A DNA stretch of 64,000 nt. It comes from Novosphingobium sp. B 225 (GTDB lineage: Bacteria > Pseudomonadota > Alphaproteobacteria > Sphingomonadales > Sphingomonadaceae). A program made the translations under genes and the position numbers. How positions within the stretch are numbered: position 1 is the first letter of the stretch; each line of letters opens with the position of its first letter. The stretch covers positions 3,663 to 67,662 of the forward strand of contig NZ_MWLM01000069.1 of assembly GCF_002198665.1 (NCBI RefSeq), in the 5' to 3' direction. Positions 1 to 64,000 of the stretch are shown here, one piece after another. The notes under the pieces are model-generated. The model was given only the letters and a program-made list of their open reading frames with translations. It had not been told where the DNA came from and did not search any database.

Positions 1-71
1 GCCGCGATAGCGGCTGCGCGCTACCGCGCGCAATCTTGTTCGCCCCCTTCCACCATACTGCGGATGGTCCC

Positions 72-90
72 CCTCCCCCGTTGGGGGAGG
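72..90. repeat. Short G/C hairpin downstream of hemH
   Basis: CCTCCCCC (72-79), loop GTT, GGGGGAGG (83-90): a perfect 8-bp stem. It is the same hairpin type as the longer intergenic palindromes at 29635 and 54685. It lies 40 bp past the hemH stop, so it may help end or stabilise that transcript, but no T-tract follows on the minus strand. I see nothing else in positions 1-129. Confidence 0.6.
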
Positions 91-129
91 ATTGATTCGC
101 GCCTTGCTGTTAGTCAGGCCGCCCCGGCA

Positions 130-1146
130 TCACCCCATCCAGCCCGCCAGCTCGCGCCGCACCAGTGCCTCCAGCATGGCCATCCCGGCATCGGATGTGT
201 TGAGGCAATCGAGCGCGGCATAGTGCGTGCCTCCGGCTTCGGTGAATTGCTCACGCCCCCGGATCGCCAGTTCCTCGCGGGTTTCGAGGCAATCGGCGGA
301 AAAGCCCGGCGCGGCGATGGCAAGGCGGCGGGTGCCTGCACGCGCTTCGGCGGCAAGCACGGCGTCGGTCGCGGGTTCCAGCCATTTGGCCCGGCCAAAG
401 CGGGATTGAAAGCTGACCTCGATCCGCAGCTCAGGGAACTCGCCCGCCAGCGCCTCGGCCAGCCGCCGCGCGGTCTTGCGGCACTGGCAGTGATAGGGAT
501 CGCCAAGGTGCAAGGTGCGTTCGGGCATGCCGTGGAAGGACAGCAGCAGCACTTCGGGCACGAAATCGAGCGCCGCCAGCTGGCGTGCGGTGTCGGCCCG
601 CAGTGCCTCGATATGGGCCGGATCGTCGTAATAGGGCGGCAGCGTCCGCAGCGCCGGTTGCCAGCGCATCGTGCCCAGCTGCGCGGCAAGGGCATCCATC
701 GCCGAAGCGGTCGTCGCGCCGGAATATTGCGGATAGAGCGGGGCGATCAGGATCCGTTCGCATCCGGCATCCTTCAGCGCCTGCAATTCCGCCCCCAGCG
801 CCGGATTGCCATAACGCATTGCCCAGCGGACCATGACCCCGTCGCCCATCCGCGCCTGCAGGGCCGCCGCCTGCGCCTTGGTAATCGCGGCGAGCGGTGA
901 TCCGTCCGGTCCCCAGACCTGGGTATAGGCATGGGCCGATTTGCGGGGGCGGGTGTTGAGGATGATCAGATTGAGGATCGGCCACCACACGGCGCGCGGG
1001 ATTTCCACCACGCGGCGATCCCACAGGAACTGCTTGAGATAACGCCGCACCGCTTGCGGGGTTGGCGCATCGGGTGTGCCCAGGTTGACCAGCAGCACGC
1101 CAATACGGGGGGGCTGGATTGGCGGATGATCGGCAGGCAGGGTCAT
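130..1146 (-). CDS. hemH: Ferrochelatase
   Basis: Inserts Fe2+ into protoporphyrin IX, the last step of haem synthesis, at the inner face of the cytoplasmic membrane. The 338-aa length is normal for proteobacterial HemH. Seen in the sequence: the N-terminal VNLGTPDAPT segment (about 20-29), VWGPDGSPL (about 77-85), the LLSFHGMP block with the expected catalytic His at 205, and PGFSADCLET (279-288) carrying the second conserved acidic residue. The start overlaps the stop of the upstream molybdenum hydroxylase gene by 4 bp (ATGA), so the two are probably co-transcribed. Haem supply fits the cytochrome-c-linked dehydrogenases elsewhere in the window, but the gene is a normal core gene. Confidence 0.95.
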   Translation of the reverse strand: MTLPADHPPIQPPRIGVLLVNLGTPDAPTPQAVRRYLKQFLWDRRVVEIPRAVWWPILNLIILNTRPRKSAHAYTQVWGPDGSPLAAITKAQAAALQARMGDGVMVRWAMRYGNPALGAELQALKDAGCERILIAPLYPQYSGATTASAMDALAAQLGTMRWQPALRTLPPYYDDPAHIEALRADTARQLAALDFVPEVLLLSFHGMPERTLHLGDPYHCQCRKTARRLAEALAGEFPELRIEVSFQSRFGRAKWLEPATDAVLAAEARAGTRRLAIAAPGFSADCLETREELAIRGREQFTEAGGTHYAALDCLNTSDAGMAMLEALVRRELAGWMG

Positions 1147-3410
1147 TGGTTCTCGCTGGTCAGCGGCAAGGCGTGGAGCCGGATTCCACCGGCGGAATAG
1201 AGCGCATTGGCGATCGCGGGCGGGGCGGCAATGGCGCCCAGTTCACCCGGATCAAATGGCGGCTGCGTGCTGTCGATGAATTCCACCTCGATCTCGGGGC
1301 AATCGGCCAGCACGGGCAGGGCCATCAGCCCCAGCCGCCCGGTCAGCGGCAGGCCATCGCCATAGGCCGTGGTCGCGCCGCTGGCCACGCCCATGCCGAA
1401 CAGCAGGCCGCCCTCGATCTGCTGGCGGGCGATGTCGATGTTGATGATCCGGCCGATGTCGACCACCGCAGTCAGCTTATCCACCCGCACCCCGCGTTCA
1501 TCGCGGCGGGCCTGGGCGATCACGGCGATCCGCCCTTCGCGCCCCGCCGTGGTCATCGTGAAGCAGGCCAGCCCCTGTCCGCTGCCGCTTGCGCCGCCGT
1601 TCCATTCGGCCAGCGCGGCGGCGCGCTGCAGGCAAGCGGCCAGCTTGATGTCATGCCCCAGCATGGCCATCCGGTAGCTCAGCGGCTCGCGCCCGGATTT
1701 GCCCGCCAGTTCATCGATAAAGGTTTCGATCAGGAAACAGGCCAGGCCATGGCTGTTTCCGCGCATTCGCCCGGTCGGCAGGCCGATCGCGGCGGGGACA
1801 TGTTCCACGACCAGGTTGGCTATTGCATAGCCCGGCACCATGCCCTGCATGGCCAGCGGATCGCCTTGATCCTGCGCGGCCAGCGCCTGCTGCGGGGTGC
1901 GGTTGGCGAACTGGCGTTCCCCGAATTCCTGCGCCGTAGCGGGCATGGCGACGCGGATCTTGAGCGCGGTGAGCGAACCATCGCGCGCCGTGCGCGCCGC
2001 CAGCACCGCCTTTGCCGGGGTGCGCGGCAGGCCTGCTACCTGTTCCTGCCAGCGTGACCAGGTCAGTTGCACCGGGCGTTCCACCTCGCGCGCGATCAGC
2101 GCGGCTTCGGCCAGGTGGTCGCTTTCCAGCCGCCGGTCAAAGCTGCCCCCGGCTGGCATCGGATAGAGCACCACCTGCTCAAGATCGATCCCCAGCGCCA
2201 TGGCGGCCTTGCGCCGTGCGGCCTGCGGGCTTTGGCTGGCGGCCCACAATTCCAGCCGACCATCCTTGAACCGCGCGGTCGCCGTGGCGGTTTCCAGCAC
2301 GGCATGGACTGCCGGGGCCACGGTATAGTGGGCAACATGTTCGAACCGTTCGGACAGCCACTTTTCCGGATCACCGGCTGCGGCGATGCGGTGGGCGGTG
2401 CCGGTCAGCAAGGCTTCGCCCAGCGCCTGATCAATCCGGGCACTGGTGGCCTGATCATCCGATGCAAAACGCGGAGCAATCAGGCTGAGCGCGCGTTCGG
2501 CCGACCACCAGTCGCTCGCCACGGCCGCCAGCCAGTTGTCGCCATTGACCAGCTTGACCAGCCCTTGCACCGCCTTGGTCTGATGCGTGTCATAGCCGCC
2601 CAGCCGGGTCTGGCCGATCGGGCCGTGGCGGATCGCGGCGTGGAGCATGTCGGGCAGGCGGACATCGCCCGCGAAAGCATAGGTCCCATCGACTTTGGCC
2701 GGCAGGTCAAGCCGCGGAAAGCGCAGCGGCGCGCCGGCCGGGAACTCTGCCGGGCGCTCGGCCATCGCCTGAACCCGCACGGCGGCGGGGCGGGGCGGAG
2801 TATAGCCCGCCGCTTCCTCGACCAGTTCGGCAAATGACAGCCGCTGCTTGTCATGCAGGACAAAGCCCCCGGCGGCATCGCATTCTTCCCAGGCCACGTT
2901 CCAGCGCGCGGCGGCGGCCTGAGCCAGCATGGCCCGGGCGCTGGCGGCGGCGATTCGCGCCGGTTCCTCATGCGCGATCAGCGAGGTGCCGTCGGCAGCG
3001 GTGGTAAAAGCCTCACGCTCGGCAAAGCGGCGGGCGAGCAGGTCGTCCGGTTCGTCCGCCAGACCCGGCAGCAGCGGCATCCACAGCTGCGCCCAGTGCG
3101 CGGCGAGCGGGGCATTGGCATAGGCCCCGCTGACCGGCGCCGGTTCCACCGCGATCTGCCGCCAGTCCGCGCCCAATTCATAAGCGACGATCTGCGGGAT
3201 CAGGGTGGAAATGCCCTGGCCCATTTCCACTTCGGGCACGGCCACGCTGACCACGCCGTCCTTGCCGATCTTGAGCCAGGCGTCGAACAGCACTTCGTCC
3301 GGCCCTGCGGTCAATGGCGGGGGAAAGCGGCGCGGGGTCAGCGCCCAGGCGACCAGCAGTCCCCCGGCCGCCCCGGTGCCCAGTACAAATCCGCGCCGCG
3401 ATAGATGCAT
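1143..3410 (-). CDS. Molybdopterin-binding aldehyde/isoquinoline dehydrogenase large subunit (xanthine oxidase family)
   Basis: 755 aa, resembling the IorB/COG1529 type of molybdenum hydroxylase large subunit, which oxidises aldehydes or N-heterocycles. It opens with a twin-arginine signal (SRRGFVLGTGAAGG, residues 4-17), so export of a folded cofactor-loaded protein is expected. EMGQGISTL (about 62-70) is a molybdopterin-contact motif. GELG near residue 722 carries the probable catalytic Glu. IorB-type enzymes normally pair with a small [2Fe-2S] subunit (IorA), but none is encoded beside this gene. Downstream is hemH with a 4-bp overlap; upstream is mrp. Substrate unknown. Confidence 0.85.
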   Translation of the reverse strand: MHLSRRGFVLGTGAAGGLLVAWALTPRRFPPPLTAGPDEVLFDAWLKIGKDGVVSVAVPEVEMGQGISTLIPQIVAYELGADWRQIAVEPAPVSGAYANAPLAAHWAQLWMPLLPGLADEPDDLLARRFAEREAFTTAADGTSLIAHEEPARIAAASARAMLAQAAAARWNVAWEECDAAGGFVLHDKQRLSFAELVEEAAGYTPPRPAAVRVQAMAERPAEFPAGAPLRFPRLDLPAKVDGTYAFAGDVRLPDMLHAAIRHGPIGQTRLGGYDTHQTKAVQGLVKLVNGDNWLAAVASDWWSAERALSLIAPRFASDDQATSARIDQALGEALLTGTAHRIAAAGDPEKWLSERFEHVAHYTVAPAVHAVLETATATARFKDGRLELWAASQSPQAARRKAAMALGIDLEQVVLYPMPAGGSFDRRLESDHLAEAALIAREVERPVQLTWSRWQEQVAGLPRTPAKAVLAARTARDGSLTALKIRVAMPATAQEFGERQFANRTPQQALAAQDQGDPLAMQGMVPGYAIANLVVEHVPAAIGLPTGRMRGNSHGLACFLIETFIDELAGKSGREPLSYRMAMLGHDIKLAACLQRAAALAEWNGGASGSGQGLACFTMTTAGREGRIAVIAQARRDERGVRVDKLTAVVDIGRIINIDIARQQIEGGLLFGMGVASGATTAYGDGLPLTGRLGLMALPVLADCPEIEVEFIDSTQPPFDPGELGAIAAPPAIANALYSAGGIRLHALPLTSENQ

Positions 3411-3422
3411 CGTGGAACCAGC

Positions 3423-4382
3423 CTACTGGTTGTCGAGCCAGGTCGCAACGCGGCGTGCCAGCGCGGCAAAGGCATCGGCCTGCGGGCCTTCCCCGGCGGC
3501 GGGCGGTGTGCCGGCATCGCTTTGCTGGCGGATCGCCAGATCCAGCGGGATCCGGCCCAGAAACGCGTGGCCCAGCTTGTGCGCATAGGCCTCTGCCCCG
3601 CCCTGACCAAACGGATCGCTGACCTCGCCGCAGTGCGGGCACATGTAACCGGCCATGTTCTCGATGATCCCGATGATCGGCACTTCGCCCACTTCGAACA
3701 GCTGGATCGCGCGGGTAGCGTCAATCAGGGCCAGGTCCTGCGGGGTGGACACGATCACCGCTCCGGCGGGCTTGTGGCGTTGCAGCATGGTCAGCTGGAC
3801 ATCGCCGGTGCCGGGCGGCAGGTCCACCACCAGCGTATCGATCGCACCCCAATCGGCGTCGATCAGCTGGCCCAGCGCATTGCCCGCCATCGGCCCGCGC
3901 CAGGCGATTGCCTTGCCCGGTTCGATCAGCTGGCCCATCGACAGCATCGGTACGCCCCACTGATTGGGCACCGGCACCAGCTTGTTGTCGCGGGCTTGCG
4001 GCTTGATCCCTTCACTGCCCAGCAGGCGCGGCTGCGACGGGCCATAGATATCGGCATCGACCAGCCCGACCTTGCGCCCCATCCGCGCCAGCGCGACCGC
4101 CAGATTGGTGGACAAGGTGGACTTGCCGACCCCGCCCTTGCCCGATCCCACCGCGATGATCCGGCGGCGCGGCTTGTCGGCCATCATCGCCACACGCACT
4201 TCGGACACACCGGGTGCTCCGGCCAGGGCTTCCTTCGTCGCGGCTTCCAGCCGTTCGCGTTCCACGGCATCAAGCCCGCCCACGTCGAGCACCAGCACCG
4301 CTACGCCATCCTTCAGCCGCAGCGATTGCAGGCGCTGGCGGGCCAGGGGAGGCAACAGGGCAGTCAGGGCGTCGTCGGTCAC
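3423..4382 (-). CDS. mrp: Mrp/ApbC-family iron-sulfur cluster carrier ATPase
   Basis: A cytosolic P-loop ATPase that binds and transfers Fe-S clusters to apoproteins. At 319 aa it has a short N-terminal DUF59-type domain, then the deviant Walker A GSGKGGVGKST (about 79-88), DADIYGPS (about 109-116), and the C-terminal CPHC pair (Cys248, Cys251) used for cluster binding. Its stop lies 12 bp before the start of the molybdenum hydroxylase gene on the same strand, so mrp-hydroxylase-hemH probably form one operon. Such an enzyme would need Fe-S maturation, which gives the order functional sense. Confidence 0.93.
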   Translation of the reverse strand: MTDDALTALLPPLARQRLQSLRLKDGVAVLVLDVGGLDAVERERLEAATKEALAGAPGVSEVRVAMMADKPRRRIIAVGSGKGGVGKSTLSTNLAVALARMGRKVGLVDADIYGPSQPRLLGSEGIKPQARDNKLVPVPNQWGVPMLSMGQLIEPGKAIAWRGPMAGNALGQLIDADWGAIDTLVVDLPPGTGDVQLTMLQRHKPAGAVIVSTPQDLALIDATRAIQLFEVGEVPIIGIIENMAGYMCPHCGEVSDPFGQGGAEAYAHKLGHAFLGRIPLDLAIRQQSDAGTPPAAGEGPQADAFAALARRVATWLDNQ

Positions 4383-4520
4383 GGATCAGGCTCCAATCAG
4401 GTCGTGCCCGGCCCCTAGCAGGGAAAAAGCGCAGGCGGGCACTGTTTTTGTGCGTCAGGCGTACCTATAGTGCCTTGCATGAGAGGATTTCGCGGCCCCG
4501 GGCGGGGCAGCAGACTGGCG

Positions 4521-5594
4521 ATGGACGCGGGCAAGAACCCGTGGGGCAGCGGGGCGAGCGACAGCACCTCTGCACCCGATCCCGCGCCCGGTGATGGCGC
4601 AGAGCAGGGCGACGCGCAGGGCAAGGACGATGGTCCGCGCAACCCGTGGAAGGGCGGCGAAGAACAGCCCCCCGCACGGCGTTCGGCCAGTATCGATGAT
4701 ATCTTCCGTTCGCGCGGCGGGCGGCGGCCCGGCGGCAGTGGCCCGAACCGGCCAGACCTGGGCCGGATGGCACTGCCGCTGGCCGCGGCACTGCTGTTTG
4801 GCGGCCTTGCGGCAAGCTCGGTCCACGTGCTGAGTGAAGGTGAACAGGGCCTCGTCACCACGCTCGGTCGCTATGAGGGGACGGTCGGCCCCGGCTTTTC
4901 GCTGACCCTTCCCTGGCCGCTGCAACAGGTGACCGTGCGCAAAACCGCCGAAATCGCGCAGATGAGCTTCCCGGCCAAGGGCGGGGAGACGATGCTGCTG
5001 ACCCGCGATCAGTTCATGGTCAACCTGGCCTGGCAGCTGCGCTGGAAAGTCCGCGATCTAAGGGCCTTCACTTTTGCTGCGCAGGATCCCGAAACCGTGC
5101 TGCGACGGCTGGGTGAAGCGCAGATGCGCGCGGCGGTGGCCGAAATGCAGTTTGACGCCGTGTGGGACGGGACCGGGCAGGGCAACCTGCAGGACCGCGT
5201 CCGCCAGCGGCTTCAGGCTGTGCTCGATGCCTATGGGCTGGGGGTTGCCGTGGAAGGGGTCGAAGTGGTCCGCGCCGATCCGCCCGCGCGGCTGGCCGAT
5301 GCCTTCCGCCGGGTCAGCGACGTGCGGGAAGAGGCACGCAAGGACCAGAATACCGCACGCAAGTTCGCCGAACAGACCCTGACGAAAGCCGAAGTTGAAA
5401 CTGCCGAGTTCGACAAGGCCTATGCCGAATACAAAGCCGCCCCCGGCGTCACCCGGCGGCGGATGTATTACGATACGATGGAAAAGGTGCTGGGCAACAA
5501 CCAGAAAGTGGTGGTCGGGGCCGGAGTCAACGTCACCCTGCCCGCACCGCCCGCGCGCGCTGCGGCGGCCAGCGAACCGGCGAAGAAGCCATGA
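4521..5594 (+). CDS. hflK: HflK, membrane SPFH protein modulating FtsH
   Basis: With HflC it forms a large periplasmic-facing cage around the FtsH protease in the inner membrane. I chose the ATG at 4521 (protein begins MDAGKNPWG, 357 aa) because the family starts with a glycine/asparagine-rich NPWG segment; an upstream in-frame ATG at 4470 would add 17 basic residues that do not look native. There is a low-complexity cytoplasmic N-terminus, one transmembrane helix (LPLAAALLFGGLAASSV), then the SPFH domain starting at EQGLVTTLGRYEGTV. The stop overlaps the hflC start by 4 bp, and degP follows, the common alphaproteobacterial order. Confidence 0.93.
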   Translation: MDAGKNPWGSGASDSTSAPDPAPGDGAEQGDAQGKDDGPRNPWKGGEEQPPARRSASIDDIFRSRGGRRPGGSGPNRPDLGRMALPLAAALLFGGLAASSVHVLSEGEQGLVTTLGRYEGTVGPGFSLTLPWPLQQVTVRKTAEIAQMSFPAKGGETMLLTRDQFMVNLAWQLRWKVRDLRAFTFAAQDPETVLRRLGEAQMRAAVAEMQFDAVWDGTGQGNLQDRVRQRLQAVLDAYGLGVAVEGVEVVRADPPARLADAFRRVSDVREEARKDQNTARKFAEQTLTKAEVETAEFDKAYAEYKAAPGVTRRRMYYDTMEKVLGNNQKVVVGAGVNVTLPAPPARAAAASEPAKKP

Positions 5595-6433
5595 CCCTGT
5601 CCGCGAACCTTCAGGCCTGGCGCCGTCCCGCCTTCTTCGCCGCGCTGGTGGCTGCAATCGGGCTGGCGAGTGTGGTGGTCGTGCCCGAAACCAGCCAGGC
5701 CGTGGTGATGCGGCTGGGCAAGCCAGACCGCGTTATCAACCTCTACCGGCCAGATGAGCGCAGCGGCGCAGGGCTGGAATGGCGCATTCCCTTTGCCGAA
5801 CGGATCGTGTGGATCGACCGCAATTTCCAGCGCTTTACCAGCGAGGGGCAGCAAGTTCGCAGCGCCGACGAACAAGTGTTGAAGCTGGATATCGATACCA
5901 CTTATCGGGTCTACGCTCCGGTCCGGCTGGTCAACACGGTAGGCGATCAGGCCAAGCTGGTCGATCAGTTGAAAGCGATCCTGCCGGCCCTGCTGCGAGA
6001 GGAACTGGGCGGGCAAAGCGCCAATGTGCTGCTCGCCCCCGGTGCTGGCGGCACGCTTGCCCGGGTGCGCAGCGCGCTTGATGCCAAGGCGCGGGCCTAT
6101 GGCGCGCAAGTGGTGGACCTGCGGATCACCGCGGCCATTCTGCCCGAACCGGGGATGCAGACCGCGCTGGCGCGGATGCAGCTGGACCGCGAACAGCGCG
6201 CCTCGCTGGAACAGGCGCGCGGATCGGCGGAAACCCAGGCGATCATCCAGGACGCCAAGGTCCGCGCCGCGCAAACCTATGCTCAAAGCTATGGCCAGGA
6301 TCCCGAGTTTTACGACTTCTACCGCGCTATGAAGAGCTATGAAGCCGTGTTTGCCAAGGCCGAGAACAAGGACGGTTCAACCATCGTGCTCTCGCCCGAC
6401 AACGAATACCTGAAGCAGTTCAAAGGAAACTAG
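5591..6433 (+). CDS. hflC: HflC, partner SPFH protein of HflK
   Basis: A 280-aa inner-membrane protein with one N-terminal transmembrane helix (FFAALVAAIGLASVVVV, about 14-30) followed directly by the SPFH domain (ETSQAVVMRLGKP). Family role: the HflKC complex controls access of substrates to FtsH. The ATG overlaps the TGA of hflK (ATGA), indicating translational coupling and equimolar synthesis. The C-terminus ends in SPDNEYLKQFKGN, like other HflC tails. Nothing unusual was seen. Confidence 0.94.
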   Translation: MTLSANLQAWRRPAFFAALVAAIGLASVVVVPETSQAVVMRLGKPDRVINLYRPDERSGAGLEWRIPFAERIVWIDRNFQRFTSEGQQVRSADEQVLKLDIDTTYRVYAPVRLVNTVGDQAKLVDQLKAILPALLREELGGQSANVLLAPGAGGTLARVRSALDAKARAYGAQVVDLRITAAILPEPGMQTALARMQLDREQRASLEQARGSAETQAIIQDAKVRAAQTYAQSYGQDPEFYDFYRAMKSYEAVFAKAENKDGSTIVLSPDNEYLKQFKGN

Positions 6434-6534
6434 GCAGCCAGGGGCGTTTCATTCAAATTCCGTTCAGGCGCGTGGCGGTGTTACCCGCAGACGGGGCTGG
6501 CGCAGGAACGAACTAGCAAGAGGATACAGGACAC

Positions 6535-8064
6535 GTGCGATACGCCTATGGAGTAACCACCGCATTGCTGCTGGGCGGGGCTGCGGCCTCGCTGGTCACG
6601 GGTCTGCCTGCGGGTGCGCAGGTGGCGCAGAACGATGCCGCGCAGATGCAGAACGTGGTCCCGCGGGCCGGGGCCCCGGCCAGCTTTGCCGACCTGACCC
6701 AGCAATTGCAGCCTGCCGTAGTCAACATTTCGACCCGGCAAAAGGTTAAGGTCGCGAACGGCAATCCCTTTGCCGGGACTCCGTTCGAAGATCTGTTCGG
6801 CGGCGGCCAGGGTGGCGGCGCGACTACGCGGGAAGCGCAGTCGCTCGGCTCGGGCTTTGTCGTTTCTGCCGATGGCTATGTCGTCACCAACAACCACGTG
6901 ATCACCGCCGATGGCCAGGGCCAGGTCGAATCGATCACCGTGACCATGCCCGATGGCACCGAATATCCGGCCAAGCTGATCGGCAAGGACGCGCCTTCGG
7001 ACCTCGCCGTGCTCAAGATCAATGCGGGCAAGCCGATGCCGTTCGTCAAATTTGGCGACAGCCGCAGCGCCCGCGTGGGTGACTGGGTGATCGCGATCGG
7101 CAACCCGTTTGGGCTGGGCGGGACGGTCACTTCGGGGATACTTTCGGCGATTGCGCGCAGCACCGGTTCGGGCAGCGCCTATGACCGCTATCTTCAGACC
7201 GACGCTTCGATCAACCGGGGCAACTCGGGCGGGCCGATGTTCGACATGAAGGGGCAGGTGATCGGCATCAACAATGCGATCTTTTCGCCCACTGGCGGCT
7301 CGGTCGGGATCGGCTTTGCGATCCCCGCAGAAACCGCTGCACCGATTGTCGACAAGCTGATCCGCGGCCAGACAATCGATCGCGGCTATCTGGGCGTACA
7401 GATCCAGCCGGTGACCGAAGATGTCGCGGATTCGCTGGGCCTGGCGCACAACCGCGGCGAACTGGTGCAGACTGTGCAGCCGGGGCAGCCTGCGGCCAAT
7501 GCCGGGATCCAGCCGGGTGACATCGTGGTCAAGGTTGATGGCAAGGACGTTTCGCCCGAACAGACCCTGTCCTACATCGTCGCCAACACCGCGCCGGGCA
7601 AGCGCATCCCGATCGATCTGATCCGCAACGGCAAACCGATGAGCCTGACTGCCACGGTCGGCAAGCGCCCGACCGAGGATGAGCTGGCCCAGCAGACCTT
7701 TAATCCGAATACGCCCAGCGAAGATCCCTATAACCGCAACCCGCAGCGGCAGGGCGAAGGGCTGGCGGAAAAGGCGCTGGGCCTGTCGGTCCTGCCGCTC
7801 AATCCGCAGATTGCCCGCCAGATCGGCATGCCCGATACGGCGCGCGGGCTGGTGATCTCGGTCGTCGATGGATCGTCCGATGCCGGGTCCAAGGGGCTGC
7901 AGCGCGGCGATCTGGTGCTCAGCGCCAATTACCGCCCGGTGACCACCGTGGCCGAACTGGAAGCGGTGATCCGTCAGGCCAAGGCCGATGGCCGCAACGC
8001 CGTGCTGTTGCAGGTCCAGCGCCGCGGCCAGCCGGCCACCTATCTGCCAGTGCGGATCCGCTGA
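6535..8064 (+). CDS. degP: DegP/DegQ-type periplasmic serine protease
   Basis: A periplasmic quality-control protease of the HtrA family, 509 aa. The start is GTG at 6535, preceded by AGGATACAGG. A signal peptide (about 1-28, ending PAGAQ) is followed by the trypsin-like domain with the full triad His121 (VTNNHVI), Asp156 (SDLAVLK) and Ser231 (GNSGGPM). Two PDZ domains follow, near 285-370 and 415-505. It lies 101 bp after hflC. The gap contains spaced CATTCA/CGTTCA direct repeats (about 6452-6470) that could be a response-regulator site; this is weak. It ends at a terminator shared with the convergent penicillin-binding protein gene. Confidence 0.95.
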   Translation: MRYAYGVTTALLLGGAAASLVTGLPAGAQVAQNDAAQMQNVVPRAGAPASFADLTQQLQPAVVNISTRQKVKVANGNPFAGTPFEDLFGGGQGGGATTREAQSLGSGFVVSADGYVVTNNHVITADGQGQVESITVTMPDGTEYPAKLIGKDAPSDLAVLKINAGKPMPFVKFGDSRSARVGDWVIAIGNPFGLGGTVTSGILSAIARSTGSGSAYDRYLQTDASINRGNSGGPMFDMKGQVIGINNAIFSPTGGSVGIGFAIPAETAAPIVDKLIRGQTIDRGYLGVQIQPVTEDVADSLGLAHNRGELVQTVQPGQPAANAGIQPGDIVVKVDGKDVSPEQTLSYIVANTAPGKRIPIDLIRNGKPMSLTATVGKRPTEDELAQQTFNPNTPSEDPYNRNPQRQGEGLAEKALGLSVLPLNPQIARQIGMPDTARGLVISVVDGSSDAGSKGLQRGDLVLSANYRPVTTVAELEAVIRQAKADGRNAVLLQVQRRGQPATYLPVRIR

Positions 8065-8088
8065 TCCTGCCAGCCAGCTGAAACAAGC

Positions 8089-8120
8089 GAGCCCCGTTCC
8101 GGCTGGAACGGGGCTCTTTT
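8089..8120. terminator. Bidirectional rho-independent terminator
   Basis: GAGCCCCGTTCC (8089-8100), loop GGCT, GGAACGGGGCTC (8105-8116), then TTTT. The 12-bp stem is perfect. It sits between the convergent degP stop (8064) and the penicillin-binding protein stop (8122). On the minus strand the downstream bases are less T-rich, so it may work better for degP. Confidence 0.85.
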
Positions 8121-8121
8121 G

Positions 8122-10248
8122 TTACTGCCCTGCCGGAACCGGAATGCGCCCCGGCTTGGGTGTGCCGGGTTCGGATCGCGGCTTGCGGCCGGTGGCTTCA
8201 TCCAGGAAATCCTGGTTCGCTGCGGGCAGAGGCACGTCACCCGGGACCAGTTCCGGGCCGCCATTGCCATCGCCAACAGGCTGACCGCGCCCGGACGCTC
8301 CGCTGCCTTGCGGTTCGATCAGGTTGCCCTGTTCATCGACATAGCTGTAATCGTCCGGATTGCCGGACATCGCGGTTTCATCATCGGGTTCCAGTTGCCA
8401 GGCTGGCGGGGTTGCGGCGGTATCGAACTGTTCCACCGGGCGTCCGGCCACTGCCACGCGCATATAGCTGGCAAAGGCGCGGGCCGGGGCCGTGCCGCCT
8501 TGCAGCCCGGGGACCGGCTTGTCATCATCGCGGCCCATCCACACGCCGGTGGTGATCCCGCTGGAAAAACCCATGAACCAGCCATCCTTGTTGGATGTGG
8601 TGGTGCCGGTCTTGCCCGCGACGGGCCGCCCGATCTGCGCCGCGCGCCCGGTGCCGATCGCAACCGCGCTTTGCAGCAGATCGGTGATTCCCGCCGCGAC
8701 ATAGGCCGGAACCAGCATCTGCCCGCCCTTGCTGGTGCGCTGATACAGTACGCGGCCATCGGTGGTGGCAATCTTGGTGATGCCATAAGGTTCGATCGCC
8801 TGCCCCTTGGCCGAAACCGAGGCAAAGGCGCGGGTCATGTCGATCAGGCGGACCTCGTTCGAGCCCAGCACCATCGACGGAACAGTCGAAATCGGGGTTG
8901 AAATCCCGAACCGCCGGGCCATCCCCGCGACCGAGCTGAAGCCGACTTCGTTGCCCAGCTGGGCGGCCACGGTGTTCTTGGAATAGGCAAAGGCGGTGCG
9001 GACATCGATCTTGCCGGCATAGGTTCCGCCCGAATTGCGCGGACTCCACCCATCGATTGTTACAGGGGCATCGACCACTTCGGATGAAGGGGTATAGCCC
9101 GCTTCCAGCGCGGCGAGATAGACGAACAGTTTCCAGGCCGAACCTGGCTGCCGCACCGCGTTGACCGCGCGGTTATAGTTCGACGTGACATAGTCGGTCC
9201 CGCCCACCAGCGCCAGAACCGCGCCGTCGCGGTCCAGCGAAACCAGCGCTCCCTGTGCCCCGGCCGGGGCGTTTTTCTGGATGGCATCGGTCGCAGCGCG
9301 CTGCATGCCGATGTCCAGAGTGGTCCAGACCTCGATCGGTTCGGTATTCTCACCCAGCAGGATGTCGAGCTGGGGCAGCGCCCAATCGGTGAAATAGCGG
9401 ACCGAATTCTGCCCGCCTTCGGAGGCAAACTTGATCGCCTTGAAATCGACGGCGGCGGCCTGATCGGGGCCGATCACGCGGTTTTCCTGCATCAGGCCCA
9501 GCACCACTTTGGCGCGGTCAACCGCCGCTTCGGCATCGGCGGTGGGGGAATAGTGCGACGGGGCCTTGACCAGCCCGGCGATGATCGCGGCTTCGGGCAG
9601 CGACAGCTGGGTTCCGGGATGGCCAAAGAATTTGCGCGCCGCGCTGTCCACGCCGTAAGCGCCGCCGCCGAAATAGACCTTGTTGAGATAGAGTTCGAGG
9701 ATCTGGTCCTTGGAGAATTTCCATTCCAGCGCCATGGCCAGCACGATTTCGCGCAGCTTGCGGCTCCAGGTGCGGTCATTGTTGAGGAACACGGTCCGGG
9801 CAAGCTGCTGGGTCACGGTGGAGCCACCCTGTTTCCAGCGCCCTTCACGCGCGCGGACATAGAAGCTGCGCAGGATCCCGATCGGATCGATCCCGATATG
9901 GCTGTTGAACCGGCGATCCTCGGTGGACAGCATCGCGTCCTTCATCACCTGCGGGATCTGCTCATAGGCCAGCCACTTGCCATAGCTGGGCCCCAATGAG
10001 ACCAGTTCCGTCCCGTCGCGGGCGCGGACCACGATCATCTGGCCGGCCTGGCTGGACTTGAGCTGGTCATAACCGGGCAGCGACTGCGCGGCGAGGCCGA
10101 CCGCGACCGCGACGATCAGCGCCCCCAGCAGGGCCAGGCCCGTGCCCCAGACCAGCAGACGGCGGAAAGCGCGGCCCAGGCGCGAAGGTTCAGGCTGGTC
10201 CGGCTGGCGCGAAGCAGGCGCCCCGCGCCGGATGTCATTGCGTGCCAT
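8122..10248 (-). CDS. Class A penicillin-binding protein (PBP1A family)
   Basis: A bifunctional peptidoglycan glycosyltransferase/transpeptidase, 708 aa, anchored by one N-terminal membrane helix (about 30-54). The glycosyltransferase motifs are present: TEDRRF with catalytic Glu110, GGSTVTQQ (141-148), RKLREIVLA and KDQILELYLN. The transpeptidase has SAWK (Ser370-Lys373), SKN (423-425) and KTGTT (546-550). The C-terminal 100 residues are Pro/Gly-rich and probably disordered. The 183 bp upstream (10249-10437) separate it from the divergent patatin gene and hold the promoters for both; I see no clear boxes there. Confidence 0.94.
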   Translation of the reverse strand: MARNDIRRGAPASRQPDQPEPSRLGRAFRRLLVWGTGLALLGALIVAVAVGLAAQSLPGYDQLKSSQAGQMIVVRARDGTELVSLGPSYGKWLAYEQIPQVMKDAMLSTEDRRFNSHIGIDPIGILRSFYVRAREGRWKQGGSTVTQQLARTVFLNNDRTWSRKLREIVLAMALEWKFSKDQILELYLNKVYFGGGAYGVDSAARKFFGHPGTQLSLPEAAIIAGLVKAPSHYSPTADAEAAVDRAKVVLGLMQENRVIGPDQAAAVDFKAIKFASEGGQNSVRYFTDWALPQLDILLGENTEPIEVWTTLDIGMQRAATDAIQKNAPAGAQGALVSLDRDGAVLALVGGTDYVTSNYNRAVNAVRQPGSAWKLFVYLAALEAGYTPSSEVVDAPVTIDGWSPRNSGGTYAGKIDVRTAFAYSKNTVAAQLGNEVGFSSVAGMARRFGISTPISTVPSMVLGSNEVRLIDMTRAFASVSAKGQAIEPYGITKIATTDGRVLYQRTSKGGQMLVPAYVAAGITDLLQSAVAIGTGRAAQIGRPVAGKTGTTTSNKDGWFMGFSSGITTGVWMGRDDDKPVPGLQGGTAPARAFASYMRVAVAGRPVEQFDTAATPPAWQLEPDDETAMSGNPDDYSYVDEQGNLIEPQGSGASGRGQPVGDGNGGPELVPGDVPLPAANQDFLDEATGRKPRSEPGTPKPGRIPVPAGQ

Positions 10249-10437
10249 GTGGCTCGTTCATCCCGTTGGTGCGGCGGTTAAGCCAATGCGGCCCGCACCT
10301 TGCGCGCCAATGCATAGGGCAAATGTAACCCGGGGTTAATGGGGCAAATTTTTGTGGCCTGTGCGCTGTGTCACCGCCCTGGTTGATCGGCTGCGTTATT
10401 AGTGGGACCCTGACGTTTTCCCGCAGGAGCCATGGCG

Positions 10438-12198
10438 ATGTCCGAACAAGCAAAGCTTCCCCGATACACCGCCGCGGACTTTGCCAAGCCCGACCTGGTC
10501 GATTGCGACATGATCATGAAGGGCGGGATCACATCGGGCGTGGTCTATCCTTATGCCGTGCTAGAAATCGCCACCCGGCACCGGCTGCGCTCGCTGGGTG
10601 GAACTTCTGCCGGGGCGATTGCCGCAGCCTTTGCGGCGGCGGCCGAGTATGCGCGCCGGGGCGGCGATCCGGGCGGCTATGTCCGGCTGCAGGAACGCTG
10701 CGATCAGTTGCCGGAACTGCTGCCCGATTTGTTTCAGCCCAATGCTGCGCTGGCCCCCGCAGTTGCGGCCGTGCGCGAAGTGGCCGGGCTGGGGCAGGGA
10801 CGCAGCGCAATAGCAAGCTTTCTCTGGCGCCATGCCGGTCCGGGCGCACTGCTTGCCGGGGCGGTAGCGGCGGGTGCGGCCTGGCTGCTGCACGCTGGCG
10901 CTGCGACCATGATCCTGGCGGTGCTGCTGGCCATGCTGCTGGCCGCCGTCTGGCTGCTGGTGCGGCATTTGCGCGCCAACCTGGCCGCACCGCTGCGGCA
11001 AGCCATGGATGATGCAGAGGAACTGGGGTTCGGACTGTGCCCCGGCCCGACCCAGCCCGGCGCGGCCCATCCGGGGCTGACCGACTGGCTGCACGATTCG
11101 ATGCAATACATCGCCTTTGGCCAGGCGGACCACGCCCGCCCGCTGACTTTTGGCGATCTGTCCGGCGATGGCACTTTGCCGTCGATCGAGCTCAGGATGG
11201 TGACGACCAACCTTTCGATGCGCCGCCCGCACACCCTGCCACGGCTGGGCATCGCTGCCGGGTTCGATCCCGCACGCTGGGCCCGGCTGTTTCCCGCGCC
11301 GGTCATGACCTACCTGCAAGCGACCTGCAAAGCCTGGAAAGTGGCAAGCGGCAAGCTGCTGTTTCCCGCTGAGGCCGATCTGCCGGTGATCGTCGCCGTG
11401 CGGATGAGCCTGAGTTTCCCGGTGCTGTTCACCACGGTCGAACTGCACATGGAGGACTATGAACTGCCGGGCGTGCTCAAAAGCCTGGGGGCCAAGGCCT
11501 ATCGCCGGGTGCGCAAGGTGCATTTCTCTGACGGCGGGCTGACCAGCAACTTTCCGGTCCATCTGTTCGATCAGCCGTTGCCCAGCCGCCCGACTTTCGC
11601 CTTTTCGCTCGATGATCTCGATTGGGACCCGGCCGAAGTCAAACGTCGGGTCGCTCTGCCCGATCAGGCCGGGCAGGGCACCGGGGTGCGGATCAAGAAG
11701 ATCGAGGATCTGACCACGTTCGGCTGGCAGGTGCTGGCTTCGGCCAAGGACTGGCAGGATCAGCTCACCTCGCAACTGGCCGGGCAGCGCGAACGGGTGG
11801 TGCACATCTATCTTGATCCGAAGGAAGGCGGGCTCAACCTGACCATGCCGGCCCGCCGGTCACGCGGGCTGATGCGTTATGGGCTGGAAGCCGGGCAGGC
11901 GTTCAACACCCGGTTCAATTTCGATGAGCACCGCTGGCGCCGGATGATCGTGCTGTACAAGGCGATGGGTCAGCAGCTGGATGCGCTTGACAAGAACTGG
12001 GTGGCTTTTTCGGCCTGGTACGATGACTATCGCACTCATGTCGGCAGCTACAAGGCCATCTCCGCGACCGACCGGCGCAACATGGCGGCCAATCTCGATG
12101 CGATACTGGCGGCCTGGAGGAAGGGTGAGCGGATCAACACCGCCGCGCGCACCTTCCCGCGCACTCCGGCGCGGGTGCGGGTTACGCCGGAATACTGA
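10438..12198 (+). CDS. Patatin-like phospholipase
   Basis: A serine acyl hydrolase with a Ser-Asp dyad, 586 aa. I chose ATG 10438 over 10432 because the AGGAG at 10425-10429 is then 8 bp away instead of 2. An oxyanion-hole segment (MKGGITSG) precedes the nucleophile motif GGTSAGA (Ser57), and the dyad Asp is in SDGGLTSNFP (about residue 365). A hydrophobic stretch at about 130-175 (ALLAGAVAAGAAWLL and following) could be one or two membrane helices inserted in the patatin fold, so membrane association is likely. The substrate cannot be told from the sequence. It stands alone between divergent and convergent neighbours. Confidence 0.85.
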   Translation: MSEQAKLPRYTAADFAKPDLVDCDMIMKGGITSGVVYPYAVLEIATRHRLRSLGGTSAGAIAAAFAAAAEYARRGGDPGGYVRLQERCDQLPELLPDLFQPNAALAPAVAAVREVAGLGQGRSAIASFLWRHAGPGALLAGAVAAGAAWLLHAGAATMILAVLLAMLLAAVWLLVRHLRANLAAPLRQAMDDAEELGFGLCPGPTQPGAAHPGLTDWLHDSMQYIAFGQADHARPLTFGDLSGDGTLPSIELRMVTTNLSMRRPHTLPRLGIAAGFDPARWARLFPAPVMTYLQATCKAWKVASGKLLFPAEADLPVIVAVRMSLSFPVLFTTVELHMEDYELPGVLKSLGAKAYRRVRKVHFSDGGLTSNFPVHLFDQPLPSRPTFAFSLDDLDWDPAEVKRRVALPDQAGQGTGVRIKKIEDLTTFGWQVLASAKDWQDQLTSQLAGQRERVVHIYLDPKEGGLNLTMPARRSRGLMRYGLEAGQAFNTRFNFDEHRWRRMIVLYKAMGQQLDALDKNWVAFSAWYDDYRTHVGSYKAISATDRRNMAANLDAILAAWRKGERINTAARTFPRTPARVRVTPEY

Positions 12199-12204
12199 TC
12201 GCAA

Positions 12205-12603
12205 TCAGTCTTTGGGCTGGAAATCCAGGCTGGCGCTGTTGATGCAATAGCGCAGACCGGTTTCACCCGGCCCATCCGGGAATACATGGCCCAGATGTCC
12301 TTCGCAGCGCGCGCAGCGCACTTCGGTGCGGACCATGCCGTGGCTGGTGTCGGTGATCTCGGTCACCATCTCGTCTTCCACCGGCGCGGTATAGCTGGGC
12401 CAGCCGGAACCGGAATCGTACTTGGTCGCGCTGGAAAACAGCGGCGCTCCGCAGCCTGCGCACATATAGACGCCGGTCGCCTTGTTGCTCTCATACTTGC
12501 CGGTAAAGGCGCGTTCGGTGCCGTGCTGGCGCAGGATCTGGTACTGTTCGGGGCTCAGCCGTTCACGCCATTCGGCATCGGTCAGGTTCAGCTTGTCGGG
12601 CAT
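12205..12603 (-). CDS. msrB: Peptide-methionine (R)-S-oxide reductase
   Basis: Reduces methionine-R-sulfoxide in proteins. The ATG at 12603 gives 132 aa beginning [12 protein letters not shown], a typical MsrB start; the frame is open further upstream but reads into the gap. Zinc is bound by two CxxC pairs (Cys48/Cys51 and Cys97/Cys100). The catalytic Cys is 120 in [17 protein letters not shown] is the usual active-site loop. Its stop is 6 bp from the convergent patatin stop with no hairpin between. An AGGAGACC sequence upstream serves as the ribosome site. Confidence 0.95.
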
Positions 12604-12649
12604 TGAAGGTCTCCTGGCAGAGCCATGATATGGGGGGCGTGATATGGGG

Positions 12650-13099
12650 TCAGTGCAAGTGTTCGACAAGCAGCACCGCGCCGTCGTGGCCTGATACCCG
12701 CATGCGGGTGCCGGGTTCGGCATCGGGGCCGCGCGCCAGCCATTCGCTGTCACCCAGCTTGACCCGGCCGCTGCCGCCCTCGATCATCTGGGTTACCAGC
12801 ACCGTTTCCCCCACCGACCGCGCGCCGCGATCGTTCATCATCGGGTCGGCGGCGTCGATCGGGTTGGCGCGCAGCCAGTTGCGGCCGACAAACACCGATC
12901 CCAGCGCCAGCGCCACGAACAGCACGATTTGCAGGGCCAGCCCGATCGGCAGCAGCCAGCTGGCCAGCCCCGTCACCATCGCCGCACCGGCCAGCCAGAT
13001 CAGGAACACGCCGGGGATCGCCATTTCACCGACCGCCAGCAGCAGGCCCAGCGCCAGCCACAGCCAGTGCGGATCCATGTCCAGCAGGCCGCCCATCAC
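12650..13099 (-). CDS. NfeD-like membrane protein
   Basis: 149 aa. Two or three hydrophobic helices lie in the first 75 residues ([31 protein letters not shown] and beyond), then a soluble C-terminal OB-fold-like domain (about 80-149). This short NfeD form is encoded next to SPFH/stomatin genes in many bacteria and is thought to work with them in membrane organisation. Here its start overlaps the stop of the SPFH gene by 4 bp, matching that pairing. Confidence 0.88.
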
Positions 13100-14010
13100 T
13101 TCTTGTCCCCGCCCAGCGCATCGCGCACCAGTTCGCCAATCCCGCCAACCGTGCCGATCAGCTGGGTCGCTTCAACCGGGAACAGGATGGTCTTGGCATT
13201 GGGCGAAGTGGCAAAGGCGGCAACCGCTTCGGTATATTTCTGCGCAACGAAGTAATTGAGTGCCTGGCTGCCCGATCCGGCGATGGCTTCACTGACCACC
13301 TTGGTCGCCTGGGCTTCGGCCTGGGCCGAGCGTTCGCGCGCTTCGGCATCGCGGAAGGCGGCTTCCTTGCGCCCTTCGGAGGACAGGATCTGGGCCTGTT
13401 TCTCACCCTCGGCCCGCAGGATTTCGGCGGCGCGCAGTCCTTCGGCTTCGAGGATCTGGGCGCGCTTTTCGCGTTCGGCCTTCATCTGCCGGGCCATGGC
13501 GTTGGAAATATCAGCCGGGGGCCGGATGTCCTTGATTTCGACGCGCGTAATCTTGATCCCCCACGGCGCGGTGGCGTGATCGACGACCATCAGCAACTTG
13601 GCGTTGATCTCGTCACGCTTGGACAAGGTTTCGTCCAGATCCATGCTGCCCATCACCGTGCGCAGGTTGGTGGTCGTCAACTGCATGATCGCGACAAACA
13701 GGCTCGACACTTCATAGGCGGCCTTGCCGGCATCGAGCACCTGGAAGAACACGATCGCATCGACCCCGACCATCGCGTTGTCCTTGGTGATGATTTCCTG
13801 CCCCGGAATGTCCAGCACCTGTTCCATCATGTTGATCTTGTGGCCAACCCGGTCAACGAACGGGATGATCAGGTGCAGCCCCGGATTGGCTGCGAGCGAG
13901 AATTTGCCGAGCCGTTCGATCGTATAGACATAGCCCTGGCGCACCACGCGCACGCCCATCGCCAGAAAGACGAAACCGAACAGCAGCAACGTCAGCAGGA
14001 AACCACCCAT
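13096..14010 (-). CDS. SPFH/stomatin-like membrane protein (QmcA/paraslipin type)
   Basis: 304 aa from ATG 14010, chosen because an AGAGG site lies just upstream; the longer open frame adds 21 non-hydrophobic residues before the membrane helix. One N-terminal helix ([19 protein letters not shown]) is followed by the SPFH domain ([14 protein letters not shown] to about 180), then a long charged coiled coil (about 180-245, rich in A/E/R/K). It forms oligomeric membrane scaffolds in relatives. Partner: the overlapping nfeD-like gene. Confidence 0.9.
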
Positions 14011-14141
14011 GGCAAGCACCTCTTTTGCGGTTAGGACTGTGAACTTAGCGTGTGCCTGTCTGCCCGCAAGCAAAACCGGATCGACAGGATTGGCGCCATG
14101 CTTAACCCGAAAGTAACCAGAAACACGGTATTCCCCACCGC

Positions 14142-14626
14142 ATGATCCAGGATAATCCCGTCAAGTGGAGCCAGGGCTTTCACGGCTCAGAGCATCCCGA
14201 AACTGCCGCGATCCGCGTGCAAAAGGAATATGTTGATACCATGATCGCGCTCAAGCGTGAGAACATGGACCGGATCTATGCCTATGTCACAGGCCTGCTG
14301 GAAAAGGCCAAGGAAGAGCTGGGCCATGCCCGCAGTGGCGGCAGCAGCGGCGATGGCCGCCGCATGGCGCTGCGCCAGCATGTTGATGAAATCGCTTCCT
14401 ATATGAAGGGGCAGGCGCTCGATCTGGAATTGCCGCCAACTTACGGCGATGCAGGGGGCGCGCAGCTGCGCGATCATTACGTGCTCGATCAGGTTCCGGC
14501 CTATTTCGGGCGAGTGAAATGCCTGCTCGACCAATGGTATGACAGCCACTTGCTGGCGGTTTACGACGAAGTAGTGATCCTGGTGAAGCCGCGCGGATCG
14601 ACCGTTTCCGGGCAGTCAAACAACAG

Positions 14627-14630
<4 letters not shown>
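14142..14630 (+). CDS. Conserved-looking protein of unknown function
   Basis: 162 aa, not recognised. It has no signal peptide or membrane helix. It is mostly helical in character, with a charged central part ([25 protein letters not shown], about 31-55) and a Gly/Ser-rich linker near 64-72. The last codons run into the left end of the palindromic element at 14627: the TAG stop is formed by the element's TTAGGG terminus. The original C-terminus may therefore have been different. Codon use is like the neighbours. Function unknown. Confidence 0.6.
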
Positions 14631-16857
<2,227 letters not shown>

Positions 16858-16870
16858 CACACCAACCTCC

Positions 16871-16938
16871 GTTCGTGTCGAGCGAAGTCGAGACACCCGG
16901 CGCAGGGTGAGCGTGTCTCGACTACGCTCGACACGAAC
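16871..16938. repeat. Inverted repeat of the GTTCGTGTCGAGCG family, copy 1
   Basis: Two 26-bp arms (16871-16896 and 16913-16938) match with one mismatch. It lies between ligK and ligU, directly upstream of the ligU Shine-Dalgarno, and falsely extends the ligU reading frame. A second copy is at 19782-19842 and a fragment near 32658-32682 (CGCTCGACACGAATGGAGG). Confidence 0.85.
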
Positions 16939-16962
16939 GGCTGCGGTGCGCTGTGGCTCGGC

Positions 16963-17637
16963 CTAGACATATTTCAGCCCCATCTCGGCCAGCTTCTCGC
17001 GCATCTTGTACATGTCGAGCCCGAGTTCACCGGCAGCGAGCCGGGCACGCTTGTCACCTTCATTGGCTTCGCGGGCCTGGGCGGCGGCGAGCACTTCTTC
17101 CGCCTTGGCGCGCGGAACCACGCAGACGCCGTCATCATCGGCGACGATCACGTCACCGGGCTGAACCGGCGCCCCCGCGCAGACCACCGGCACGTTGACG
17201 CTGCCCAGCGAGGCCTTGATCGTGCCTTGGGCGAACACCGCTTTCGACCAGACCGGGAACTGCATTTCGGTCAGGTCTTTCACGTCGCGGATCCCGGCGT
17301 TGATGATCAGCCCCCGGCACCCGCGCGCCTGGGCGCTGGTGGCGAGCAGATCGCCGAAATAGCCGTCCTCGCACGGGCTGGTCGGGGCGATCACCAGAAT
17401 GTCGCCTTCCTTCAGCTGTTCAATCGCGACATGGACCATCCAGTTGTCACCCGGAGGGGCGCTGATCGTCACCGCGCTGCCCGCAATCCGCGCACCGGTG
17501 TAGATCGGGCGCATATAGCTGGCGAGCAGGCCGGTGCGGTCCTGCGCTTCGTGGACGGTGGCGACGCCGCATTGGGCCAGGCCGTCGATCACTGCCAGGG
17601 GCGCTCGTTCGATGTTTTGGACGACAATACCGCTCAT
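16963..17637 (-). CDS. ligK: 4-carboxy-4-hydroxy-2-oxoadipate aldolase
   Basis: A class II, metal-dependent RraA-like aldolase that splits CHA into pyruvate and oxaloacetate, the final step of the protocatechuate 4,5-pathway. 224 aa. [10 protein letters not shown] and [11 protein letters not shown] are the RraA/CHA-aldolase signature segments; the Arg and Asp in them bind substrate and metal. GGGAGTGA precedes the ATG at 17637. It is transcribed divergently from the LysR-type regulator, with a 105-bp shared promoter region. Confidence 0.93.
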
Positions 17638-17742
17638 TGCTCACTCCCGGAATTCTGCACAGCCGGTCATGCGCGCGGGGCCATCCAACCGATAATGCGA
17701 AGTTGGCGCTGGCCATAATTATTTGCTAATCGACTGGATGAG
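17638..17742. promoter_or_regulatory. Divergent ligK / LysR-regulator control region
   Basis: A 105-bp gap between divergent starts. It contains an 8-bp palindrome ATAATTAT (17715-17722) and a further ATAAT at 17692-17696, a spacing compatible with LysR-type boxes (T-N11-A motifs). The region around 17710-17735 is clearly AT-richer than its surroundings. Binding of the adjacent regulator is inferred from the usual LysR gene arrangement. Confidence 0.5.
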
Positions 17743-18888
17743 ATGATCGATCGGCCGCCCAATATCCGGCATTATGCAGCGCTGGCGGCGACTGTCCGTC
17801 ACGGCAGCCTCAGCCGGGCAGCGCGCGCGGTCAACCTGTCGCAGCCTGCGTTGACCCAGGCGATCACCGGGCTGGAAGCGAGCCTGGGGGTGACCCTGTT
17901 CCAGCGCGGGCCGCAAGGGATGACCCCGACTGAACCGGCATTGCTGCTGGCCCCCCGCGCCGAGGCGGCGATCCAGCATGTTGGCAGCCCGCGCGTGACG
18001 GGAACGCAGGTCCGCGCGTTCCTGTCAGTGGTGCGTGCGGGTTCCTATGCGGCGGCGGCGGAAGCGGCGGGGATCAGCCCGGCCTCGCTCCACCGCGCGG
18101 TGGCCGATCTATCGGTGGCCTTGGGGCAATTGCTGATCGACCGGCGCGGGCGCAGCCTGGCCCTGACCCCGGCGGGCGAACGCCGCGCGCGCGGGTTTGG
18201 TCTGGCCATGGCCGAACTGCGTGCAGGTTTGGCCGAAGTGGCCGAATGGCAGGGCAAGGCGGGCGGGCGGATCGCGGTAGGGGCCATGCCGCTGTCGCGC
18301 GCACGCTGGTTGCCCGAAACGATCGCGCGGTTCATTGCCGCCCATCCCGGCGTGGACGTAGTGGTTCACGAAGGCAGCCATGCGGAACTGGCCGGGCCGC
18401 TGCGCAATGGTGAAATCGACCTGATGCTGGGCGCGCTGCGCGAAGTGGCGATGGTTGACGATCTGGCGCAGGAGCCGGTGTTCGAGGATCGCCCTGCGCT
18501 GGTAATGCGCGCCGGGCATCCGCTGCTGGGCGCGCATGATGTGGCGGAGGCGATGTTTGCCTATCCGTGGTTCCTGCCGGGCCGCGAAACGCCGCTGCGG
18601 CGCTATTGGGAAAGCATGGTCCGCGCCATGGGGCGCGACGTGCCGCATGTTGCGGTGGAATGCGGATCGACCATGATGATCCGGCAGCTGCTGCTGTCCG
18701 GCGATGCCCTGACGCTGCTTTCGCCTGATCAGGTTTCGGTCGAATTGCAGGCCGGAGTGCTCGCCGCGCTGCCCACGCCCGTTCCGGTTGCGCGCACGAT
18801 CGGCGTGACCACTCGTGAGGGTTGGCGACCGACCCAGACCCAGGCGGCATTTGTGGATCTGCTGCGCGAAGTGGGGCAATCCCTCTAA
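17743..18888 (+). CDS. LysR-family regulator with two N-terminal HTH domains (LigR-like position)
   Basis: 381 aa, about 80 longer than a usual LysR protein. The extra length is a second winged-helix domain. HTH 1 (about 6-65) contains GSLSRAARAVNLSQPALTQA. HTH 2 (about 86-145) contains GSYAAAAEAAGISPASLHRA and the usual LTPAGE end. The effector-binding domain follows (about 170-380; RIAVGAMPLSRARWLP). It lies divergent to ligK and upstream of the dehydrogenase-ligJABC genes, the place of LigR in other sphingomonads, so control of the protocatechuate pathway is likely. Whether known LigR proteins share the double HTH I cannot confirm. Confidence 0.8.
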   Translation: MIDRPPNIRHYAALAATVRHGSLSRAARAVNLSQPALTQAITGLEASLGVTLFQRGPQGMTPTEPALLLAPRAEAAIQHVGSPRVTGTQVRAFLSVVRAGSYAAAAEAAGISPASLHRAVADLSVALGQLLIDRRGRSLALTPAGERRARGFGLAMAELRAGLAEVAEWQGKAGGRIAVGAMPLSRARWLPETIARFIAAHPGVDVVVHEGSHAELAGPLRNGEIDLMLGALREVAMVDDLAQEPVFEDRPALVMRAGHPLLGAHDVAEAMFAYPWFLPGRETPLRRYWESMVRAMGRDVPHVAVECGSTMMIRQLLLSGDALTLLSPDQVSVELQAGVLAALPTPVPVARTIGVTTREGWRPTQTQAAFVDLLREVGQSL

Positions 18889-18974
18889 TTTCTTCCCAGA
18901 ACGGGGAGGAATGGATTCGCAAATCCTGATAGGTCCGGGCGTCATTCGATTAGCCGCTGCGGCCCCGCGCGCGC

Positions 18975-19859
18975 ATGTCGGCGGCGATGCAGAGTGACCT
19001 TGCCCTGATCGGATTCGGTGAAGCCGGATCGACCTTTGCCGGTGCTGCCGGGTGGGGAGAACGCGCGCGCGGGTGGGATCTCCTGCCCGCGCGCCGCGCC
19101 GCCATGGCTCAACAGGGGTTGGCCAATTCAGCCAGTGCCGAAGCCGCTCTGGCCGGGGTGCCGGTGGTGCTGTCGCTGGTTACGGCGGATCAGGCCCTGC
19201 CAGCCGCTCAGCATTATGCCCCCTATCTGGCGCAGGGCGCGCTGTGGTGCGATGGCAATTCGGTCGCCCCCGATACCAAACGCGCGGCTGCGAAAGCGGT
19301 TGAGGCGGCGGGCGGGCGCTATGTCGATCTGGCGATATTGGCGCCGGTCAATCCGGCGAAGCTGGCCGTGCCCTTGCTGTTGGCGGGCGGCGCAGCAGCA
19401 GAGGCCGAGGGCAAGCTGCGCGCCTTGGGCTTCAGCAATCTGCGCGTGGTCGGTGATGAAGTGGGCCGGGCCAGCGCGATCAAGATGATCCGTTCAGTCA
19501 TGGTCAAAGGGATCGAGGCGCTGAGCGACGAGATGATGGCCGCGGCCGAAGCGGCGGGCGTGGTGGACGAGGTGCTCGCCTCGCTCGACGCCAGCGAAAA
19601 GAGCCAGCCGTGGGCCACGCGCGCGGCCTACAATCTGGAGCGGATGCACACGCACGGCGCTCGGCGTGCGGCGGAAATGGAAGAAAGCGCCAAGACGCTG
19701 CTGTCGCTGGGAGTCCCCCCGGTGATGACGCGCGGCACGGTTTATCGGCAGAGACAAGCTGCCAAATTGACCCAACCCCCATTCGCGTCGAGCGAAGTCG
19801 AGACGCCGCGCGCTGGTGTCTCGACTTCGCTCGACACGAACGGGACGGGGGAGGAGTAA
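18975..19859 (+). CDS. 6-phosphogluconate-dehydrogenase-like NAD(P) oxidoreductase (DUF1932 type)
   Basis: 294 aa. A Rossmann domain (GFGEAGSTFAGAAG) comes first, followed by an all-helical DUF1932-like domain with SAIKMIRSVMVKG. It resembles beta-hydroxyacid dehydrogenases, which oxidise 3-hydroxyacids. It sits between the regulator and ligJ, so a role on a protocatechuate-pathway intermediate or a related methoxylated acid is possible, but none is established from the sequence. The final 25 or so residues (from PPFASSEVE) are encoded by an inverted repeat and are unlikely to belong to the original protein. ATG 18987 is an alternative start. Confidence 0.75.
   Translation: MSAAMQSDLALIGFGEAGSTFAGAAGWGERARGWDLLPARRAAMAQQGLANSASAEAALAGVPVVLSLVTADQALPAAQHYAPYLAQGALWCDGNSVAPDTKRAAAKAVEAAGGRYVDLAILAPVNPAKLAVPLLLAGGAAAEAEGKLRALGFSNLRVVGDEVGRASAIKMIRSVMVKGIEALSDEMMAAAEAAGVVDEVLASLDASEKSQPWATRAAYNLERMHTHGARRAAEMEESAKTLLSLGVPPVMTRGTVYRQRQAAKLTQPPFASSEVETPRAGVSTSLDTNGTGEE
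19782..19842. repeat. Inverted repeat of the GTTCGTGTCGAGCG family, copy 2, inside a CDS end
   Basis: TTCGCGTCGAGCGAAGTCGA (from 19782) pairs with TCGACTTCGCTCGACACGAA (ending 19840). It is the same family as 16871-16938. It lies wholly within the open frame of the 6PGDH-like gene and codes for its C-terminal tail, just before the ligJ ribosome site. Confidence 0.85.
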
Positions 19860-19866
19860 TCTTACT

Positions 19867-20888
19867 GTGACCATGATCATCGATTGCCACGGCCACTACA
19901 CCGTGCTGCCCAAGGCCCACGACGAGTGGCGTGAGGCACAGAAGGCGGCGTTCAAGGCGGGGACTGCATATCCGCCCTATCCCGAAATCTCGGATGACGA
20001 GATCCGCGAAACGATCGAGGCCAACCAGCTGCGCCTGATCAAGGAACGCGGCGCGGACATGACGATCTTTTCGCCCCGCGCCAGTGCGATGGCGCCGCAT
20101 GTCGGCGATCAGAGTGTGGCGGTGAAGTGGGCGCAGGTCTGCAACGACCTGATCGGGCGCGTGGCCGGGCTCTATCCTGATGTCTTCGCCCCGGTCTGCA
20201 TGTTGCCGCAAAGCCCCGAGGCCGACATGACCAGCTCGATCGCGGAGCTGAAGCGCTGCGTCGAGACGATGGGCTTCATCGGCTGCAACCTCAATCCCGA
20301 TCCGGGCGGCGGTCACTTCAAGCATCCGCCGCTGACGGACCCTTACTGGTTCCCGTTCTACGAAACGATGTGCGAGCTGGACGTTCCGGCGATGATCCAC
20401 GTTTCGGGCAGCTGCAACCCGGCGATGCACGCCACTGGTGCCTATTACATCGCCGCCGATACCATCGCCTTCATGCAGCTGCTGGAAGGGGACCTGTTCA
20501 GCAAGTTCCCCACATTGCGCTTCATCATCCCGCACGGCGGCGGCGCGGTGCCGTATCACTGGGGGCGCTATCGCGGCCTTGCAGACATGCTCAAGAAGCC
20601 GGACCTGCAAAGCCACCTGATGAACAACGTGTTCTTCGATACCTGCGTCTATCACCAGCCTGGGATCAACCTGCTGGCTGATGTGATCGAGAACAAGAAC
20701 ATCCTGTTCGGCAGCGAAATGGTTGGCGCGGTGCGCGGGATCGATCCCACGACCGGGTTCTATTTCGATGACACCAAGCGCTACGTTGATGCACTGGATA
20801 TCAGCGACGCTGAACGCAGCGCGATTTTTGCAGGCAACGCCCGCCGGGTCTTCCCGCGGCTCGATGCCCAACTGAAGGAACGGGGCCT

Positions 20889-20892
<4 letters not shown>
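19867..20892 (+). CDS. ligJ: 4-oxalomesaconate hydratase
   Basis: Hydrates 4-oxalomesaconate to 4-carboxy-4-hydroxy-2-oxoadipate. 341 aa, amidohydrolase-like fold with a zinc-binding DCHGHY (His8, His10). The body (TIFSPRASAMAPHVGDQS, GFIGCNLNPDPGGGHF, IIPHGGGAVPYHWGR) matches SYK-6 LigJ as I recall it. GTG 19867 is preferred over ATG 19873 because GGAGGAG (19849-19855) is then 11 bp away and the N-terminus matches the family length. The TGA overlaps the ligA GTG by 4 bp. Confidence 0.95.
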
Positions 20893-23093
<2,201 letters not shown>

Positions 23094-23094
23094 G

Positions 23095-24087
23095 ATGATT
23101 GGCAAGCGCAAATTGGGCGGCCGGGCGGTAAACCCGGTCGGGCTTGGGTGCATGACCCTGTCATGGGCCTATGGCACCCCGCCTGAACGCGCGGACAGCG
23201 CCCGGTTGCTGCATCAGGCGCTCGATCTGGGATACGACCATCTCGACACCGCCAATATCTATGGCCTGGGTCACAACGAAACGCTGATCGGCGAAGTGTT
23301 GAAAGAGCGGCGCGACGAGTTCTTTCTCGCCACCAAGATGGCGATCGTGGTCGATGGCCCCAACCGCGGGATCGATTGCTCGCCCGAAAGCATCCGCCGC
23401 TCGATCGATGAATCGCTGACCCGGCTGCAGACTGACCGGGTCGACCTCTACTACATGCACCGCTTCGATCCCAAGGTGCCAATCGCGGATTCGATGGGGG
23501 CCATGGCCGAATTGGTCCAGGCCGGGAAGATCGGCGGCGTCGGCGTGTCGGAATGGTCCGCCGCGCATATCCGCGAAGCCCACAGCCATCATCCGCTGAC
23601 GGCGGTGCAGACCGAATATTCGCTGTGGACCCGCAACCCGGAAATCGCGGTGCTGGATACCTGCCGCGAACTTGGCATTGCGTTCGTGGCCTTTTCACCG
23701 GTCGGGCGCGGCGCGCTGGCCGGCGGGGTCCGCGATGTCGATGCCTTGCCGGAAAAGGACATTCGCCGGGGCATGCCGCGTTTCCAGGGTGACAATTGGC
23801 CCAAAAACCTGGCCCTGATTGATGCTTTCGCCGCGATTGCGGCACGCGAAGGACTGACCCCGGCGCAGCTCAGCCTGGCCTGGGTCCACGCCAGCGGGGA
23901 TCATGTAGTGTCGATTCCCGGCACCACCGTGCCGGATCATCTGGCCGAGAACATCGCCCGCTGGGACTATGTGCTCTCTGCCGAACTCAAGGCCGAGCTT
24001 GAGGCGCTGATCAACCGCCACACGGTTTCCGGGCCGCGTTATGCCGCAATGATGCAGGGTACGATCGATACGGAGGAATTTGCCTGA
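23095..24087 (+). CDS. Aldo/keto reductase
   Basis: 330 aa, (beta/alpha)8 NADPH-dependent carbonyl reductase. The catalytic tetrad is visible: Asp and Tyr in LDTANIYG, Lys in LATKM, His in YYMHRFDP. ATG 23095 lies 2 bp after the ligC stop, so it is translated with ligC. A role in reducing or oxidising an aromatic aldehyde, or detoxifying semialdehydes from ring cleavage, is inferred from position only. It ends 122 bp before a TonB receptor gene. Confidence 0.85.
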   Translation: MIGKRKLGGRAVNPVGLGCMTLSWAYGTPPERADSARLLHQALDLGYDHLDTANIYGLGHNETLIGEVLKERRDEFFLATKMAIVVDGPNRGIDCSPESIRRSIDESLTRLQTDRVDLYYMHRFDPKVPIADSMGAMAELVQAGKIGGVGVSEWSAAHIREAHSHHPLTAVQTEYSLWTRNPEIAVLDTCRELGIAFVAFSPVGRGALAGGVRDVDALPEKDIRRGMPRFQGDNWPKNLALIDAFAAIAAREGLTPAQLSLAWVHASGDHVVSIPGTTVPDHLAENIARWDYVLSAELKAELEALINRHTVSGPRYAAMMQGTIDTEEFA

Positions 24088-24120
24088 TCGGCTGGTCGGC
24101 CTAAAATCTCTGCACCACGC

Positions 24121-24140
24121 AAATTCACTCTTTTGAATTT
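24121..24140. promoter_or_regulatory. Dyad upstream of the first TonB receptor gene
   Basis: AAATTCA-N6-TGAATTT, perfect 7-bp arms, in an AT-rich stretch 70 bp before the receptor start. No second copy was seen in the window, so the binding protein is unknown. The rest of the 24088-24209 gap holds no obvious terminator for the lig operon. Confidence 0.45.
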
Positions 24141-24209
24141 TTCACATGGGTGATAAACTGTACGCAAGGCTTACTAATGGGCCGCGTTGGAGAGAGGGAG
24201 GATCAAGGC

Positions 24210-26711
24210 ATGACCAAGCTTTGCACAAGGTTCGGCATCGGCGCCAGCACACTGGCAATGGCGCTTTCAGCAGCACCGGCATTCGCGCAGGAAGCCGATG
24301 CCAAGGACACTGCCGATACCGAAATCGTCGTGACCGCGCAGTTCCGCGAACAGAAGCTGCAGGACACCCCGATCGCGATCACCGCGGTCAATGCCGAAAT
24401 GCTGGAACGCCGCGGCCAGACCGATATTACCCAGGTTGCCGCGCAGGCGCCCAACGTTACGCTGCGCCCGCAGCCGCAGAACGGTGGTTCGGGCCTGATC
24501 GCCTTTATTCGCGGCGTCGGCCAGACCGATTTCAACTATGCGCTCGATCCGGGCGTCGGCGTCTATATCGACGATGTCTACATCCCAACGCTGTCCAGCT
24601 CGCTGCTGGAACTGATGGACCTTGACCGCATCGAAATCCTGCGCGGGCCGCAAGGCACGCTGGCCGGCAAGAATTCGATCGGCGGTGCAATCAAGCTGTT
24701 CAGCACCAAGCCCAAGGGCGATAATTCGGGATCGCTTTCGGTCAGCTATGGCTCGTACAAGTCGCTCAACATTCGCGGCATGGCCGATCTGAAGCTTTCG
24801 GAAAATCTGGCCGTGCGCCTGTCAGGCATGGCCCGCAGCAATGACGGCTATGTCGGCATGCTCGATTACGGGCTGACCCACCCCACGTCGAACGTCCCGG
24901 CCAATCTGGCGCGCGGCAGCGGCAATGGCGATTATTCGACCATGGGCGGGCAGAACGTCACCGCAATCCGTGGCGCGCTGCGCTGGACTCCGACCAGCAC
25001 AGTCGAAGTGAATATTTCGGGTGACTACACCCGCGAAAATTCCGAAGCGATCCCCACCGTGCTGATCGCAGCGGGCGCGGTGGCTCCGGCGGGAACCACG
25101 TTCAATCCGAACTCGGTGGCCAATTCGGCTTCGTTCACTGGCACGGGGCTGAACCCCTGGCTGGTCGGCAAGAACGGCGCGCAGGTCAACATGAGCTGCG
25201 CTTTCGTGCCGGCTGGCCCCTACAGCTGCGATACCGGCGGCAATCTGCTCGGCTGGGATCCGCGCTTTGTCAGCTATTCCAACTTCCTGGATAACACGCG
25301 GCCGACCGCCCAGGCACCGTACAAGCCCTATTACGCCATGCCGGTGACCAAGTTCAACGGCTGGGGCGTGCATGGCAGCCTGAAGTTCGATCTCAGCGAC
25401 AGTGTGAACCTGCTCTATATCGGGTCTTACCGGGCCTATGAATCGAAATTCGGACAGGATCAGGATGCCACTCCGATCCCGATCGCGCAGCTCGACAACC
25501 AGCTTAACCACCATGCCTGGAGCTCGGAACTGCGGCTCAACTTCAAGGCTGGTGACGGGCTGGTCGAAGGCACCGTCGGCGGGTTCTACCTCAAGCAAAA
25601 GGGCACCTACACCGCCCGCGTCGATCTGAACTATGTGACCCCGGTGATCGACTTCATCCATGGTCCCGATACCACGCCCAGCAGCACCAAGGCGCTGTTC
25701 GCCACCGCCACGTTCCACCCGACCGAGGCGATGAGCATCACCGGCGGCGTACGCTATACCAAGGACCAGAAGGACTACACCTATTTCCGGTCCAACCCGG
25801 ACGGGACGATTCCCAACGGGTTCAAATGTTTCGTCACGAATGGCGTGTTCTCTGAACCGAACTGCATCCTTGCCGGGATCTACAACGTCACCGGCACCTT
25901 CAAGGGCAACCGTTGGGATTGGCGCGGGGTGGTGGACTATCGCTTCAGCCGCGAATTCCTCGCCTATGCCTCGGTCTCGACCGGGTTCAAGGGCGGCGGC
26001 GTCAACCCCCGTCCGTTCGTTTCGGACCAGGCACTGTCGTTCAATCCGGAAACGCTGACCACTTACGAAGTGGGTTTCAAGGCCGATTTGCTTGACCGCC
26101 GGATTCGCCTGAACGGGGCGGGCTTCATCAACAAGTACAGCGACATCACGCTGGGCAAACAGGTGTGCCCGGAATCCTCGCTGCCCACACCGTGTCTGCG
26201 TCCGGCCAATATCGGTTCGGCTGACGTCAAGGGCTTCGAATTTGAAACCACGATCCGCCCGGTCGAAGGTTTCACGCTCGATGGCAGCTTCAGCTATCTT
26301 GATTTCAAGTACACCACCCCGTCAGCGGCTGGCCTGCTGGTCGGCACCGGGATCCCGGCGAACGGCATCACGCCCTATACGCCCAAGACGGCCTATTCGG
26401 TGGGCGCTCAGTATGATCATGAAATGACCTCGGGCACGGTCACGCTGCGTCTCGACGGGGCGTACCAGAGCGCGATCTACACTTCGTCGGAAAACACCGT
26501 GTGGTCGCGGATTCCGGGCCGGTTCATCAGCAACGGGCAACTGTCGTTCACTTCGGCCGACAAGGCCTGGAAAGCGACGCTGGAAGTGAAGAACCTGTTC
26601 GACAAGTACTATTACATGTCGGTCAGCGATGTCACCACGGCGCTGGGCGCGGTTACCGGTGTGCCCGGCCTGCCGCGCACCTGGCAGGTTTCGCTGAAGC
26701 GCACTTTCTGA
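24210..26711 (+). CDS. TonB-dependent outer-membrane receptor
   Basis: 833 aa from ATG 24210. The start is set by GAGGATC just upstream and by the signal peptide that follows (ending PAFAQ). The plug domain starts EIVVTAQFREQKLQDTP (about 36-52). A 22-strand barrel follows and the C-terminus ends in Phe (VSLKRTF), as expected for BAM recognition. It probably imports an aromatic lignin-derived substrate, given the flanking ligABC and lignostilbene dioxygenase genes. The plug N-terminus is nearly identical to the receptor at 35138. It is followed by a strong terminator. Confidence 0.92.
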   Translation: MTKLCTRFGIGASTLAMALSAAPAFAQEADAKDTADTEIVVTAQFREQKLQDTPIAITAVNAEMLERRGQTDITQVAAQAPNVTLRPQPQNGGSGLIAFIRGVGQTDFNYALDPGVGVYIDDVYIPTLSSSLLELMDLDRIEILRGPQGTLAGKNSIGGAIKLFSTKPKGDNSGSLSVSYGSYKSLNIRGMADLKLSENLAVRLSGMARSNDGYVGMLDYGLTHPTSNVPANLARGSGNGDYSTMGGQNVTAIRGALRWTPTSTVEVNISGDYTRENSEAIPTVLIAAGAVAPAGTTFNPNSVANSASFTGTGLNPWLVGKNGAQVNMSCAFVPAGPYSCDTGGNLLGWDPRFVSYSNFLDNTRPTAQAPYKPYYAMPVTKFNGWGVHGSLKFDLSDSVNLLYIGSYRAYESKFGQDQDATPIPIAQLDNQLNHHAWSSELRLNFKAGDGLVEGTVGGFYLKQKGTYTARVDLNYVTPVIDFIHGPDTTPSSTKALFATATFHPTEAMSITGGVRYTKDQKDYTYFRSNPDGTIPNGFKCFVTNGVFSEPNCILAGIYNVTGTFKGNRWDWRGVVDYRFSREFLAYASVSTGFKGGGVNPRPFVSDQALSFNPETLTTYEVGFKADLLDRRIRLNGAGFINKYSDITLGKQVCPESSLPTPCLRPANIGSADVKGFEFETTIRPVEGFTLDGSFSYLDFKYTTPSAAGLLVGTGIPANGITPYTPKTAYSVGAQYDHEMTSGTVTLRLDGAYQSAIYTSSENTVWSRIPGRFISNGQLSFTSADKAWKATLEVKNLFDKYYYMSVSDVTTALGAVTGVPGLPRTWQVSLKRTF

Positions 26712-26738
26712 TCGCGGTTTGACCCGCAGCCAAAAAAA

Positions 26739-26774
26739 GAGGGGCGTCGCCGGTCTGGCGGCGCCCTTTTTTTC
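26739..26774. terminator. Rho-independent terminator after the TonB receptor gene
   Basis: A-tract, GGGCGTCGCC, loop GGTCT, GGCGGCGCCC, then seven T. The stem is 10 bp with one G-U type mismatch. It ends receptor transcription 15 bp before the operator of the lignostilbene dioxygenase gene, so that gene needs its own promoter. Confidence 0.88.
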
Positions 26775-26788
26775 GTGCTAGAGAACCG

Positions 26789-26800
26789 TAACAATAGTTA
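26789..26800. promoter_or_regulatory. TAACAAT-type operator, lignostilbene dioxygenase gene
   Basis: TAACAATAGTTA: one base off the perfect palindrome TAACAATTGTTA found at 37569 and 46027. It ends 11 bp before the ATG at 26812. It lies between the terminator and the start codon, so it is close to or within the transcript start, a typical repressor position. Confidence 0.55.
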
Positions 26801-26811
26801 GGATGAGGATC

Positions 26812-28293
26812 ATGGGCAGCTTTCCGCAGACCCCCTATTTCACCGGGCTCAACGAACCGGTCGGGCAGGAAGTTCGCCTGACCGGGCTGCCGGTGCAGGG
26901 CACGATCCCGCCGGAAGTGCGCGGCAGCTTCTACCGCGCGGTACCCGATCCCGCGTTCCCGCCGAAATTCGCGGACGATCACACGCTGTCGGGCGACGGC
27001 ATGGTCAGCCGCCTTTCGTTCAATGCCGATGGCAGCGTCGATTTCGCGATCAAATTCGTCGAAACCGCGCGGCACAAGGCGGAAACGGAACTGGGCCGGG
27101 CGCGGTTTGGCAAATACCGCAATCCGTTTACTGACGATCCCGAGATGGCGGGCGTGGACCGCACCGTCGCCAATACCACCCCGGTGTGGCACGCGGGCAA
27201 GCTGTTGATGGCCAAGGAAGATGGCCGCCCCTACCGCGTTGATCCGCTGACGCTGGAAACGCTGGGCAGCTATGATTTCGGCGGCGCGCTCAAAAGCGAG
27301 ACGATGACTGCGCATGTGCGGATCGATGCCGCTACGGGTGAACTGTTCTTCTATGGCTATGAAGCCGACGGGCAGGCCAGCACGAAGGTGGCCTATTGCG
27401 TGGTTGGCGCAGACGGCACGCTCAGCAGCGAGCAGTGGTTTGATGCGCCGTACTGCGCGATGATGCACGATTTCGCCATCAGCCAGAACTATGCGCTGTT
27501 CCCGATCTATCCGACCACCAGCGACCTTGACCGGCTCAAGGCCGGGGGGGAGCACTGGCATCACCAGCCCGAGCTTGACAGCTGGCTGGGGGTGATGCCG
27601 CGCTATGGCAATGTCAGCGAGATCAAGTGGTTCAAGGGTCCCAAGGGCGTCCACTCGTACCATATGATGAACGCGTGGGAGGATGCAGACGGCCTGCTTC
27701 ACTTCGACGCGTGCCTTAACAGCACCAACGCTTTCGCTTTCATCCGCGAACCTTCGGGGATCTTCCTGCAACCCTGGGAAATCAAGGGTGCGCTGACGCG
27801 CTGGACAGTCGATCCGCGGGGGCCCGCTGGAGAGGTCAAGGAAAGCGAGATCGGCCCGCCGGGCGATTTCCCGGTGATCCCGGCGGCGAAACAAGGTCAG
27901 CCTTATGACCTCGGCTGGATGCTGACGATGAACCCGGACCTGCAGGGGCCGCCACTGTTTGCCGGGCCAGTGGGGGTCAGCTTCAACATGCTGGCGCGGC
28001 TGGACGGGATGCAAAGCGCTGCGCCGCAAGTAACCCAGGCGCTGCCGCTGCCGCCAATGGGGGGATACAATGAACCGGTCCACGTCCCCTCGGCCACGCC
28101 GGGTCATGCTGGCTGGCTGGTTATGATTGTCGATCAACAGACCGGTGACAACCAGTTCCACCATGAATGCTGGATCGTGGATAGCGGCAACCTTGGCGCT
28201 GGCCCGGTCGCGCGGATCACCATCCCGACCCGGCTGCGCCCGCAAGTCCACGGCTGGTGGGTGCCGCAGGCCCAGCTGGACGTCCTGGCATGA
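26812..28293 (+). CDS. Lignostilbene dioxygenase (carotenoid cleavage oxygenase family)
   Basis: Cleaves the central double bond of 4-hydroxystilbenes (lignostilbene) to two aromatic aldehydes such as vanillin. 493 aa from ATG 26812 (GGATGAGG just upstream; ATG 26803 is less well placed). The four Fe(II) histidines are His168, His219, His281 and His480, with spacing like characterised lignostilbene dioxygenases. Tyr102 and Lys135 fit the residues that contact the 4-hydroxyl in those enzymes. The stop overlaps the next gene by 4 bp. In Novosphingobium relatives a homologue is also close to ligABC. Confidence 0.92.
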   Translation: MGSFPQTPYFTGLNEPVGQEVRLTGLPVQGTIPPEVRGSFYRAVPDPAFPPKFADDHTLSGDGMVSRLSFNADGSVDFAIKFVETARHKAETELGRARFGKYRNPFTDDPEMAGVDRTVANTTPVWHAGKLLMAKEDGRPYRVDPLTLETLGSYDFGGALKSETMTAHVRIDAATGELFFYGYEADGQASTKVAYCVVGADGTLSSEQWFDAPYCAMMHDFAISQNYALFPIYPTTSDLDRLKAGGEHWHHQPELDSWLGVMPRYGNVSEIKWFKGPKGVHSYHMMNAWEDADGLLHFDACLNSTNAFAFIREPSGIFLQPWEIKGALTRWTVDPRGPAGEVKESEIGPPGDFPVIPAAKQGQPYDLGWMLTMNPDLQGPPLFAGPVGVSFNMLARLDGMQSAAPQVTQALPLPPMGGYNEPVHVPSATPGHAGWLVMIVDQQTGDNQFHHECWIVDSGNLGAGPVARITIPTRLRPQVHGWWVPQAQLDVLA

Positions 28294-29213
28294 GCAAGAT
28301 CGCAATCACCGGTGCCTCCGGCCAATATGGGCGGATCGTTACCCAGGCGCTGGTCGATCAGGGCCGCGCCGCCGATCTGATTCTGATGAGCCGCAGCCCG
28401 GCCAAGCTGGCCGACATGGCCGCGCAGGGCTGTGAAGTGCGCTATGGCGATTATGACCAGCCTGCCAGCATGGTCCAAGCCATGGCCGGGGCGCAGCGAT
28501 TGCTGCTGATTTCCGGCACCCGCGTTGGCGCGCGGGTGGCACAGCATCAGGCGGCGGTCGATGCGGCCGGGGCGGCGGGGCTCGGCCACGTGGTCTATAC
28601 CAGCTTCATCGGCATCGACGATCCCGCCAATCCTGCCGAAGTGCGCCACGATCATATCGAAACCGAACGCCTGATCCGCGCCTCTGGCCGGCAATTCACT
28701 TTTCTGCGCGACGCCCATTATGCCGATGCGATGATTCTGATGGCCGGGCCCGGGGTGATGGCCAGTGGCCAGTGGATCAGCAATGCCGGGCAAGGGCGCG
28801 AGGCGATGGTCTGGCGCGAGGACTGCGCGCTGTGTGCCGTCGCGGTTCTGGCGGGCGAGGGCCATGCCGGACAGACCTATGACATTACCGGCCCGGAACT
28901 GCAGACCTTTGCCGAGGTTACGGCGCTGATGGCCGCAGCAACCGGCGTGCCGCTGGAATACGTGGCGGTGGATGACGACGCGCAATATGCGATGTTCGAC
29001 GCGATGGGCATCCCGCGCCGCCCGGTCGACGATCAATATGTCTCTGGCATTCCGTGGAACAGCGACGACATGGTCACCTTTGGCCAGGCGATCCGCGAGG
29101 GGTTCCTTGAGCTATGCTCAGGCGATGTGCAGCGCCTGCTCGGTCGCCCGCCGCGTTCGGTGCGGCAGATGATCGAAGACAATGCGGAAACGCTGCGCGC
29201 GGCGGCGCTCTAA
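28290..29213 (+). CDS. NmrA-like NAD(P)-binding protein (quinone oxidoreductase type)
   Basis: 307 aa, atypical short-chain dehydrogenase fold with the nucleotide motif TGASGQYG near residues 8-15 and no YxxxK active site. It resembles NAD(P)H:quinone oxidoreductase 2/QorB and NmrA sensors. The ATG overlaps the TGA of the lignostilbene dioxygenase gene, so the two form an operon. A role in reducing quinones formed from phenolic products is plausible but inferred. It is convergent with the MarR gene; stops overlap by 4 bp. Confidence 0.8.
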   Translation: MSKIAITGASGQYGRIVTQALVDQGRAADLILMSRSPAKLADMAAQGCEVRYGDYDQPASMVQAMAGAQRLLLISGTRVGARVAQHQAAVDAAGAAGLGHVVYTSFIGIDDPANPAEVRHDHIETERLIRASGRQFTFLRDAHYADAMILMAGPGVMASGQWISNAGQGREAMVWREDCALCAVAVLAGEGHAGQTYDITGPELQTFAEVTALMAAATGVPLEYVAVDDDAQYAMFDAMGIPRRPVDDQYVSGIPWNSDDMVTFGQAIREGFLELCSGDVQRLLGRPPRSVRQMIEDNAETLRAAAL

Positions 29214-29623
29214 TCCCGCCACAGCGCGTCGAGCGCGGGTTTGAGGTGGTCGCGGTGCGCTGGCGGAACCTTGGCGACCAGCCAGTGTTCGAACAGTTCG
29301 ATCACCTGACGCGCCTCGGTCAGTTTGGCTTCACCTGTTTCGGTCAGGTGCAGCGAGTGCGACTTGCCGTCGAGCGGACGGCGGGTGATCAGGCCCGCAT
29401 CGGTCAGGCGCGCCAGCAAGGGCACCATGTTGGCGCGCTGGATATCGAGCATGCGGCCAAGCTGGCTGGCGGTCAGCGTTTTATTCGCCCCGATCAGCAG
29501 CAGCGCCGAAACATCGGCATAGCGCAGCCCCAGCGGTTCGAGCCGCCGCGAAAACTCCGCCATCATCGCCGAGGCAGCGCGGCGCAAGGCATAACCGGGA
29601 AGATCGAGCAGCGGGTCTTTCAT
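29210..29623 (-). CDS. MarR-family regulator (FerC-like position)
   Basis: 137 aa from ATG 29623. Winged HTH: LTASQLGRMLDIQRANMVPLL is the recognition-helix region (written here in part), followed by the wing ITRRPLDGKSHSL. It is divergent from the ferB-type gene, as ferC is from ferBA in Sphingobium SYK-6, where the MarR repressor is released by hydroxycinnamoyl-CoA. The same effector is likely here. The 206-bp gap between the two starts holds a palindromic repeat and a TTGTTAT-N5-ATAACAA dyad. Confidence 0.82.
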   Translation of the reverse strand: MKDPLLDLPGYALRRAASAMMAEFSRRLEPLGLRYADVSALLLIGANKTLTASQLGRMLDIQRANMVPLLARLTDAGLITRRPLDGKSHSLHLTETGEAKLTEARQVIELFEHWLVAKVPPAHRDHLKPALDALWRD

Positions 29624-29634
29624 GTCTCTCCAAT

Positions 29635-29743
29635 CCTCCCCCCTTGGGGGAGGTGCCGAGTGCAACGAGGCGGAGGGGGACTGGCGCGCTGCACGCCCTC
29701 TCCGTCAGCCCTGCGGGCTGCCACCTCCCCCAAGGGGGGAGGA
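29635..29743. repeat. Intergenic palindrome, CTCCCCC/GGGGGAG family
   Basis: The left arm (29635 onward, TCCTCCCCCCC-TTGGGGG) and right arm (to 29743) are inverted copies about 22 bp long, each itself a hairpin, with an inner GGAGGGGGA / CCCTCTCC pair. The same design occurs at 54685-54829. It lies between the MarR gene and its divergent target, upstream of the operator. Confidence 0.8.
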
Positions 29744-29785
29744 TCGATGGTTGTTAGCAATGGCTATTGTGCATAGCAATTCGTT

Positions 29786-29804
29786 TTGTTATATCTCATA
29801 ACAA
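29786..29804. promoter_or_regulatory. Dyad operator upstream of ferB-type gene
   Basis: TTGTTAT-ATCTC-ATAACAA: perfect 7-bp arms, 26 bp before the ATG at 29830. A second dyad GCTAT-N5-ATAGC is just upstream (29764-29778). The half-site ATAACAA is shared with the TAACAATTGTTA sites elsewhere. It is probably bound by the adjacent MarR protein. Confidence 0.6.
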
Positions 29805-29829
29805 CATTGCCAAGCCAACGAGGATTGCC

Positions 29830-30675
29830 ATGAGCCAGACCGACCGCGCCGAAGAGGATACCGTTGCCTTCACCGTTGAAGACGGGATCGCCTGGGTCAA
29901 GTTCAACCGCCCGGAAAAGCGCAATTGCATGAGCCCCAAGCTCAACCGCCAGATGGGCCGCGTGATCGCCGATCTGGAATTTCGCGATGACGTGAAAGTG
30001 CTGGTGCTGACCGGCGAGGGTGAGGCCTGGTCGGCGGGCATGGACCTCAAGGAATACTTCCGCGAAACCGAGGAGCAGGGTCTTGGCATGATCCGCAAGA
30101 GCCAGCGCGAAGCCTATTCGTGGTGGGAACGCCTGCGCTGGTATGAAAAGCCGACCATCGCCATGGTCAACGGCTGGTGCTTTGGCGGCGGCTATGGCCC
30201 GCTGTTCGCCTGCGATATCGCGATCGCGGCAGACGATGCGCAGTTCGGCCTGTCCGAAATCAACTGGGGCATCCTGCCCGGCGGCGGCGCGAGCAAGGTC
30301 GTTGCCGATCTGATGCCGCTGCGCAAGGCACTGTACCACGCGATGATGGGTGAAAACCTGACCGGCAAGCAGGCCGAAGCGCAAGGTCTGGTGACCGAGG
30401 CAGTCCCGGCTGACCAGCTTCATGCCCGCGTGCTCGAAATTGCCAATGCGCTGAAGGCCAAGGACAGCCACGCCCTGCGCGCGACCAAGTGGGCAGTGCG
30501 GCGGATGACCGAAATGACCTATGACAACGCCGAGGACTATCTGATCCGCGCGCAGGAAGCCCTGCACAACTTTGGCGGCGTCGAGGCCCGGCATGAGGCG
30601 ACACGCCAGTTCCTGGATGAAAAGAGCTTCAAGCCGGGGCTGGGCACGTTCGATACCAGCAAGATCAAGCGTTGA
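29830..30675 (+). CDS. ferB: Feruloyl/p-hydroxycinnamoyl-CoA hydratase-lyase
   Basis: Hydrates feruloyl-CoA and retro-aldol cleaves it to vanillin and acetyl-CoA. 281 aa, crotonase fold. Strong match to HCHL enzymes: EAWSAGMDLKEYFRE, MVNGWCFGGGYGPL, and LSEINWGILPGG with catalytic Glu143 at the same number as Pseudomonas HCHL. NAEDYLIRA carries the phenol-binding Tyr. The C-terminus KSFKPGL is also typical. In SYK-6 ferB is followed by ferA (feruloyl-CoA synthetase), but here a CmcJ-like gene follows after a repeat, so the CoA ligase must be elsewhere; the ligase at 50948 is one candidate. Confidence 0.93.
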   Translation: MSQTDRAEEDTVAFTVEDGIAWVKFNRPEKRNCMSPKLNRQMGRVIADLEFRDDVKVLVLTGEGEAWSAGMDLKEYFRETEEQGLGMIRKSQREAYSWWERLRWYEKPTIAMVNGWCFGGGYGPLFACDIAIAADDAQFGLSEINWGILPGGGASKVVADLMPLRKALYHAMMGENLTGKQAEAQGLVTEAVPADQLHARVLEIANALKAKDSHALRATKWAVRRMTEMTYDNAEDYLIRAQEALHNFGGVEARHEATRQFLDEKSFKPGLGTFDTSKIKR

Positions 30676-30682
30676 TCCCTTC

Positions 30683-30768
30683 TTCGTCATTGCGAGGAGC
30701 ATAGCGACGAAGCAATCCAGTGCGGCGCTAACCCCCCTGGATCGCTTCGCTCCGCTCGCAATGACGAA
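30683..30768. repeat. Intergenic palindrome, TTCGTCATTGCGAG family
   Basis: TTCGTCATTGCGAG (30683-30696) is inverted at 30755-30768 (CTCGCAATGACGAA). Inner arms AGCAATCCAG / CTGGATCGCT also pair with few mismatches. This CGTCATTGCGAG palindrome is a widespread type in bacterial genomes. It fills most of the gap between the ferB-type gene and the CmcJ-like gene. Confidence 0.8.
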
Positions 30769-30808
30769 TGGATGGGGCTAATGCTCGGCCTGGATTGCGG
30801 AGGTAACA

Positions 30809-31603
30809 ATGCGCGAGGCCCTGATCGCCTATGTCGAGCGGGATGGCACCCGCCCCTATTACTACGCCAACGCGCACGAAAAAGACTGTGTGCCCGTAGC
30901 GCTGCATCCCATGCCGGTGCACGATGCCCGCCAGATCGATGCCCACATCGACCGCGAGGGGTTCCAGCTGGTCCGCCACACCAGCGCGATCACTGACTGG
31001 ACCGATCGTAACGCGCTGGCCGCAATTCACCGCGCCGAAGTTGCCGCGCTGATCAAGGATGTGATCGGCGCGGATGAGGTTCAGGTCACTGCCCCTGGCA
31101 TCCTGCGCTTCAGCGAAAAGAGCGGCAAGGCTGGCAGCACCGATAATTCGCACCCGGCGCGCTTTGCCCATGTCGACATAAACGATGTCACCGCCGCGCA
31201 GTTTGCCCAGCGCGGGGCGGGCGGGCGAAAGTTCACCCGTTGCGCCGCCTATAACCTGTGGCGCGCGCTCAGCCCGGCGCCGCAGGATGTGCCGCTGGCG
31301 CTGTGTGACGCACGCAGCGTTGCCGATGCGGACCTGATCGTGGCTCAGGCGATTTTCGATCCGGTTGATGGTTCGCCCGAATGGTCATTTGAAAGCTGGG
31401 TCGCGGCGCACAATCCGGCGCATCGCTGGTATTTCTATCCCGACCTGCGGATCGACGAAGCAGTGCTGTTCAAGACCAATGACAGCGATCCGGCCCGCGC
31501 GCACTGCATCCCGCACGTCGCTTTCGACGATCCGCTGGCCCCGGCGGATGCGCCGCCGCGCGTCAGCATCGAAATGCGCGCAACGGCGTACTGGTGGGCC
31601 TGA
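30809..31603 (+). CDS. CmcJ/NvfI-family oxidoreductase
   Basis: 264 aa. GCGGAGG upstream of ATG 30809. It resembles the CmcJ/AsaB/NvfI family, 2-oxoglutarate-dioxygenase-like proteins known mainly from natural-product pathways. Visible features: FAHVDIND with a possible metal-binding HxD pair, RCAAYNLWRALSPAPQDVPLALCD (shared by the family), and a distal His in CIPHVAFDDP. The function here is not known. Its position after the ferB-type gene and before a hydrolase suggests an oxidative step on an aromatic or aliphatic acid. Confidence 0.72.
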   Translation: MREALIAYVERDGTRPYYYANAHEKDCVPVALHPMPVHDARQIDAHIDREGFQLVRHTSAITDWTDRNALAAIHRAEVAALIKDVIGADEVQVTAPGILRFSEKSGKAGSTDNSHPARFAHVDINDVTAAQFAQRGAGGRKFTRCAAYNLWRALSPAPQDVPLALCDARSVADADLIVAQAIFDPVDGSPEWSFESWVAAHNPAHRWYFYPDLRIDEAVLFKTNDSDPARAHCIPHVAFDDPLAPADAPPRVSIEMRATAYWWA

Positions 31604-31655
31604 ATTCCTCCTCCGAGCTGGGAGGAATAGAGCCAATTCCCCGCTCCAGACACTC

Positions 31656-31682
31656 GTCACCCTGAAACACGTTCAGGGTGAC
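31656..31682. repeat. Hairpin, GTCACCCTGAA family
   Basis: GTCACCCTGAA-ACACG-TTCAGGGTGAC: a perfect 11-bp stem between the convergent CmcJ-like and hydrolase genes. Same family as the double element at 40374-40510. No T-tract. Confidence 0.8.
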
Positions 31683-31713
31683 GGAGTTCTGGTTCGGGCG
31701 GGCGATCCCCGGC

Positions 31714-32586
31714 CTACAGCCCCTTGTACAGCGCCAGCAACCGGCCCCAGGCACGGTCCGCTTCGGCCTTGTCATAGATCGGCGCGTCAAGCGTGCACCA
31801 GCCGTGATCGGCGTTATAGACTTCCACTTCGGCCGGGCGCCCTGCGGCCTTGGCGGCGTCGCGGAAGGCGTCCTTGTCTGCCGGGGCGCGGGCATCATCG
31901 TTGCGCGCGATTGCGATCAGATAGCTGGCCTGGGTTTTGGCCAGCAGCCGGTGCGGGCTGCCGGGCTGATCGGTAACGAGACCCCCACCGTGGAACGATG
32001 CCGCCGCCTTGATCCGGCTGGGCACAGCATAGGCCGCGCGCACGGTGTAGGGGCCGCCCATGCAATAGCCCTGGGTGCCGATTCCGCGCTTGCGGTCCAC
32101 CGCCTTTTGCGCATCGAGGAAATTGACACAGGCCCAGGCGTCCTTGACCGTGCCTTCGGGCGTGATCGCGGCGATCATCGGCTTTAATTTCGCCTGCCCA
32201 TCGGGGGTGCGCCATTCGGCGATCGAATTCATGATCGGAGCCGGGCTGGAACGATAATAATGGTTGAGCACCAGCACGGCATAACCTTCACCCGCCAGCC
32301 GCCGCGCCATTTCCTTGTAGGCATCGCGCAGCCCGGCGATATCGGGCCACAGGATCACGCCGGGGTGCTTGCCTTTGGCCGGGTGAACGAAAAAGCCATC
32401 GGCCATGCCATCATCGGTCTTGAAGCTTACCGTGGCTTCCTTCAGCGCAGCCTTGCCTTTGGCGAATGCGCCGGTGCTTCCGGCAGCCAGCAGGGCCGCG
32501 GTGCCGATCGCGGCAAATTCGCGGCGGTTGAGCCCCTTGGCGGCGAGGGCGGCTTCTTCCTGTTCGGCGGTAAAATCATTACACAT
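31714..32586 (-). CDS. Dienelactone-hydrolase-family protein with Tat-like leader
   Basis: 290 aa alpha/beta hydrolase. The nucleophile is Cys175 in GYCMGG, the mark of dienelactone hydrolases, with the His in NADHGWC near 267. The N-terminus has LNRREFAAIGTAALLAAG (19-36), a twin-arginine-type signal, so it may act in the periplasm; this is unusual because most dienelactone hydrolases are cytosolic. AGGAG precedes the ATG. The 127-bp upstream gap (32587-32713) holds a small CTCCCC/GGGGAG hairpin (32601-32617) and a repeat fragment (32658-32682). Confidence 0.82.
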   Translation of the reverse strand: MCNDFTAEQEEAALAAKGLNRREFAAIGTAALLAAGSTGAFAKGKAALKEATVSFKTDDGMADGFFVHPAKGKHPGVILWPDIAGLRDAYKEMARRLAGEGYAVLVLNHYYRSSPAPIMNSIAEWRTPDGQAKLKPMIAAITPEGTVKDAWACVNFLDAQKAVDRKRGIGTQGYCMGGPYTVRAAYAVPSRIKAAASFHGGGLVTDQPGSPHRLLAKTQASYLIAIARNDDARAPADKDAFRDAAKAAGRPAEVEVYNADHGWCTLDAPIYDKAEADRAWGRLLALYKGL

Positions 32587-32713
32587 GGCGCACTCCTGTT
32601 CTCCCCCAGCCGGGGAGGATAGCGCCGGAAGCGGCTACGTCCACCATTCCTGACCCTACCTCCGCTCGACACGAATGGAGGTGGTTTTAGGACTGATCCG
32701 TCAGTGGTTCCGC

Positions 32714-33631
32714 TCAGGTCAGATCGCTGATCGAAATCGCTTTGCCCGCCAGCGCCGCATGATTGGCCGCGCGGCGCAGGCGTTCCACTTCCAGCCGTTC
32801 AGGCGGAGCAATATCGTCCGGCAGCGCGGCCAGGCTGTCATCATAGATCGCCTTGAAGTCCTCGGCGAATTCGGGGTGGGTAAAGATCAGACCCCGGTCT
32901 GCGCTCATCCCGGCGACGATCCTGGTCCCGGCTTCCAGCGGGTCCATCCCGGCCTGAAACGCGGTGCCGAACTGTTCCAGCTCGGCCTTGTTGATCGCGC
33001 CAAACCCGCTCTCTGCAAATTCCGCCGGGCGGCGAAAGGCGCTGTCCCAGGCGTTGGTGCGGATCAGCGCCGGGCAGACGAGCGAGCAACCGATCCCCAA
33101 GGGCACCAGATTGTAGCGCAGCGATTCGGTCAGCCCCCGCACCGCGAACTTGCTGGCGGTATAGATCCCGGCCTGCGGGCCTGACAGGTAAGCCGCCATA
33201 GAGGCGATGTTGACCACGTGGCGCCGCCCGCTCGCGGCTTTCAGCTTGGGCAGGAAGGCGACAATCCCGTTTGCCACCCCGCCAAAGTTGACCCCCATGA
33301 TCCAGTCGAAATCGGCATGGCTGGCCTCTGCCGTGTCACCGAACACGCTGACCCCGGCGTTGTTGCACAGCACGTGGACTGCGCCGAAATGCGCCTCTAC
33401 CTGATCGGCGGCCTGGGCCCAGCCGGCGCGGTCCAGCACGTCCAGCTTGACCCACAGCGGCTCTTCACGCCCCTGCTCGGCAAACCAGCGCGCAGCTGCG
33501 GCGCGATAGTCCTCATTGCGGTAGGACAGGGCAAGCCGCATCCCGGCACTGCTGAAGGCTTGCGCGATCCCCAGCCCCAGCCCGGATACGCCGCCGCTGA
33601 TAAAGGCCACCCGGCCCTGCCATTCGCTCAT
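32714..33631 (-). CDS. Short-chain dehydrogenase, LigD/LigL-like
   Basis: 305 aa from ATG 33631, preceded by GAGAGG. NAD motif SGGVSGLGLG (12-21), NNAG (about 88-91) and YTASK active site. The length and segments such as DFDWIMGVNFGG and the 60-residue C-terminal extension resemble LigD, LigL, LigN and LigO, the C-alpha dehydrogenases that oxidise the benzylic alcohol of beta-aryl ether dimers. The exact substrate cannot be told. It is divergent from the SnoaL-like gene at 33701, with a shared operator half-site between them. Confidence 0.82.
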   Translation of the reverse strand: MSEWQGRVAFISGGVSGLGLGIAQAFSSAGMRLALSYRNEDYRAAAARWFAEQGREEPLWVKLDVLDRAGWAQAADQVEAHFGAVHVLCNNAGVSVFGDTAEASHADFDWIMGVNFGGVANGIVAFLPKLKAASGRRHVVNIASMAAYLSGPQAGIYTASKFAVRGLTESLRYNLVPLGIGCSLVCPALIRTNAWDSAFRRPAEFAESGFGAINKAELEQFGTAFQAGMDPLEAGTRIVAGMSADRGLIFTHPEFAEDFKAIYDDSLAALPDDIAPPERLEVERLRRAANHAALAGKAISISDLT

Positions 33632-33657
33632 TGCCAAATTTCCTCTCGCCAAATCGT

Positions 33658-33671
33658 TCACGATTGTTAGC
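33658..33671. promoter_or_regulatory. Shared 14-bp operator, SDR/SnoaL divergent promoter
   Basis: TCACGATTGTTAGC. Its reverse complement GCTAACAATCGTGA occurs exactly at 35001-35014, upstream of the second MarR gene. It contains the TAACAAT half of the TAACAATTGTTA palindrome. It lies in the 69-bp gap between divergent starts, suitable for controlling both genes. Confidence 0.55.
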
Positions 33672-33700
33672 ATTACATACAAATCAATGGGAGAGTCGAA

Positions 33701-34420
33701 ATGTCCGATGTCGAATTGCGCCTCGCGGCCCTCGAAGCGCGGATCGATGAGCTGGAGGATCTGAACGCGATCCGCCGCCTGCAGAACGCCTATGGCTATT
33801 ACATCGACTATAACCGACCCGAGGAAGTGACCGGGCTGTTCAGCCAGGACGGCGCGGTGGTGTTCCTGTCAGGCGAGTATCGTGGCCATGCCGGAATCAT
33901 GCGGCTGTACGGCACCTGGTTCCAGAACCTGTTCACGGGCGGACGGCGCGGGCCGGTAAAGGGCCTGCTGCTCGATCACTTCCAGTTTCAGGACGTGATC
34001 ACGATCGCGCCCGACCGCCAGACTGCCAAGGGCCGGTTCCGCGGCGTGCTGGCGGGCGGCTGGCACGATGCGATCCGCGATGCGCTGCCCGAAGGGATGC
34101 CGCAGCAGTTCTGGGAGGCCGGGATATATGAAAACGACTATGTCCGCGAGGACGGGGTGTGGAAGATCCGGCGGCTTAACTACATGATGCAGTGGCAGGC
34201 CGATTACGAAACCGGCTGGGCTCACACGATCGCGCATTTGCAGCCTGCGGCGCAGTGCTATCCCGAAAACCCGATCGGTCCCGACGTGATCCTGGAGGAA
34301 AGCGAATGGCGCCCGACCTGGCCCGAACGGCAGGAAGTGAGCATGAGTTTTGCGCATCCCGTACTGGGGGCGGAATTTGTGATCGAGCATTTCCGCAAGC
34401 TGCAGGGCAAGTGGCCCTGA
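33701..34420 (+). CDS. SnoaL/NTF2-like protein, possible diarylpropane-lyase relative
   Basis: 239 aa. A short N-terminal coiled coil (LRLAALEARIDELEDLNAIRR) leads into an NTF2-like cone fold (about 25-170) with a C-terminal extension. This subfamily holds LdpA, the cofactor-free gamma-formaldehyde lyase of sphingomonads that turns a beta-1 diarylpropane into lignostilbene. The lignostilbene dioxygenase 5 kb away would use that product. Assignment to LdpA itself is inference from fold, length and context. GGAGAG lies 10 bp upstream of the ATG. Confidence 0.65.
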   Translation: MSDVELRLAALEARIDELEDLNAIRRLQNAYGYYIDYNRPEEVTGLFSQDGAVVFLSGEYRGHAGIMRLYGTWFQNLFTGGRRGPVKGLLLDHFQFQDVITIAPDRQTAKGRFRGVLAGGWHDAIRDALPEGMPQQFWEAGIYENDYVREDGVWKIRRLNYMMQWQADYETGWAHTIAHLQPAAQCYPENPIGPDVILEESEWRPTWPERQEVSMSFAHPVLGAEFVIEHFRKLQGKWP

Positions 34421-34438
34421 TCTGACGCGGGACGGCGA

Positions 34439-34933
34439 TCAGCCCAGTTTCACGCCTTCGTGGTGGGCACGGATCCAGTCGGTCATGTTGGCAATGACCT
34501 TGTCGGACAGCCCGGCAAGATCGCGCAGTTGGCGGGGAGACAGGCCAGCCAGCAAGTCGCGCGCCACCTGCTGTGCAGCGGGCAGGCTGTGCGCATAGGC
34601 CGCTTCGCCCGCCGCGCTCAGCCGCACGGGCTTGCGGCGGCGGTTGTCACGATCCTGCGCGTCCTCGATCCAGCCCTTGTCGCGCAAGGTGGCCAGCGCG
34701 CGGCTGACGTTCATGGCGGGGACGCCCATGATCTCCACCAGATCATGCCCGGCCAGCGCGCCTTCACCGGCCAGCGCCATCATCACTTTGAGTTCGATCT
34801 GGCTGATCCCGCTGGGGTCACAGACCCCCTCTTTCATCGGCGCGTTGATGAAGCTGCCCAGCTTGAGCAGGCGAACCAGCAGGTCGAACTGATCGTCCTG
34901 AGTGGCGGCTAAGGGGGTGGCTGGTGCGTCCAT
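34439..34933 (-). CDS. MarR-family transcriptional regulator
   Basis: 164 aa from ATG 34933. Winged HTH (about 55-120): GHDLVEIMGVPAMNVSRAL is the recognition region, followed by the charged wing DAQDRDNRRRKPV. The C-terminal helix pairs for dimerisation. Its own upstream region (35001-35014) carries GCTAACAATCGTGA, shared with the SDR/SnoaL divergent promoter, so autoregulation and control of that pair are likely. It is a prime candidate for the protein that binds the TAACAATTGTTA palindromes in this region. Confidence 0.82.
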   Translation of the reverse strand: MDAPATPLAATQDDQFDLLVRLLKLGSFINAPMKEGVCDPSGISQIELKVMMALAGEGALAGHDLVEIMGVPAMNVSRALATLRDKGWIEDAQDRDNRRRKPVRLSAAGEAAYAHSLPAAQQVARDLLAGLSPRQLRDLAGLSDKVIANMTDWIRAHHEGVKLG

Positions 34934-35000
34934 GGCCGAGCCGTATCCTCTCCCGCGCGTCCGCGCGCAAGGGGCGAAACGCTGGCCTTTGGCCCGGCAA

Positions 35001-35014
35001 GCTAACAATCGTGA
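35001..35014. promoter_or_regulatory. Shared 14-bp operator upstream of the MarR gene
   Basis: GCTAACAATCGTGA, identical (inverted) to 33658-33671. It is 68 bp upstream of the MarR start and 124 bp upstream of the TonB receptor start on the other strand, inside the 204-bp gap 34934-35137. Confidence 0.55.
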
Positions 35015-35050
35015 CCTTTTTGCATCACTCACGCGAAATGTGTGGTGGAC

Positions 35051-35065
35051 GCAAGCAGGGCTTGC
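35051..35065. promoter_or_regulatory. Dyad upstream of second TonB receptor gene
   Basis: GCAAGC-AGG-GCTTGC, perfect 6-bp arms, followed by an AT-rich stretch (TTTGCAAATATTGTATG, 35067-35083). It may be an operator or a small hairpin near the receptor promoter. No exact second copy was noticed. Confidence 0.4.
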
Positions 35066-35137
35066 CTTTGCAAATATTGTATGTCTTACTCACTAAATCG
35101 AGGTGGCCCCCAGAGGCCAGCACAAGGAGAGGGAAAT

Positions 35138-37465
35138 ATGGCCAAGCATTCCGGCATGACAGCATTTTGGCGCGCGGGCCTTGCGCTCGGCGCGTCGTCG
35201 CTGGCGATGGGCATTGCTGCACCTGCCATGGCGCAGGATCAGGCGAACGATGATGAAAGCGCAGGCCGCGAAATCGTCGTTACCGCGCAGTTCCGCGAAC
35301 AGAAGCTGCAGGACACTCCCCTGTCGATCACCGCGGTTGATGCCGGGCTGCTCGAATCGCGCAACCAGACCGATCTGTCGCAGATCGCGCGGCAGGCTCC
35401 CAACGTAACGCTCAACGCAATGGGCGGTGCTTATGGCTCCTCGCTCGGTGCCTCGATCCGCGGCGTCGGACAGTTTGACTTTAACCCGGCCTATGAACCG
35501 GGCGTCGGCATGTATGTCGATGACGTCTATTACGCCACGCTGACCGGCGGGATTTTCGACCTGCTCGATCTTGAGCGCGTCGAAGTGCTGCGCGGGCCGC
35601 AGGGCACCAACACCGGCCGCAACGCGATCGGCGGCGCGATCAAGCTGTTCTCCAAGAAGCCGACCGATGGAAATTCGGGCACGGTGCAAGGCACCTATGG
35701 CAGCCGCAATCGCACCGAACTGCGGGCGAGCGCGAATTTCACGCTGGCCGAAGGGCTCTATGGCCGCGTCTCGGGCGTCTACAAGCGCCAGGACGGCTAT
35801 GTTGACCAGATCGACTATGGCTGCGCCAAGCCCGGCAATGCCGAAGGGGTCGCCCCGCTGCCCAGCACCGGCAGCAAGGGCTGCGTGATGTCCAAGCTGG
35901 GCGAAGTGGACTATTCGGGGATCCGCGGTTCGCTGCGGTTCAACCCGAGCGACACGTTCGATTACACTGTGACCGCCGACTACACCTATGAAAACCGCAG
36001 CAATGCGGCCGAAGTGGTGACCAGTTCGACCAAGGCAGCCACGGTCAACGCGCTGTGCGGCAAGTTCTGCACCTATGCCAGCTTCTATCTGCCGGCCGGC
36101 GGCCAGGTGGGCCAGGGCTATTTCATGCCCAACACCACCGAGTTCAAGGGCTGGGGCGTGTCGGGCAACGGCAAGATCACCATGTCGGACAGCCTTAACC
36201 TGCAACTGATCACGGCCTATCGCAGCTATCGCCAGATCTGGGGCACGGACGACGATTTCTCGCCGTTCGCGGGCCTGGGTGCGGGCGGTTACAACGATCT
36301 GGACTTCTGGTTCTTCAGCCAGGAACTGCGCCTCAACGGCAAGGTCGGCGACATGGTCGACTGGACGCTCGGCGGGTTCTATTCGAAGCAGCAGTCGACC
36401 TACTTCACCCGCCAGGACATCCGCTACATCGCGCCCGGCCTGAACTTCCAGTTCATGGGCAACGATCCGGTCCGCGCCAATTCCAAGGCGGTGTTCGGTT
36501 CGGTCTTCGTCAAGCCGACGGAAGCCCTGACGCTGACTGGCGGCCTGCGCTATACCGACGAGCACAAGGATTACACTTTCGTCCGCAAGAACTATGACGG
36601 CACGAAGTCGATCTTCCTTGGCGCGCTTGATGGTGTGGTCGCCACCTATGATGGCGACAAGATCGACTGGCGTCTGTCGGCCGACTACCGCTTCTCGCCG
36701 CAGGTACTGGCCTATGTCACGGCCGGCACCGGGTTCAAGGGCGGCGGCGTGACCGCACGTCCGTTTGACGCCGCGCAGGCGCTGAACGGTTCGTTCGGTC
36801 CGGAAACGGTCACTGCCTATGAAGCCGGGATCAAGACCGACCTGTTTGACCGCAAGCTGCGGATCAACCTGTCGGCCTTCATCAACGATTACAAGGCGAT
36901 CCAGCTGCCGCTGATCTCGTGCGCTTCGCTCGGTTCGCTGGCTCCTTGCGGTGCCCGCCAGAATGCGGGTGACGGGAAGATCAAGGGCTTCGAAATCGAA
37001 ATGATGGCGAGCCCGGTTGAAGGTCTGGATATCGATGCCTCGCTCAGCCACCTGACCGGTAACTGGTCGACGATCGACGCCCGCGTCGGCAATGCGATCC
37101 TGATCACCGATCCGATCGTATCGCCCAACTGGAAGTACAGCTTCGGCATCCAGTACAAGGCCGATATGGGCGATGCGGGTTCGATCACGCCGCGCTTTGA
37201 CCTGGCCTATACCGGCAAGAACAGCGCGGGCCGCGTGGTTGCTGGTGGTCCGATCGATTTCTACCCGGCCTACACGCTCGGCAACGCGCGCCTGACCTGG
37301 AAGAACAAGGGTGAAGACCTGTCGATCAGCCTTGAGGTCCAGAACCTGTTCGACAAGTACTACACCCCGTTCCGCTTCGCCGCGGTGCAGGCCTTCTCGG
37401 GCACGATCTATTCGCAGGTCGGTCGTCCGCGTGAATGGGCGGTTACGCTCAAGAAGGAATTCTGA
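35138..37465 (+). CDS. TonB-dependent outer-membrane receptor
   Basis: 775 aa from ATG 35138 with AGGAGAGGG upstream. Signal peptide ends PAMAQ; the plug begins EIVVTAQFREQKLQDTP, the same 17 residues as the receptor at 24210. The barrel ends VTLKKEF. Both receptors contain cysteine-bearing extracellular loops, here YGCAKPGN and LCGKFCTY. It is probably an importer for a lignin-derived aromatic. It is divergent from the MarR gene, which may control it. Confidence 0.92.
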   Translation: MAKHSGMTAFWRAGLALGASSLAMGIAAPAMAQDQANDDESAGREIVVTAQFREQKLQDTPLSITAVDAGLLESRNQTDLSQIARQAPNVTLNAMGGAYGSSLGASIRGVGQFDFNPAYEPGVGMYVDDVYYATLTGGIFDLLDLERVEVLRGPQGTNTGRNAIGGAIKLFSKKPTDGNSGTVQGTYGSRNRTELRASANFTLAEGLYGRVSGVYKRQDGYVDQIDYGCAKPGNAEGVAPLPSTGSKGCVMSKLGEVDYSGIRGSLRFNPSDTFDYTVTADYTYENRSNAAEVVTSSTKAATVNALCGKFCTYASFYLPAGGQVGQGYFMPNTTEFKGWGVSGNGKITMSDSLNLQLITAYRSYRQIWGTDDDFSPFAGLGAGGYNDLDFWFFSQELRLNGKVGDMVDWTLGGFYSKQQSTYFTRQDIRYIAPGLNFQFMGNDPVRANSKAVFGSVFVKPTEALTLTGGLRYTDEHKDYTFVRKNYDGTKSIFLGALDGVVATYDGDKIDWRLSADYRFSPQVLAYVTAGTGFKGGGVTARPFDAAQALNGSFGPETVTAYEAGIKTDLFDRKLRINLSAFINDYKAIQLPLISCASLGSLAPCGARQNAGDGKIKGFEIEMMASPVEGLDIDASLSHLTGNWSTIDARVGNAILITDPIVSPNWKYSFGIQYKADMGDAGSITPRFDLAYTGKNSAGRVVAGGPIDFYPAYTLGNARLTWKNKGEDLSISLEVQNLFDKYYTPFRFAAVQAFSGTIYSQVGRPREWAVTLKKEF

Positions 37466-37568
37466 TCGATATTCTGACCGGCAGCATGGCTGCCAGCCAG
37501 GTGGGGATGGGGGCGATCGGCAACGGTCGCCCCTTTTCCTTTGCGCTGCGTCCGGAGCTGTGTAATTC

Positions 37569-37580
37569 TAACAATTGTTA
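37569..37580. promoter_or_regulatory. TAACAATTGTTA operator, SnoaL-ALDH-SDR operon
   Basis: A perfect 12-bp palindrome ending 24 bp before the ATG at 37605. It is the same sequence and nearly the same distance as at 46027-46038. It lies after the TonB receptor gene. Confidence 0.7.
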
Positions 37581-37604
37581 TAAACATACCGGGAGAGTCG
37601 CGGC

Positions 37605-38009
37605 ATGATCGATCGTGCGCGCTATGACCAATACCTCGCCGCCTTCAATGCGAAGGATTACGATGCGGTGGCCGATTTCTATGTCGAACCGCCGCGCATG
37701 GAATTCTTCGGGATCGTCATCACCTCGCGCGAGGAGTTGAAGGCGTTCTATGCCTGGCTCCATTCCTACGTAAAGGAAAGCGTGACGCTGCGGGGCTTCG
37801 CCGCCAGCGAGACCTGCACCGCCTGCGACGCGATCGTCCGGATCGAGGCGCTCCGCGACCTGACCCGCGAGGAGCTTGACGCCAAAGGCGCAACCGGGTT
37901 CTTTCCGATCCGCGCGGGCGAAGTGCAGGAAATCCGCCAGTTCATTTTCTACACGGTCAACGACGGCAGGATCGAAAAGGTCGAAGCCGCCCTGCCGCCA
38001 CAACTTTGA
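37605..38009 (+). CDS. SnoaL/NTF2-like small protein
   Basis: 134 aa, one NTF2-like domain. DQYLAAFNAKDYDAVADFY is the usual opening helix pattern, followed by a beta-sheet ending FIFYTVNDGRIEKVE. GGGAGAG precedes the ATG. First gene of a three-gene operon with an aldehyde dehydrogenase and an SDR. Such proteins can be isomerases, lyases or hydratases; the reaction here is unknown. No signal peptide, so it is cytosolic. Confidence 0.78.
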   Translation: MIDRARYDQYLAAFNAKDYDAVADFYVEPPRMEFFGIVITSREELKAFYAWLHSYVKESVTLRGFAASETCTACDAIVRIEALRDLTREELDAKGATGFFPIRAGEVQEIRQFIFYTVNDGRIEKVEAALPPQL

Positions 38010-38020
38010 AGAGGTCTGCC

Positions 38021-39490
38021 ATGCTGCCCCAAGGCGTGAATATCGCCCATCCCGACAAGCTTTACATCGGTGGAGAGTGGGTCCTGCCCCACAGCGGCCG
38101 CCAGCTTGAAATGGTCTCGCCCAATACCGAACAAGTCGTCGCGCGCTGTGCCGAAGCGGACGAGGTGGACATGGATAAGGCCGTCGCCGCCGCCCGCGCC
38201 GCGTTCGATACCGGGCCCTGGCCCACACTGCCCCCGGCTGAGCGGGTGGCAGCGTTCCGCAAGCTGGTCGCGCATCTGGAAACCCGCGTGCCCGAACTGG
38301 CCGCAGCCTGGACCGCGCAGATGGGCGGGCTGGTCAGCTTTGCCGGGCCGATGCACGGCGGCGGAGTGATGGGGCTGGCCCAGATTGCCGACTTTGCCGA
38401 AGCGTTCAAATTCGTCGAGCAGCGCCCCTCCATGGGCGCCGCAGTGGGTCTGGTGGTGCACGAACCGGTTGGCGTGGTTGCGGCAATCGCGCCGTGGAAC
38501 GGGCCGTTCGGGATCATGGCCAACAAGGTTGCCTATGCCCTGCTGACCGGCTGCACCGTGATCATGAAGCCAAGCCCGGAAACCCCGCTGGAAGCCTATA
38601 TCATTGCCGAAGCCGCTGAGGCTGCGGGCCTGCCGCCCGGCACGGTCAATCTGGTCCCCAGCCACCGCGAGGCGGCGGATCATCTGGTCTGCAACCACGG
38701 CGTAGACAAAGTCAGCTTCACCGGATCGACCCTGGCGGGCAAGCGGATCGCGCAGGTCTGCGGCGAACGGATCGCGCGCTGTACGCTGGAACTGGGCGGC
38801 AAGAGTGCGGCCATCGTGCGCGATGATTTCCCGACCGAAGCTGCGGCGCAGCTGCTGACCGGCACGCTCAACACGCTGTCCGGGCAAGTCTGCGCCATGC
38901 TCAGCCGCGCGATTGTCCCGCGCCACCGCCACGATGAACTCGCCGCCGCGATCAAGCAGGAAATGGCCAAAGTGGTGATCGGCCATTCCGATGATCCGGC
39001 CACCCAGCTGGGCCCGTTGGCGATGAAGCGCCAGCTGGAACGGGTGGAAATGTATATCGAGGAAGGCAAGCAGACCGCCGATCTGGTCTGCGGCGGCGGG
39101 CGGCCCAGCCACCTTAATCAGGGCTATTTCATCGAACCGACGCTGTTCGCCAATGTCGATAACCACAGCCGGATCGCGCAGGAGGAAATCTTCGGCCCGG
39201 TGCTGTGCCTGATCCCGTGCGAGGACGAGGAGGATGCGATCCGCATCGCCAATGAGAGCAATTACGGCCTCAACGGTTCGGTGCTGACGCAGGACGCTGA
39301 GGCCGCCTATCAGATCGGCCGCCGGATCCGCACCGGCGGATTCGGCCAGAATGGCCTGCGGATGGATTTCGGCCTGCCGTTCGGCGGGTTCAAGCAAAGC
39401 GGGATTGGCCGCGAGGGTGGACCCGAAGGCCTGTGGGGCTATCTGGAAACCAAGACCATGCTGCTGGATGCACTGCCGGCTGGGCTTTGA
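38021..39490 (+). CDS. NAD(P)-dependent aldehyde dehydrogenase
   Basis: 489 aa from ATG 38021 with GAAGAGG upstream, 11 bp after the SnoaL-like gene. Catalytic Cys291 in SGQVCAMLSR, general-base Glu257 in LELGGKSAA, and NAD-site motifs PWNGPFG and FTGSTLAGK are present. Lignin side-chain or ring aldehydes such as vanillin are plausible substrates, since the lignostilbene dioxygenase and ferB-type enzymes both release aromatic aldehydes. The substrate is not visible in the sequence. Confidence 0.92.
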   Translation: MLPQGVNIAHPDKLYIGGEWVLPHSGRQLEMVSPNTEQVVARCAEADEVDMDKAVAAARAAFDTGPWPTLPPAERVAAFRKLVAHLETRVPELAAAWTAQMGGLVSFAGPMHGGGVMGLAQIADFAEAFKFVEQRPSMGAAVGLVVHEPVGVVAAIAPWNGPFGIMANKVAYALLTGCTVIMKPSPETPLEAYIIAEAAEAAGLPPGTVNLVPSHREAADHLVCNHGVDKVSFTGSTLAGKRIAQVCGERIARCTLELGGKSAAIVRDDFPTEAAAQLLTGTLNTLSGQVCAMLSRAIVPRHRHDELAAAIKQEMAKVVIGHSDDPATQLGPLAMKRQLERVEMYIEEGKQTADLVCGGGRPSHLNQGYFIEPTLFANVDNHSRIAQEEIFGPVLCLIPCEDEEDAIRIANESNYGLNGSVLTQDAEAAYQIGRRIRTGGFGQNGLRMDFGLPFGGFKQSGIGREGGPEGLWGYLETKTMLLDALPAGL

Positions 39491-39507
39491 GAGAGGGACT
39501 GCAGACG

Positions 39508-40344
39508 ATGACCGACCACATCACCGGCAAATCGATCGTCATTACCGGCGCGGGCGGGGGCTTTGGCAGTCTGGTCGCGCGCAAGGTGGCGGCGCGCGGA
39601 GCGAAAGTGACGCTGGGGGATATCAATCTGGATGCTGCCGAAGCGGTCGCAGCGGACATCCGCGCCGCCGGGGGGCAGGCGCAGGCGGTGCTGGTGGACG
39701 TGACCAGGCTGGCCCAGGTCAAGGCCCTGATTGCCGCCGCGCTGTCTGCCTATGGCTCGGTCGAAGTCATGCTCAACAACGCCGGGATCATGCCGCTGGC
39801 ATTCATTGCGGATCACGAAGCCGCCTATGATGCGTGGGAACGCTGCATCGATATCAATATCAAAGGCGTGCTCAACGGCATGGTCGCTGCGCACGATCCG
39901 ATGATCGCGGCGGGCCAGGGGCATGTGATCAACGTCAGCTCGATCTATGGCAATTTCCCGGTGACGGGCGCGGCGGTCTATGGCGCGAGCAAGAGCGCGG
40001 TCAATTTCCTGTCCGAAAGTTTCCGGGTTGAAACGCGCGGCAAGATCAAGGTGACCATCGTCAAGCCGACCGGGGTTCCTTCAACCGGCCTGTCGGGCAC
40101 GGTGATCAACCCGGCAGCCGGGATCGGCATCGTGGCGCAGAACATGCCGGAATTCGGCGCGATGGTTGCCGGAATGCAGGATGGCACATTCCCGGCGGAG
40201 CGGCTCGACCCGGCCAATATCGACTATGCCAGCCTGGCACCGGAACACATCGCCGATGCAATCGTTTACGCGATCGATCAGCCGTGGGGGGTCTCGATTG
40301 GTGACATTACCGTGCGCGGGGCGGGGGATCATTTCATCCTGTAG
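39508..40344 (+). CDS. Short-chain dehydrogenase/reductase
   Basis: 278 aa classical SDR. NAD motif TGAGGGFG (about 14-21), NNAG (about 90-93), and the catalytic Ser plus YGASK (Tyr/Lys) are present. GAGAGGG upstream; it follows the aldehyde dehydrogenase by 17 bp, making the third gene of the operon from 37605. A LigD-like role in oxidising a benzylic alcohol is possible. It is convergent with the next SDR across a 430-bp gap full of hairpins. Confidence 0.88.
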   Translation: MTDHITGKSIVITGAGGGFGSLVARKVAARGAKVTLGDINLDAAEAVAADIRAAGGQAQAVLVDVTRLAQVKALIAAALSAYGSVEVMLNNAGIMPLAFIADHEAAYDAWERCIDINIKGVLNGMVAAHDPMIAAGQGHVINVSSIYGNFPVTGAAVYGASKSAVNFLSESFRVETRGKIKVTIVKPTGVPSTGLSGTVINPAAGIGIVAQNMPEFGAMVAGMQDGTFPAERLDPANIDYASLAPEHIADAIVYAIDQPWGVSIGDITVRGAGDHFIL

Positions 40345-40373
40345 GGTAAACGTCCCTTCCTACCCGTTCCGCC

Positions 40374-40510
40374 GTCACCCTGAACTTGATTCAGGGTTCA
40401 TTTCGCAGCCAGACGAGAGCGTCGAATCGCCCGCAAACCGCGCGGCTTGATCGTTCCCAGGGCGAACAGGGCGTGCGGCACGATGAACCCTGAAACAAGT
40501 TCAGGGTGAC
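40374..40510. repeat. Double-hairpin palindrome, GTCACCCTGAAC family
   Basis: The arms 40374-40401 and 40483-40510 are inverted copies with one mismatch in 28 bp, and each arm is itself a CCCTGAA/TTCAGGG hairpin. The total is 137 bp. A single-hairpin relative lies at 31656. It sits at the ends of two convergent genes, as such intergenic palindromes usually do. Confidence 0.85.
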
Positions 40511-40774
40511 GAAGCGGCAGAAATCAGAGCTGGCCCGGAACGCGCCGGGGCGGATCCCACGCCAAACTTTCCTACACGCGGCGAATCTGCGATAAGGGCA
40601 CCGCTCTTTGACATCGTCGTTCTTCCCCACCACGCCAGTCGGCCCCCGGCTGCAACCGCGAAATTTCCTGAAACTGCGCAAGTGTCACCTTTTTAGGCGT
40701 AACAAATTCAAATAACAGGATAATAGGCCCGGACAACCTGTAACCCTGTTGTCACCTTGTCCGGACAGCCCGGT
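40511..40774. other. Gene-free stretch between convergent SDR genes
   Basis: No ORF with coding character. The last 100 bp (40680-40764) are AT-richer and contain a hairpin CCGGACAA (40729-40736) / TTGTCCGG (40757-40764) with a 20-base loop. A TTGACA-like hexamer occurs near 40607, but no -10 box follows. A small RNA or terminator is possible; nothing firm can be said. Confidence 0.4.
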
Positions 40775-41515
40775 TCAACCCAGCTCCACGCAGCCGCCAT
40801 CGACGTAGAGGTCTATGCCATTGATAAAGCTGGCTTCCTGGCTGGCCAGAAACAGCACGGCATGGGCAATTTCGTCACTCGTCCCCATCCGGCCAATTGG
40901 CACCACCCCGGACAGCATTGTCCGCATGCCCGCGATTTCCTCCGCGCTGGCCCCGCGCTTGAAAATTTCGGTGTCGGTCGGCCCCGGACTGACCAGATTG
41001 ACCCGGATCCGGCGCGGCAGCAGTTCCTTGGCCAGGATCCGCGCCATCGCGCGCAGCCCGGCCTTGGCAGCGGCATAGGCAACATTGCCCGGCACTGCGG
41101 CGACCGAGCCGATCGATCCGGTGATCACTATTGAACCGCCATCGCGCAGCAAGGGCAGCGCGGCCTGAATCGCGAAAAAGGCCCCGCGCAGGTTGACCGA
41201 ATGGATCCCGTCCCAGAATTCCTCGGTCACCGCCTCTACCGGTGCGAAGCCGCCGACCCCGGCATTGACGAACAGCACGTCGATCCCGCCCAGCTCACGC
41301 TCGATTTCGGCCATGGCCGCGCGGCTTTGCGCGGGCTCACCCATGTCGCTGGCGATCCCCAGCGCTTCGCATTCGGCCGCAGCGGCTGCCAGCGTTTCGC
41401 GGTTGCGTCCGGTCAGCGCGAGCTTTGCTCCCTCGGCCCGGAACAGCCGTGCGGCGGCAAGGCCGATCCCGGCATTGCCGCCCAGCACAACCACGCATTT
41501 GCCCGCAAAGCGCAT
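40775..41515 (-). CDS. Short-chain dehydrogenase/reductase
   Basis: 246 aa SDR of classical length. LGGNAGIGLAAARL near the N-terminus is the nucleotide site (Gly-rich GGNAGIG). VNAGVGG, SIGSVAA and YAAAK form the active-site region. The C-terminus NGIDLYVDGGCVEL is the common SDR end. The ATG overlaps the stop of the secreted SnoaL-like gene (ATGA). Last gene of a minus-strand operon from 42365. Cytosolic; substrate unknown. Confidence 0.88.
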   Translation of the reverse strand: MRFAGKCVVVLGGNAGIGLAAARLFRAEGAKLALTGRNRETLAAAAAECEALGIASDMGEPAQSRAAMAEIERELGGIDVLFVNAGVGGFAPVEAVTEEFWDGIHSVNLRGAFFAIQAALPLLRDGGSIVITGSIGSVAAVPGNVAYAAAKAGLRAMARILAKELLPRRIRVNLVSPGPTDTEIFKRGASAEEIAGMRTMLSGVVPIGRMGTSDEIAHAVLFLASQEASFINGIDLYVDGGCVELG

Positions 41516-41961
41516 CAGAACATCCCGTTGGAATTGGCGGTTTTTTCGGGCACCGGCTGGACCACGTCCCAGTGCTCCATCACCTTGCAGCCCTTGACGC
41601 GCAGAATGTCGACCACGGCCATGCCCCGGTCACTCTCGCTCATCCGTCCCCAGGCATGGACCGCGACCAGATTGCCGTCCGCGATCACCCGCTTGATTTC
41701 ATAGCGGATGCCCGGGTTGCTTTTGAAGAAGGGCTCCAGAAAACCGATCGCGGCATCGCGGCCGGTGGCGGCCATCGGGTTATGCTGGATATAGCCCGGA
41801 TCGACCCAGGCTTCGAACGCGCCGCGCACGTCCTTTTCGATATAGAACCGGGTCATGAATTTGGTCACGACCTGCTTGGGCGTCAGGCCGCAGCCTTTGG
41901 CCAGGGCCGGCTGGGGCAGCAGGGCCGCAGCGGCCAGGGCAGCAATCAGAATCGGGCGCAT
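41515..41961 (-). CDS. Exported SnoaL/NTF2-like protein
   Basis: 148 aa. It has a signal peptide (ILIAALAAAALLPQPALA, cut near 21), which is unusual for the fold, so it is likely periplasmic. The domain then reads TRFYIEKDVRGAFEAWVDPGYIQHNP, similar to the next gene upstream (PDYIQHSS); the shared YIQH and VMEHWDV/IVEHWDV segments show that the two are paralogues. A cysteine pair (KGCG, KGCK) may form a disulfide in the periplasm. Function unknown. Confidence 0.78.
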   Translation of the reverse strand: MRPILIAALAAAALLPQPALAKGCGLTPKQVVTKFMTRFYIEKDVRGAFEAWVDPGYIQHNPMAATGRDAAIGFLEPFFKSNPGIRYEIKRVIADGNLVAVHAWGRMSESDRGMAVVDILRVKGCKVMEHWDVVQPVPEKTANSNGMF

Positions 41962-41975
41962 TTCACTTCTCCCTG

Positions 41976-42365
41976 TCAGAACATCGGCAGCGGGTTGACC
42001 GGCACGGCGGGCACATCCTGCAGCACGTCCCAGTGCTCCACGATCCGCCCGCCCGCGACGCGAAAGATATCGACCACGGCCATGCCGGGATCGCCATCGA
42101 ACCGGATAACATGGTGATGCACTACCACATGGTCCCCGTCGACAAAGGCGCGCTTGAGGTTGTGCGTTGCGCCGGGTGACTGGACTTTCACCATGTCGAG
42201 GAAGTCCTTCAGCGCCTGGACGCCGGGCTCTGCCAGCGAACTGTGCTGGATGTAGTCGGGCGCGATATAGGCATCGACCCGGGTGCTATCCATCGGCATC
42301 AGCACGTCGCGGTACATTGCCATGACCAGATCCAGGTTGGCCTGTTCCTCCGCCGTCCGGCTCAT
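41976..42365 (-). CDS. Cytosolic SnoaL/NTF2-like protein
   Basis: 129 aa from ATG 42365 (AAGGGGAGA upstream). SnoaL-like polyketide-cyclase fold; YIQHSS, HHHVIRFDGDPGMAVVDIFRV and GRIVEHWDV match the common SnoaL pattern, including the His and Asp residues used in cyclases. First gene of the operon SnoaL-SnoaL(exported)-SDR. An imperfect TAACAATTGGTA operator lies 23 bp upstream, between it and the divergent 42448 gene. Confidence 0.8.
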   Translation of the reverse strand: MSRTAEEQANLDLVMAMYRDVLMPMDSTRVDAYIAPDYIQHSSLAEPGVQALKDFLDMVKVQSPGATHNLKRAFVDGDHVVVHHHVIRFDGDPGMAVVDIFRVAGGRIVEHWDVLQDVPAVPVNPLPMF

Positions 42366-42387
42366 CGCCAATCTCCCCTTGTCTTTA

Positions 42388-42399
42388 TAACAATTGGTA
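42388..42399. promoter_or_regulatory. TAACAAT-type operator between divergent operons
   Basis: TAACAATTGGTA, one base off the perfect palindrome. It lies in the 82-bp gap between the starts at 42365 (minus) and 42448 (plus), so it can control both. Confidence 0.6.
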
Positions 42400-42447
42400 A
42401 GATATGCCTGAGCGAGCAGAGGGCGTAAAGCCCGCTTGGGAGAGCTT

Positions 42448-43302
42448 ATGGACCGCGCCGAACTTTATGCCGCGCTCGATCGTTTCCTGGCCGCGCTGGG
42501 CGCGCGTGATCCGGCCAGGCTGAATTGGGCGGCAGGCGTGCGGCACAGCGAAAACAACGTGATGCTGGTGCCTGGCGACGGCGTCTGGGCCACGATCGAC
42601 CGGCTCGGCAGCTATGACCTGCGCTTTGCCGATCCGCTCACCCGGCAGGTCGGCTGGTTCGGCAGCGTGATCGAACCGGCCGAAGAATCGGCCTGCTGTC
42701 TGCGCATCGGGCTCGATCCCTCGGGCGCGATTGCCGAAGTCGAAATGGTGATCGTGCGCGATTCGGAATATGGCATGGCGCTGCCGGGCAAGCGGTTCTG
42801 GACCAAGCCGCGGCTGGAAACGAACGTGGTGGCCCCGGTCAGCCGGGCGGAAATGGTAGAACTGGCCGATGGCTATTTCTCCACCCTCCAGCTTAACGAT
42901 GGCACGATCCGGACCAAATTCACCGCCGATTGCAACCGGGTGGAAAACGGGGTCCAGACCACCAACAACCCGGAATTGCAGCTGTTCCACTGGGCATCGA
43001 TGGGCTGCGAAGAACAGTTCGCGCTGGGGATCTACCGCTATGATGACCGGCTGCGCGGGCGGCGCTTTCCCTTGGTGGACGAAGAACGCGGGCTGGTGTT
43101 CGCCTTTGGGTTCATCGATCATTCGGGGCGGCTGGGGCGCTATCAGCTGGCCAATGGCGAATGGAACCAAAGCCCGATCCGCCGCCCGCACAGCTTTTAC
43201 CTGGGTGAATTGTTCAAGATCGACCACGGCATGATCGAAGCGATCGAGGCGGACTTCATTTCGGTGCCCTATCACACGCCCAGCCCGTGGGACCCGGCAT
43301 GA
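42448..43302 (+). CDS. Protein of unknown function, SnoaL-like features
   Basis: 284 aa, no signal peptide. Not firmly recognised; the opening MDRAELYAALDRFLAALGARD resembles NTF2-like proteins, and a second similar stretch (MVELADGYFSTLQLNDG, about 136-152) suggests a duplicated or two-domain form. Late segments RPHSFYLGELFKIDHGMIEAIE also look like the end of an NTF2-like sheet. GGGAGAG upstream. The ATGA stop overlaps the lipoprotein quinohaemoprotein gene, so the two are translated together. A role with the dehydrogenase product is possible. Confidence 0.65.
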   Translation: MDRAELYAALDRFLAALGARDPARLNWAAGVRHSENNVMLVPGDGVWATIDRLGSYDLRFADPLTRQVGWFGSVIEPAEESACCLRIGLDPSGAIAEVEMVIVRDSEYGMALPGKRFWTKPRLETNVVAPVSRAEMVELADGYFSTLQLNDGTIRTKFTADCNRVENGVQTTNNPELQLFHWASMGCEEQFALGIYRYDDRLRGRRFPLVDEERGLVFAFGFIDHSGRLGRYQLANGEWNQSPIRRPHSFYLGELFKIDHGMIEAIEADFISVPYHTPSPWDPA

Positions 43303-45485
43303 AGCGGCTGCTGGTTCTGGCAGCACTGGCGCTGACCGCTTGCACTCCGCGTGAAGCAGCCCCGCCGCAGCAGGCGCAGGCGGCGGATGAGTGGACCAAT
43401 CCCGGCGGCGATGCGGGCAAGACCCATCATTCCGCGCTGGGTGATATTAGTCCCGCCAACGTCGCGCGGCTGGGCCTTGCCTGGGAAGCGGACCTGGGCA
43501 CGAACCGGGTGCTTGAAGCGACCCCGGTGGTGGCGGGCGGGGTGATGTATACCAGCGGCGTGGCGGGCCGCGCCTATGCCTTTGATGCGGTAAGCGGCAA
43601 GGAATTGTGGCGGTTTGAACCCGAAGTCGACATGCAGATCAACCGCACGGTCTGCTGCGATCAGGCCAACCGCGGGGTGGCGCTGGCGAACGGCAAGGTC
43701 TTTGTCGCCGCGCTCGATGCCCAGCTCTATGCGCTGGATGCCAAGACCGGCAAGGTGCTGTGGAAGGCGGATACCCGCGACGGTTCAGGGCGCGGGATCA
43801 ATTCCACCGGCGCGCCCGAAGTGGCGGGCGACGTTGTGGTGATCGGCAATGGCGGCGCGGAATACGACGTGCGCGGCTATGTCTCTGCCTTTGGCCTGGC
43901 CGATGGCGAGCTCAAGTGGCGGTTCCACACCGTCCCGCGCGATCCCAAACTGGGTGCGCAGGATCATCCCGATCTGGAAGCCGCAGCCAAGACCTGGGAT
44001 CCTGACAGCCGCTGGGACATCGGCGGTGGCGGCACTCCGTGGGACGCGATCAATTATGATCCGGAAACGGGGCTGGTGATCATTGGCACGGGCAATGGCG
44101 GCCCCTATCACACCGTCAAACGCAGCCCCAAAGGCGGCGACCAGCTGTACCTGTCGAGTCTGGTTGCGCTGGATGCCAGGACCGGCCGGGTCAAGTGGCA
44201 CTATCAGGAAACCCCGGCGGACAACTGGGATTTCACCGCTACCCAGCCGATGATCCTGACCCGGATGACCGTGGCCGGAGAAGAGCGACCGGTGGTGCTG
44301 CATGCACCGAAGAACGGCTTCCTCTATGTGCTGGACCGCCGCGACGGCAAATTGCTCAGCGCCCGGCCGATCGTGCGGCAGAACTGGACCAAGGGGATCG
44401 ACCCGGCCACCGGCAAGCCGATTCCCAATCCCGAGGCGGCCGACTGGTCCCATGGCCCCAAGATCATCTTCCCCGGCACTCCCGGCGCGCGCAACTGGCA
44501 CCCGGCCAGCTTCGACCCGGCCACCGGCACCTATTTTGCCCCGGTCCAGGACATGGGCAACCTGATCCTGATGCCGCCCGCCGATCCGCCATTCCAGAAA
44601 AACGGGATCAACACGGCGGCCACCCTGTTTTTCACACCCGACCTGCAGACCAGCCTGGCGATACTGCCGCCGCCACTGGTCGCCCGGATCAAGGCGCTGC
44701 CTGCCTATCAGGAAGTTCTGCGCAACCCCGGAACGTCGGAATTGCGCGCCATCGACCCGCTTACCGGCAGGACCCGTTGGGCCGTGCCGATGGGCGGGTG
44801 GCAGGACCGGGGCGGAGTGCTTTCCACCGCGTCCGGACTGGTCTTCCAGGGCAATCTTGCCGGACAGCTGCGGGTCTTCGATGCCAGGACCGGCAAGCTG
44901 TTGAAAGCGATCGAGACCGGCACTTCGATCCTGGCCGCACCGATGACCTACAAGATCGGCGGCGTGCAATATGTGGCGGTGATGGCGGCCTGGGGCGGGG
45001 GCGGCTATCCCTATGTTCCGCGCTATTCGGCCGCTTACCAGCGCGGCAACCGTGGGCGGATACTGGTGTTCAGGCTGGATGGCGGGAAAGTTCCGCAGCC
45101 GGACCTGCTGCCCGAACCGCAAGTGGCTCCGCCCGCACCGGCGCAGCTGCCAGGCGTGACGCCCGCTGTGCTCGCGCAGGGGCAGGCCCTGTTCTATTCA
45201 GTGGGCTGTGCGCTGTGTCATTCGAACCAGCATCGTTCGATCACCCCTGACCTGCGCCGGATGCAACCGGAAACCCATGCCGCTTTCGATGACATTGTCC
45301 TGAAAGGCCAGCGAGTGGTGCTGGGCATGCCGCGCTGGGACGATCTGCTGACCCCCGCCGACAGCAAGGCAATCCACGCCTGGCTGATCACCGAGCAGGG
45401 CCGCGTCCGGCAAGAGGAAACCGAAAAGCGGCGTCGGGGCATTGCGCTTGATGCACCCAGCGCCGCTATCCTTTCGAACTACTGA
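43299..45485 (+). CDS. PQQ-dependent quinohaemoprotein dehydrogenase, lipoprotein
   Basis: 728 aa. Lipobox LTAC (Cys15) indicates outer- or inner-membrane anchoring in the periplasm. The eight-bladed PQQ propeller is shown by repeated W/G motifs (ALDAKTGKVLWKADT), the vicinal disulfide Cys119-Cys120 in RTVCCDQANRG, and the Asp motif in ADNWDF. A C-terminal cytochrome c domain has CALCH (Cys637, Cys640, His641). It is the type II alcohol-dehydrogenase layout. It probably oxidises an alcohol or aldehyde of a lignin side chain. No PQQ synthesis gene is in the window. Confidence 0.92.
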   Translation: MKRLLVLAALALTACTPREAAPPQQAQAADEWTNPGGDAGKTHHSALGDISPANVARLGLAWEADLGTNRVLEATPVVAGGVMYTSGVAGRAYAFDAVSGKELWRFEPEVDMQINRTVCCDQANRGVALANGKVFVAALDAQLYALDAKTGKVLWKADTRDGSGRGINSTGAPEVAGDVVVIGNGGAEYDVRGYVSAFGLADGELKWRFHTVPRDPKLGAQDHPDLEAAAKTWDPDSRWDIGGGGTPWDAINYDPETGLVIIGTGNGGPYHTVKRSPKGGDQLYLSSLVALDARTGRVKWHYQETPADNWDFTATQPMILTRMTVAGEERPVVLHAPKNGFLYVLDRRDGKLLSARPIVRQNWTKGIDPATGKPIPNPEAADWSHGPKIIFPGTPGARNWHPASFDPATGTYFAPVQDMGNLILMPPADPPFQKNGINTAATLFFTPDLQTSLAILPPPLVARIKALPAYQEVLRNPGTSELRAIDPLTGRTRWAVPMGGWQDRGGVLSTASGLVFQGNLAGQLRVFDARTGKLLKAIETGTSILAAPMTYKIGGVQYVAVMAAWGGGGYPYVPRYSAAYQRGNRGRILVFRLDGGKVPQPDLLPEPQVAPPAPAQLPGVTPAVLAQGQALFYSVGCALCHSNQHRSITPDLRRMQPETHAAFDDIVLKGQRVVLGMPRWDDLLTPADSKAIHAWLITEQGRVRQEETEKRRRGIALDAPSAAILSNY

Positions 45486-45496
45486 GGAACACCGCG

Positions 45497-45991
45497 ATGA
45501 TCTCCACCATGGACATGCCCAATCTGGAATTCGGCTTCGCGATCAGGCTGTGGTTCACCCGCACCAGCATTGTGCCTGATATTCCCACCGGCGGCTGGCG
45601 CAGCGGGGTCTATGTCGACAAGGGCGAGATCGAGGGGCCGAAAATGAACGGGATCGCGGTGCCGGGTTCGGGCGGTGACTATGCCCACTTCCGCCCCGAT
45701 GACACCGCCGTGTTCGATGCCCGCTATATGCTGGAAACCGATGACGGGGTGACGATCTACATGCAGAACAAGGGCTATCTGTGGGGGCGTGAGCCGGACA
45801 CGATGGCGCGCTTGCGCAAATGGGCGTTCGAAGGCGGTGAGGCCGTGCCCCACGCGGAATATTATCTGCGCGCGCAGCCCACCTTTGAGGCGCCCAAGGG
45901 CAAGTACGAATGGCTGACCCGCCACATCTGGATCGGGGTGGGTGAGCGCAAGCCCGACGGGAACTATGTGCGGTATTATTACCTGACCTGA
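45497..45991 (+). CDS. DUF3237-family protein
   Basis: 164 aa, no signal peptide. It matches the DUF3237 pattern: an N-terminal GGWRSGVYVDKGEIEGPKM, then GSGGDYAHFRPDD and DARYMLETDDG, ending IWIGVGERKPDGNYVRYYY. The domain is common in sphingomonad and actinobacterial aromatic and steroid gene sets, but its reaction is unknown to me. It starts 11 bp after the quinohaemoprotein stop and ends 69 bp before a flavoprotein operon that has its own operator. Confidence 0.82.
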   Translation: MISTMDMPNLEFGFAIRLWFTRTSIVPDIPTGGWRSGVYVDKGEIEGPKMNGIAVPGSGGDYAHFRPDDTAVFDARYMLETDDGVTIYMQNKGYLWGREPDTMARLRKWAFEGGEAVPHAEYYLRAQPTFEAPKGKYEWLTRHIWIGVGERKPDGNYVRYYYLT

Positions 45992-46025
45992 GCCGTTGAC
46001 CGCGCCTGCAATCCGTGCTTCAACG

Positions 46026-46039
46026 ATAACAATTGTTAT
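46026..46039. promoter_or_regulatory. TAACAATTGTTA operator, VAO-type operon
   Basis: ATAACAATTGTTAT, a perfect 14-bp palindrome. The core 46027-46038 is identical to that at 37569-37580. It ends 21 bp before the GTG start at 46061. The strongest member of the set. Confidence 0.72.
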
Positions 46040-46060
46040 AAAAAGCAGAAGGGGGAGAGC

Positions 46061-47638
46061 GTGAAGCTCACAACACCGCCACGCGTCAGCCCGCAGCAGT
46101 TCGATGTGGCCATGCAGGCCATGGCCGGGGTCGTCGGCAAGGACTGGGTGATGGCCAGCGATGCTGACCGCGATGCCTATGCCGATGCTTATGCACCGGG
46201 GCCGCAAGAACAATGGCCTGCCGGGGCCGCAGTGGCGCCTGCCTCGGTGGAGGAAGTGCAGGCTTTGGTCCGCCTCGCCAACGAACACAAGGTCCCGCTG
46301 TGGCCGGTCGCGCGCGGCAAGAACCTGGGTTACGGCACCGCCGCGCCGCGCATGGCAGGCAGCGTGGTGCTCGATCTGGGCCGGATGAACAAGATCCTCG
46401 AACTGGATGACAAGCTCGCCTACTGCGTGGTCGAGCCGGGCGTCGGGTTCTTTGACCTGTACGAGGAAATTCAGCGCAAGAAATTGCCGCTGTGGATGAG
46501 CGTGCCGGGCAATGCCTGGGGCAGCGTGATCGGCAATGCGCTGGAACACGGGATCGGCTACACCCCCTATGGCCTCCATGCCCGCAACCTCTGCGGGGTC
46601 GAGGCGGTGCTGCCCGACGGCGATGTGGTGCGCACCGGGATGGGCGCGATGAAGGACAATCCGGCCTGGCACCTGTTCCCGATGAGCTATGGCCCGACCT
46701 TTGATCTGGCCTTCACCCAGTCAAACCTGGGGGTCGTGACCAAGGCCGGGATCTGGCTGCAACCGGCACCCGAAAGCAGCCTGGAACTGGTGTTCGACAT
46801 TCCCGAAGCGGGGGATGTGGGCTGGGTGGTCGATACGATCGCCCCGCTCAAGATTTCGGGCCTGATCGATCAGAACGTGTTCATCCCCAGCTGGCTGGGC
46901 AAGATGGTGCTGAAGGGGCAGCGCAAGGATTTCTGGGACAAGCCCGGCGCGATTCCCGAATGGCGGGTGCAGGAACTGCTGAAAGAGCACAAGCTGGGCT
47001 ACTGGCAGGTCGCGCTGCGGCTCTATGGCGAAGAACCGGTGGTCAAGGCCAAGGCCGAGATCATCAAGGCTGCGATGGCGAAGAACCTGAAAGCCCCCCC
47101 GGCTGAAAACTGGTGGCGCAGCGGCGATCCGATCCATGCCTATGAAACCACCATGGGCATCCCCAGCGCCGTGCCGCTGCAGATGTCGGACTGGATCGGC
47201 GGGCGCGGCGCGCACATGGGCTTTTCGCCCGTAGTCCCGGCCACCGGCAAGCACGTGCAGGGGCAGATGGAGCTCAGCCGCAAGATCATCGACAGCTTCG
47301 ATGTCGATTTCTACGCCAGCTTCACCATCGGCGGGCGGTTCGCCAACAACGTCAACATGCTGATGTTTGACCGCGACCAGCCTGAACAGATCGCGACGAT
47401 GAAAAAGCTGTTCAACGCGCTGATCGATGAAACCGCCAAGGCCGGTTACGGCGAATATCGCACGCACCTGGGCTGGATGGACCGGGTGATGGATACGTTT
47501 GATTTCAACGACGGGGCGCTGCGCCGGTTCAATGAAAAAGTGAAGGACGCGCTCGATCCCAACGGGATCATCGCGCCGGGCAAGCAAGGGATCTGGCCCA
47601 GCGCCTACCGCGATCAGGCGAAGGAGGGCCGGGCATGA
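46061..47638 (+). CDS. VAO/4-cresol-dehydrogenase-type flavoprotein
   Basis: 525 aa FAD enzyme of the vanillyl-alcohol-oxidase/4-cresol-methylhydroxylase group, which oxidises the para side chain of 4-alkylphenols through a quinone methide. GTG 46061 has GGGGGAGAG upstream. FAD domain: VARGKNLGYGTAAPR, VVEPGVGFFDLYE, SVPGNAWGSVIGNALEHGIGY. The end GIIAPGKQGIWP is typical of the group. The overlapping cytochrome c gene marks it as a dehydrogenase (like 4-cresol or eugenol hydroxylases) and not an oxidase. The covalent FAD residue could not be placed. Confidence 0.9.
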   Translation: MKLTTPPRVSPQQFDVAMQAMAGVVGKDWVMASDADRDAYADAYAPGPQEQWPAGAAVAPASVEEVQALVRLANEHKVPLWPVARGKNLGYGTAAPRMAGSVVLDLGRMNKILELDDKLAYCVVEPGVGFFDLYEEIQRKKLPLWMSVPGNAWGSVIGNALEHGIGYTPYGLHARNLCGVEAVLPDGDVVRTGMGAMKDNPAWHLFPMSYGPTFDLAFTQSNLGVVTKAGIWLQPAPESSLELVFDIPEAGDVGWVVDTIAPLKISGLIDQNVFIPSWLGKMVLKGQRKDFWDKPGAIPEWRVQELLKEHKLGYWQVALRLYGEEPVVKAKAEIIKAAMAKNLKAPPAENWWRSGDPIHAYETTMGIPSAVPLQMSDWIGGRGAHMGFSPVVPATGKHVQGQMELSRKIIDSFDVDFYASFTIGGRFANNVNMLMFDRDQPEQIATMKKLFNALIDETAKAGYGEYRTHLGWMDRVMDTFDFNDGALRRFNEKVKDALDPNGIIAPGKQGIWPSAYRDQAKEGRA

Positions 47639-48057
47639 AGCACGTGCTGACCGTGGCCGCCGTCGTGCTGCTTGCCGCCTGTTCGAAGCAGGGCGAGGCG
47701 CCTGCCGCTCCGGCGCAGGCCGGTAAAGGCCCGCCACCGCCGCCGCCTTACCAGATGCGGCCCGAAGCGCCCGGCGGCAACCGGCTGGCAGGTGGTGACG
47801 GCAAGACCCTGTTCGAAGTGAACTGCGGCTATTGCCACCTGACCGGCGGCATGGGCACCAACTTGCTGACCAAGCAGCGCATGGCCGCGGGCGAACCGCC
47901 CGAAAAGGGCCTGCTGGCCAATCGCACCGATCTTACGGCAGACTACGTCAAGCAAGTGGTGCGGCTGGGCAAAAACGCCATGCCACCGCAAACCAAGGTC
48001 GATCTGACCGATGCCGAGCTTGAGGCGGTGGCGGCCTATCTGGGGAAAGCCAAGTGA
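47635..48057 (+). CDS. Lipoprotein c-type cytochrome, electron acceptor of the flavoprotein
   Basis: 140 aa. Signal with lipobox LLAAC (Cys16), then a Pro-rich linker and a single-haem domain with CGYCH (Cys64, Cys67, His68). The probable axial Met is in KNAMPPQTKVDLTD. The ATGA overlap with the flavoprotein gene fits the PchF/PchC (or EhyB/EhyA) flavocytochrome arrangement; here the cytochrome is membrane-anchored, so electrons likely pass to the periplasmic chain. Confidence 0.88.
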   Translation: MKHVLTVAAVVLLAACSKQGEAPAAPAQAGKGPPPPPPYQMRPEAPGGNRLAGGDGKTLFEVNCGYCHLTGGMGTNLLTKQRMAAGEPPEKGLLANRTDLTADYVKQVVRLGKNAMPPQTKVDLTDAELEAVAAYLGKAK

Positions 48058-48416
48058 GCGCCGTAACCCGGCGCGGCTTGCTGAAAGCCGGGGCCGTCGC
48101 TGGTGCCGCCGTGGCCGTGCCTGCGGGGGCCATGGCGTTCAAGACCGGGGCGCTGGTGGTGCATGACAGCCGCGAGCCCCATTCGCTGGCCTTTGCGCGC
48201 ATGACGGGCGGGACCGGAATTGACCTTGCCGTCGAACACGCCCAGCGCTTTGCCGGTCTGCGCGCGGGCCTGCCCAAGGGGCGCGGGATCGAGGGCCTGA
48301 CCCGCTGGAGCGACTATGTCGCGCTGCGCCGCGAACTGTTCAGGCAGGGCTTTCGCGTGACGGCAGAGGCGCGCAGCGGGGCGCTGATCCGGTGGAGCAT
48401 GGCAGCACCGCGCTGA
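48054..48416 (+). CDS. Small Tat-signal protein of unknown function
   Basis: 120 aa starting at GTG 48054 within the cytochrome stop. Twin-arginine leader TRRGLLKAGAVAGAAVAVPAG (written in part; 5-24), mature part about 90 residues with SLAFARMTGGTGIDLAVEHAQRF. Not recognised beyond the leader. Small extra proteins are also encoded within known 4-cresol/eugenol hydroxylase operons, so a role in maturation or export of the flavoprotein is possible. It is convergent with the methyltransferase, with a 6-bp gap. Confidence 0.6.
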   Translation: MSAVTRRGLLKAGAVAGAAVAVPAGAMAFKTGALVVHDSREPHSLAFARMTGGTGIDLAVEHAQRFAGLRAGLPKGRGIEGLTRWSDYVALRRELFRQGFRVTAEARSGALIRWSMAAPR

Positions 48417-48422
48417 GCGTCT

Positions 48423-49268
48423 TCAGCCCGGGTTGCGGGCGGTTATAAACCAGCTCGCCCCGGGCATCAGCACCGAGCCGTCGCGTTCATATCCCCGGAA
48501 AGCTTCGCTGAGCGCCGCCCGCGCGCGGTCCGGCACGTCTAGACCGGCCGCCGCCAGTGGTGCGCGCATCGCCATGGCGTCCAGCACAAAGTCGATCGCA
48601 CCATCGACACCAGCGCCGCTTCCGCCCAGCGGTTGGTCGGCACGGTGCGGTCTGAAATCGACATCGACAAAGCCTGCCGCGCGCAGCATCGCACCAGTCG
48701 CTTCCGGATCGGCGAAGCGGAACGGGCCGGGTCCGTCCGGATCACGCTGCGGCACTTCCACGAACTGGCTGATGATTGCTCCGACCACCCCGATCCAGGG
48801 GTTGTCCTGGGGGGCAGCCCAGCAAGCGAACACGGCCTCGCCGCCTGGTTTCAACCAGCTGCGCATGTTGGTAAAGGCGGTCTGGCTATCGCCAAAGAAC
48901 ATCACACCAAAGCGCGAGGTGAGCCGGTCAAACGGCGCGCCAGCCGCGCGCGCGATCTGGCCGTCCGCGCACTGGAAGGTGGCGTTGCTGCGGCCTTCAC
49001 GGTCGCGCCGCTGATTGGCAAGTGCGATCAGTTGCGGGGCAATGTCGATCCCGGTTACCGCGCCTTCCGGCCCAACCGCATCAGCGATGGCCAAGGTCGT
49101 CAGCCCGCCGCCGCACCCCACATCGACCACCCGCTCACCGGGCCGGAACGCTGCTTCAGCGATCAGCGCCGCGCCGATCGGTGCGATCATCGATTCGAAC
49201 TGGTCGATATGTTCAAGCCAGCGATTGCCTACCTCTCCGGCCCAGTCTTCCATTTCGATGTCGCTCAT
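48423..49268 (-). CDS. Class I SAM-dependent methyltransferase
   Basis: 281 aa. SAM motif I VVDVGCGGGLTTLA (about 46-59), motif II region GIDIAPQLIALA, then FDRLTSRFGVMFF. UbiE/Methyltransf_11-like. GAGGAGACC lies upstream of the ATG at 49268. The substrate is unknown; a phenolic O-methyltransferase would be odd in a catabolic cluster, so it may act on something else. It is divergent from the GST operon with a 97-bp gap. Confidence 0.85.
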   Translation of the reverse strand: MSDIEMEDWAGEVGNRWLEHIDQFESMIAPIGAALIAEAAFRPGERVVDVGCGGGLTTLAIADAVGPEGAVTGIDIAPQLIALANQRRDREGRSNATFQCADGQIARAAGAPFDRLTSRFGVMFFGDSQTAFTNMRSWLKPGGEAVFACWAAPQDNPWIGVVGAIISQFVEVPQRDPDGPGPFRFADPEATGAMLRAAGFVDVDFRPHRADQPLGGSGAGVDGAIDFVLDAMAMRAPLAAAGLDVPDRARAALSEAFRGYERDGSVLMPGASWFITARNPG

Positions 49269-49305
49269 GGCGGGTCTCCTCTCTCACGAATTCCTAATAT
49301 GGCAC

Positions 49306-49344
49306 TTGACCTGATGATAGTCTGTTTTAGTATGCAATACATAC
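49306..49344. promoter_or_regulatory. Promoter and dyad of the GST operon
   Basis: TTGACC (49306-49311), 16 bp, TAGTAT (49328-49333) resembles a sigma-70 promoter. The dyad GTATG-CAATA-CATAC (49330-49344) overlaps the -10 box and transcription start, a position for a repressor. It is different from the TAACAATTGTTA type, so another regulator is likely. Confidence 0.5.
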
Positions 49345-49365
49345 AAAAAACAGGAAAGGTCCGGA

Positions 49366-50190
49366 ATGGCCGAAGTCACCCTCTATCATTGGGAGCCGAA
49401 CGCCAACTCCGGCAAGCCGATGCTGGCCTTGATGGAAAAGGGTGTCACGTTCGACAGCCACTACATCGACATGCTGAACTTCGATCAGCACCGGCCCGAA
49501 TACCTTGCGATCAACCCGCAGGGGACGATCCCGGCGATGACCCATCGTGGCACCTGGGGTGACCGGGTGCTGGTCGAATCCACCGCGATCATGGAATATG
49601 TCAACGAACAGTTCGACGGGCCAGACCTGATGCCCGGCGATGCGCGCGATCGCTGGCGGATCCGCTGGTGGATGAAATTCATGGATCAGTGGCTCGCCCC
49701 CAGCTTCTCGATGTTCGGGTGGAAATTCTTCGTCGGCCCCAATGCGCTGAAGGCGCACGGGCAGGACAAGATCGAAGCGCAGATTGCGCGCATTCCGCTG
49801 CCCGAACGCCAGACCGCCTGGCGCAAGGCGGTGTTCGGCCTGTTCAGCGAAGCAGAAATGGCCGAAAGTGGTCGGCGGATCGGGGTGGGCATCCAGATGC
49901 TGGAGGCGGAACTGGGCAAGCGCGAATGGCTCGCCTCGGACCAGTATTCGCTGGCCGATGTGAACGGCTTCAACCTCGCCTATGCCATGCCGCTGTCGCA
50001 ACCGCATCTCGCCAACGATGATCTGACCCCCAACATCATGCGCTGGCTGCGCGCGATCTATCGCCGCCCCGCCACGCGCGAATGCTGGAAACTGGGCCGC
50101 ACTCCGATGGCAAGCCGGGTCGAGATTCTGGAGCAGGACTACATCCCGCCGCGCGACGAGAGCGAAGGCATTGCGAGCGGAGTGCGCTGA
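49366..50190 (+). CDS. Glutathione S-transferase, LigF-like beta-etherase candidate
   Basis: 274 aa. N-terminal thioredoxin-like domain NANSGKPMLALMEKGVTF with the Asn/Ser region that binds GSH in Lig-type GSTs, then the helical domain. IPLPERQTAWRKAVFG and VGIQMLEAELGKREWLASDQYSLADVNGF resemble SYK-6 LigF (IPIPEQQLKWRR..., ...ADICNF) as I recall it. LigF attacks the beta-aryl ether carbon of oxidised lignin dimers with glutathione. The first gene of the GST-GST-ligase-PQQ operon, which fits that role. Stereospecificity cannot be told. Confidence 0.8.
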   Translation: MAEVTLYHWEPNANSGKPMLALMEKGVTFDSHYIDMLNFDQHRPEYLAINPQGTIPAMTHRGTWGDRVLVESTAIMEYVNEQFDGPDLMPGDARDRWRIRWWMKFMDQWLAPSFSMFGWKFFVGPNALKAHGQDKIEAQIARIPLPERQTAWRKAVFGLFSEAEMAESGRRIGVGIQMLEAELGKREWLASDQYSLADVNGFNLAYAMPLSQPHLANDDLTPNIMRWLRAIYRRPATRECWKLGRTPMASRVEILEQDYIPPRDESEGIASGVR

Positions 50191-50191
50191 G

Positions 50192-50944
50192 ATGAGCATG
50201 ATCCTGTACCATGGGGAACCCAACGGTCCGTCGCTGGCCGTGCTGGCCGCACTCGCCGAAAGCGGGGTTGAGGCAGAGTGCCGCCCGATCAATCTGCTCG
50301 CGGGGGACCGCCACACATTGCCCGGCCTAACCGATGCCGTGGCCCGCGACATGGGGGTGGAAGGCGAAGGTCCGGTGCTGGTGGTCGATGGTGAGGCGAT
50401 GACCGAGTCCGTGTTCATCGCCCAGTTCCTTGACGAGCGCGGCAAGCAGTCGCTCCAGCCCAGGGAGGCATTCGCCCACTGGCAGATGCTGATGTGGTGC
50501 CGCCGGATAACCGAACGCTGTGCGCCAGCGGCGGCGTTTCTGGGGTGCCGGGCCTATGCAGCGGGCAAGCTCGGTTCGCCTGCGATTGCCAGCGCGGACC
50601 TTGCTGCGCGCTGGGCTGCGGTGCAGGCGGGTGACTTTCCCGAAGAGCAGGTGGCGGATTCGGTCCGCCACGTCACTGCGACGGTGCAGCTGGTCGAGGA
50701 CCAGCTGGCTGACGGGCGCGACTGGTTGATGGGGCCGCTGACACTGGCAGACTTCGAAAGCTATGGCTGGCTGACCGGAATGGTCGCACTGGTTCCAGAG
50801 GCCTTCGCCGGTCAGGACCGCGCCACTGCCTGGCTCGCTCGCGTCCGCGCCCATCCCGCCGTGCAAAACGCGCTGGCGCAGGCCACGGGTGCCAATCCTG
50901 AACAGTCCTGGGCTCCCGGCCCGGAAATCAACCGGTGGGGTTAA
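50192..50944 (+). CDS. Second glutathione S-transferase-like protein
   Basis: 250 aa from ATG 50192, one base after the upstream stop. A GST N-domain is less clear (MSMILYHGEPNGPSLAVLAALAESGV), but the NGPS, ESVFIAQFLDE and helical C-domain (LMGPLTLADFESYGWLTGM) are GST-like. Divergent from its neighbour, so not a recent duplication. A glutathione-removing role (like LigG or Nu-class GSTs) on the LigF-type product is a reasonable guess. It ends 3 bp before the acyl-CoA ligase start. Confidence 0.72.
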   Translation: MSMILYHGEPNGPSLAVLAALAESGVEAECRPINLLAGDRHTLPGLTDAVARDMGVEGEGPVLVVDGEAMTESVFIAQFLDERGKQSLQPREAFAHWQMLMWCRRITERCAPAAAFLGCRAYAAGKLGSPAIASADLAARWAAVQAGDFPEEQVADSVRHVTATVQLVEDQLADGRDWLMGPLTLADFESYGWLTGMVALVPEAFAGQDRATAWLARVRAHPAVQNALAQATGANPEQSWAPGPEINRWG

Positions 50945-50947
50945 ACC

Positions 50948-52513
50948 ATGCGTTCCATTGACTATTTCGACCGCGGCCATGACCGCGACCCCCAGCGCCT
51001 TGCGATTATCGACACCGCCAGCGGGCTCAAGCTGACTTTTGCAGAGGTCAAGGAATTGACCGAGCGGATCGCCGCTGCGCTGCAGCGCGGGGGCTTCCAG
51101 AGCCAGGATCTGTTGGGGCTGTATGGCCCGAACGACGGGATGCTGCTGGTGGTGCTGCTGGCGATGTGGCGCGCGAATGGCAAGTGGATCCCGGTCAACA
51201 CCCGCAACGCGATTGACGCCAATGCTGGCTATATCAACTATGTGCGCTGCCAGTGGATGTTCTACCATTCGTCAAAAGCGGACGAGGTGGAGCAGCTCAA
51301 AGCGCTGTGCCCGCCGCTGCGGCACTTCGTATGTCTCGATCAGCCCTGCGGCGATGATCCCAGCCTGGAGCAGTTCATGGCCGGGGTCAGCGCTGCCGAC
51401 TTTGTCGAACCCGAGATCGACGCCTTCGGCAATATGATGGACATGGTCGGGATATTCCCCACCGGCGGCACCACCGGCCCCAGCAAGGGCGCGAACGTCA
51501 CCAACCTGGGTTGGGGAACCATGATCGAAACCGCCGCCGATGCCATGGGCGGGCGCACTGAAGCTCCCGTAGCGCTGGTCTCTGCCCCGATCACCCACGC
51601 CGCCGGGCCGATCGCGCTTTCAACGATGAGTTTGGGGGCGACCCAGGTAATCCTGCCCGGTTTCGATGCCGAGGAAGTCTTGCAGGCCATCGATCACTAC
51701 AAGATCACCCACATGTACCTGCCGCCAACCGCGCTCTATCAGCTGCTCGCCTCGCCCAAGCTGGACAGTCATGACTATTCCAGCCTCAGGATCTTCATTC
51801 TGGTCGGCAGCCCGTGCAGTCCGGAAAAGCTGCGGCAGGCGGTGGAAGTGTTCGGGCCGTGTATGTGCCAGAGCTATGGTCAGGTCGAATGCCCGATGAT
51901 CGTCGCCTGGTTCCCGCCCGAGGACGTCGCGCGATTTGCGAAGGAAGCGCCGGAAAAGCTGGCGAGCTGCGGCAAAGTAACCCGTTCGATCAAGGTCGCG
52001 CTGCTGGATGACGATGGCAAGCAGGTAGCCCTGGGCGAAAGCGGAGAGATCTGCGCGCGCGGGGTGCTGGTCTCGCACTCCTACTTCGAAAAACCCGAGG
52101 AAACGGCGGAAGTGCGCAAGTTCGGCTGGCACCATACCGGCGATGTCGGCAAATTCGATGCCGATGGCTATCTCTACATTGTCGATCGCAAGAAGGACAT
52201 GGTCGTGACCGGCGGGTTCAACGTCTTCACCACCGAGGTCGAAGCCTGCATCACCGAACTGCCGCAAGTGCGCGAATGCTGCGTGTTCGGGATTCCACAC
52301 GAAAAGTGGGGCGAACAGGTCCACGCAGTCGTCGTTGCGGACGGAATCAGCGCAGAAGCGGTCATTACTCACACCAAAAATCGCCTCGGCGGGGTCAAAG
52401 CGCCGAAAACAGTTGCATTTATAGACTCGATTCCGCGAACAGCAGCGGGCAAGATGGATAAGAAGGAACTGCGCAAGCCATATTGGGGTGGCAGTGACCG
52501 GATGGTCAATTGA
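50948..52513 (+). CDS. AMP-forming acyl-CoA synthetase
   Basis: 521 aa ANL-family ligase. Adenylation motif FPTGGTTGPSKGANVTN (about 171-187), YGQVECPM, HHTGDVGKFDADGYLYIVDRK, and the C-terminal Lys motif PRTAAGKMDKKEL are all present. It converts a carboxylic acid to its CoA thioester. Candidate substrates are an aromatic beta-keto acid from ether cleavage (vanilloyl acetate type) or ferulate for the ferB-type enzyme. The sequence does not decide. Confidence 0.9.
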   Translation: MRSIDYFDRGHDRDPQRLAIIDTASGLKLTFAEVKELTERIAAALQRGGFQSQDLLGLYGPNDGMLLVVLLAMWRANGKWIPVNTRNAIDANAGYINYVRCQWMFYHSSKADEVEQLKALCPPLRHFVCLDQPCGDDPSLEQFMAGVSAADFVEPEIDAFGNMMDMVGIFPTGGTTGPSKGANVTNLGWGTMIETAADAMGGRTEAPVALVSAPITHAAGPIALSTMSLGATQVILPGFDAEEVLQAIDHYKITHMYLPPTALYQLLASPKLDSHDYSSLRIFILVGSPCSPEKLRQAVEVFGPCMCQSYGQVECPMIVAWFPPEDVARFAKEAPEKLASCGKVTRSIKVALLDDDGKQVALGESGEICARGVLVSHSYFEKPEETAEVRKFGWHHTGDVGKFDADGYLYIVDRKKDMVVTGGFNVFTTEVEACITELPQVRECCVFGIPHEKWGEQVHAVVVADGISAEAVITHTKNRLGGVKAPKTVAFIDSIPRTAAGKMDKKELRKPYWGGSDRMVN

Positions 52514-52560
52514 TCTGACTTCGTGCCAAGCGAAGCGGGGGAATTTGGAGAGGGATTGAA

Positions 52561-54672
52561 ATGCGTTTGAAGCTGCTTGCCGCCATCTGTCTGTTGCCGC
52601 TTGCCGCCTGCGGCAAGCATGCCTCGCCCCCGGTAACCGAAGGCGTCACCGACGCAATGATCGCCTCTGCCCCTGAAGGTGAATGGCTCACCTATGGCCG
52701 AGACTATGCCGAGCAGCGCTTTTCGCCGCTGACCTTGGTCAACGATACGAACATCGGCCAACTGGGCCTGGCGTGGAGCCACGATCTGGAAACCGCGCGC
52801 GGGCAGGAAGCGACTCCGCTGATGCATGACGGCGTGCTGTACGTCTCCACCGCCTGGTCGATGGTCAAGGCGTTCGATGCCAAGACCGGCGCGCTCAAAT
52901 GGTCCTATGACCCCAAGGTCCCGCGCGACACGCTGGTCCGCGCCTGCTGTGATGCAGTCAATCGCGGCGTCGCGCTTTATGGTGACAAGGTCTATGTCGG
53001 CACGCTCGACGGGCGACTGGTCGGGCTGGATCAGAAGACTGGCAAGGTTGCCTTCGAGAAGGTCGTGGTCCCCAACCAGAAGGATTACACCATCACCGGC
53101 GCGCCGCGCGTGGCCAAAGGGAAGATCCTGATCGGTTCGGGCGGCGCCGAATACAAGGCACGCGGTTACATTGCCGCCTATGATCCGCAGACCGGCGATG
53201 AATTGTGGAAGTTCCACACCGTTCCCGGCAACCCGGCTGACGGGTTTGAAAACAAGGCCATGGAAGAAGCCGCCAAGACCTGGGGCAATTCCAAGTGGTG
53301 GGAACTGGGCGGTGGCGGCACCGTGTGGGATTCGATCACTTATGATCCCGCCACCAATCTGGTCTATTTCGGCACCGGCAATGCTGAACCGTGGAATCCG
53401 GCCGCCAATGGCCGCGCCGGCGACAGCCTTTACACCAGCTCGATCGTCGCGATCGACGCGGATAGCGGCGAGTACAAATGGCACTTCCAGGAAACTCCGG
53501 AAGACCGCTGGGACTTCGATTCCAATGCGCAAATCACTGCCGCCGATCTGGACGTGAACGGGCAAAAGCGCCGCGTGGTGCTGCATGCGCCCAAGAACGG
53601 CTATTTCTACATGCTCGATGCCAAGACCGGCCAATTCATCAGCGCCGGGGTGTTCTCGCAGCAGACCTGGACCACCGGGATCGATCCCAAGACCGGACGC
53701 GCCCAGATCAATCCCGAAGCCAAGTACGAACAGACCGGCAAGCCCTTCCTTTCGCTTCCCGGTGCCGCCGGCGCACACAGCTGGCAACCGATGAGCTTCA
53801 GCCAGAAGACGGGGCTGGTCTATATTCCCGCCAACCTGGCCGGCATGCCCTATGCCGCCGCCAAGGACTGGAAGCCCAGCGATATCGGTTTCCAGACCGG
53901 GATGGACGGCGCGCTGACAGCAGCCCCGGCTGACAAGGCGATCCGTGAAGGAGCCAAGGCGGTTACCACCGGCGCGCTGATCGCCTGGGATCCGATCAAG
54001 CAGAAGGAAGCCTGGCGCGTCACTTTCACCGGTCCATGGAACGGCGGCACGCTGTCGACCGCCGGTAACCTGGTGTTCCAGGGCAACGCCGATGGCTATT
54101 TCGCGGCCTATAGCGCGGACAAGGGTGCCAAGCTCTGGTCATTCCCGACCCAGACCGGGGTGATCGCCGCGCCGATGACTTACACCGTCGATGGCGAACA
54201 ATATGTTGCCGTCATGGCCGGTTGGGGCGGGGTGTGGGACGTCGCGACTGGCGTCGTCGCGCGCAAGAGCGCCGGGCATTACAACATCAGCCGTCTGCTG
54301 GTGTTCAAGCTTGGAGCCAAGGGCACGCTGCCCGCGATGAAGAGCATCAATGACCTGCCGCTCGATCCGCCGCCGTTCACCGGCAAGCCGGAACAGGCCG
54401 CCGCCGGTGCAGACAAGTTCGCGCGCTACTGCTCGGTCTGCCATGGCGACGCCGCGCTGCCCGGCACGCTCAACCCCGACCTGCGCCGCTCGCAGTACAT
54501 CAATGCCGCCGAAGGTATCCGCGCGGTGGTGATCGACGGGGTGCTGATGCACGGCGACAATCCGAAGGGCATGGTCTCGTTCAAGTCGTCACTCAGCCCG
54601 GATGATGTCGAAAACATCCGCCAGTACCTGATCAAGCGCGCCAACGAGGACAAGGCGCTGGGCGAGAAGTAG
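52561..54672 (+). CDS. PQQ-dependent quinohaemoprotein dehydrogenase, lipoprotein (second)
   Basis: 703 aa, GGAGAGG upstream. Lipobox LAAC (Cys17). PQQ propeller with vicinal Cys129-Cys130 (RACCDAVNRG) and EDRWDFDSN. C-terminal cytochrome c domain CSVCH (Cys624, Cys627, His628). It is a paralogue of the 43299 protein with the same architecture but clearly diverged sequence. As last gene of the GST-ligase operon it may oxidise the primary alcohol left after ether cleavage, such as hydroxypropiovanillone; this is inferred from the operon. Confidence 0.92.
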   Translation: MRLKLLAAICLLPLAACGKHASPPVTEGVTDAMIASAPEGEWLTYGRDYAEQRFSPLTLVNDTNIGQLGLAWSHDLETARGQEATPLMHDGVLYVSTAWSMVKAFDAKTGALKWSYDPKVPRDTLVRACCDAVNRGVALYGDKVYVGTLDGRLVGLDQKTGKVAFEKVVVPNQKDYTITGAPRVAKGKILIGSGGAEYKARGYIAAYDPQTGDELWKFHTVPGNPADGFENKAMEEAAKTWGNSKWWELGGGGTVWDSITYDPATNLVYFGTGNAEPWNPAANGRAGDSLYTSSIVAIDADSGEYKWHFQETPEDRWDFDSNAQITAADLDVNGQKRRVVLHAPKNGYFYMLDAKTGQFISAGVFSQQTWTTGIDPKTGRAQINPEAKYEQTGKPFLSLPGAAGAHSWQPMSFSQKTGLVYIPANLAGMPYAAAKDWKPSDIGFQTGMDGALTAAPADKAIREGAKAVTTGALIAWDPIKQKEAWRVTFTGPWNGGTLSTAGNLVFQGNADGYFAAYSADKGAKLWSFPTQTGVIAAPMTYTVDGEQYVAVMAGWGGVWDVATGVVARKSAGHYNISRLLVFKLGAKGTLPAMKSINDLPLDPPPFTGKPEQAAAGADKFARYCSVCHGDAALPGTLNPDLRRSQYINAAEGIRAVVIDGVLMHGDNPKGMVSFKSSLSPDDVENIRQYLIKRANEDKALGEK

Positions 54673-54684
54673 GGCCGGTTCTGA

Positions 54685-54829
54685 TCCTCTCCATTTTTGC
54701 GTAGCACAAATGGGGAGGGGGACCGTCCGCGTAGCGGATGGTGGAGGGGTAAGGGCCTTGCAGCACTACCCCTCCGTCAATTCCTGCGGAACTGCCACCT
54801 CCCCATTTGGCTTCGCAAAATGGAGAGGG
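54685..54829. repeat. Intergenic palindrome, CTCCCC/GGGGAG family (large copy)
   Basis: Arms of about 38 bp at both ends (TCCTCTCCATTTTTGCG from 54685; CGCAAAATGGAGAGGGA to 54829), each with an internal ATTTTGCG / CGCAAAAT-type hairpin, and an inner GGAGGGGTA / TACCCCTCC pair. It sits between the convergent PQQ and alcohol dehydrogenase genes and resembles 29635-29743. Confidence 0.85.
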
Positions 54830-54838
54830 ACTACGAAC

Positions 54839-55843
54839 TCACGGCGCGATCAGGACCTTGCATTGCTGGGTCCGCTGTTTCAGCGCAGCGAACATATCGG
54901 GCACGTCATCAAGCCCAATCGTCCCGGTCACCAGCAGTCGCGGCTCGACCGCGCCCTGGCTTAATACGTCGAGCGCGTGCTCGTAGTCCTGCCGGGTGAA
55001 GAAAGCGCTGGTGACCAGTCGCACCTCCTTTTGCAGCATGGCGAAGGAATTGAACGTATCGGGCCGGGTGCACAGCCCCAGCAGCAGGATCGTTCCGCGA
55101 TTGCGGACCTGCCCAACCGCCTGCGCAATCAGGCCGGGCACGCCGACGCATTCGAACACCACGTCGGGCTTGCCGTGTGGAAAGGCGCGGTCGCTGGCAC
55201 CCACCGGATCGGCGGCATTGGCAATGAAAGCATCGGCCCCCATCGCCTGCGCACGGTCGCGCTGCCAGTCGGCCAGATCCTGCACCACCACCCGCGCGGC
55301 GCCCAGTCGCTTGGCCCAAAAAGCGGTTGCCAGTCCGATCGGTCCCGCGCCCAGCACCAGTGCGCTGTCGCCCGGTTTCAGGCCGGACAGCCGCACCCCG
55401 TGCAGCGCCACCGCCAAAGGCTCGATGATCGCGCCATCGGCCAGACTGGCGCTTTTGGGCAAAGGTATGCATTGGTTGGGGCGGGTGAGGGCGAATTCAG
55501 CATAGCCACCGCCCTGTAGCCCAAACTGCGCGCACCACTGGACTTCACCCTTGCGGCAATGATCGCAGGTGCCGCAGCTTTTGAGCGGGATCACCGAGAC
55601 CAGATCGCCCGTGCGCAGCCCGTCCGCGCCTTTGCCCAGTGCCACCACTTCGCCCGCGAATTCGTGGCCAAACACGTCGCCTGGGCACGCTCCATAGGCG
55701 GCATCCTCGGCCATGTGCAGATCGCTGCCGCAAATGCCGCAGCGCGCCACCTTGACCAGCACTTCACCCGCGCCGGGGGCAGGGTCGGGCACATGTTCCA
55801 GCGCCAGCCGCTGCCCCAGACCGGTGAAGACCGCTGCCTTCAT
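54839..55843 (-). CDS. Zinc-dependent alcohol dehydrogenase (MDR family)
   Basis: 334 aa. Catalytic zinc site CGICGSDLHM and GHEFAGEV; structural zinc Cys4 CGTCDHCRKGEVQWC (about 90-104); Rossmann motif LGAGPIGLA (about 167-175). NAD(P)-dependent oxidation of a secondary or primary alcohol is expected. It ends the minus-strand operon VOC-MFS-cupin-SDR-ADH and overlaps the SDR stop by 4 bp. With the SDR it may form or use the hydroxyacetophenone substrate of the cupin dioxygenase. Confidence 0.9.
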   Translation of the reverse strand: MKAAVFTGLGQRLALEHVPDPAPGAGEVLVKVARCGICGSDLHMAEDAAYGACPGDVFGHEFAGEVVALGKGADGLRTGDLVSVIPLKSCGTCDHCRKGEVQWCAQFGLQGGGYAEFALTRPNQCIPLPKSASLADGAIIEPLAVALHGVRLSGLKPGDSALVLGAGPIGLATAFWAKRLGAARVVVQDLADWQRDRAQAMGADAFIANAADPVGASDRAFPHGKPDVVFECVGVPGLIAQAVGQVRNRGTILLLGLCTRPDTFNSFAMLQKEVRLVTSAFFTRQDYEHALDVLSQGAVEPRLLVTGTIGLDDVPDMFAALKQRTQQCKVLIAP

Positions 55844-56664
55844 TTGGGCGGACCCAAGGCAACCCCGCCGTCGATCAGCAGGGTCGATCCGGTCATGAAG
55901 CTGGAAGCATCGCTGGCCAGATAGAGCGCCAGCGGCTTCATCTGGTGCGTCTCAGCCATTGCGCCCAGCGGGATGGTCGCGTCGAACGCGGCCTTTACTG
56001 CCGGGTCCTTTTTGGCCCAGCCATCGCCGATATTGGTCACGAATGGTCCCGGGGCGATGGCGTTGACGCGGATGCGAAAGCGGGCCAGCTCCAGCGCGAG
56101 CGCGCGGACCATGTGCAGCACGCCCGCCTTGGCCGGGTGATAGGGCATCGGCACGATCGGCTCCAGGATCATCCCTGCATTGCTGGCCGTGGCAATGATC
56201 GACCCGCCCGCTCCGCCTGCCTTCATCAGCCGCGCGGCGCTGCGCATGGTGTTGTAACTACCGGTCAGGTTGATCGCGATGCCCCGATCCCACAACGCGG
56301 GATCATAGGTGTCGATCTGCCCATCGGCTACGCGGCTGCCATCGGGGGCGACGAAGCCTGGCCCTTCGCCAAGGCCCGCATTGGCAAAGCAGATGTCGAG
56401 CCCGCCGAAAGCGGCCGCATGGGCATCGAACACTGCATCACAGCCCGCGCGGTCCGTCACGTCCAGCACGGCGGTGCGCACCGTAAAGCCTTCAGTGGTC
56501 AGGCGCGCGGCCTCACGCTCCAGCCCCGCCGCGTCGATGTCGGTCAGGGTTACTTTCGCACCGGCTTCGGCCATGGCCTCGGCATAGCAAAGGCCGATGC
56601 CGGATGCCGCACCGGTGACCAGTGCGGAACGTCCGGTAATCGCGAACTGATCGAGTGTCTTCAC
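55840..56664 (-). CDS. Short-chain dehydrogenase/reductase
   Basis: 274 aa SDR. TGAASGIG (about 18-25), FANAG (about 93-97), YHPAK active site. The C-terminus STLLIDGGVALGPPK is standard. Overlaps both neighbours by 4 bp (ATGA), so it is tightly coupled to the cupin gene before it and the alcohol dehydrogenase gene after it. A benzylic or alpha-carbonyl alcohol is a possible substrate; not visible directly. Confidence 0.88.
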   Translation of the reverse strand: MKTLDQFAITGRSALVTGAASGIGLCYAEAMAEAGAKVTLTDIDAAGLEREAARLTTEGFTVRTAVLDVTDRAGCDAVFDAHAAAFGGLDICFANAGLGEGPGFVAPDGSRVADGQIDTYDPALWDRGIAINLTGSYNTMRSAARLMKAGGAGGSIIATASNAGMILEPIVPMPYHPAKAGVLHMVRALALELARFRIRVNAIAPGPFVTNIGDGWAKKDPAVKAAFDATIPLGAMAETHQMKPLALYLASDASSFMTGSTLLIDGGVALGPPK

Positions 56665-57203
56665 AGATAGAGCTTCTTGTTGATCGGAATGCCGTTGGCT
56701 TTGCAGTGGTTTTCATAGTGTTCCATGAACCACCAGACATCGGCGGTGAACGCGAAGGTCGCATCCGAATTGTAGAATTCGATCGGACCCTGCATCCACC
56801 CGAACAGCTTCACGCCCTGGGGATGTTCGGTGACCAGTGTGTGGCTTTCTCCCGGCACTTCCAGGATCAGCCCGCCCGGGGTCGCAACCCAGTCATACTC
56901 CAGATAGCGCACCGACCCTTCCAGGCAGACCATGGTGATGGTGCCGCGGTGCAGGTGGGTGCCGATCGCGCCGGGGCCCTTAACCCACAGGATGTTGGAG
57001 AACAGATTCTGGCGCACGTCAAAGCACAGGTGCTTGATCGCGGCATTATCGCCAAACGGAACCCACGGGCTGTCAACATCGGTCAACGCATCGATATAGC
57101 GCCCGCCGGGGCTGTATTTTTCGACCAGCGCGCGCTGGTCAAACGGTACATCCACGATTTCGGCATAGTCAGATGGCGGCACACTGCGGTCTACGGTAGC
57201 CAT
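56661..57203 (-). CDS. Cupin dioxygenase, 2,4'-dihydroxyacetophenone dioxygenase-like
   Basis: 180 aa, single cupin barrel. Metal ligands fit His83, His85 (THLHRG) and His121 (ESHTL); the 2-residue and 36-residue spacing is that of known 2,4'-dihydroxyacetophenone dioxygenase. That enzyme cleaves 4-hydroxyphenacyl alcohol to 4-hydroxybenzoate and formate. A methoxylated analogue would give vanillate. It could also be a general ChrR-like cupin, but length and motifs favour the dioxygenase. GGAGAG precedes the ATG. Confidence 0.8.
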   Translation of the reverse strand: MATVDRSVPPSDYAEIVDVPFDQRALVEKYSPGGRYIDALTDVDSPWVPFGDNAAIKHLCFDVRQNLFSNILWVKGPGAIGTHLHRGTITMVCLEGSVRYLEYDWVATPGGLILEVPGESHTLVTEHPQGVKLFGWMQGPIEFYNSDATFAFTADVWWFMEHYENHCKANGIPINKKLYL

Positions 57204-57221
57204 GTGTTCTCTCCTCGTTGA

Positions 57222-58490
57222 TTATTGTTTGCCGCGCGCCAGCACGCGCGGGGCGGATTCCTGCAGGAACAGCGCGGCGACCCCGCCAGCGAGCGCCAGC
57301 AGGACCATGAACCACAGCGGTGCATCACGGCCCAGCGACTGTGAGAGCTGCCCGGCAATTGCCGGTCCGCCAGCGCCGCCCAAAATCTCGCACGATCCCA
57401 TGCACAGGCCGAATACGGTCGCTGCCTTGTCCGGACTGACGCTTTCGGAAGGCACGGTGGCCATGAACAACGGGAAGATGCCGTTAAGCGCCCAGCCGAC
57501 GAAGAAGATCGCCGCCAGCCCCCAGGCCGATCCCTGATAATACATCGCGCCCAGCGGCAGGATCACTGCCAGAAACGAACAGGCAATCATCACCGGTCGC
57601 CGCCCGATCACATCGGACAGACCGGCAATGGCAAAGCTGCCCAGCGTCGCCGAAATCCCAAGGGTGCCCATCAGCCAGCTGCCGGTGGTCTGATCGAACC
57701 CGCGGTTCTGGATCAGGTACAGCGGCATGAAGGCCCAGCAGGTAACCAGATAGGCGACCAGCGCGATCCCCATCACCACGCAAACCCAGATGTTGCGCAC
57801 TTTCAGCACTTCGCGCACCGCGCCGACCCAGCCGGAAAAGCTGCCACTCTCGCCAGCCGGGGCGGCGTGCGGGTTGGGGGCGGGTTCATCAAGCAGGAAC
57901 CAGATCAGCAATGCACTGATCAGGCCGGGCAGCCCGGCGATGTAGAAAGCGTTCTGCCAGCCATAATTTGCCGCCAGCCAGACCAGCACCACCGGGGCAA
58001 CGAAGGATCCGAAGAAGTTCGAGCCAAAGTTCTGCGCGATCCCTTGCGCCAGCCCGCGCCATCTTGGTTCCACTTCGGACGCGACCATCGCATGGCTGAT
58101 CGGCATGACCCCGCCTTCGGCAATCCCCATCAGGATCCGCGCGCCGACCAGCATGGCAAAGCTGGCGGCAAGTCCGGTCAGGAACGAGCACGCCGAAAAG
58201 GCCAGAGTGGCAATCACCAGCAGCAGCTTGCGGTTGCCGACCATGTCTGACAGGCGGCTGATCCCGAAGGCGGCCAGCGCCCAGGTGAACGAAAAGATCC
58301 CCGCCACCGCACCAACCTGTCCGTCACTCAGTTGCAAGTCCGGCTGGACGAAGGGCATCAGGAAGTTGAGCGAATTGCGATCGAAGAACACGATCCCGAA
58401 GTTGAGGCTGAGCAAGCCGACCAGCAACGCCTGATATCCGGTCGAACGGCCGGTCTCGGTGGGCGGGGCCGGGCTGGATGGTGCCTGCAT
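57222..58490 (-). CDS. MFS transporter (ACS/aromatic acid:H+ symporter-like)
   Basis: 422 aa from ATG 58490, 12 predicted membrane helices. The N-half opens NFGIVFFDRNSLNFLMPF, with the Asp/Arg pair of the anion:cation symporter group, then GISRLSDMVGNRKLL, the conserved MFS loop 2-3 motif. GARILMGIAEGGVMPISHAM is helix 4-5 with the conserved Glu. It probably imports an aromatic acid or ketone across the inner membrane for the flanking operons. The start 38 codons further upstream was rejected because the added part has no membrane-protein character. Confidence 0.88.
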   Translation of the reverse strand: MQAPSSPAPPTETGRSTGYQALLVGLLSLNFGIVFFDRNSLNFLMPFVQPDLQLSDGQVGAVAGIFSFTWALAAFGISRLSDMVGNRKLLLVIATLAFSACSFLTGLAASFAMLVGARILMGIAEGGVMPISHAMVASEVEPRWRGLAQGIAQNFGSNFFGSFVAPVVLVWLAANYGWQNAFYIAGLPGLISALLIWFLLDEPAPNPHAAPAGESGSFSGWVGAVREVLKVRNIWVCVVMGIALVAYLVTCWAFMPLYLIQNRGFDQTTGSWLMGTLGISATLGSFAIAGLSDVIGRRPVMIACSFLAVILPLGAMYYQGSAWGLAAIFFVGWALNGIFPLFMATVPSESVSPDKAATVFGLCMGSCEILGGAGGPAIAGQLSQSLGRDAPLWFMVLLALAGGVAALFLQESAPRVLARGKQ

Positions 58491-58527
58491 TGAACTGTCC
58501 CCTTTGTGTCTAACGCGGTCGCGGTGA

Positions 58528-59076
58528 TCAGATGAACGGACGGATCGGATCCTTGCCGTTCCAATCCTGCGCGGCCTTCCAGAAACTGGTGAAATGGGCA
58601 TCCATTCCCGGCGTTACCGGCAGCAGCTCGATAAAGGCGGGGGCAGCGCAATGGCCGCTTTCAAGGAACACCACGTCCCCGCCTGTCGGCACCGGAGAGC
58701 GGAAACATTCGCGCCAGCCGCGCGCCTGATATTCGGCCAGGGCGGCATCTACATCGGTTACGGCAATCCCGTGGTGGTGCAAGCCATAGCCCCTGCTTTC
58801 GATCACTTCCCGGTAGACCGAAGGCTCTTTATCCAGCGGCTGGATCAGTTCGAACCAGGTCTGTCCGGAAAAGCCCATCGCGATCCGTTGATCTGCGGTG
58901 CTGATTGCGCCGCGATAGGTTTGTTGTCCGGCTTGCAGAAAATGGTCGATCACGAAGAACGGCCCTGCGCCGCAATCGCGAATCAGGTGGTCGATCGCGG
59001 TATCCAGATCCTCAACCACCCAGGCGATCTGGGCAACCGTGCCAAGTTGCTGGCCCCAGCCGAGCTTGCCGATCAT
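58528..59076 (-). CDS. VOC (glyoxalase/extradiol dioxygenase fold) protein
   Basis: 182 aa from ATG 59076 (GGGAGA upstream). Glyoxalase_4-like fold: QIAWVVEDLDTAIDHLI opens the first beta-alpha-beta-beta-beta unit and GLHHHGIAVTDVDAALAEY the second. His in HHHGIAV and Glu in FIELLP could bind a metal. First gene of the minus operon. It could be an epimerase, isomerase or lyase of a CoA or keto compound; no closer call is possible. Confidence 0.78.
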   Translation of the reverse strand: MIGKLGWGQQLGTVAQIAWVVEDLDTAIDHLIRDCGAGPFFVIDHFLQAGQQTYRGAISTADQRIAMGFSGQTWFELIQPLDKEPSVYREVIESRGYGLHHHGIAVTDVDAALAEYQARGWRECFRSPVPTGGDVVFLESGHCAAPAFIELLPVTPGMDAHFTSFWKAAQDWNGKDPIRPFI

Positions 59077-59161
59077 CGCCAATCTCCCGCCTTACCGGGG
59101 ATTTCGGGGGCAAAACGGAAAGCCCGCGCCACCTGTGCATCCCCTCTGGAATTTGTAAGTT

Positions 59162-59207
59162 ATTACGCCTATTCTTGCCACAGGCAGGATGAAGCGCAAG
59201 GCGTAAT
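59162..59207. promoter_or_regulatory. Nested dyad in the divergent VOC / kinase promoter
   Basis: ATTACGCC (59162-59169) and GGCGTAAT (59200-59207) form a perfect 8-bp inverted repeat with 30 bp between. Inside it TGCC-ACA-GGCA (59176-59186) forms a second dyad. The element lies in the 188-bp gap between divergent starts (59076 and 59265), 58 bp before the kinase start, and so can control both operons. No gene for a regulator is next to it in the window. Confidence 0.5.
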
Positions 59208-59264
59208 CGTCAGTCTGACAAACAATAATCCGGCGCTGCGAAGCCGGCAGGAGAGGAACGGTCC

Positions 59265-61076
59265 ATGGCGCAATCTGCCAAGCGATTCCCGTTGCCCAGT
59301 TCGGTCGGGGTGGCCCCCGGCACCGAAGCCGCGCAGGCGGCCTATCCGTGGTACATGCAGTTTGAACCGGGCGACGATACCCGTTTCTGGTTCTACAATT
59401 CGATGCATTTCCCCGAACCGATGTGCCTGTTTGATATGGTTACGGCCGAGGCGGCCTATATCGCGCTGGGGGCATCAAACACGCGGGTCCACTCGCTGCC
59501 CACCACCAAGGGGATCGATTACCGGATCGTCAACGGGCGGGTCTATATCGGCGGCCACGGCGTGACCGATCCTGCCGAGATCGAGGAACGCACTGCCGAA
59601 TTCCAGCAGCGCGCGTTCTATTACTACGAGCATTGGGAGCGGCTTTACGATCAGTGGAAAGGCAAGATGAAGGCGCTGATCAACGCTGCACAGGCCCTGC
59701 CAAAGGTCGAACTGCCCCGTTACGAGCCGCTGGAAAATGTCCACGCGGGCAAGGGCGTTGCCGCCAACCACACACTGCTGACCACCTGGCACGCCACGCT
59801 GGAAGGTTACTTCCGCATGTGGCACCACCACTTCGAATTCCTGCTGCTGGGCTACGGCGCCTACATGGTGTTCTTCGATTTCTGCAAGAAGGCCTTTCCC
59901 GAGATCACCGACCAGACCATCGCCCGGATGGTAGCCGGGTTCGAAGCGGAGATCTTCCAGCCCGATGAGGAAGTGAAACGTCTGTCTCGCCGCGCGGTGG
60001 AACTGGGGGTCGATCACCATTTCATCGATAGTCAAAGCGCCGATCAGATCATGGCCTCGCTACAGGCGTCGGGTCAGGCCGGGCAGGACTGGCTCACCGC
60101 GCTGGAGAGCAGCCGCAACCCATGGTTCAACGTCAACGTCGGCGACGGGTTCTATCACTATCACCGCAGCTGGAACGACGACCTGTCGCTGCCCTTCGCG
60201 GCGATCCCCGGCTATGCCGCCAAGATCCGCGCGGGCGAGAATATCGAGCGCCCCACCGAGGCACTGATGGCCGAACGGCAGGAGCTGATCGAGGGTTACC
60301 GCGAACTGCTGGGCAGCGACGAGGAACGCGCTGCCTATGACCAGATGATCGAGCTGGCCTGCCGCGTGTTCCCCTATGTCGAGGGGCACAAGTTTTATTG
60401 CGAGCACTGGTACACCAACCTGTTCTTCAACAAGGTCCGTGAATACGGCGCACTGCTGGCCGGGCTGGGGATGTGGGACGCGGAGGAGGACATCTTCCAC
60501 CTCAGCCGCTATGAGGTTGAGCAGGCGATCGTCGATGCCATGACCAGCTGGGCCATCGGCCTGCCGCCACGCGGGACGCAGCGCTGGCGACCGCTGATTG
60601 CCGAACGCAAGGCCGCGCTTCAGGTCTGGTCCGGGATGGAAAGCAGCCCGGCGCTGGGCGAGGTCCCCGATCTGATCGATGATCCGGCAATCGTCATGTT
60701 GTGGGGGATCACCCGCGAAAGCCTTGATCGTTGGCTGGATGGCGGAGAGGAGAACCCGAACGAGATCAAGGGCTTTGCCGCCAGCTCAGGCGTGGTCGAA
60801 GGGACCGCACGGGTGGTCAAATCGGTGCAGGACATCGGCCGGTTGCAACAGGGCGACATCCTGGTCTGCCAGGTCACCAATCCCACCTGGGCGCCGGTGT
60901 TCCAGAAGATCGCCGCTGCCGTGTCCGACATCGGCGGCTCGATGAGCCACGCGGCGATTGTCGCGCGCGAATATGGCCTGCCCGCGGTGGTCGGCACCGG
61001 CAAGGCCACCACCCGCATCCCCGATGGCGCCCGCATCCGGGTGGACGGTGCACGTGGGCTGGTGACCATACTGTGA
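59265..61076 (+). CDS. PEP-synthase-type phosphotransferase subunit, phospho-His swivel (AcvA/phenylphosphate synthase alpha-like)
   Basis: 603 aa. The C-terminal third is the PEP-utilising mobile domain with phospho-acceptor His562 in GGSMSHAAIVAREYGLP; the N-terminal 450 residues are a substrate domain without the PEP/pyruvate TIM barrel, so it is not PEP synthase. Together with the next gene it matches phenylphosphate synthase subunits 1 and 2 in size and layout, and the AcvAB/HpeHI kinases that phosphorylate the phenol of acetovanillone-type ketones. Predicted reaction: ATP + phenol substrate to aryl phosphate. CAGGAGAGG lies upstream of the ATG. Its stop overlaps the next gene (GTGA). 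Confidence 0.82.
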   Translation: MAQSAKRFPLPSSVGVAPGTEAAQAAYPWYMQFEPGDDTRFWFYNSMHFPEPMCLFDMVTAEAAYIALGASNTRVHSLPTTKGIDYRIVNGRVYIGGHGVTDPAEIEERTAEFQQRAFYYYEHWERLYDQWKGKMKALINAAQALPKVELPRYEPLENVHAGKGVAANHTLLTTWHATLEGYFRMWHHHFEFLLLGYGAYMVFFDFCKKAFPEITDQTIARMVAGFEAEIFQPDEEVKRLSRRAVELGVDHHFIDSQSADQIMASLQASGQAGQDWLTALESSRNPWFNVNVGDGFYHYHRSWNDDLSLPFAAIPGYAAKIRAGENIERPTEALMAERQELIEGYRELLGSDEERAAYDQMIELACRVFPYVEGHKFYCEHWYTNLFFNKVREYGALLAGLGMWDAEEDIFHLSRYEVEQAIVDAMTSWAIGLPPRGTQRWRPLIAERKAALQVWSGMESSPALGEVPDLIDDPAIVMLWGITRESLDRWLDGGEENPNEIKGFAASSGVVEGTARVVKSVQDIGRLQQGDILVCQVTNPTWAPVFQKIAAAVSDIGGSMSHAAIVAREYGLPAVVGTGKATTRIPDGARIRVDGARGLVTIL

Positions 61077-62107
61077 CCGTGGCCTGGTTTGCCGATCTGA
61101 CGCTTGCTGACCGCCCCGCCGTGGGTGGCAAGGGCGCGAGCCTGGGCGAACTGATCAAGGCAGGGATCGCGGTGCCCCCGGGCTTCGTGGTGCGGACCGA
61201 AGGGTTCGAAAGCTTCGTCACTGCGCTCGACGCGGCCGAGCCACTGCGCGCGCCGGTCGAGGCGCTCGATCCTGCCGACCTCGCCCGTGCCGAGGCGGTG
61301 TGCGCCGCAGTGCGCGCGCGGATCGAGGCGGCGGCGCTGCCCGCTACGGTCGAACAGGCGGTGCGCGCATCACTGGCAGAACTGGTCCCGCAGGGTGAGC
61401 CGGTCGCGGTCCGCTCCAGCGCGACGACCGAGGATTCTGATGAAGCCAGCTTTGCCGGGCTGCAGGATACCTACCTGTGGCAGATCGGGCCGGAGCAGGT
61501 GCTGGGTGCCGTGCGGCGCTGCTGGGCCAGCCTCTACAGCCTCGAAAGCGTCACCTATCGCCGCAAGCACGGCCTGCCCGAAGCTGGGGTGGCGATGGGG
61601 GTGGTGATCCAGCGGATGGTCGATGCACGGTGCGCCGGGGTGATGTTCACCCGCAGCCCGACCACGGGGGACCGCTCGGTCATCACGATCGAGGGCGCGT
61701 GGGGCCTTGGCAGCGCAGTGGTCTCGGGCGAGGTGACGCCGGACCGCTGGGTGATCGGCAAGCTGACTGGTGAGATTCCGGTGCGCGACATCTCTGACAA
61801 GCATATCCGCCAGGTTCCGGCCCCTGGCGGCGGGATCGTCGATGAGGCGGTGCCGGACACCGAACGCAAAGTCCCCTGCCTCTCCGATGATGACTTGCAG
61901 CGTCTGCGCGCGATCGGGCGGCAGGTTGAAAAGCATTACGGCAAGCCGCAAGACATCGAATGGGCAATCGACCGCGTGAGCGGCGAGGTGCTGCTGCTCC
62001 AGAGCCGCCCGGAAACCGTCTGGGCCGCCAAAGACCAGGCCCCGGTCGCAACCGCGCAGGCCAATCCATTGGGTCATCTGATGACCGTGTTCGGAGGCCG
62101 GAAATGA
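61073..62107 (+). CDS. ATP-binding subunit of the split kinase (AcvB/phenylphosphate synthase beta-like)
   Basis: 344 aa starting at GTG 61073 inside the upstream stop. It carries only the ATP-grasp PEP/pyruvate-dikinase N-terminal domain: VGGKGASLGELIKAGIAVPPGF, VAVRSSATTEDSDEASFAGLQ, GVMFTRSPTTGD, and LLLQSRPETVW at the end. It would phosphorylate His562 of the partner subunit using ATP. The ATGA stop overlaps the biotin carrier gene. The split between swivel and ATP subunits is what separates this group from one-chain PEP synthase and PPDK. Confidence 0.85.
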   Translation: MTVAWFADLTLADRPAVGGKGASLGELIKAGIAVPPGFVVRTEGFESFVTALDAAEPLRAPVEALDPADLARAEAVCAAVRARIEAAALPATVEQAVRASLAELVPQGEPVAVRSSATTEDSDEASFAGLQDTYLWQIGPEQVLGAVRRCWASLYSLESVTYRRKHGLPEAGVAMGVVIQRMVDARCAGVMFTRSPTTGDRSVITIEGAWGLGSAVVSGEVTPDRWVIGKLTGEIPVRDISDKHIRQVPAPGGGIVDEAVPDTERKVPCLSDDDLQRLRAIGRQVEKHYGKPQDIEWAIDRVSGEVLLLQSRPETVWAAKDQAPVATAQANPLGHLMTVFGGRK

Positions 62108-62547
62108 GCCTGTCGGGCAAGGATGTTGCGGAGATTGCCCGGCTGCTCGATCAGTCGCGCTTTACCGAACTCAAGCTGGAGATCGGCGATTTCCGGCTGC
62201 GCATCCGCCGCGACGGGCAGAGCGGTGGAGGTTTCGCGGACGCTCCGCCGCCGCCCATCGCCGCGCCCGATCCTGCCCCGCTGCCTGTCACCAGTGTCCC
62301 GGCTGCGGGCGAGCAAGATGTCCCGGCGCCGTTTCTTGGCACTTTCTTTCACGCTCCGCGCCCCGGCGATCCGCCGTTCGTGGAACCGGGGCAGAAGGTG
62401 CGTGAGGATACGGTGATCGGGATCATCGAAGTGATGAAGCTGATGAACCCGATCCGTGCTGGGGTGGCCGGGACGGTGGTGGCCGCGCTTACCCCAAATG
62501 GCGCGGCGGTGGAAGCCGGGCAGCCGCTGATCCGGGTGGCGGTCTGA
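62104..62547 (+). CDS. Biotin carboxyl carrier protein of a ketone carboxylase
   Basis: 147 aa. N-terminal helix region, a Pro/Ala-rich linker (about 45-70), then the biotinyl domain with the biotin Lys112 in EVMKLMN (the usual AMKM/VMKL motif), as in AccB. It is encoded between the kinase and carboxyltransferase genes with overlapping stops on both sides, so it is part of a dedicated carboxylase and not of fatty-acid synthesis. Confidence 0.88.
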   Translation: MSLSGKDVAEIARLLDQSRFTELKLEIGDFRLRIRRDGQSGGGFADAPPPPIAAPDPAPLPVTSVPAAGEQDVPAPFLGTFFHAPRPGDPPFVEPGQKVREDTVIGIIEVMKLMNPIRAGVAGTVVAALTPNGAAVEAGQPLIRVAV

Positions 62548-63998
62548 TGGCCAGGATCGGCATGGTCGAAACCAGCCTGCGTGATGGCAACCAGAGCCTG
62601 TGGGCGGCGCTGGGGGTGGACAGCGCGCGCACGCTGACGGTTGCGCCGCTGATGGCTGCCGCCGGGTTCCGCGCGATCGATTTCACCACCTCGACCCACA
62701 TGGGCGTTGCCGTCCGCTACAAGCAGGAAGATCCGTGGCAGCGGATCCGGCTGATGGCGCAGGCCTGCCCGGATGTGCCGCTGCAGTTCCTCTCCACGGG
62801 GTTCCGCTTCATCAGCTGGGAAACCGCGACGCCGGACTTCATGGCGCTGGCTTACAAGACGCTGGTGACCAACGGGATGCGGCGGTTTGCGCTGGCCGAT
62901 CCGATGAACGATGTGGCCGGCAACCTTGCGGGTGCGCGCATGGCCAAGGCGGGCGGGGCGGATCAGGTGATCGCCGCGCTGGTCTTCACCGTCAGCCCGA
63001 TCCACGATGATGCGCACTTTGCGCAGTGCGCCCGCGAACTTGCCGCGTCGGCTGATGTCGATGCGCTCTATATCAAGGATCCGGGCGGGCTGCTCTCGGC
63101 CGAACGCGCGCGCACCCTGATCCCGGCTGTGCAGGCGGTGATCGCTGGCAAGCCGCTGGAACTGCACAGCCATTGCACCATCGGCCAGGCCGATACCTGC
63201 TACCTTGCCGCGACCGAGCTTGGCGTGGACGCGCTGCAATGCGCCAGCGGCGCCGCCGGGGACGGCACTTCCAACCCGCCGATCGAACGGGTGATCGCCA
63301 ACCTCAAGGCACTGGGCCACACCGTCGATGTGGACGAAGAGGCCGTGGCGCGGATCGCGCGTTATTTCGATGACCTCGCACAGGCTGAAGATCTGCCGCG
63401 CGGCATGCCGCAGGCCTTCGATGCGGCCTATTATCGCCACCAGCTGCCCGGCGGCATGGTCGGGACGATGCGGCGGCATCTGTCCGAACAGCGGCTCAGC
63501 CAGGTCGAAGGCCAGGTGATCGAGGAGATCGGCCGGGTCCGCGAAGAGCTGGGCTGGCCGATCGTGATGACCCCGTTTGCGCAGATGGTGCTGACCCAGG
63601 CGGTGATGAATGTCACCGGGGCCGAACGCTATGGCGTGATCCCGGACGAGGTGGTGCGCTATGCGCTGGGCAAGTTCGGGCGGCCCAACGTGCCGATCGC
63701 GCCCCATGTGATGGACCGGATCATGGCCAGCCCGCGCGCGAAGGAACTGGCGGCGGAGACCGGCATGGCCGACCTAGCCACGCTGCGCCAGCGGTTGGGT
63801 GCGCAGCTTTCGGACGAGGAGTTCCTGCTGCGCGCGACCATGCCTGCGGAACAGGTTGCTGCGATGCGTGAGGCGGCGGACCTGCACTATGACCCCACCA
63901 AAAGCGGCGCGATGAATCTGCTGCGGGACCTGCTCGAGCGCAGCGATGTCGAGACCATTGCCATCGCCCGCGAGGGCTTCCGGTTGGAGCTGTCGTGA
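62547..63998 (+). CDS. Biotin-dependent carboxyltransferase (pyruvate/oxaloacetate carboxylase type)
   Basis: 483 aa, HMGL-like TIM barrel plus the C-terminal carboxylase domain. Metal ligands: Asp13 in SLRDGNQS and His207/His209 in ELHSHCT; YIKDPGGLL carries the likely carbamylated Lys. In oxaloacetate/pyruvate carboxylases the first motif is RDAHQS; here Asn replaces the His, which may mark a ketone substrate such as a phospho-acetophenone. It matches the carboxyltransferase of the AcvCDE/HpeCBA logic, carboxylating the methyl ketone to an aroylacetate. The stop overlaps the ATG of a following gene at 63998-64000, cut by the window end (expected biotin carboxylase or phosphatase). Confidence 0.87.
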   Translation: MARIGMVETSLRDGNQSLWAALGVDSARTLTVAPLMAAAGFRAIDFTTSTHMGVAVRYKQEDPWQRIRLMAQACPDVPLQFLSTGFRFISWETATPDFMALAYKTLVTNGMRRFALADPMNDVAGNLAGARMAKAGGADQVIAALVFTVSPIHDDAHFAQCARELAASADVDALYIKDPGGLLSAERARTLIPAVQAVIAGKPLELHSHCTIGQADTCYLAATELGVDALQCASGAAGDGTSNPPIERVIANLKALGHTVDVDEEAVARIARYFDDLAQAEDLPRGMPQAFDAAYYRHQLPGGMVGTMRRHLSEQRLSQVEGQVIEEIGRVREELGWPIVMTPFAQMVLTQAVMNVTGAERYGVIPDEVVRYALGKFGRPNVPIAPHVMDRIMASPRAKELAAETGMADLATLRQRLGAQLSDEEFLLRATMPAEQVAAMREAADLHYDPTKSGAMNLLRDLLERSDVETIAIAREGFRLELS

Positions 63999-64000
63999 TG

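Follow-up and report, generated by a model that had tools for sequence, protein, structure and literature searches.

We analysed a window of 64,000 nucleotides of Novosphingobium sp. B 225 (contig NZ_MWLM01000069.1, positions 3,663 to 67,662), at whose 3' end a string of four genes encodes two kinase subunits, a biotin carrier (BCCP) and a carboxyltransferase (CT). All four genes are intact, lie on one strand and overlap end to start, by 4, 4 and 1 nt:

59265..61076, + strand: kinase A (HpeH/AcvA-like), substrate-binding region and swivel domain, 603 aa (PF00391, 84 bits, residues 528-598)
61073..62107, + strand: kinase B (HpeI/AcvB-like), ATP-grasp subunit, GTG start, 344 aa (PF01326, 332 bits, residues 15-328)
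62104..62547, + strand: BCCP, 147 aa (PF00364, 57.6 bits), biotinyl Lys112 in EVMKL
62547..63998, + strand: CT of the PYC/OadA fold, 483 aa (HMGL-like PF00682 and PYC_OADA PF02436)

The gene calls and the Pfam scan agree with the first-pass annotation, which had described a split kinase without a PEP domain, a biotin carrier and a carboxyltransferase encoded by overlapping genes. The catalytic His562 of kinase A lies within the SDIGGSMSH motif of the swivel domain, and the His motif is kept in 68 of 69 kinase A sequences. Kinase A matches NF006153, an entry named hypothetical protein, with 752 bits (cut-off 578), and the top PDB match of kinase B is 9goj (264 bits), a structure assigned to HpeI in its source. 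The Pfam scan finds a PEP-binding C-terminal domain in neither kinase subunit, and the best PEP-synthase scores of both are under cut-off; membership in that family was rejected. BCCP reaches 102 bits against TIGR00531, under the cut-off of 115.

CT keeps D13, K177, H207, H209 and T342 in an alignment of 20 sequences and also against 2nx9, 5ks8 and 1s3h; its position 84 is Thr, where OadA, PYC and 5S have Arg in the alignments to these three structures. We take all six positions to have functional roles. CT scores under every NCBIfam pyruvate carboxylase/OadA cut-off (280 bits against NF006761, cut-off 402) and reads LSTGFR in place of the LLRGQN segment, whose Arg is presumably substrate-binding in pyruvate carboxylase and the oxaloacetate decarboxylase alpha subunit. 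We thus rejected membership in these families, and likewise a sodium-pumping decarboxylase, since the genome has no OadB. The top PDB match of CT is nevertheless an oxaloacetate decarboxylase alpha subunit, and the two-subunit kinase architecture is described as common to HpeHI, CreHI and PpsAB. A chance grouping, in which the kinase is part of a phenylphosphate-synthase route or one of the cresol (CreHI) type, or CT of pyruvate/oxaloacetate metabolism, is still extremely unlikely: besides the replaced LLRGQN segment and the missing OadB, the genes for kinase, carrier, CT and phosphatase remain grouped at many loci in several phyla. CT is 65-72% identical over its full length in 12 other genomes of the same order and kinase A 70-74% in all seven genomes searched; judged from such comparisons, conservation of the operon across genomes is far beyond chance. 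A plasmid-borne operon was rejected, as none of the 17 plasmid records that carry a CT relative (E <= 1e-60) reaches 60% identity.

A biotin carboxylase (BC) and a phosphatase had been forecast for the next 4-5 kb. The phosphatase is there, directly after CT and running beyond the window edge; BC is not, the next gene being of the LigE type. These two genes, and those on the 5' side, are:

63995 onward in the window (contig C66:67657-68469; locus L002:7658-8470), + strand: HAD-IIA (NagD-like) phosphatase, HpeD/AcvF-like, 270 aa (PF13344, 73 bits)
C66:68474-69301, next gene after the HAD phosphatase: LigE-type beta-etherase (456 bits against NCBIfam bet_ethrase, cut-off 440)
58528..59082, - strand: VOC/glyoxalase-like protein, divergent from the operon (PF13669)
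57222..58601, - strand: MFS transporter, probably for aromatic uptake (PF07690)
56661..57203, - strand: cupin of the 2,4'-dihydroxyacetophenone dioxygenase family (PDB 4p9g, E 3e-18; Pfam Cupin_7 22.4 bits, below the cut-off of 27)
55840..56664, - strand: SDR dehydrogenase, putative accessory role (PF13561)
54839..55843, - strand: zinc-type alcohol dehydrogenase, putative accessory role (PF08240/PF00107)
50948..52513, + strand: acyl-CoA ligase, candidate for CoA activation after dephosphorylation (PF00501)
49366..50190, + strand: LigF-like glutathione S-transferase, beta-etherase candidate (PDB 4xt0 LigF, E 8.5e-40)

By the family cut-off the downstream gene is a LigE-type beta-etherase with predicted activity; its product matches PDB LigE 4yam with 365 bits. 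An Agrobacterium enzyme of the LigE type is reported to act differently. Several of the other neighbours recur at related loci. Among these are the clade B operons found within the genus (UPF0261 kinase, BCCP, BC, CT, HAD), which resemble the B 225 operon in BCCP, CT (46-51%), HAD and, often, divergent VOC and MFS genes, but in which a UPF0261 protein replaces the two-component kinase. This protein was found by profile scan at L063, with similar ORFs at L049 and L058. BC is present at 16 of the 17 clade B loci, the 17th being cut by a contig end, and the clade presumably corresponds to the MarK operon type described for Novosphingobium aromaticivorans. The VOC protein has homologues (50-64%) beside several clade B loci, which makes it a recurrent neighbour, and MFS homologues (49-59%) adjoin such loci as well. 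At L063 the HAD gene is followed by homologues of the cupin, the SDR dehydrogenase and then the alcohol dehydrogenase.

The acv operon (acvABCDEF) of Sphingobium (lignivorans) SYK-6 encodes kinases A and B, the BCCP, the CT and a HAD phosphatase in matching order, and comparison with this characterised system yields five counterparts, with identities of 73, 68, 42, 71 and 70%, respectively, BCCP being much less similar than the other four. The two operons differ in that a BC gene separates BCCP from CT in SYK-6, whereas B 225 has none, and in the LigE gene that follows the phosphatase in B 225. The hpeHICBADEF genes of Rhodococcus rhodochrous GD02 likewise overlap and encode a two-component dikinase, BCCP, CT and a NagD-like phosphatase; there, however, the order is BCCP-CT-BC, and the B 225 operon lacks hpeA (BC) and adjoining hpeE and hpeF. 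HpeCBA is reported to have been produced in Rhodococcus jostii RHA1, E. coli having proved unsuitable as a host. A candidate analogue of the CoA ligase in the HpeEF pair (CoA ligase and hydrolase) is the acyl-CoA ligase at 50948-52513, which has a 52% identical homologue within the operon at L075, directly after HAD, and a 75% identical one nearby on the opposite strand at L058. The pathway has been described as using a three-component carboxylase with its own BC. Gene set, order, SYK-6 identities and phosphatase all fit the acetovanillone/hydroxyacetophenone route that had been proposed for the locus, while a dedicated BC is missing. Neither of the outcomes named beforehand as speaking against that proposal was encountered, as judged from the absent PEP domain of kinase A and from the scores and the replaced segment of CT. 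The pathway guess is thus largely right and the BC forecast wrong.

The operon stands in a lignin-aromatics island, and this setting, together with the LigE gene, makes a lignin ketone a sensible substrate; candidates are acetovanillone, 4-hydroxyacetophenone or close kin. Close CT relatives co-occur with a beta-etherase in 26 of 29 genomes, taken as clade A/B with a boundary that we drew at a gap in the table of CT relatives, compared to 4 of 367. Only three of the best 80 of 286 relatives have LigE inside the fetched locus, and the association is therefore mostly co-occurrence rather than linkage. At the genome level it suggests beta-aryl ether cleavage as the ketone source. The LigE gene within the string and the LigF-like GSTs close by, as well as the cupin among the divergent genes and inside six acidobacterial operons, could also mean that acetovanillone and 4-hydroxyacetophenone are minor substrates and that the main one is a different phenolic methyl ketone or some larger aryl ketone released when beta-ethers are cleaved. 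The approximately 70% identity to SYK-6 Acv, which serves acetovanillone and acetosyringone, makes this rather unlikely, though it deserves consideration.

BC is absent from the operon and from its 3' flank, as established by reading the genes past the window edge, and there is no space for it inside, because BCCP and CT share one base. Nor is it hidden elsewhere in the genome, where the three PF02785 loci are all accounted for: accBC and two fused-size subunits beside carboxyltransferases of their own, one of them in a propionyl-CoA carboxylase/mutase operon. AccC is thus the only stand-alone BC in the genome and, since an own BC is absent, the operon probably borrows that of fatty-acid synthesis.

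BC-lessness is widespread among relatives. In the best 80 of 286 CT relatives, BC is missing from 38 loci, present in 40 and undecidable in two. Croceibacterium soli and Alteraurantiacibacter aquimixticola are examples of type strains without it. For one of the 38 (L133) the sequence covers only 127 bases after CT, and at another (L117) a phosphatase was not seen. Four of them (L086, L092, L098 and L135) do have other BC genes downstream, all of fused size (frames of 663-751 codons), which we rejected as candidates. When 11 BCCP-CT gaps of more than 100 bp were compared with BC proteins in search of remnants, only short, weak matches were obtained (best E 0.005 among the matches listed). Judged from frame lengths and positions, all eight BC-less genomes have one stand-alone BC gene, seven genomes with one BC-containing operon have two and one genome with two such operons has three, the extra genes being located inside the BC-containing operons. 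AccC adjoins AccB in all 15 genomes looked at, and the sole stand-alone BC of the eight BC-less genomes is the housekeeping AccC. In genome G325, which is 99% complete, no BC other than AccC was found, and this genome offers a natural experiment on whether a PYC-type carboxyltransferase can share a BC. Operons without BC might be inactive, which would count against borrowing, although EVMKL is kept in 39 of 39 BC-less BCCPs.

Two other sources of carboxybiotin have to be weighed against AccC. Fused BC subunits are also present in most of these genomes, with two in B 225 and at least one in seven of the eight BC-less genomes, and in the same pathway the carrier might be charged by the fused alpha subunit of an acyl-CoA carboxylase for propionyl- or methylcrotonyl-CoA. 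We regard this as improbable, since G325 has no fused-size BC, fused subunits bear a biotinyl domain of their own, and the better NCBIfam match of BCCP is the AccB family, although below cut-off. Alternatively, the BC-less enzyme could be a transcarboxylase whose BCCP receives CO2 from a carboxylated metabolite via a further carboxyltransferase, in the manner of the propionibacterial 12S/5S/1.3S enzyme. Its 5S subunit shares the fold of CT, and B 225 has two PF01039 carboxyltransferases (C68 and C25) whose neighbouring genes, as seen in 12 kb, include no BC. However, no second carboxyltransferase is seen in the operon, the PF01039 genes found in G325 are of AccA/AccD size only, and BC-less CTs are interspersed with BC-containing CTs in the tree, which leaves a transcarboxylase very unlikely.

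The CT tree (92 rows, with 11 of the 17 clade B loci and none of clade C) implies five changes of BC state, four of them forced, and the 42-row tree, one of two careful trees (42 and 45 rows), six changes, five of them forced. The carrier behaves differently, and in Alphaproteobacteria it groups by BC absence, unlike CT. The alphaproteobacterial BC-less carriers form one clade (support 91/86) that the CT data reject (AU test, p 7.6e-5), while the BCCP data reject grouping the B 225 BCCP with its CT sisters (p 5.1e-5), for groups picked after the identities had been seen and with the L073 BCCP as a long branch. The B 225 BCCP is 62-65% identical to those of two BC-less Erythrobacteraceae. BC-less carriers are slightly more AccB-like (44% versus 39-40%) in Alphaproteobacteria only; those of the acidobacterial and gammaproteobacterial losses are slightly less so. 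The discordance of the carrier could have arisen by recombination instead of adaptation; this, the small and lineage-bound shift towards AccB and the mere 42% identity of BCCP to its SYK-6 counterpart count against charging by AccC.

We consider it probable that these genes form an operon of the Acv/Hpe type which acts on phenolic methyl ketones, has lost its dedicated BC and has its BCCP charged by the housekeeping AccC. Kinase B would take ATP, and the swivel His of kinase A, by analogy to HpeHI, would pass the phosphoryl group to the phenol oxygen. BCCP would be biotinylated and its biotin carboxylated by the AccC of acetyl-CoA carboxylase, and CT would transfer CO2 from carboxybiotin onto the methyl carbon of the ketone. 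The HAD enzyme would then take off the phosphate, and the acyl-CoA ligase and some hydrolase or thiolase may cut the aryl-beta-ketoacid to the benzoate. The LigE-type beta-etherase and the nearby LigF-like GSTs probably supply such ketones from beta-O-4 dimers. With slightly less assurance, we lean towards a broader view, in which AccC doubles in trans as the BC of a catabolic biotin enzyme, BC was repeatedly discarded (in Alphaproteobacteria, Gammaproteobacteria and Acidobacteriota) and the alphaproteobacterial carrier was either exchanged or altered so as to suit AccC. In the actinobacterial acyl-CoA carboxylases (AccA1/A2, Streptomyces coelicolor), several carboxyltransferases use one BC-bearing subunit (PMC13118682). 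In the B 225 operon, in contrast, the carrier is separate and only BC would be borrowed. For AccA1/A2 we assume that the carrier domain is shared as well.

If AccC indeed charges the carrier, the catabolism of lignin ketones would be coupled to fatty-acid synthesis, and growth on lignin ketones would draw on the enzyme pool of membrane lipid synthesis. Two carboxylase genes could then suffice in a host whose AccC fits. Finally, if nearly half of the close relatives work without a BC of their own, annotation and metabolic engineering of such operons would need changing.

The four overlapping genes for a two-subunit kinase, a biotin carrier and a carboxyltransferase named by the first-pass annotation are all present and intact. 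Kinase A (PF00391), kinase B (PF01326), the carrier BCCP (PF00364) and the carboxyltransferase CT (HMGL-like/PYC_OADA) overlap successively by 4, 4 and 1 nt. The window spans positions 3663-67662 of contig C66, which extends to 141,743 bp in a genome of 3.71 Mb (73 contigs, 99.96% complete). Of the two genes forecast past the window edge, a phosphatase and a biotin carboxylase (BC), only the former is there. A HAD-IIA phosphatase gene (PF13344) starts at window position 63995, directly after CT. No BC gene, however, is found among the genes read after CT; instead, 4 nt past the phosphatase lies a glutathione S-transferase gene that scores 456 bits with the NCBIfam beta-etherase model (cut-off 440) and also matches the LigE structures 4yam/4yan.

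The carboxyltransferase retains D13, K177, H207, H209 and T342 in the alignment, residues which we take to be catalytic, and T84 is invariant among 20 aligned sequences. At the LLRGQN segment of oxaloacetate decarboxylase, pyruvate carboxylase and transcarboxylase 5S, CT instead has LSTGFR and lacks the Arg, which presumably binds the pyruvate carboxylate. A scan of named genomes gave 80 loci (the best 80 of 286 relatives), including SYK-6, to whose proteins kinase A, kinase B, BCCP, CT and the phosphatase are 73, 68, 42, 71 and 70% identical. The best structure match of kinase B is 9GOJ, HpeI. Kinase A carries SDIGGSMSH, a motif type found in 68 of 69 kinase A sequences, with Met at the position where, according to the HpeH paper, phenolic kinases have Met and PEP synthase Thr. 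According to PMC9618137, hpeHICBAD encodes a dikinase, BCCP, CT, BC and a NagD-like phosphatase, its substrates are acetovanillone and 4-hydroxyacetophenone, and acvABCDEF is homologous and syntenous with it. The pathway type is already known. A BC-less form supplied by AccC, the BC of acetyl-CoA carboxylase, was not described in the literature within reach of our search, outside which lay the SYK-6 and MarK papers. Papers within that search speak of gene clusters that hold differing sets of hpe homologues, and the BC-less form may therefore have been noticed earlier by others.

A PF02785 profile search of the genome recovers three BC genes.

BC genes of Novosphingobium sp. B 225
BC gene 1: accC, adjoining accB
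BC gene 2: 672-aa subunit, in an operon with a 542-aa carboxyltransferase and two genes that by their sequence look like methylmalonyl-CoA epimerase and mutase
BC gene 3: 647-aa subunit, adjoining a 507-aa carboxyltransferase

The latter two sit with their own carboxyltransferases; only AccC is free to serve the operon. Two large PF01039 carboxyltransferases (L169:4663-6414 on C68 and L170:4938-6404 on C25) have no BC among the neighbours seen and may likewise depend on a BC that several enzymes share.

Within a sample of the order, CT matches at E <= 1e-60 occur in 36 of 396 genomes. The close type (65-72%) is found in 12 genomes besides our own. In five of them, all from SYK-6's group g20, a BC gene separates BCCP from CT; the other seven have none there. 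Among the named loci (best 80 of 286 relatives), 40 contain BC, always before CT, 38, including Erythrobacteraceae, Acidobacteriota and Gammaproteobacteria, lack it, and two are cut. Judged by frame length and position, all eight BC-less genomes have one stand-alone BC gene, all seven with one BC-containing operon have two, and one with two such operons has three; AccC adjoins AccB in 15 of 15 genomes inspected. In one BC-less genome, G325 (99% complete, 9 contigs), AccC is the sole BC found, and the PF01039 carboxyltransferases found are of AccA/AccD size only. If the operon of G325 works, no known enzyme of that genome other than AccC could charge the carrier.

On a CT tree of 92 rows, BC status requires five changes, four forced by starred branches; with 11 outgroup rows that contain BC, these changes read as losses. 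A careful 42-row tree requires six (five forced), and a single BC-less clade on it is rejected (p 1.6e-39). Quick trees give six changes (four forced) for kinase A, seven (four) for kinase B and six (five) for the phosphatase. In the trees of CT and of both kinase subunits, our protein lies next to those of the BC-containing loci L073 and L075. Our BCCP, in contrast, is 62-65% identical to those of two BC-less Erythrobacteraceae but 47% to that of L073, and the alphaproteobacterial BC-less carriers form one clade (91/86, not starred). For groups picked after the identities were seen, the BCCP data reject a position of our carrier beside the sisters of our CT (p 5.1e-5); imposing the BC-less carrier clade on CT is likewise rejected (p 7.6e-5). 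The carrier thus tracks BC absence, via recombination or convergence. Likeness to AccB, the acetyl-CoA carboxylase carrier, rises modestly in BC-less carriers, in Alphaproteobacteria only (44-45% vs 39-40%).

The window also encodes, over NCBIfam cut-offs, a LigK-type aldolase, lignostilbene dioxygenase NOV2 and a p-hydroxycinnamoyl-CoA hydratase/lyase. In a protocatechuate 4,5-cleavage cluster (14783-23093), a protocatechuate 4,5-dioxygenase-type subunit, 4-oxalomesaconate tautomerase and the aldolase exceed family cut-offs, and the amidohydrolases have Pfam support only. LigF is the best PDB match, one strong and one weak, of two glutathione S-transferases. An FAD-linked oxidase and a small cytochrome c (46061-48057) are laid out like alkylphenol methylhydroxylase, whose presumed function could make the pair a source of hydroxyphenyl ketone precursors; the same island holds two alcohol dehydrogenases of the PQQ-dependent type (43287-45485 and 52561-54672), both scoring above the TIGR03075 cut-off. 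Adjoining the operon and divergent from it are VOC, MFS, 2,4'-dihydroxyacetophenone-dioxygenase-like cupin, SDR and ADH genes. A cupin of this dioxygenase type lies between the two kinase genes in six acidobacterial loci (L100, L114, L120, L133, L138 and L144), as if its reaction were part of the same pathway.

At L063, cupin, SDR, ADH and MFS genes come after the phosphatase. This locus belongs to clade B of the CT relatives (L048-L064), whose operons, presumably of the MarK type, have a UPF0261 protein in the place expected for the two-component kinase; in L063 this protein is 406 aa long. The UPF0261-kinase operon type recurs in our genus, and plasmid matches at about 50% identity are named Novosphingobium. 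A beta-etherase over the family cut-off is present in 30 of the order's 396 genomes: 26 of the 29 that carry a close relative of CT, from clade A or B, vs 4 of 367 others, and, within the genus, the level at which relatedness was allowed for, 12 of 13 vs 2 of 19. The close CT relatives and LigE-type beta-etherases of these genomes are mostly unlinked on the chromosome.

Homology makes each step of the following route likely. Kinase B would pass phosphate from ATP via His562 of kinase A to the phenol. The absence of alternatives and the tree patterns point to AccC as the enzyme that would use ATP and bicarbonate to form carboxybiotin-BCCP. CT would then produce an aryl-beta-ketoacid phosphate, the phosphatase would release the free beta-ketoacid, and a CoA ligase and a cleaving enzyme would yield the benzoate.
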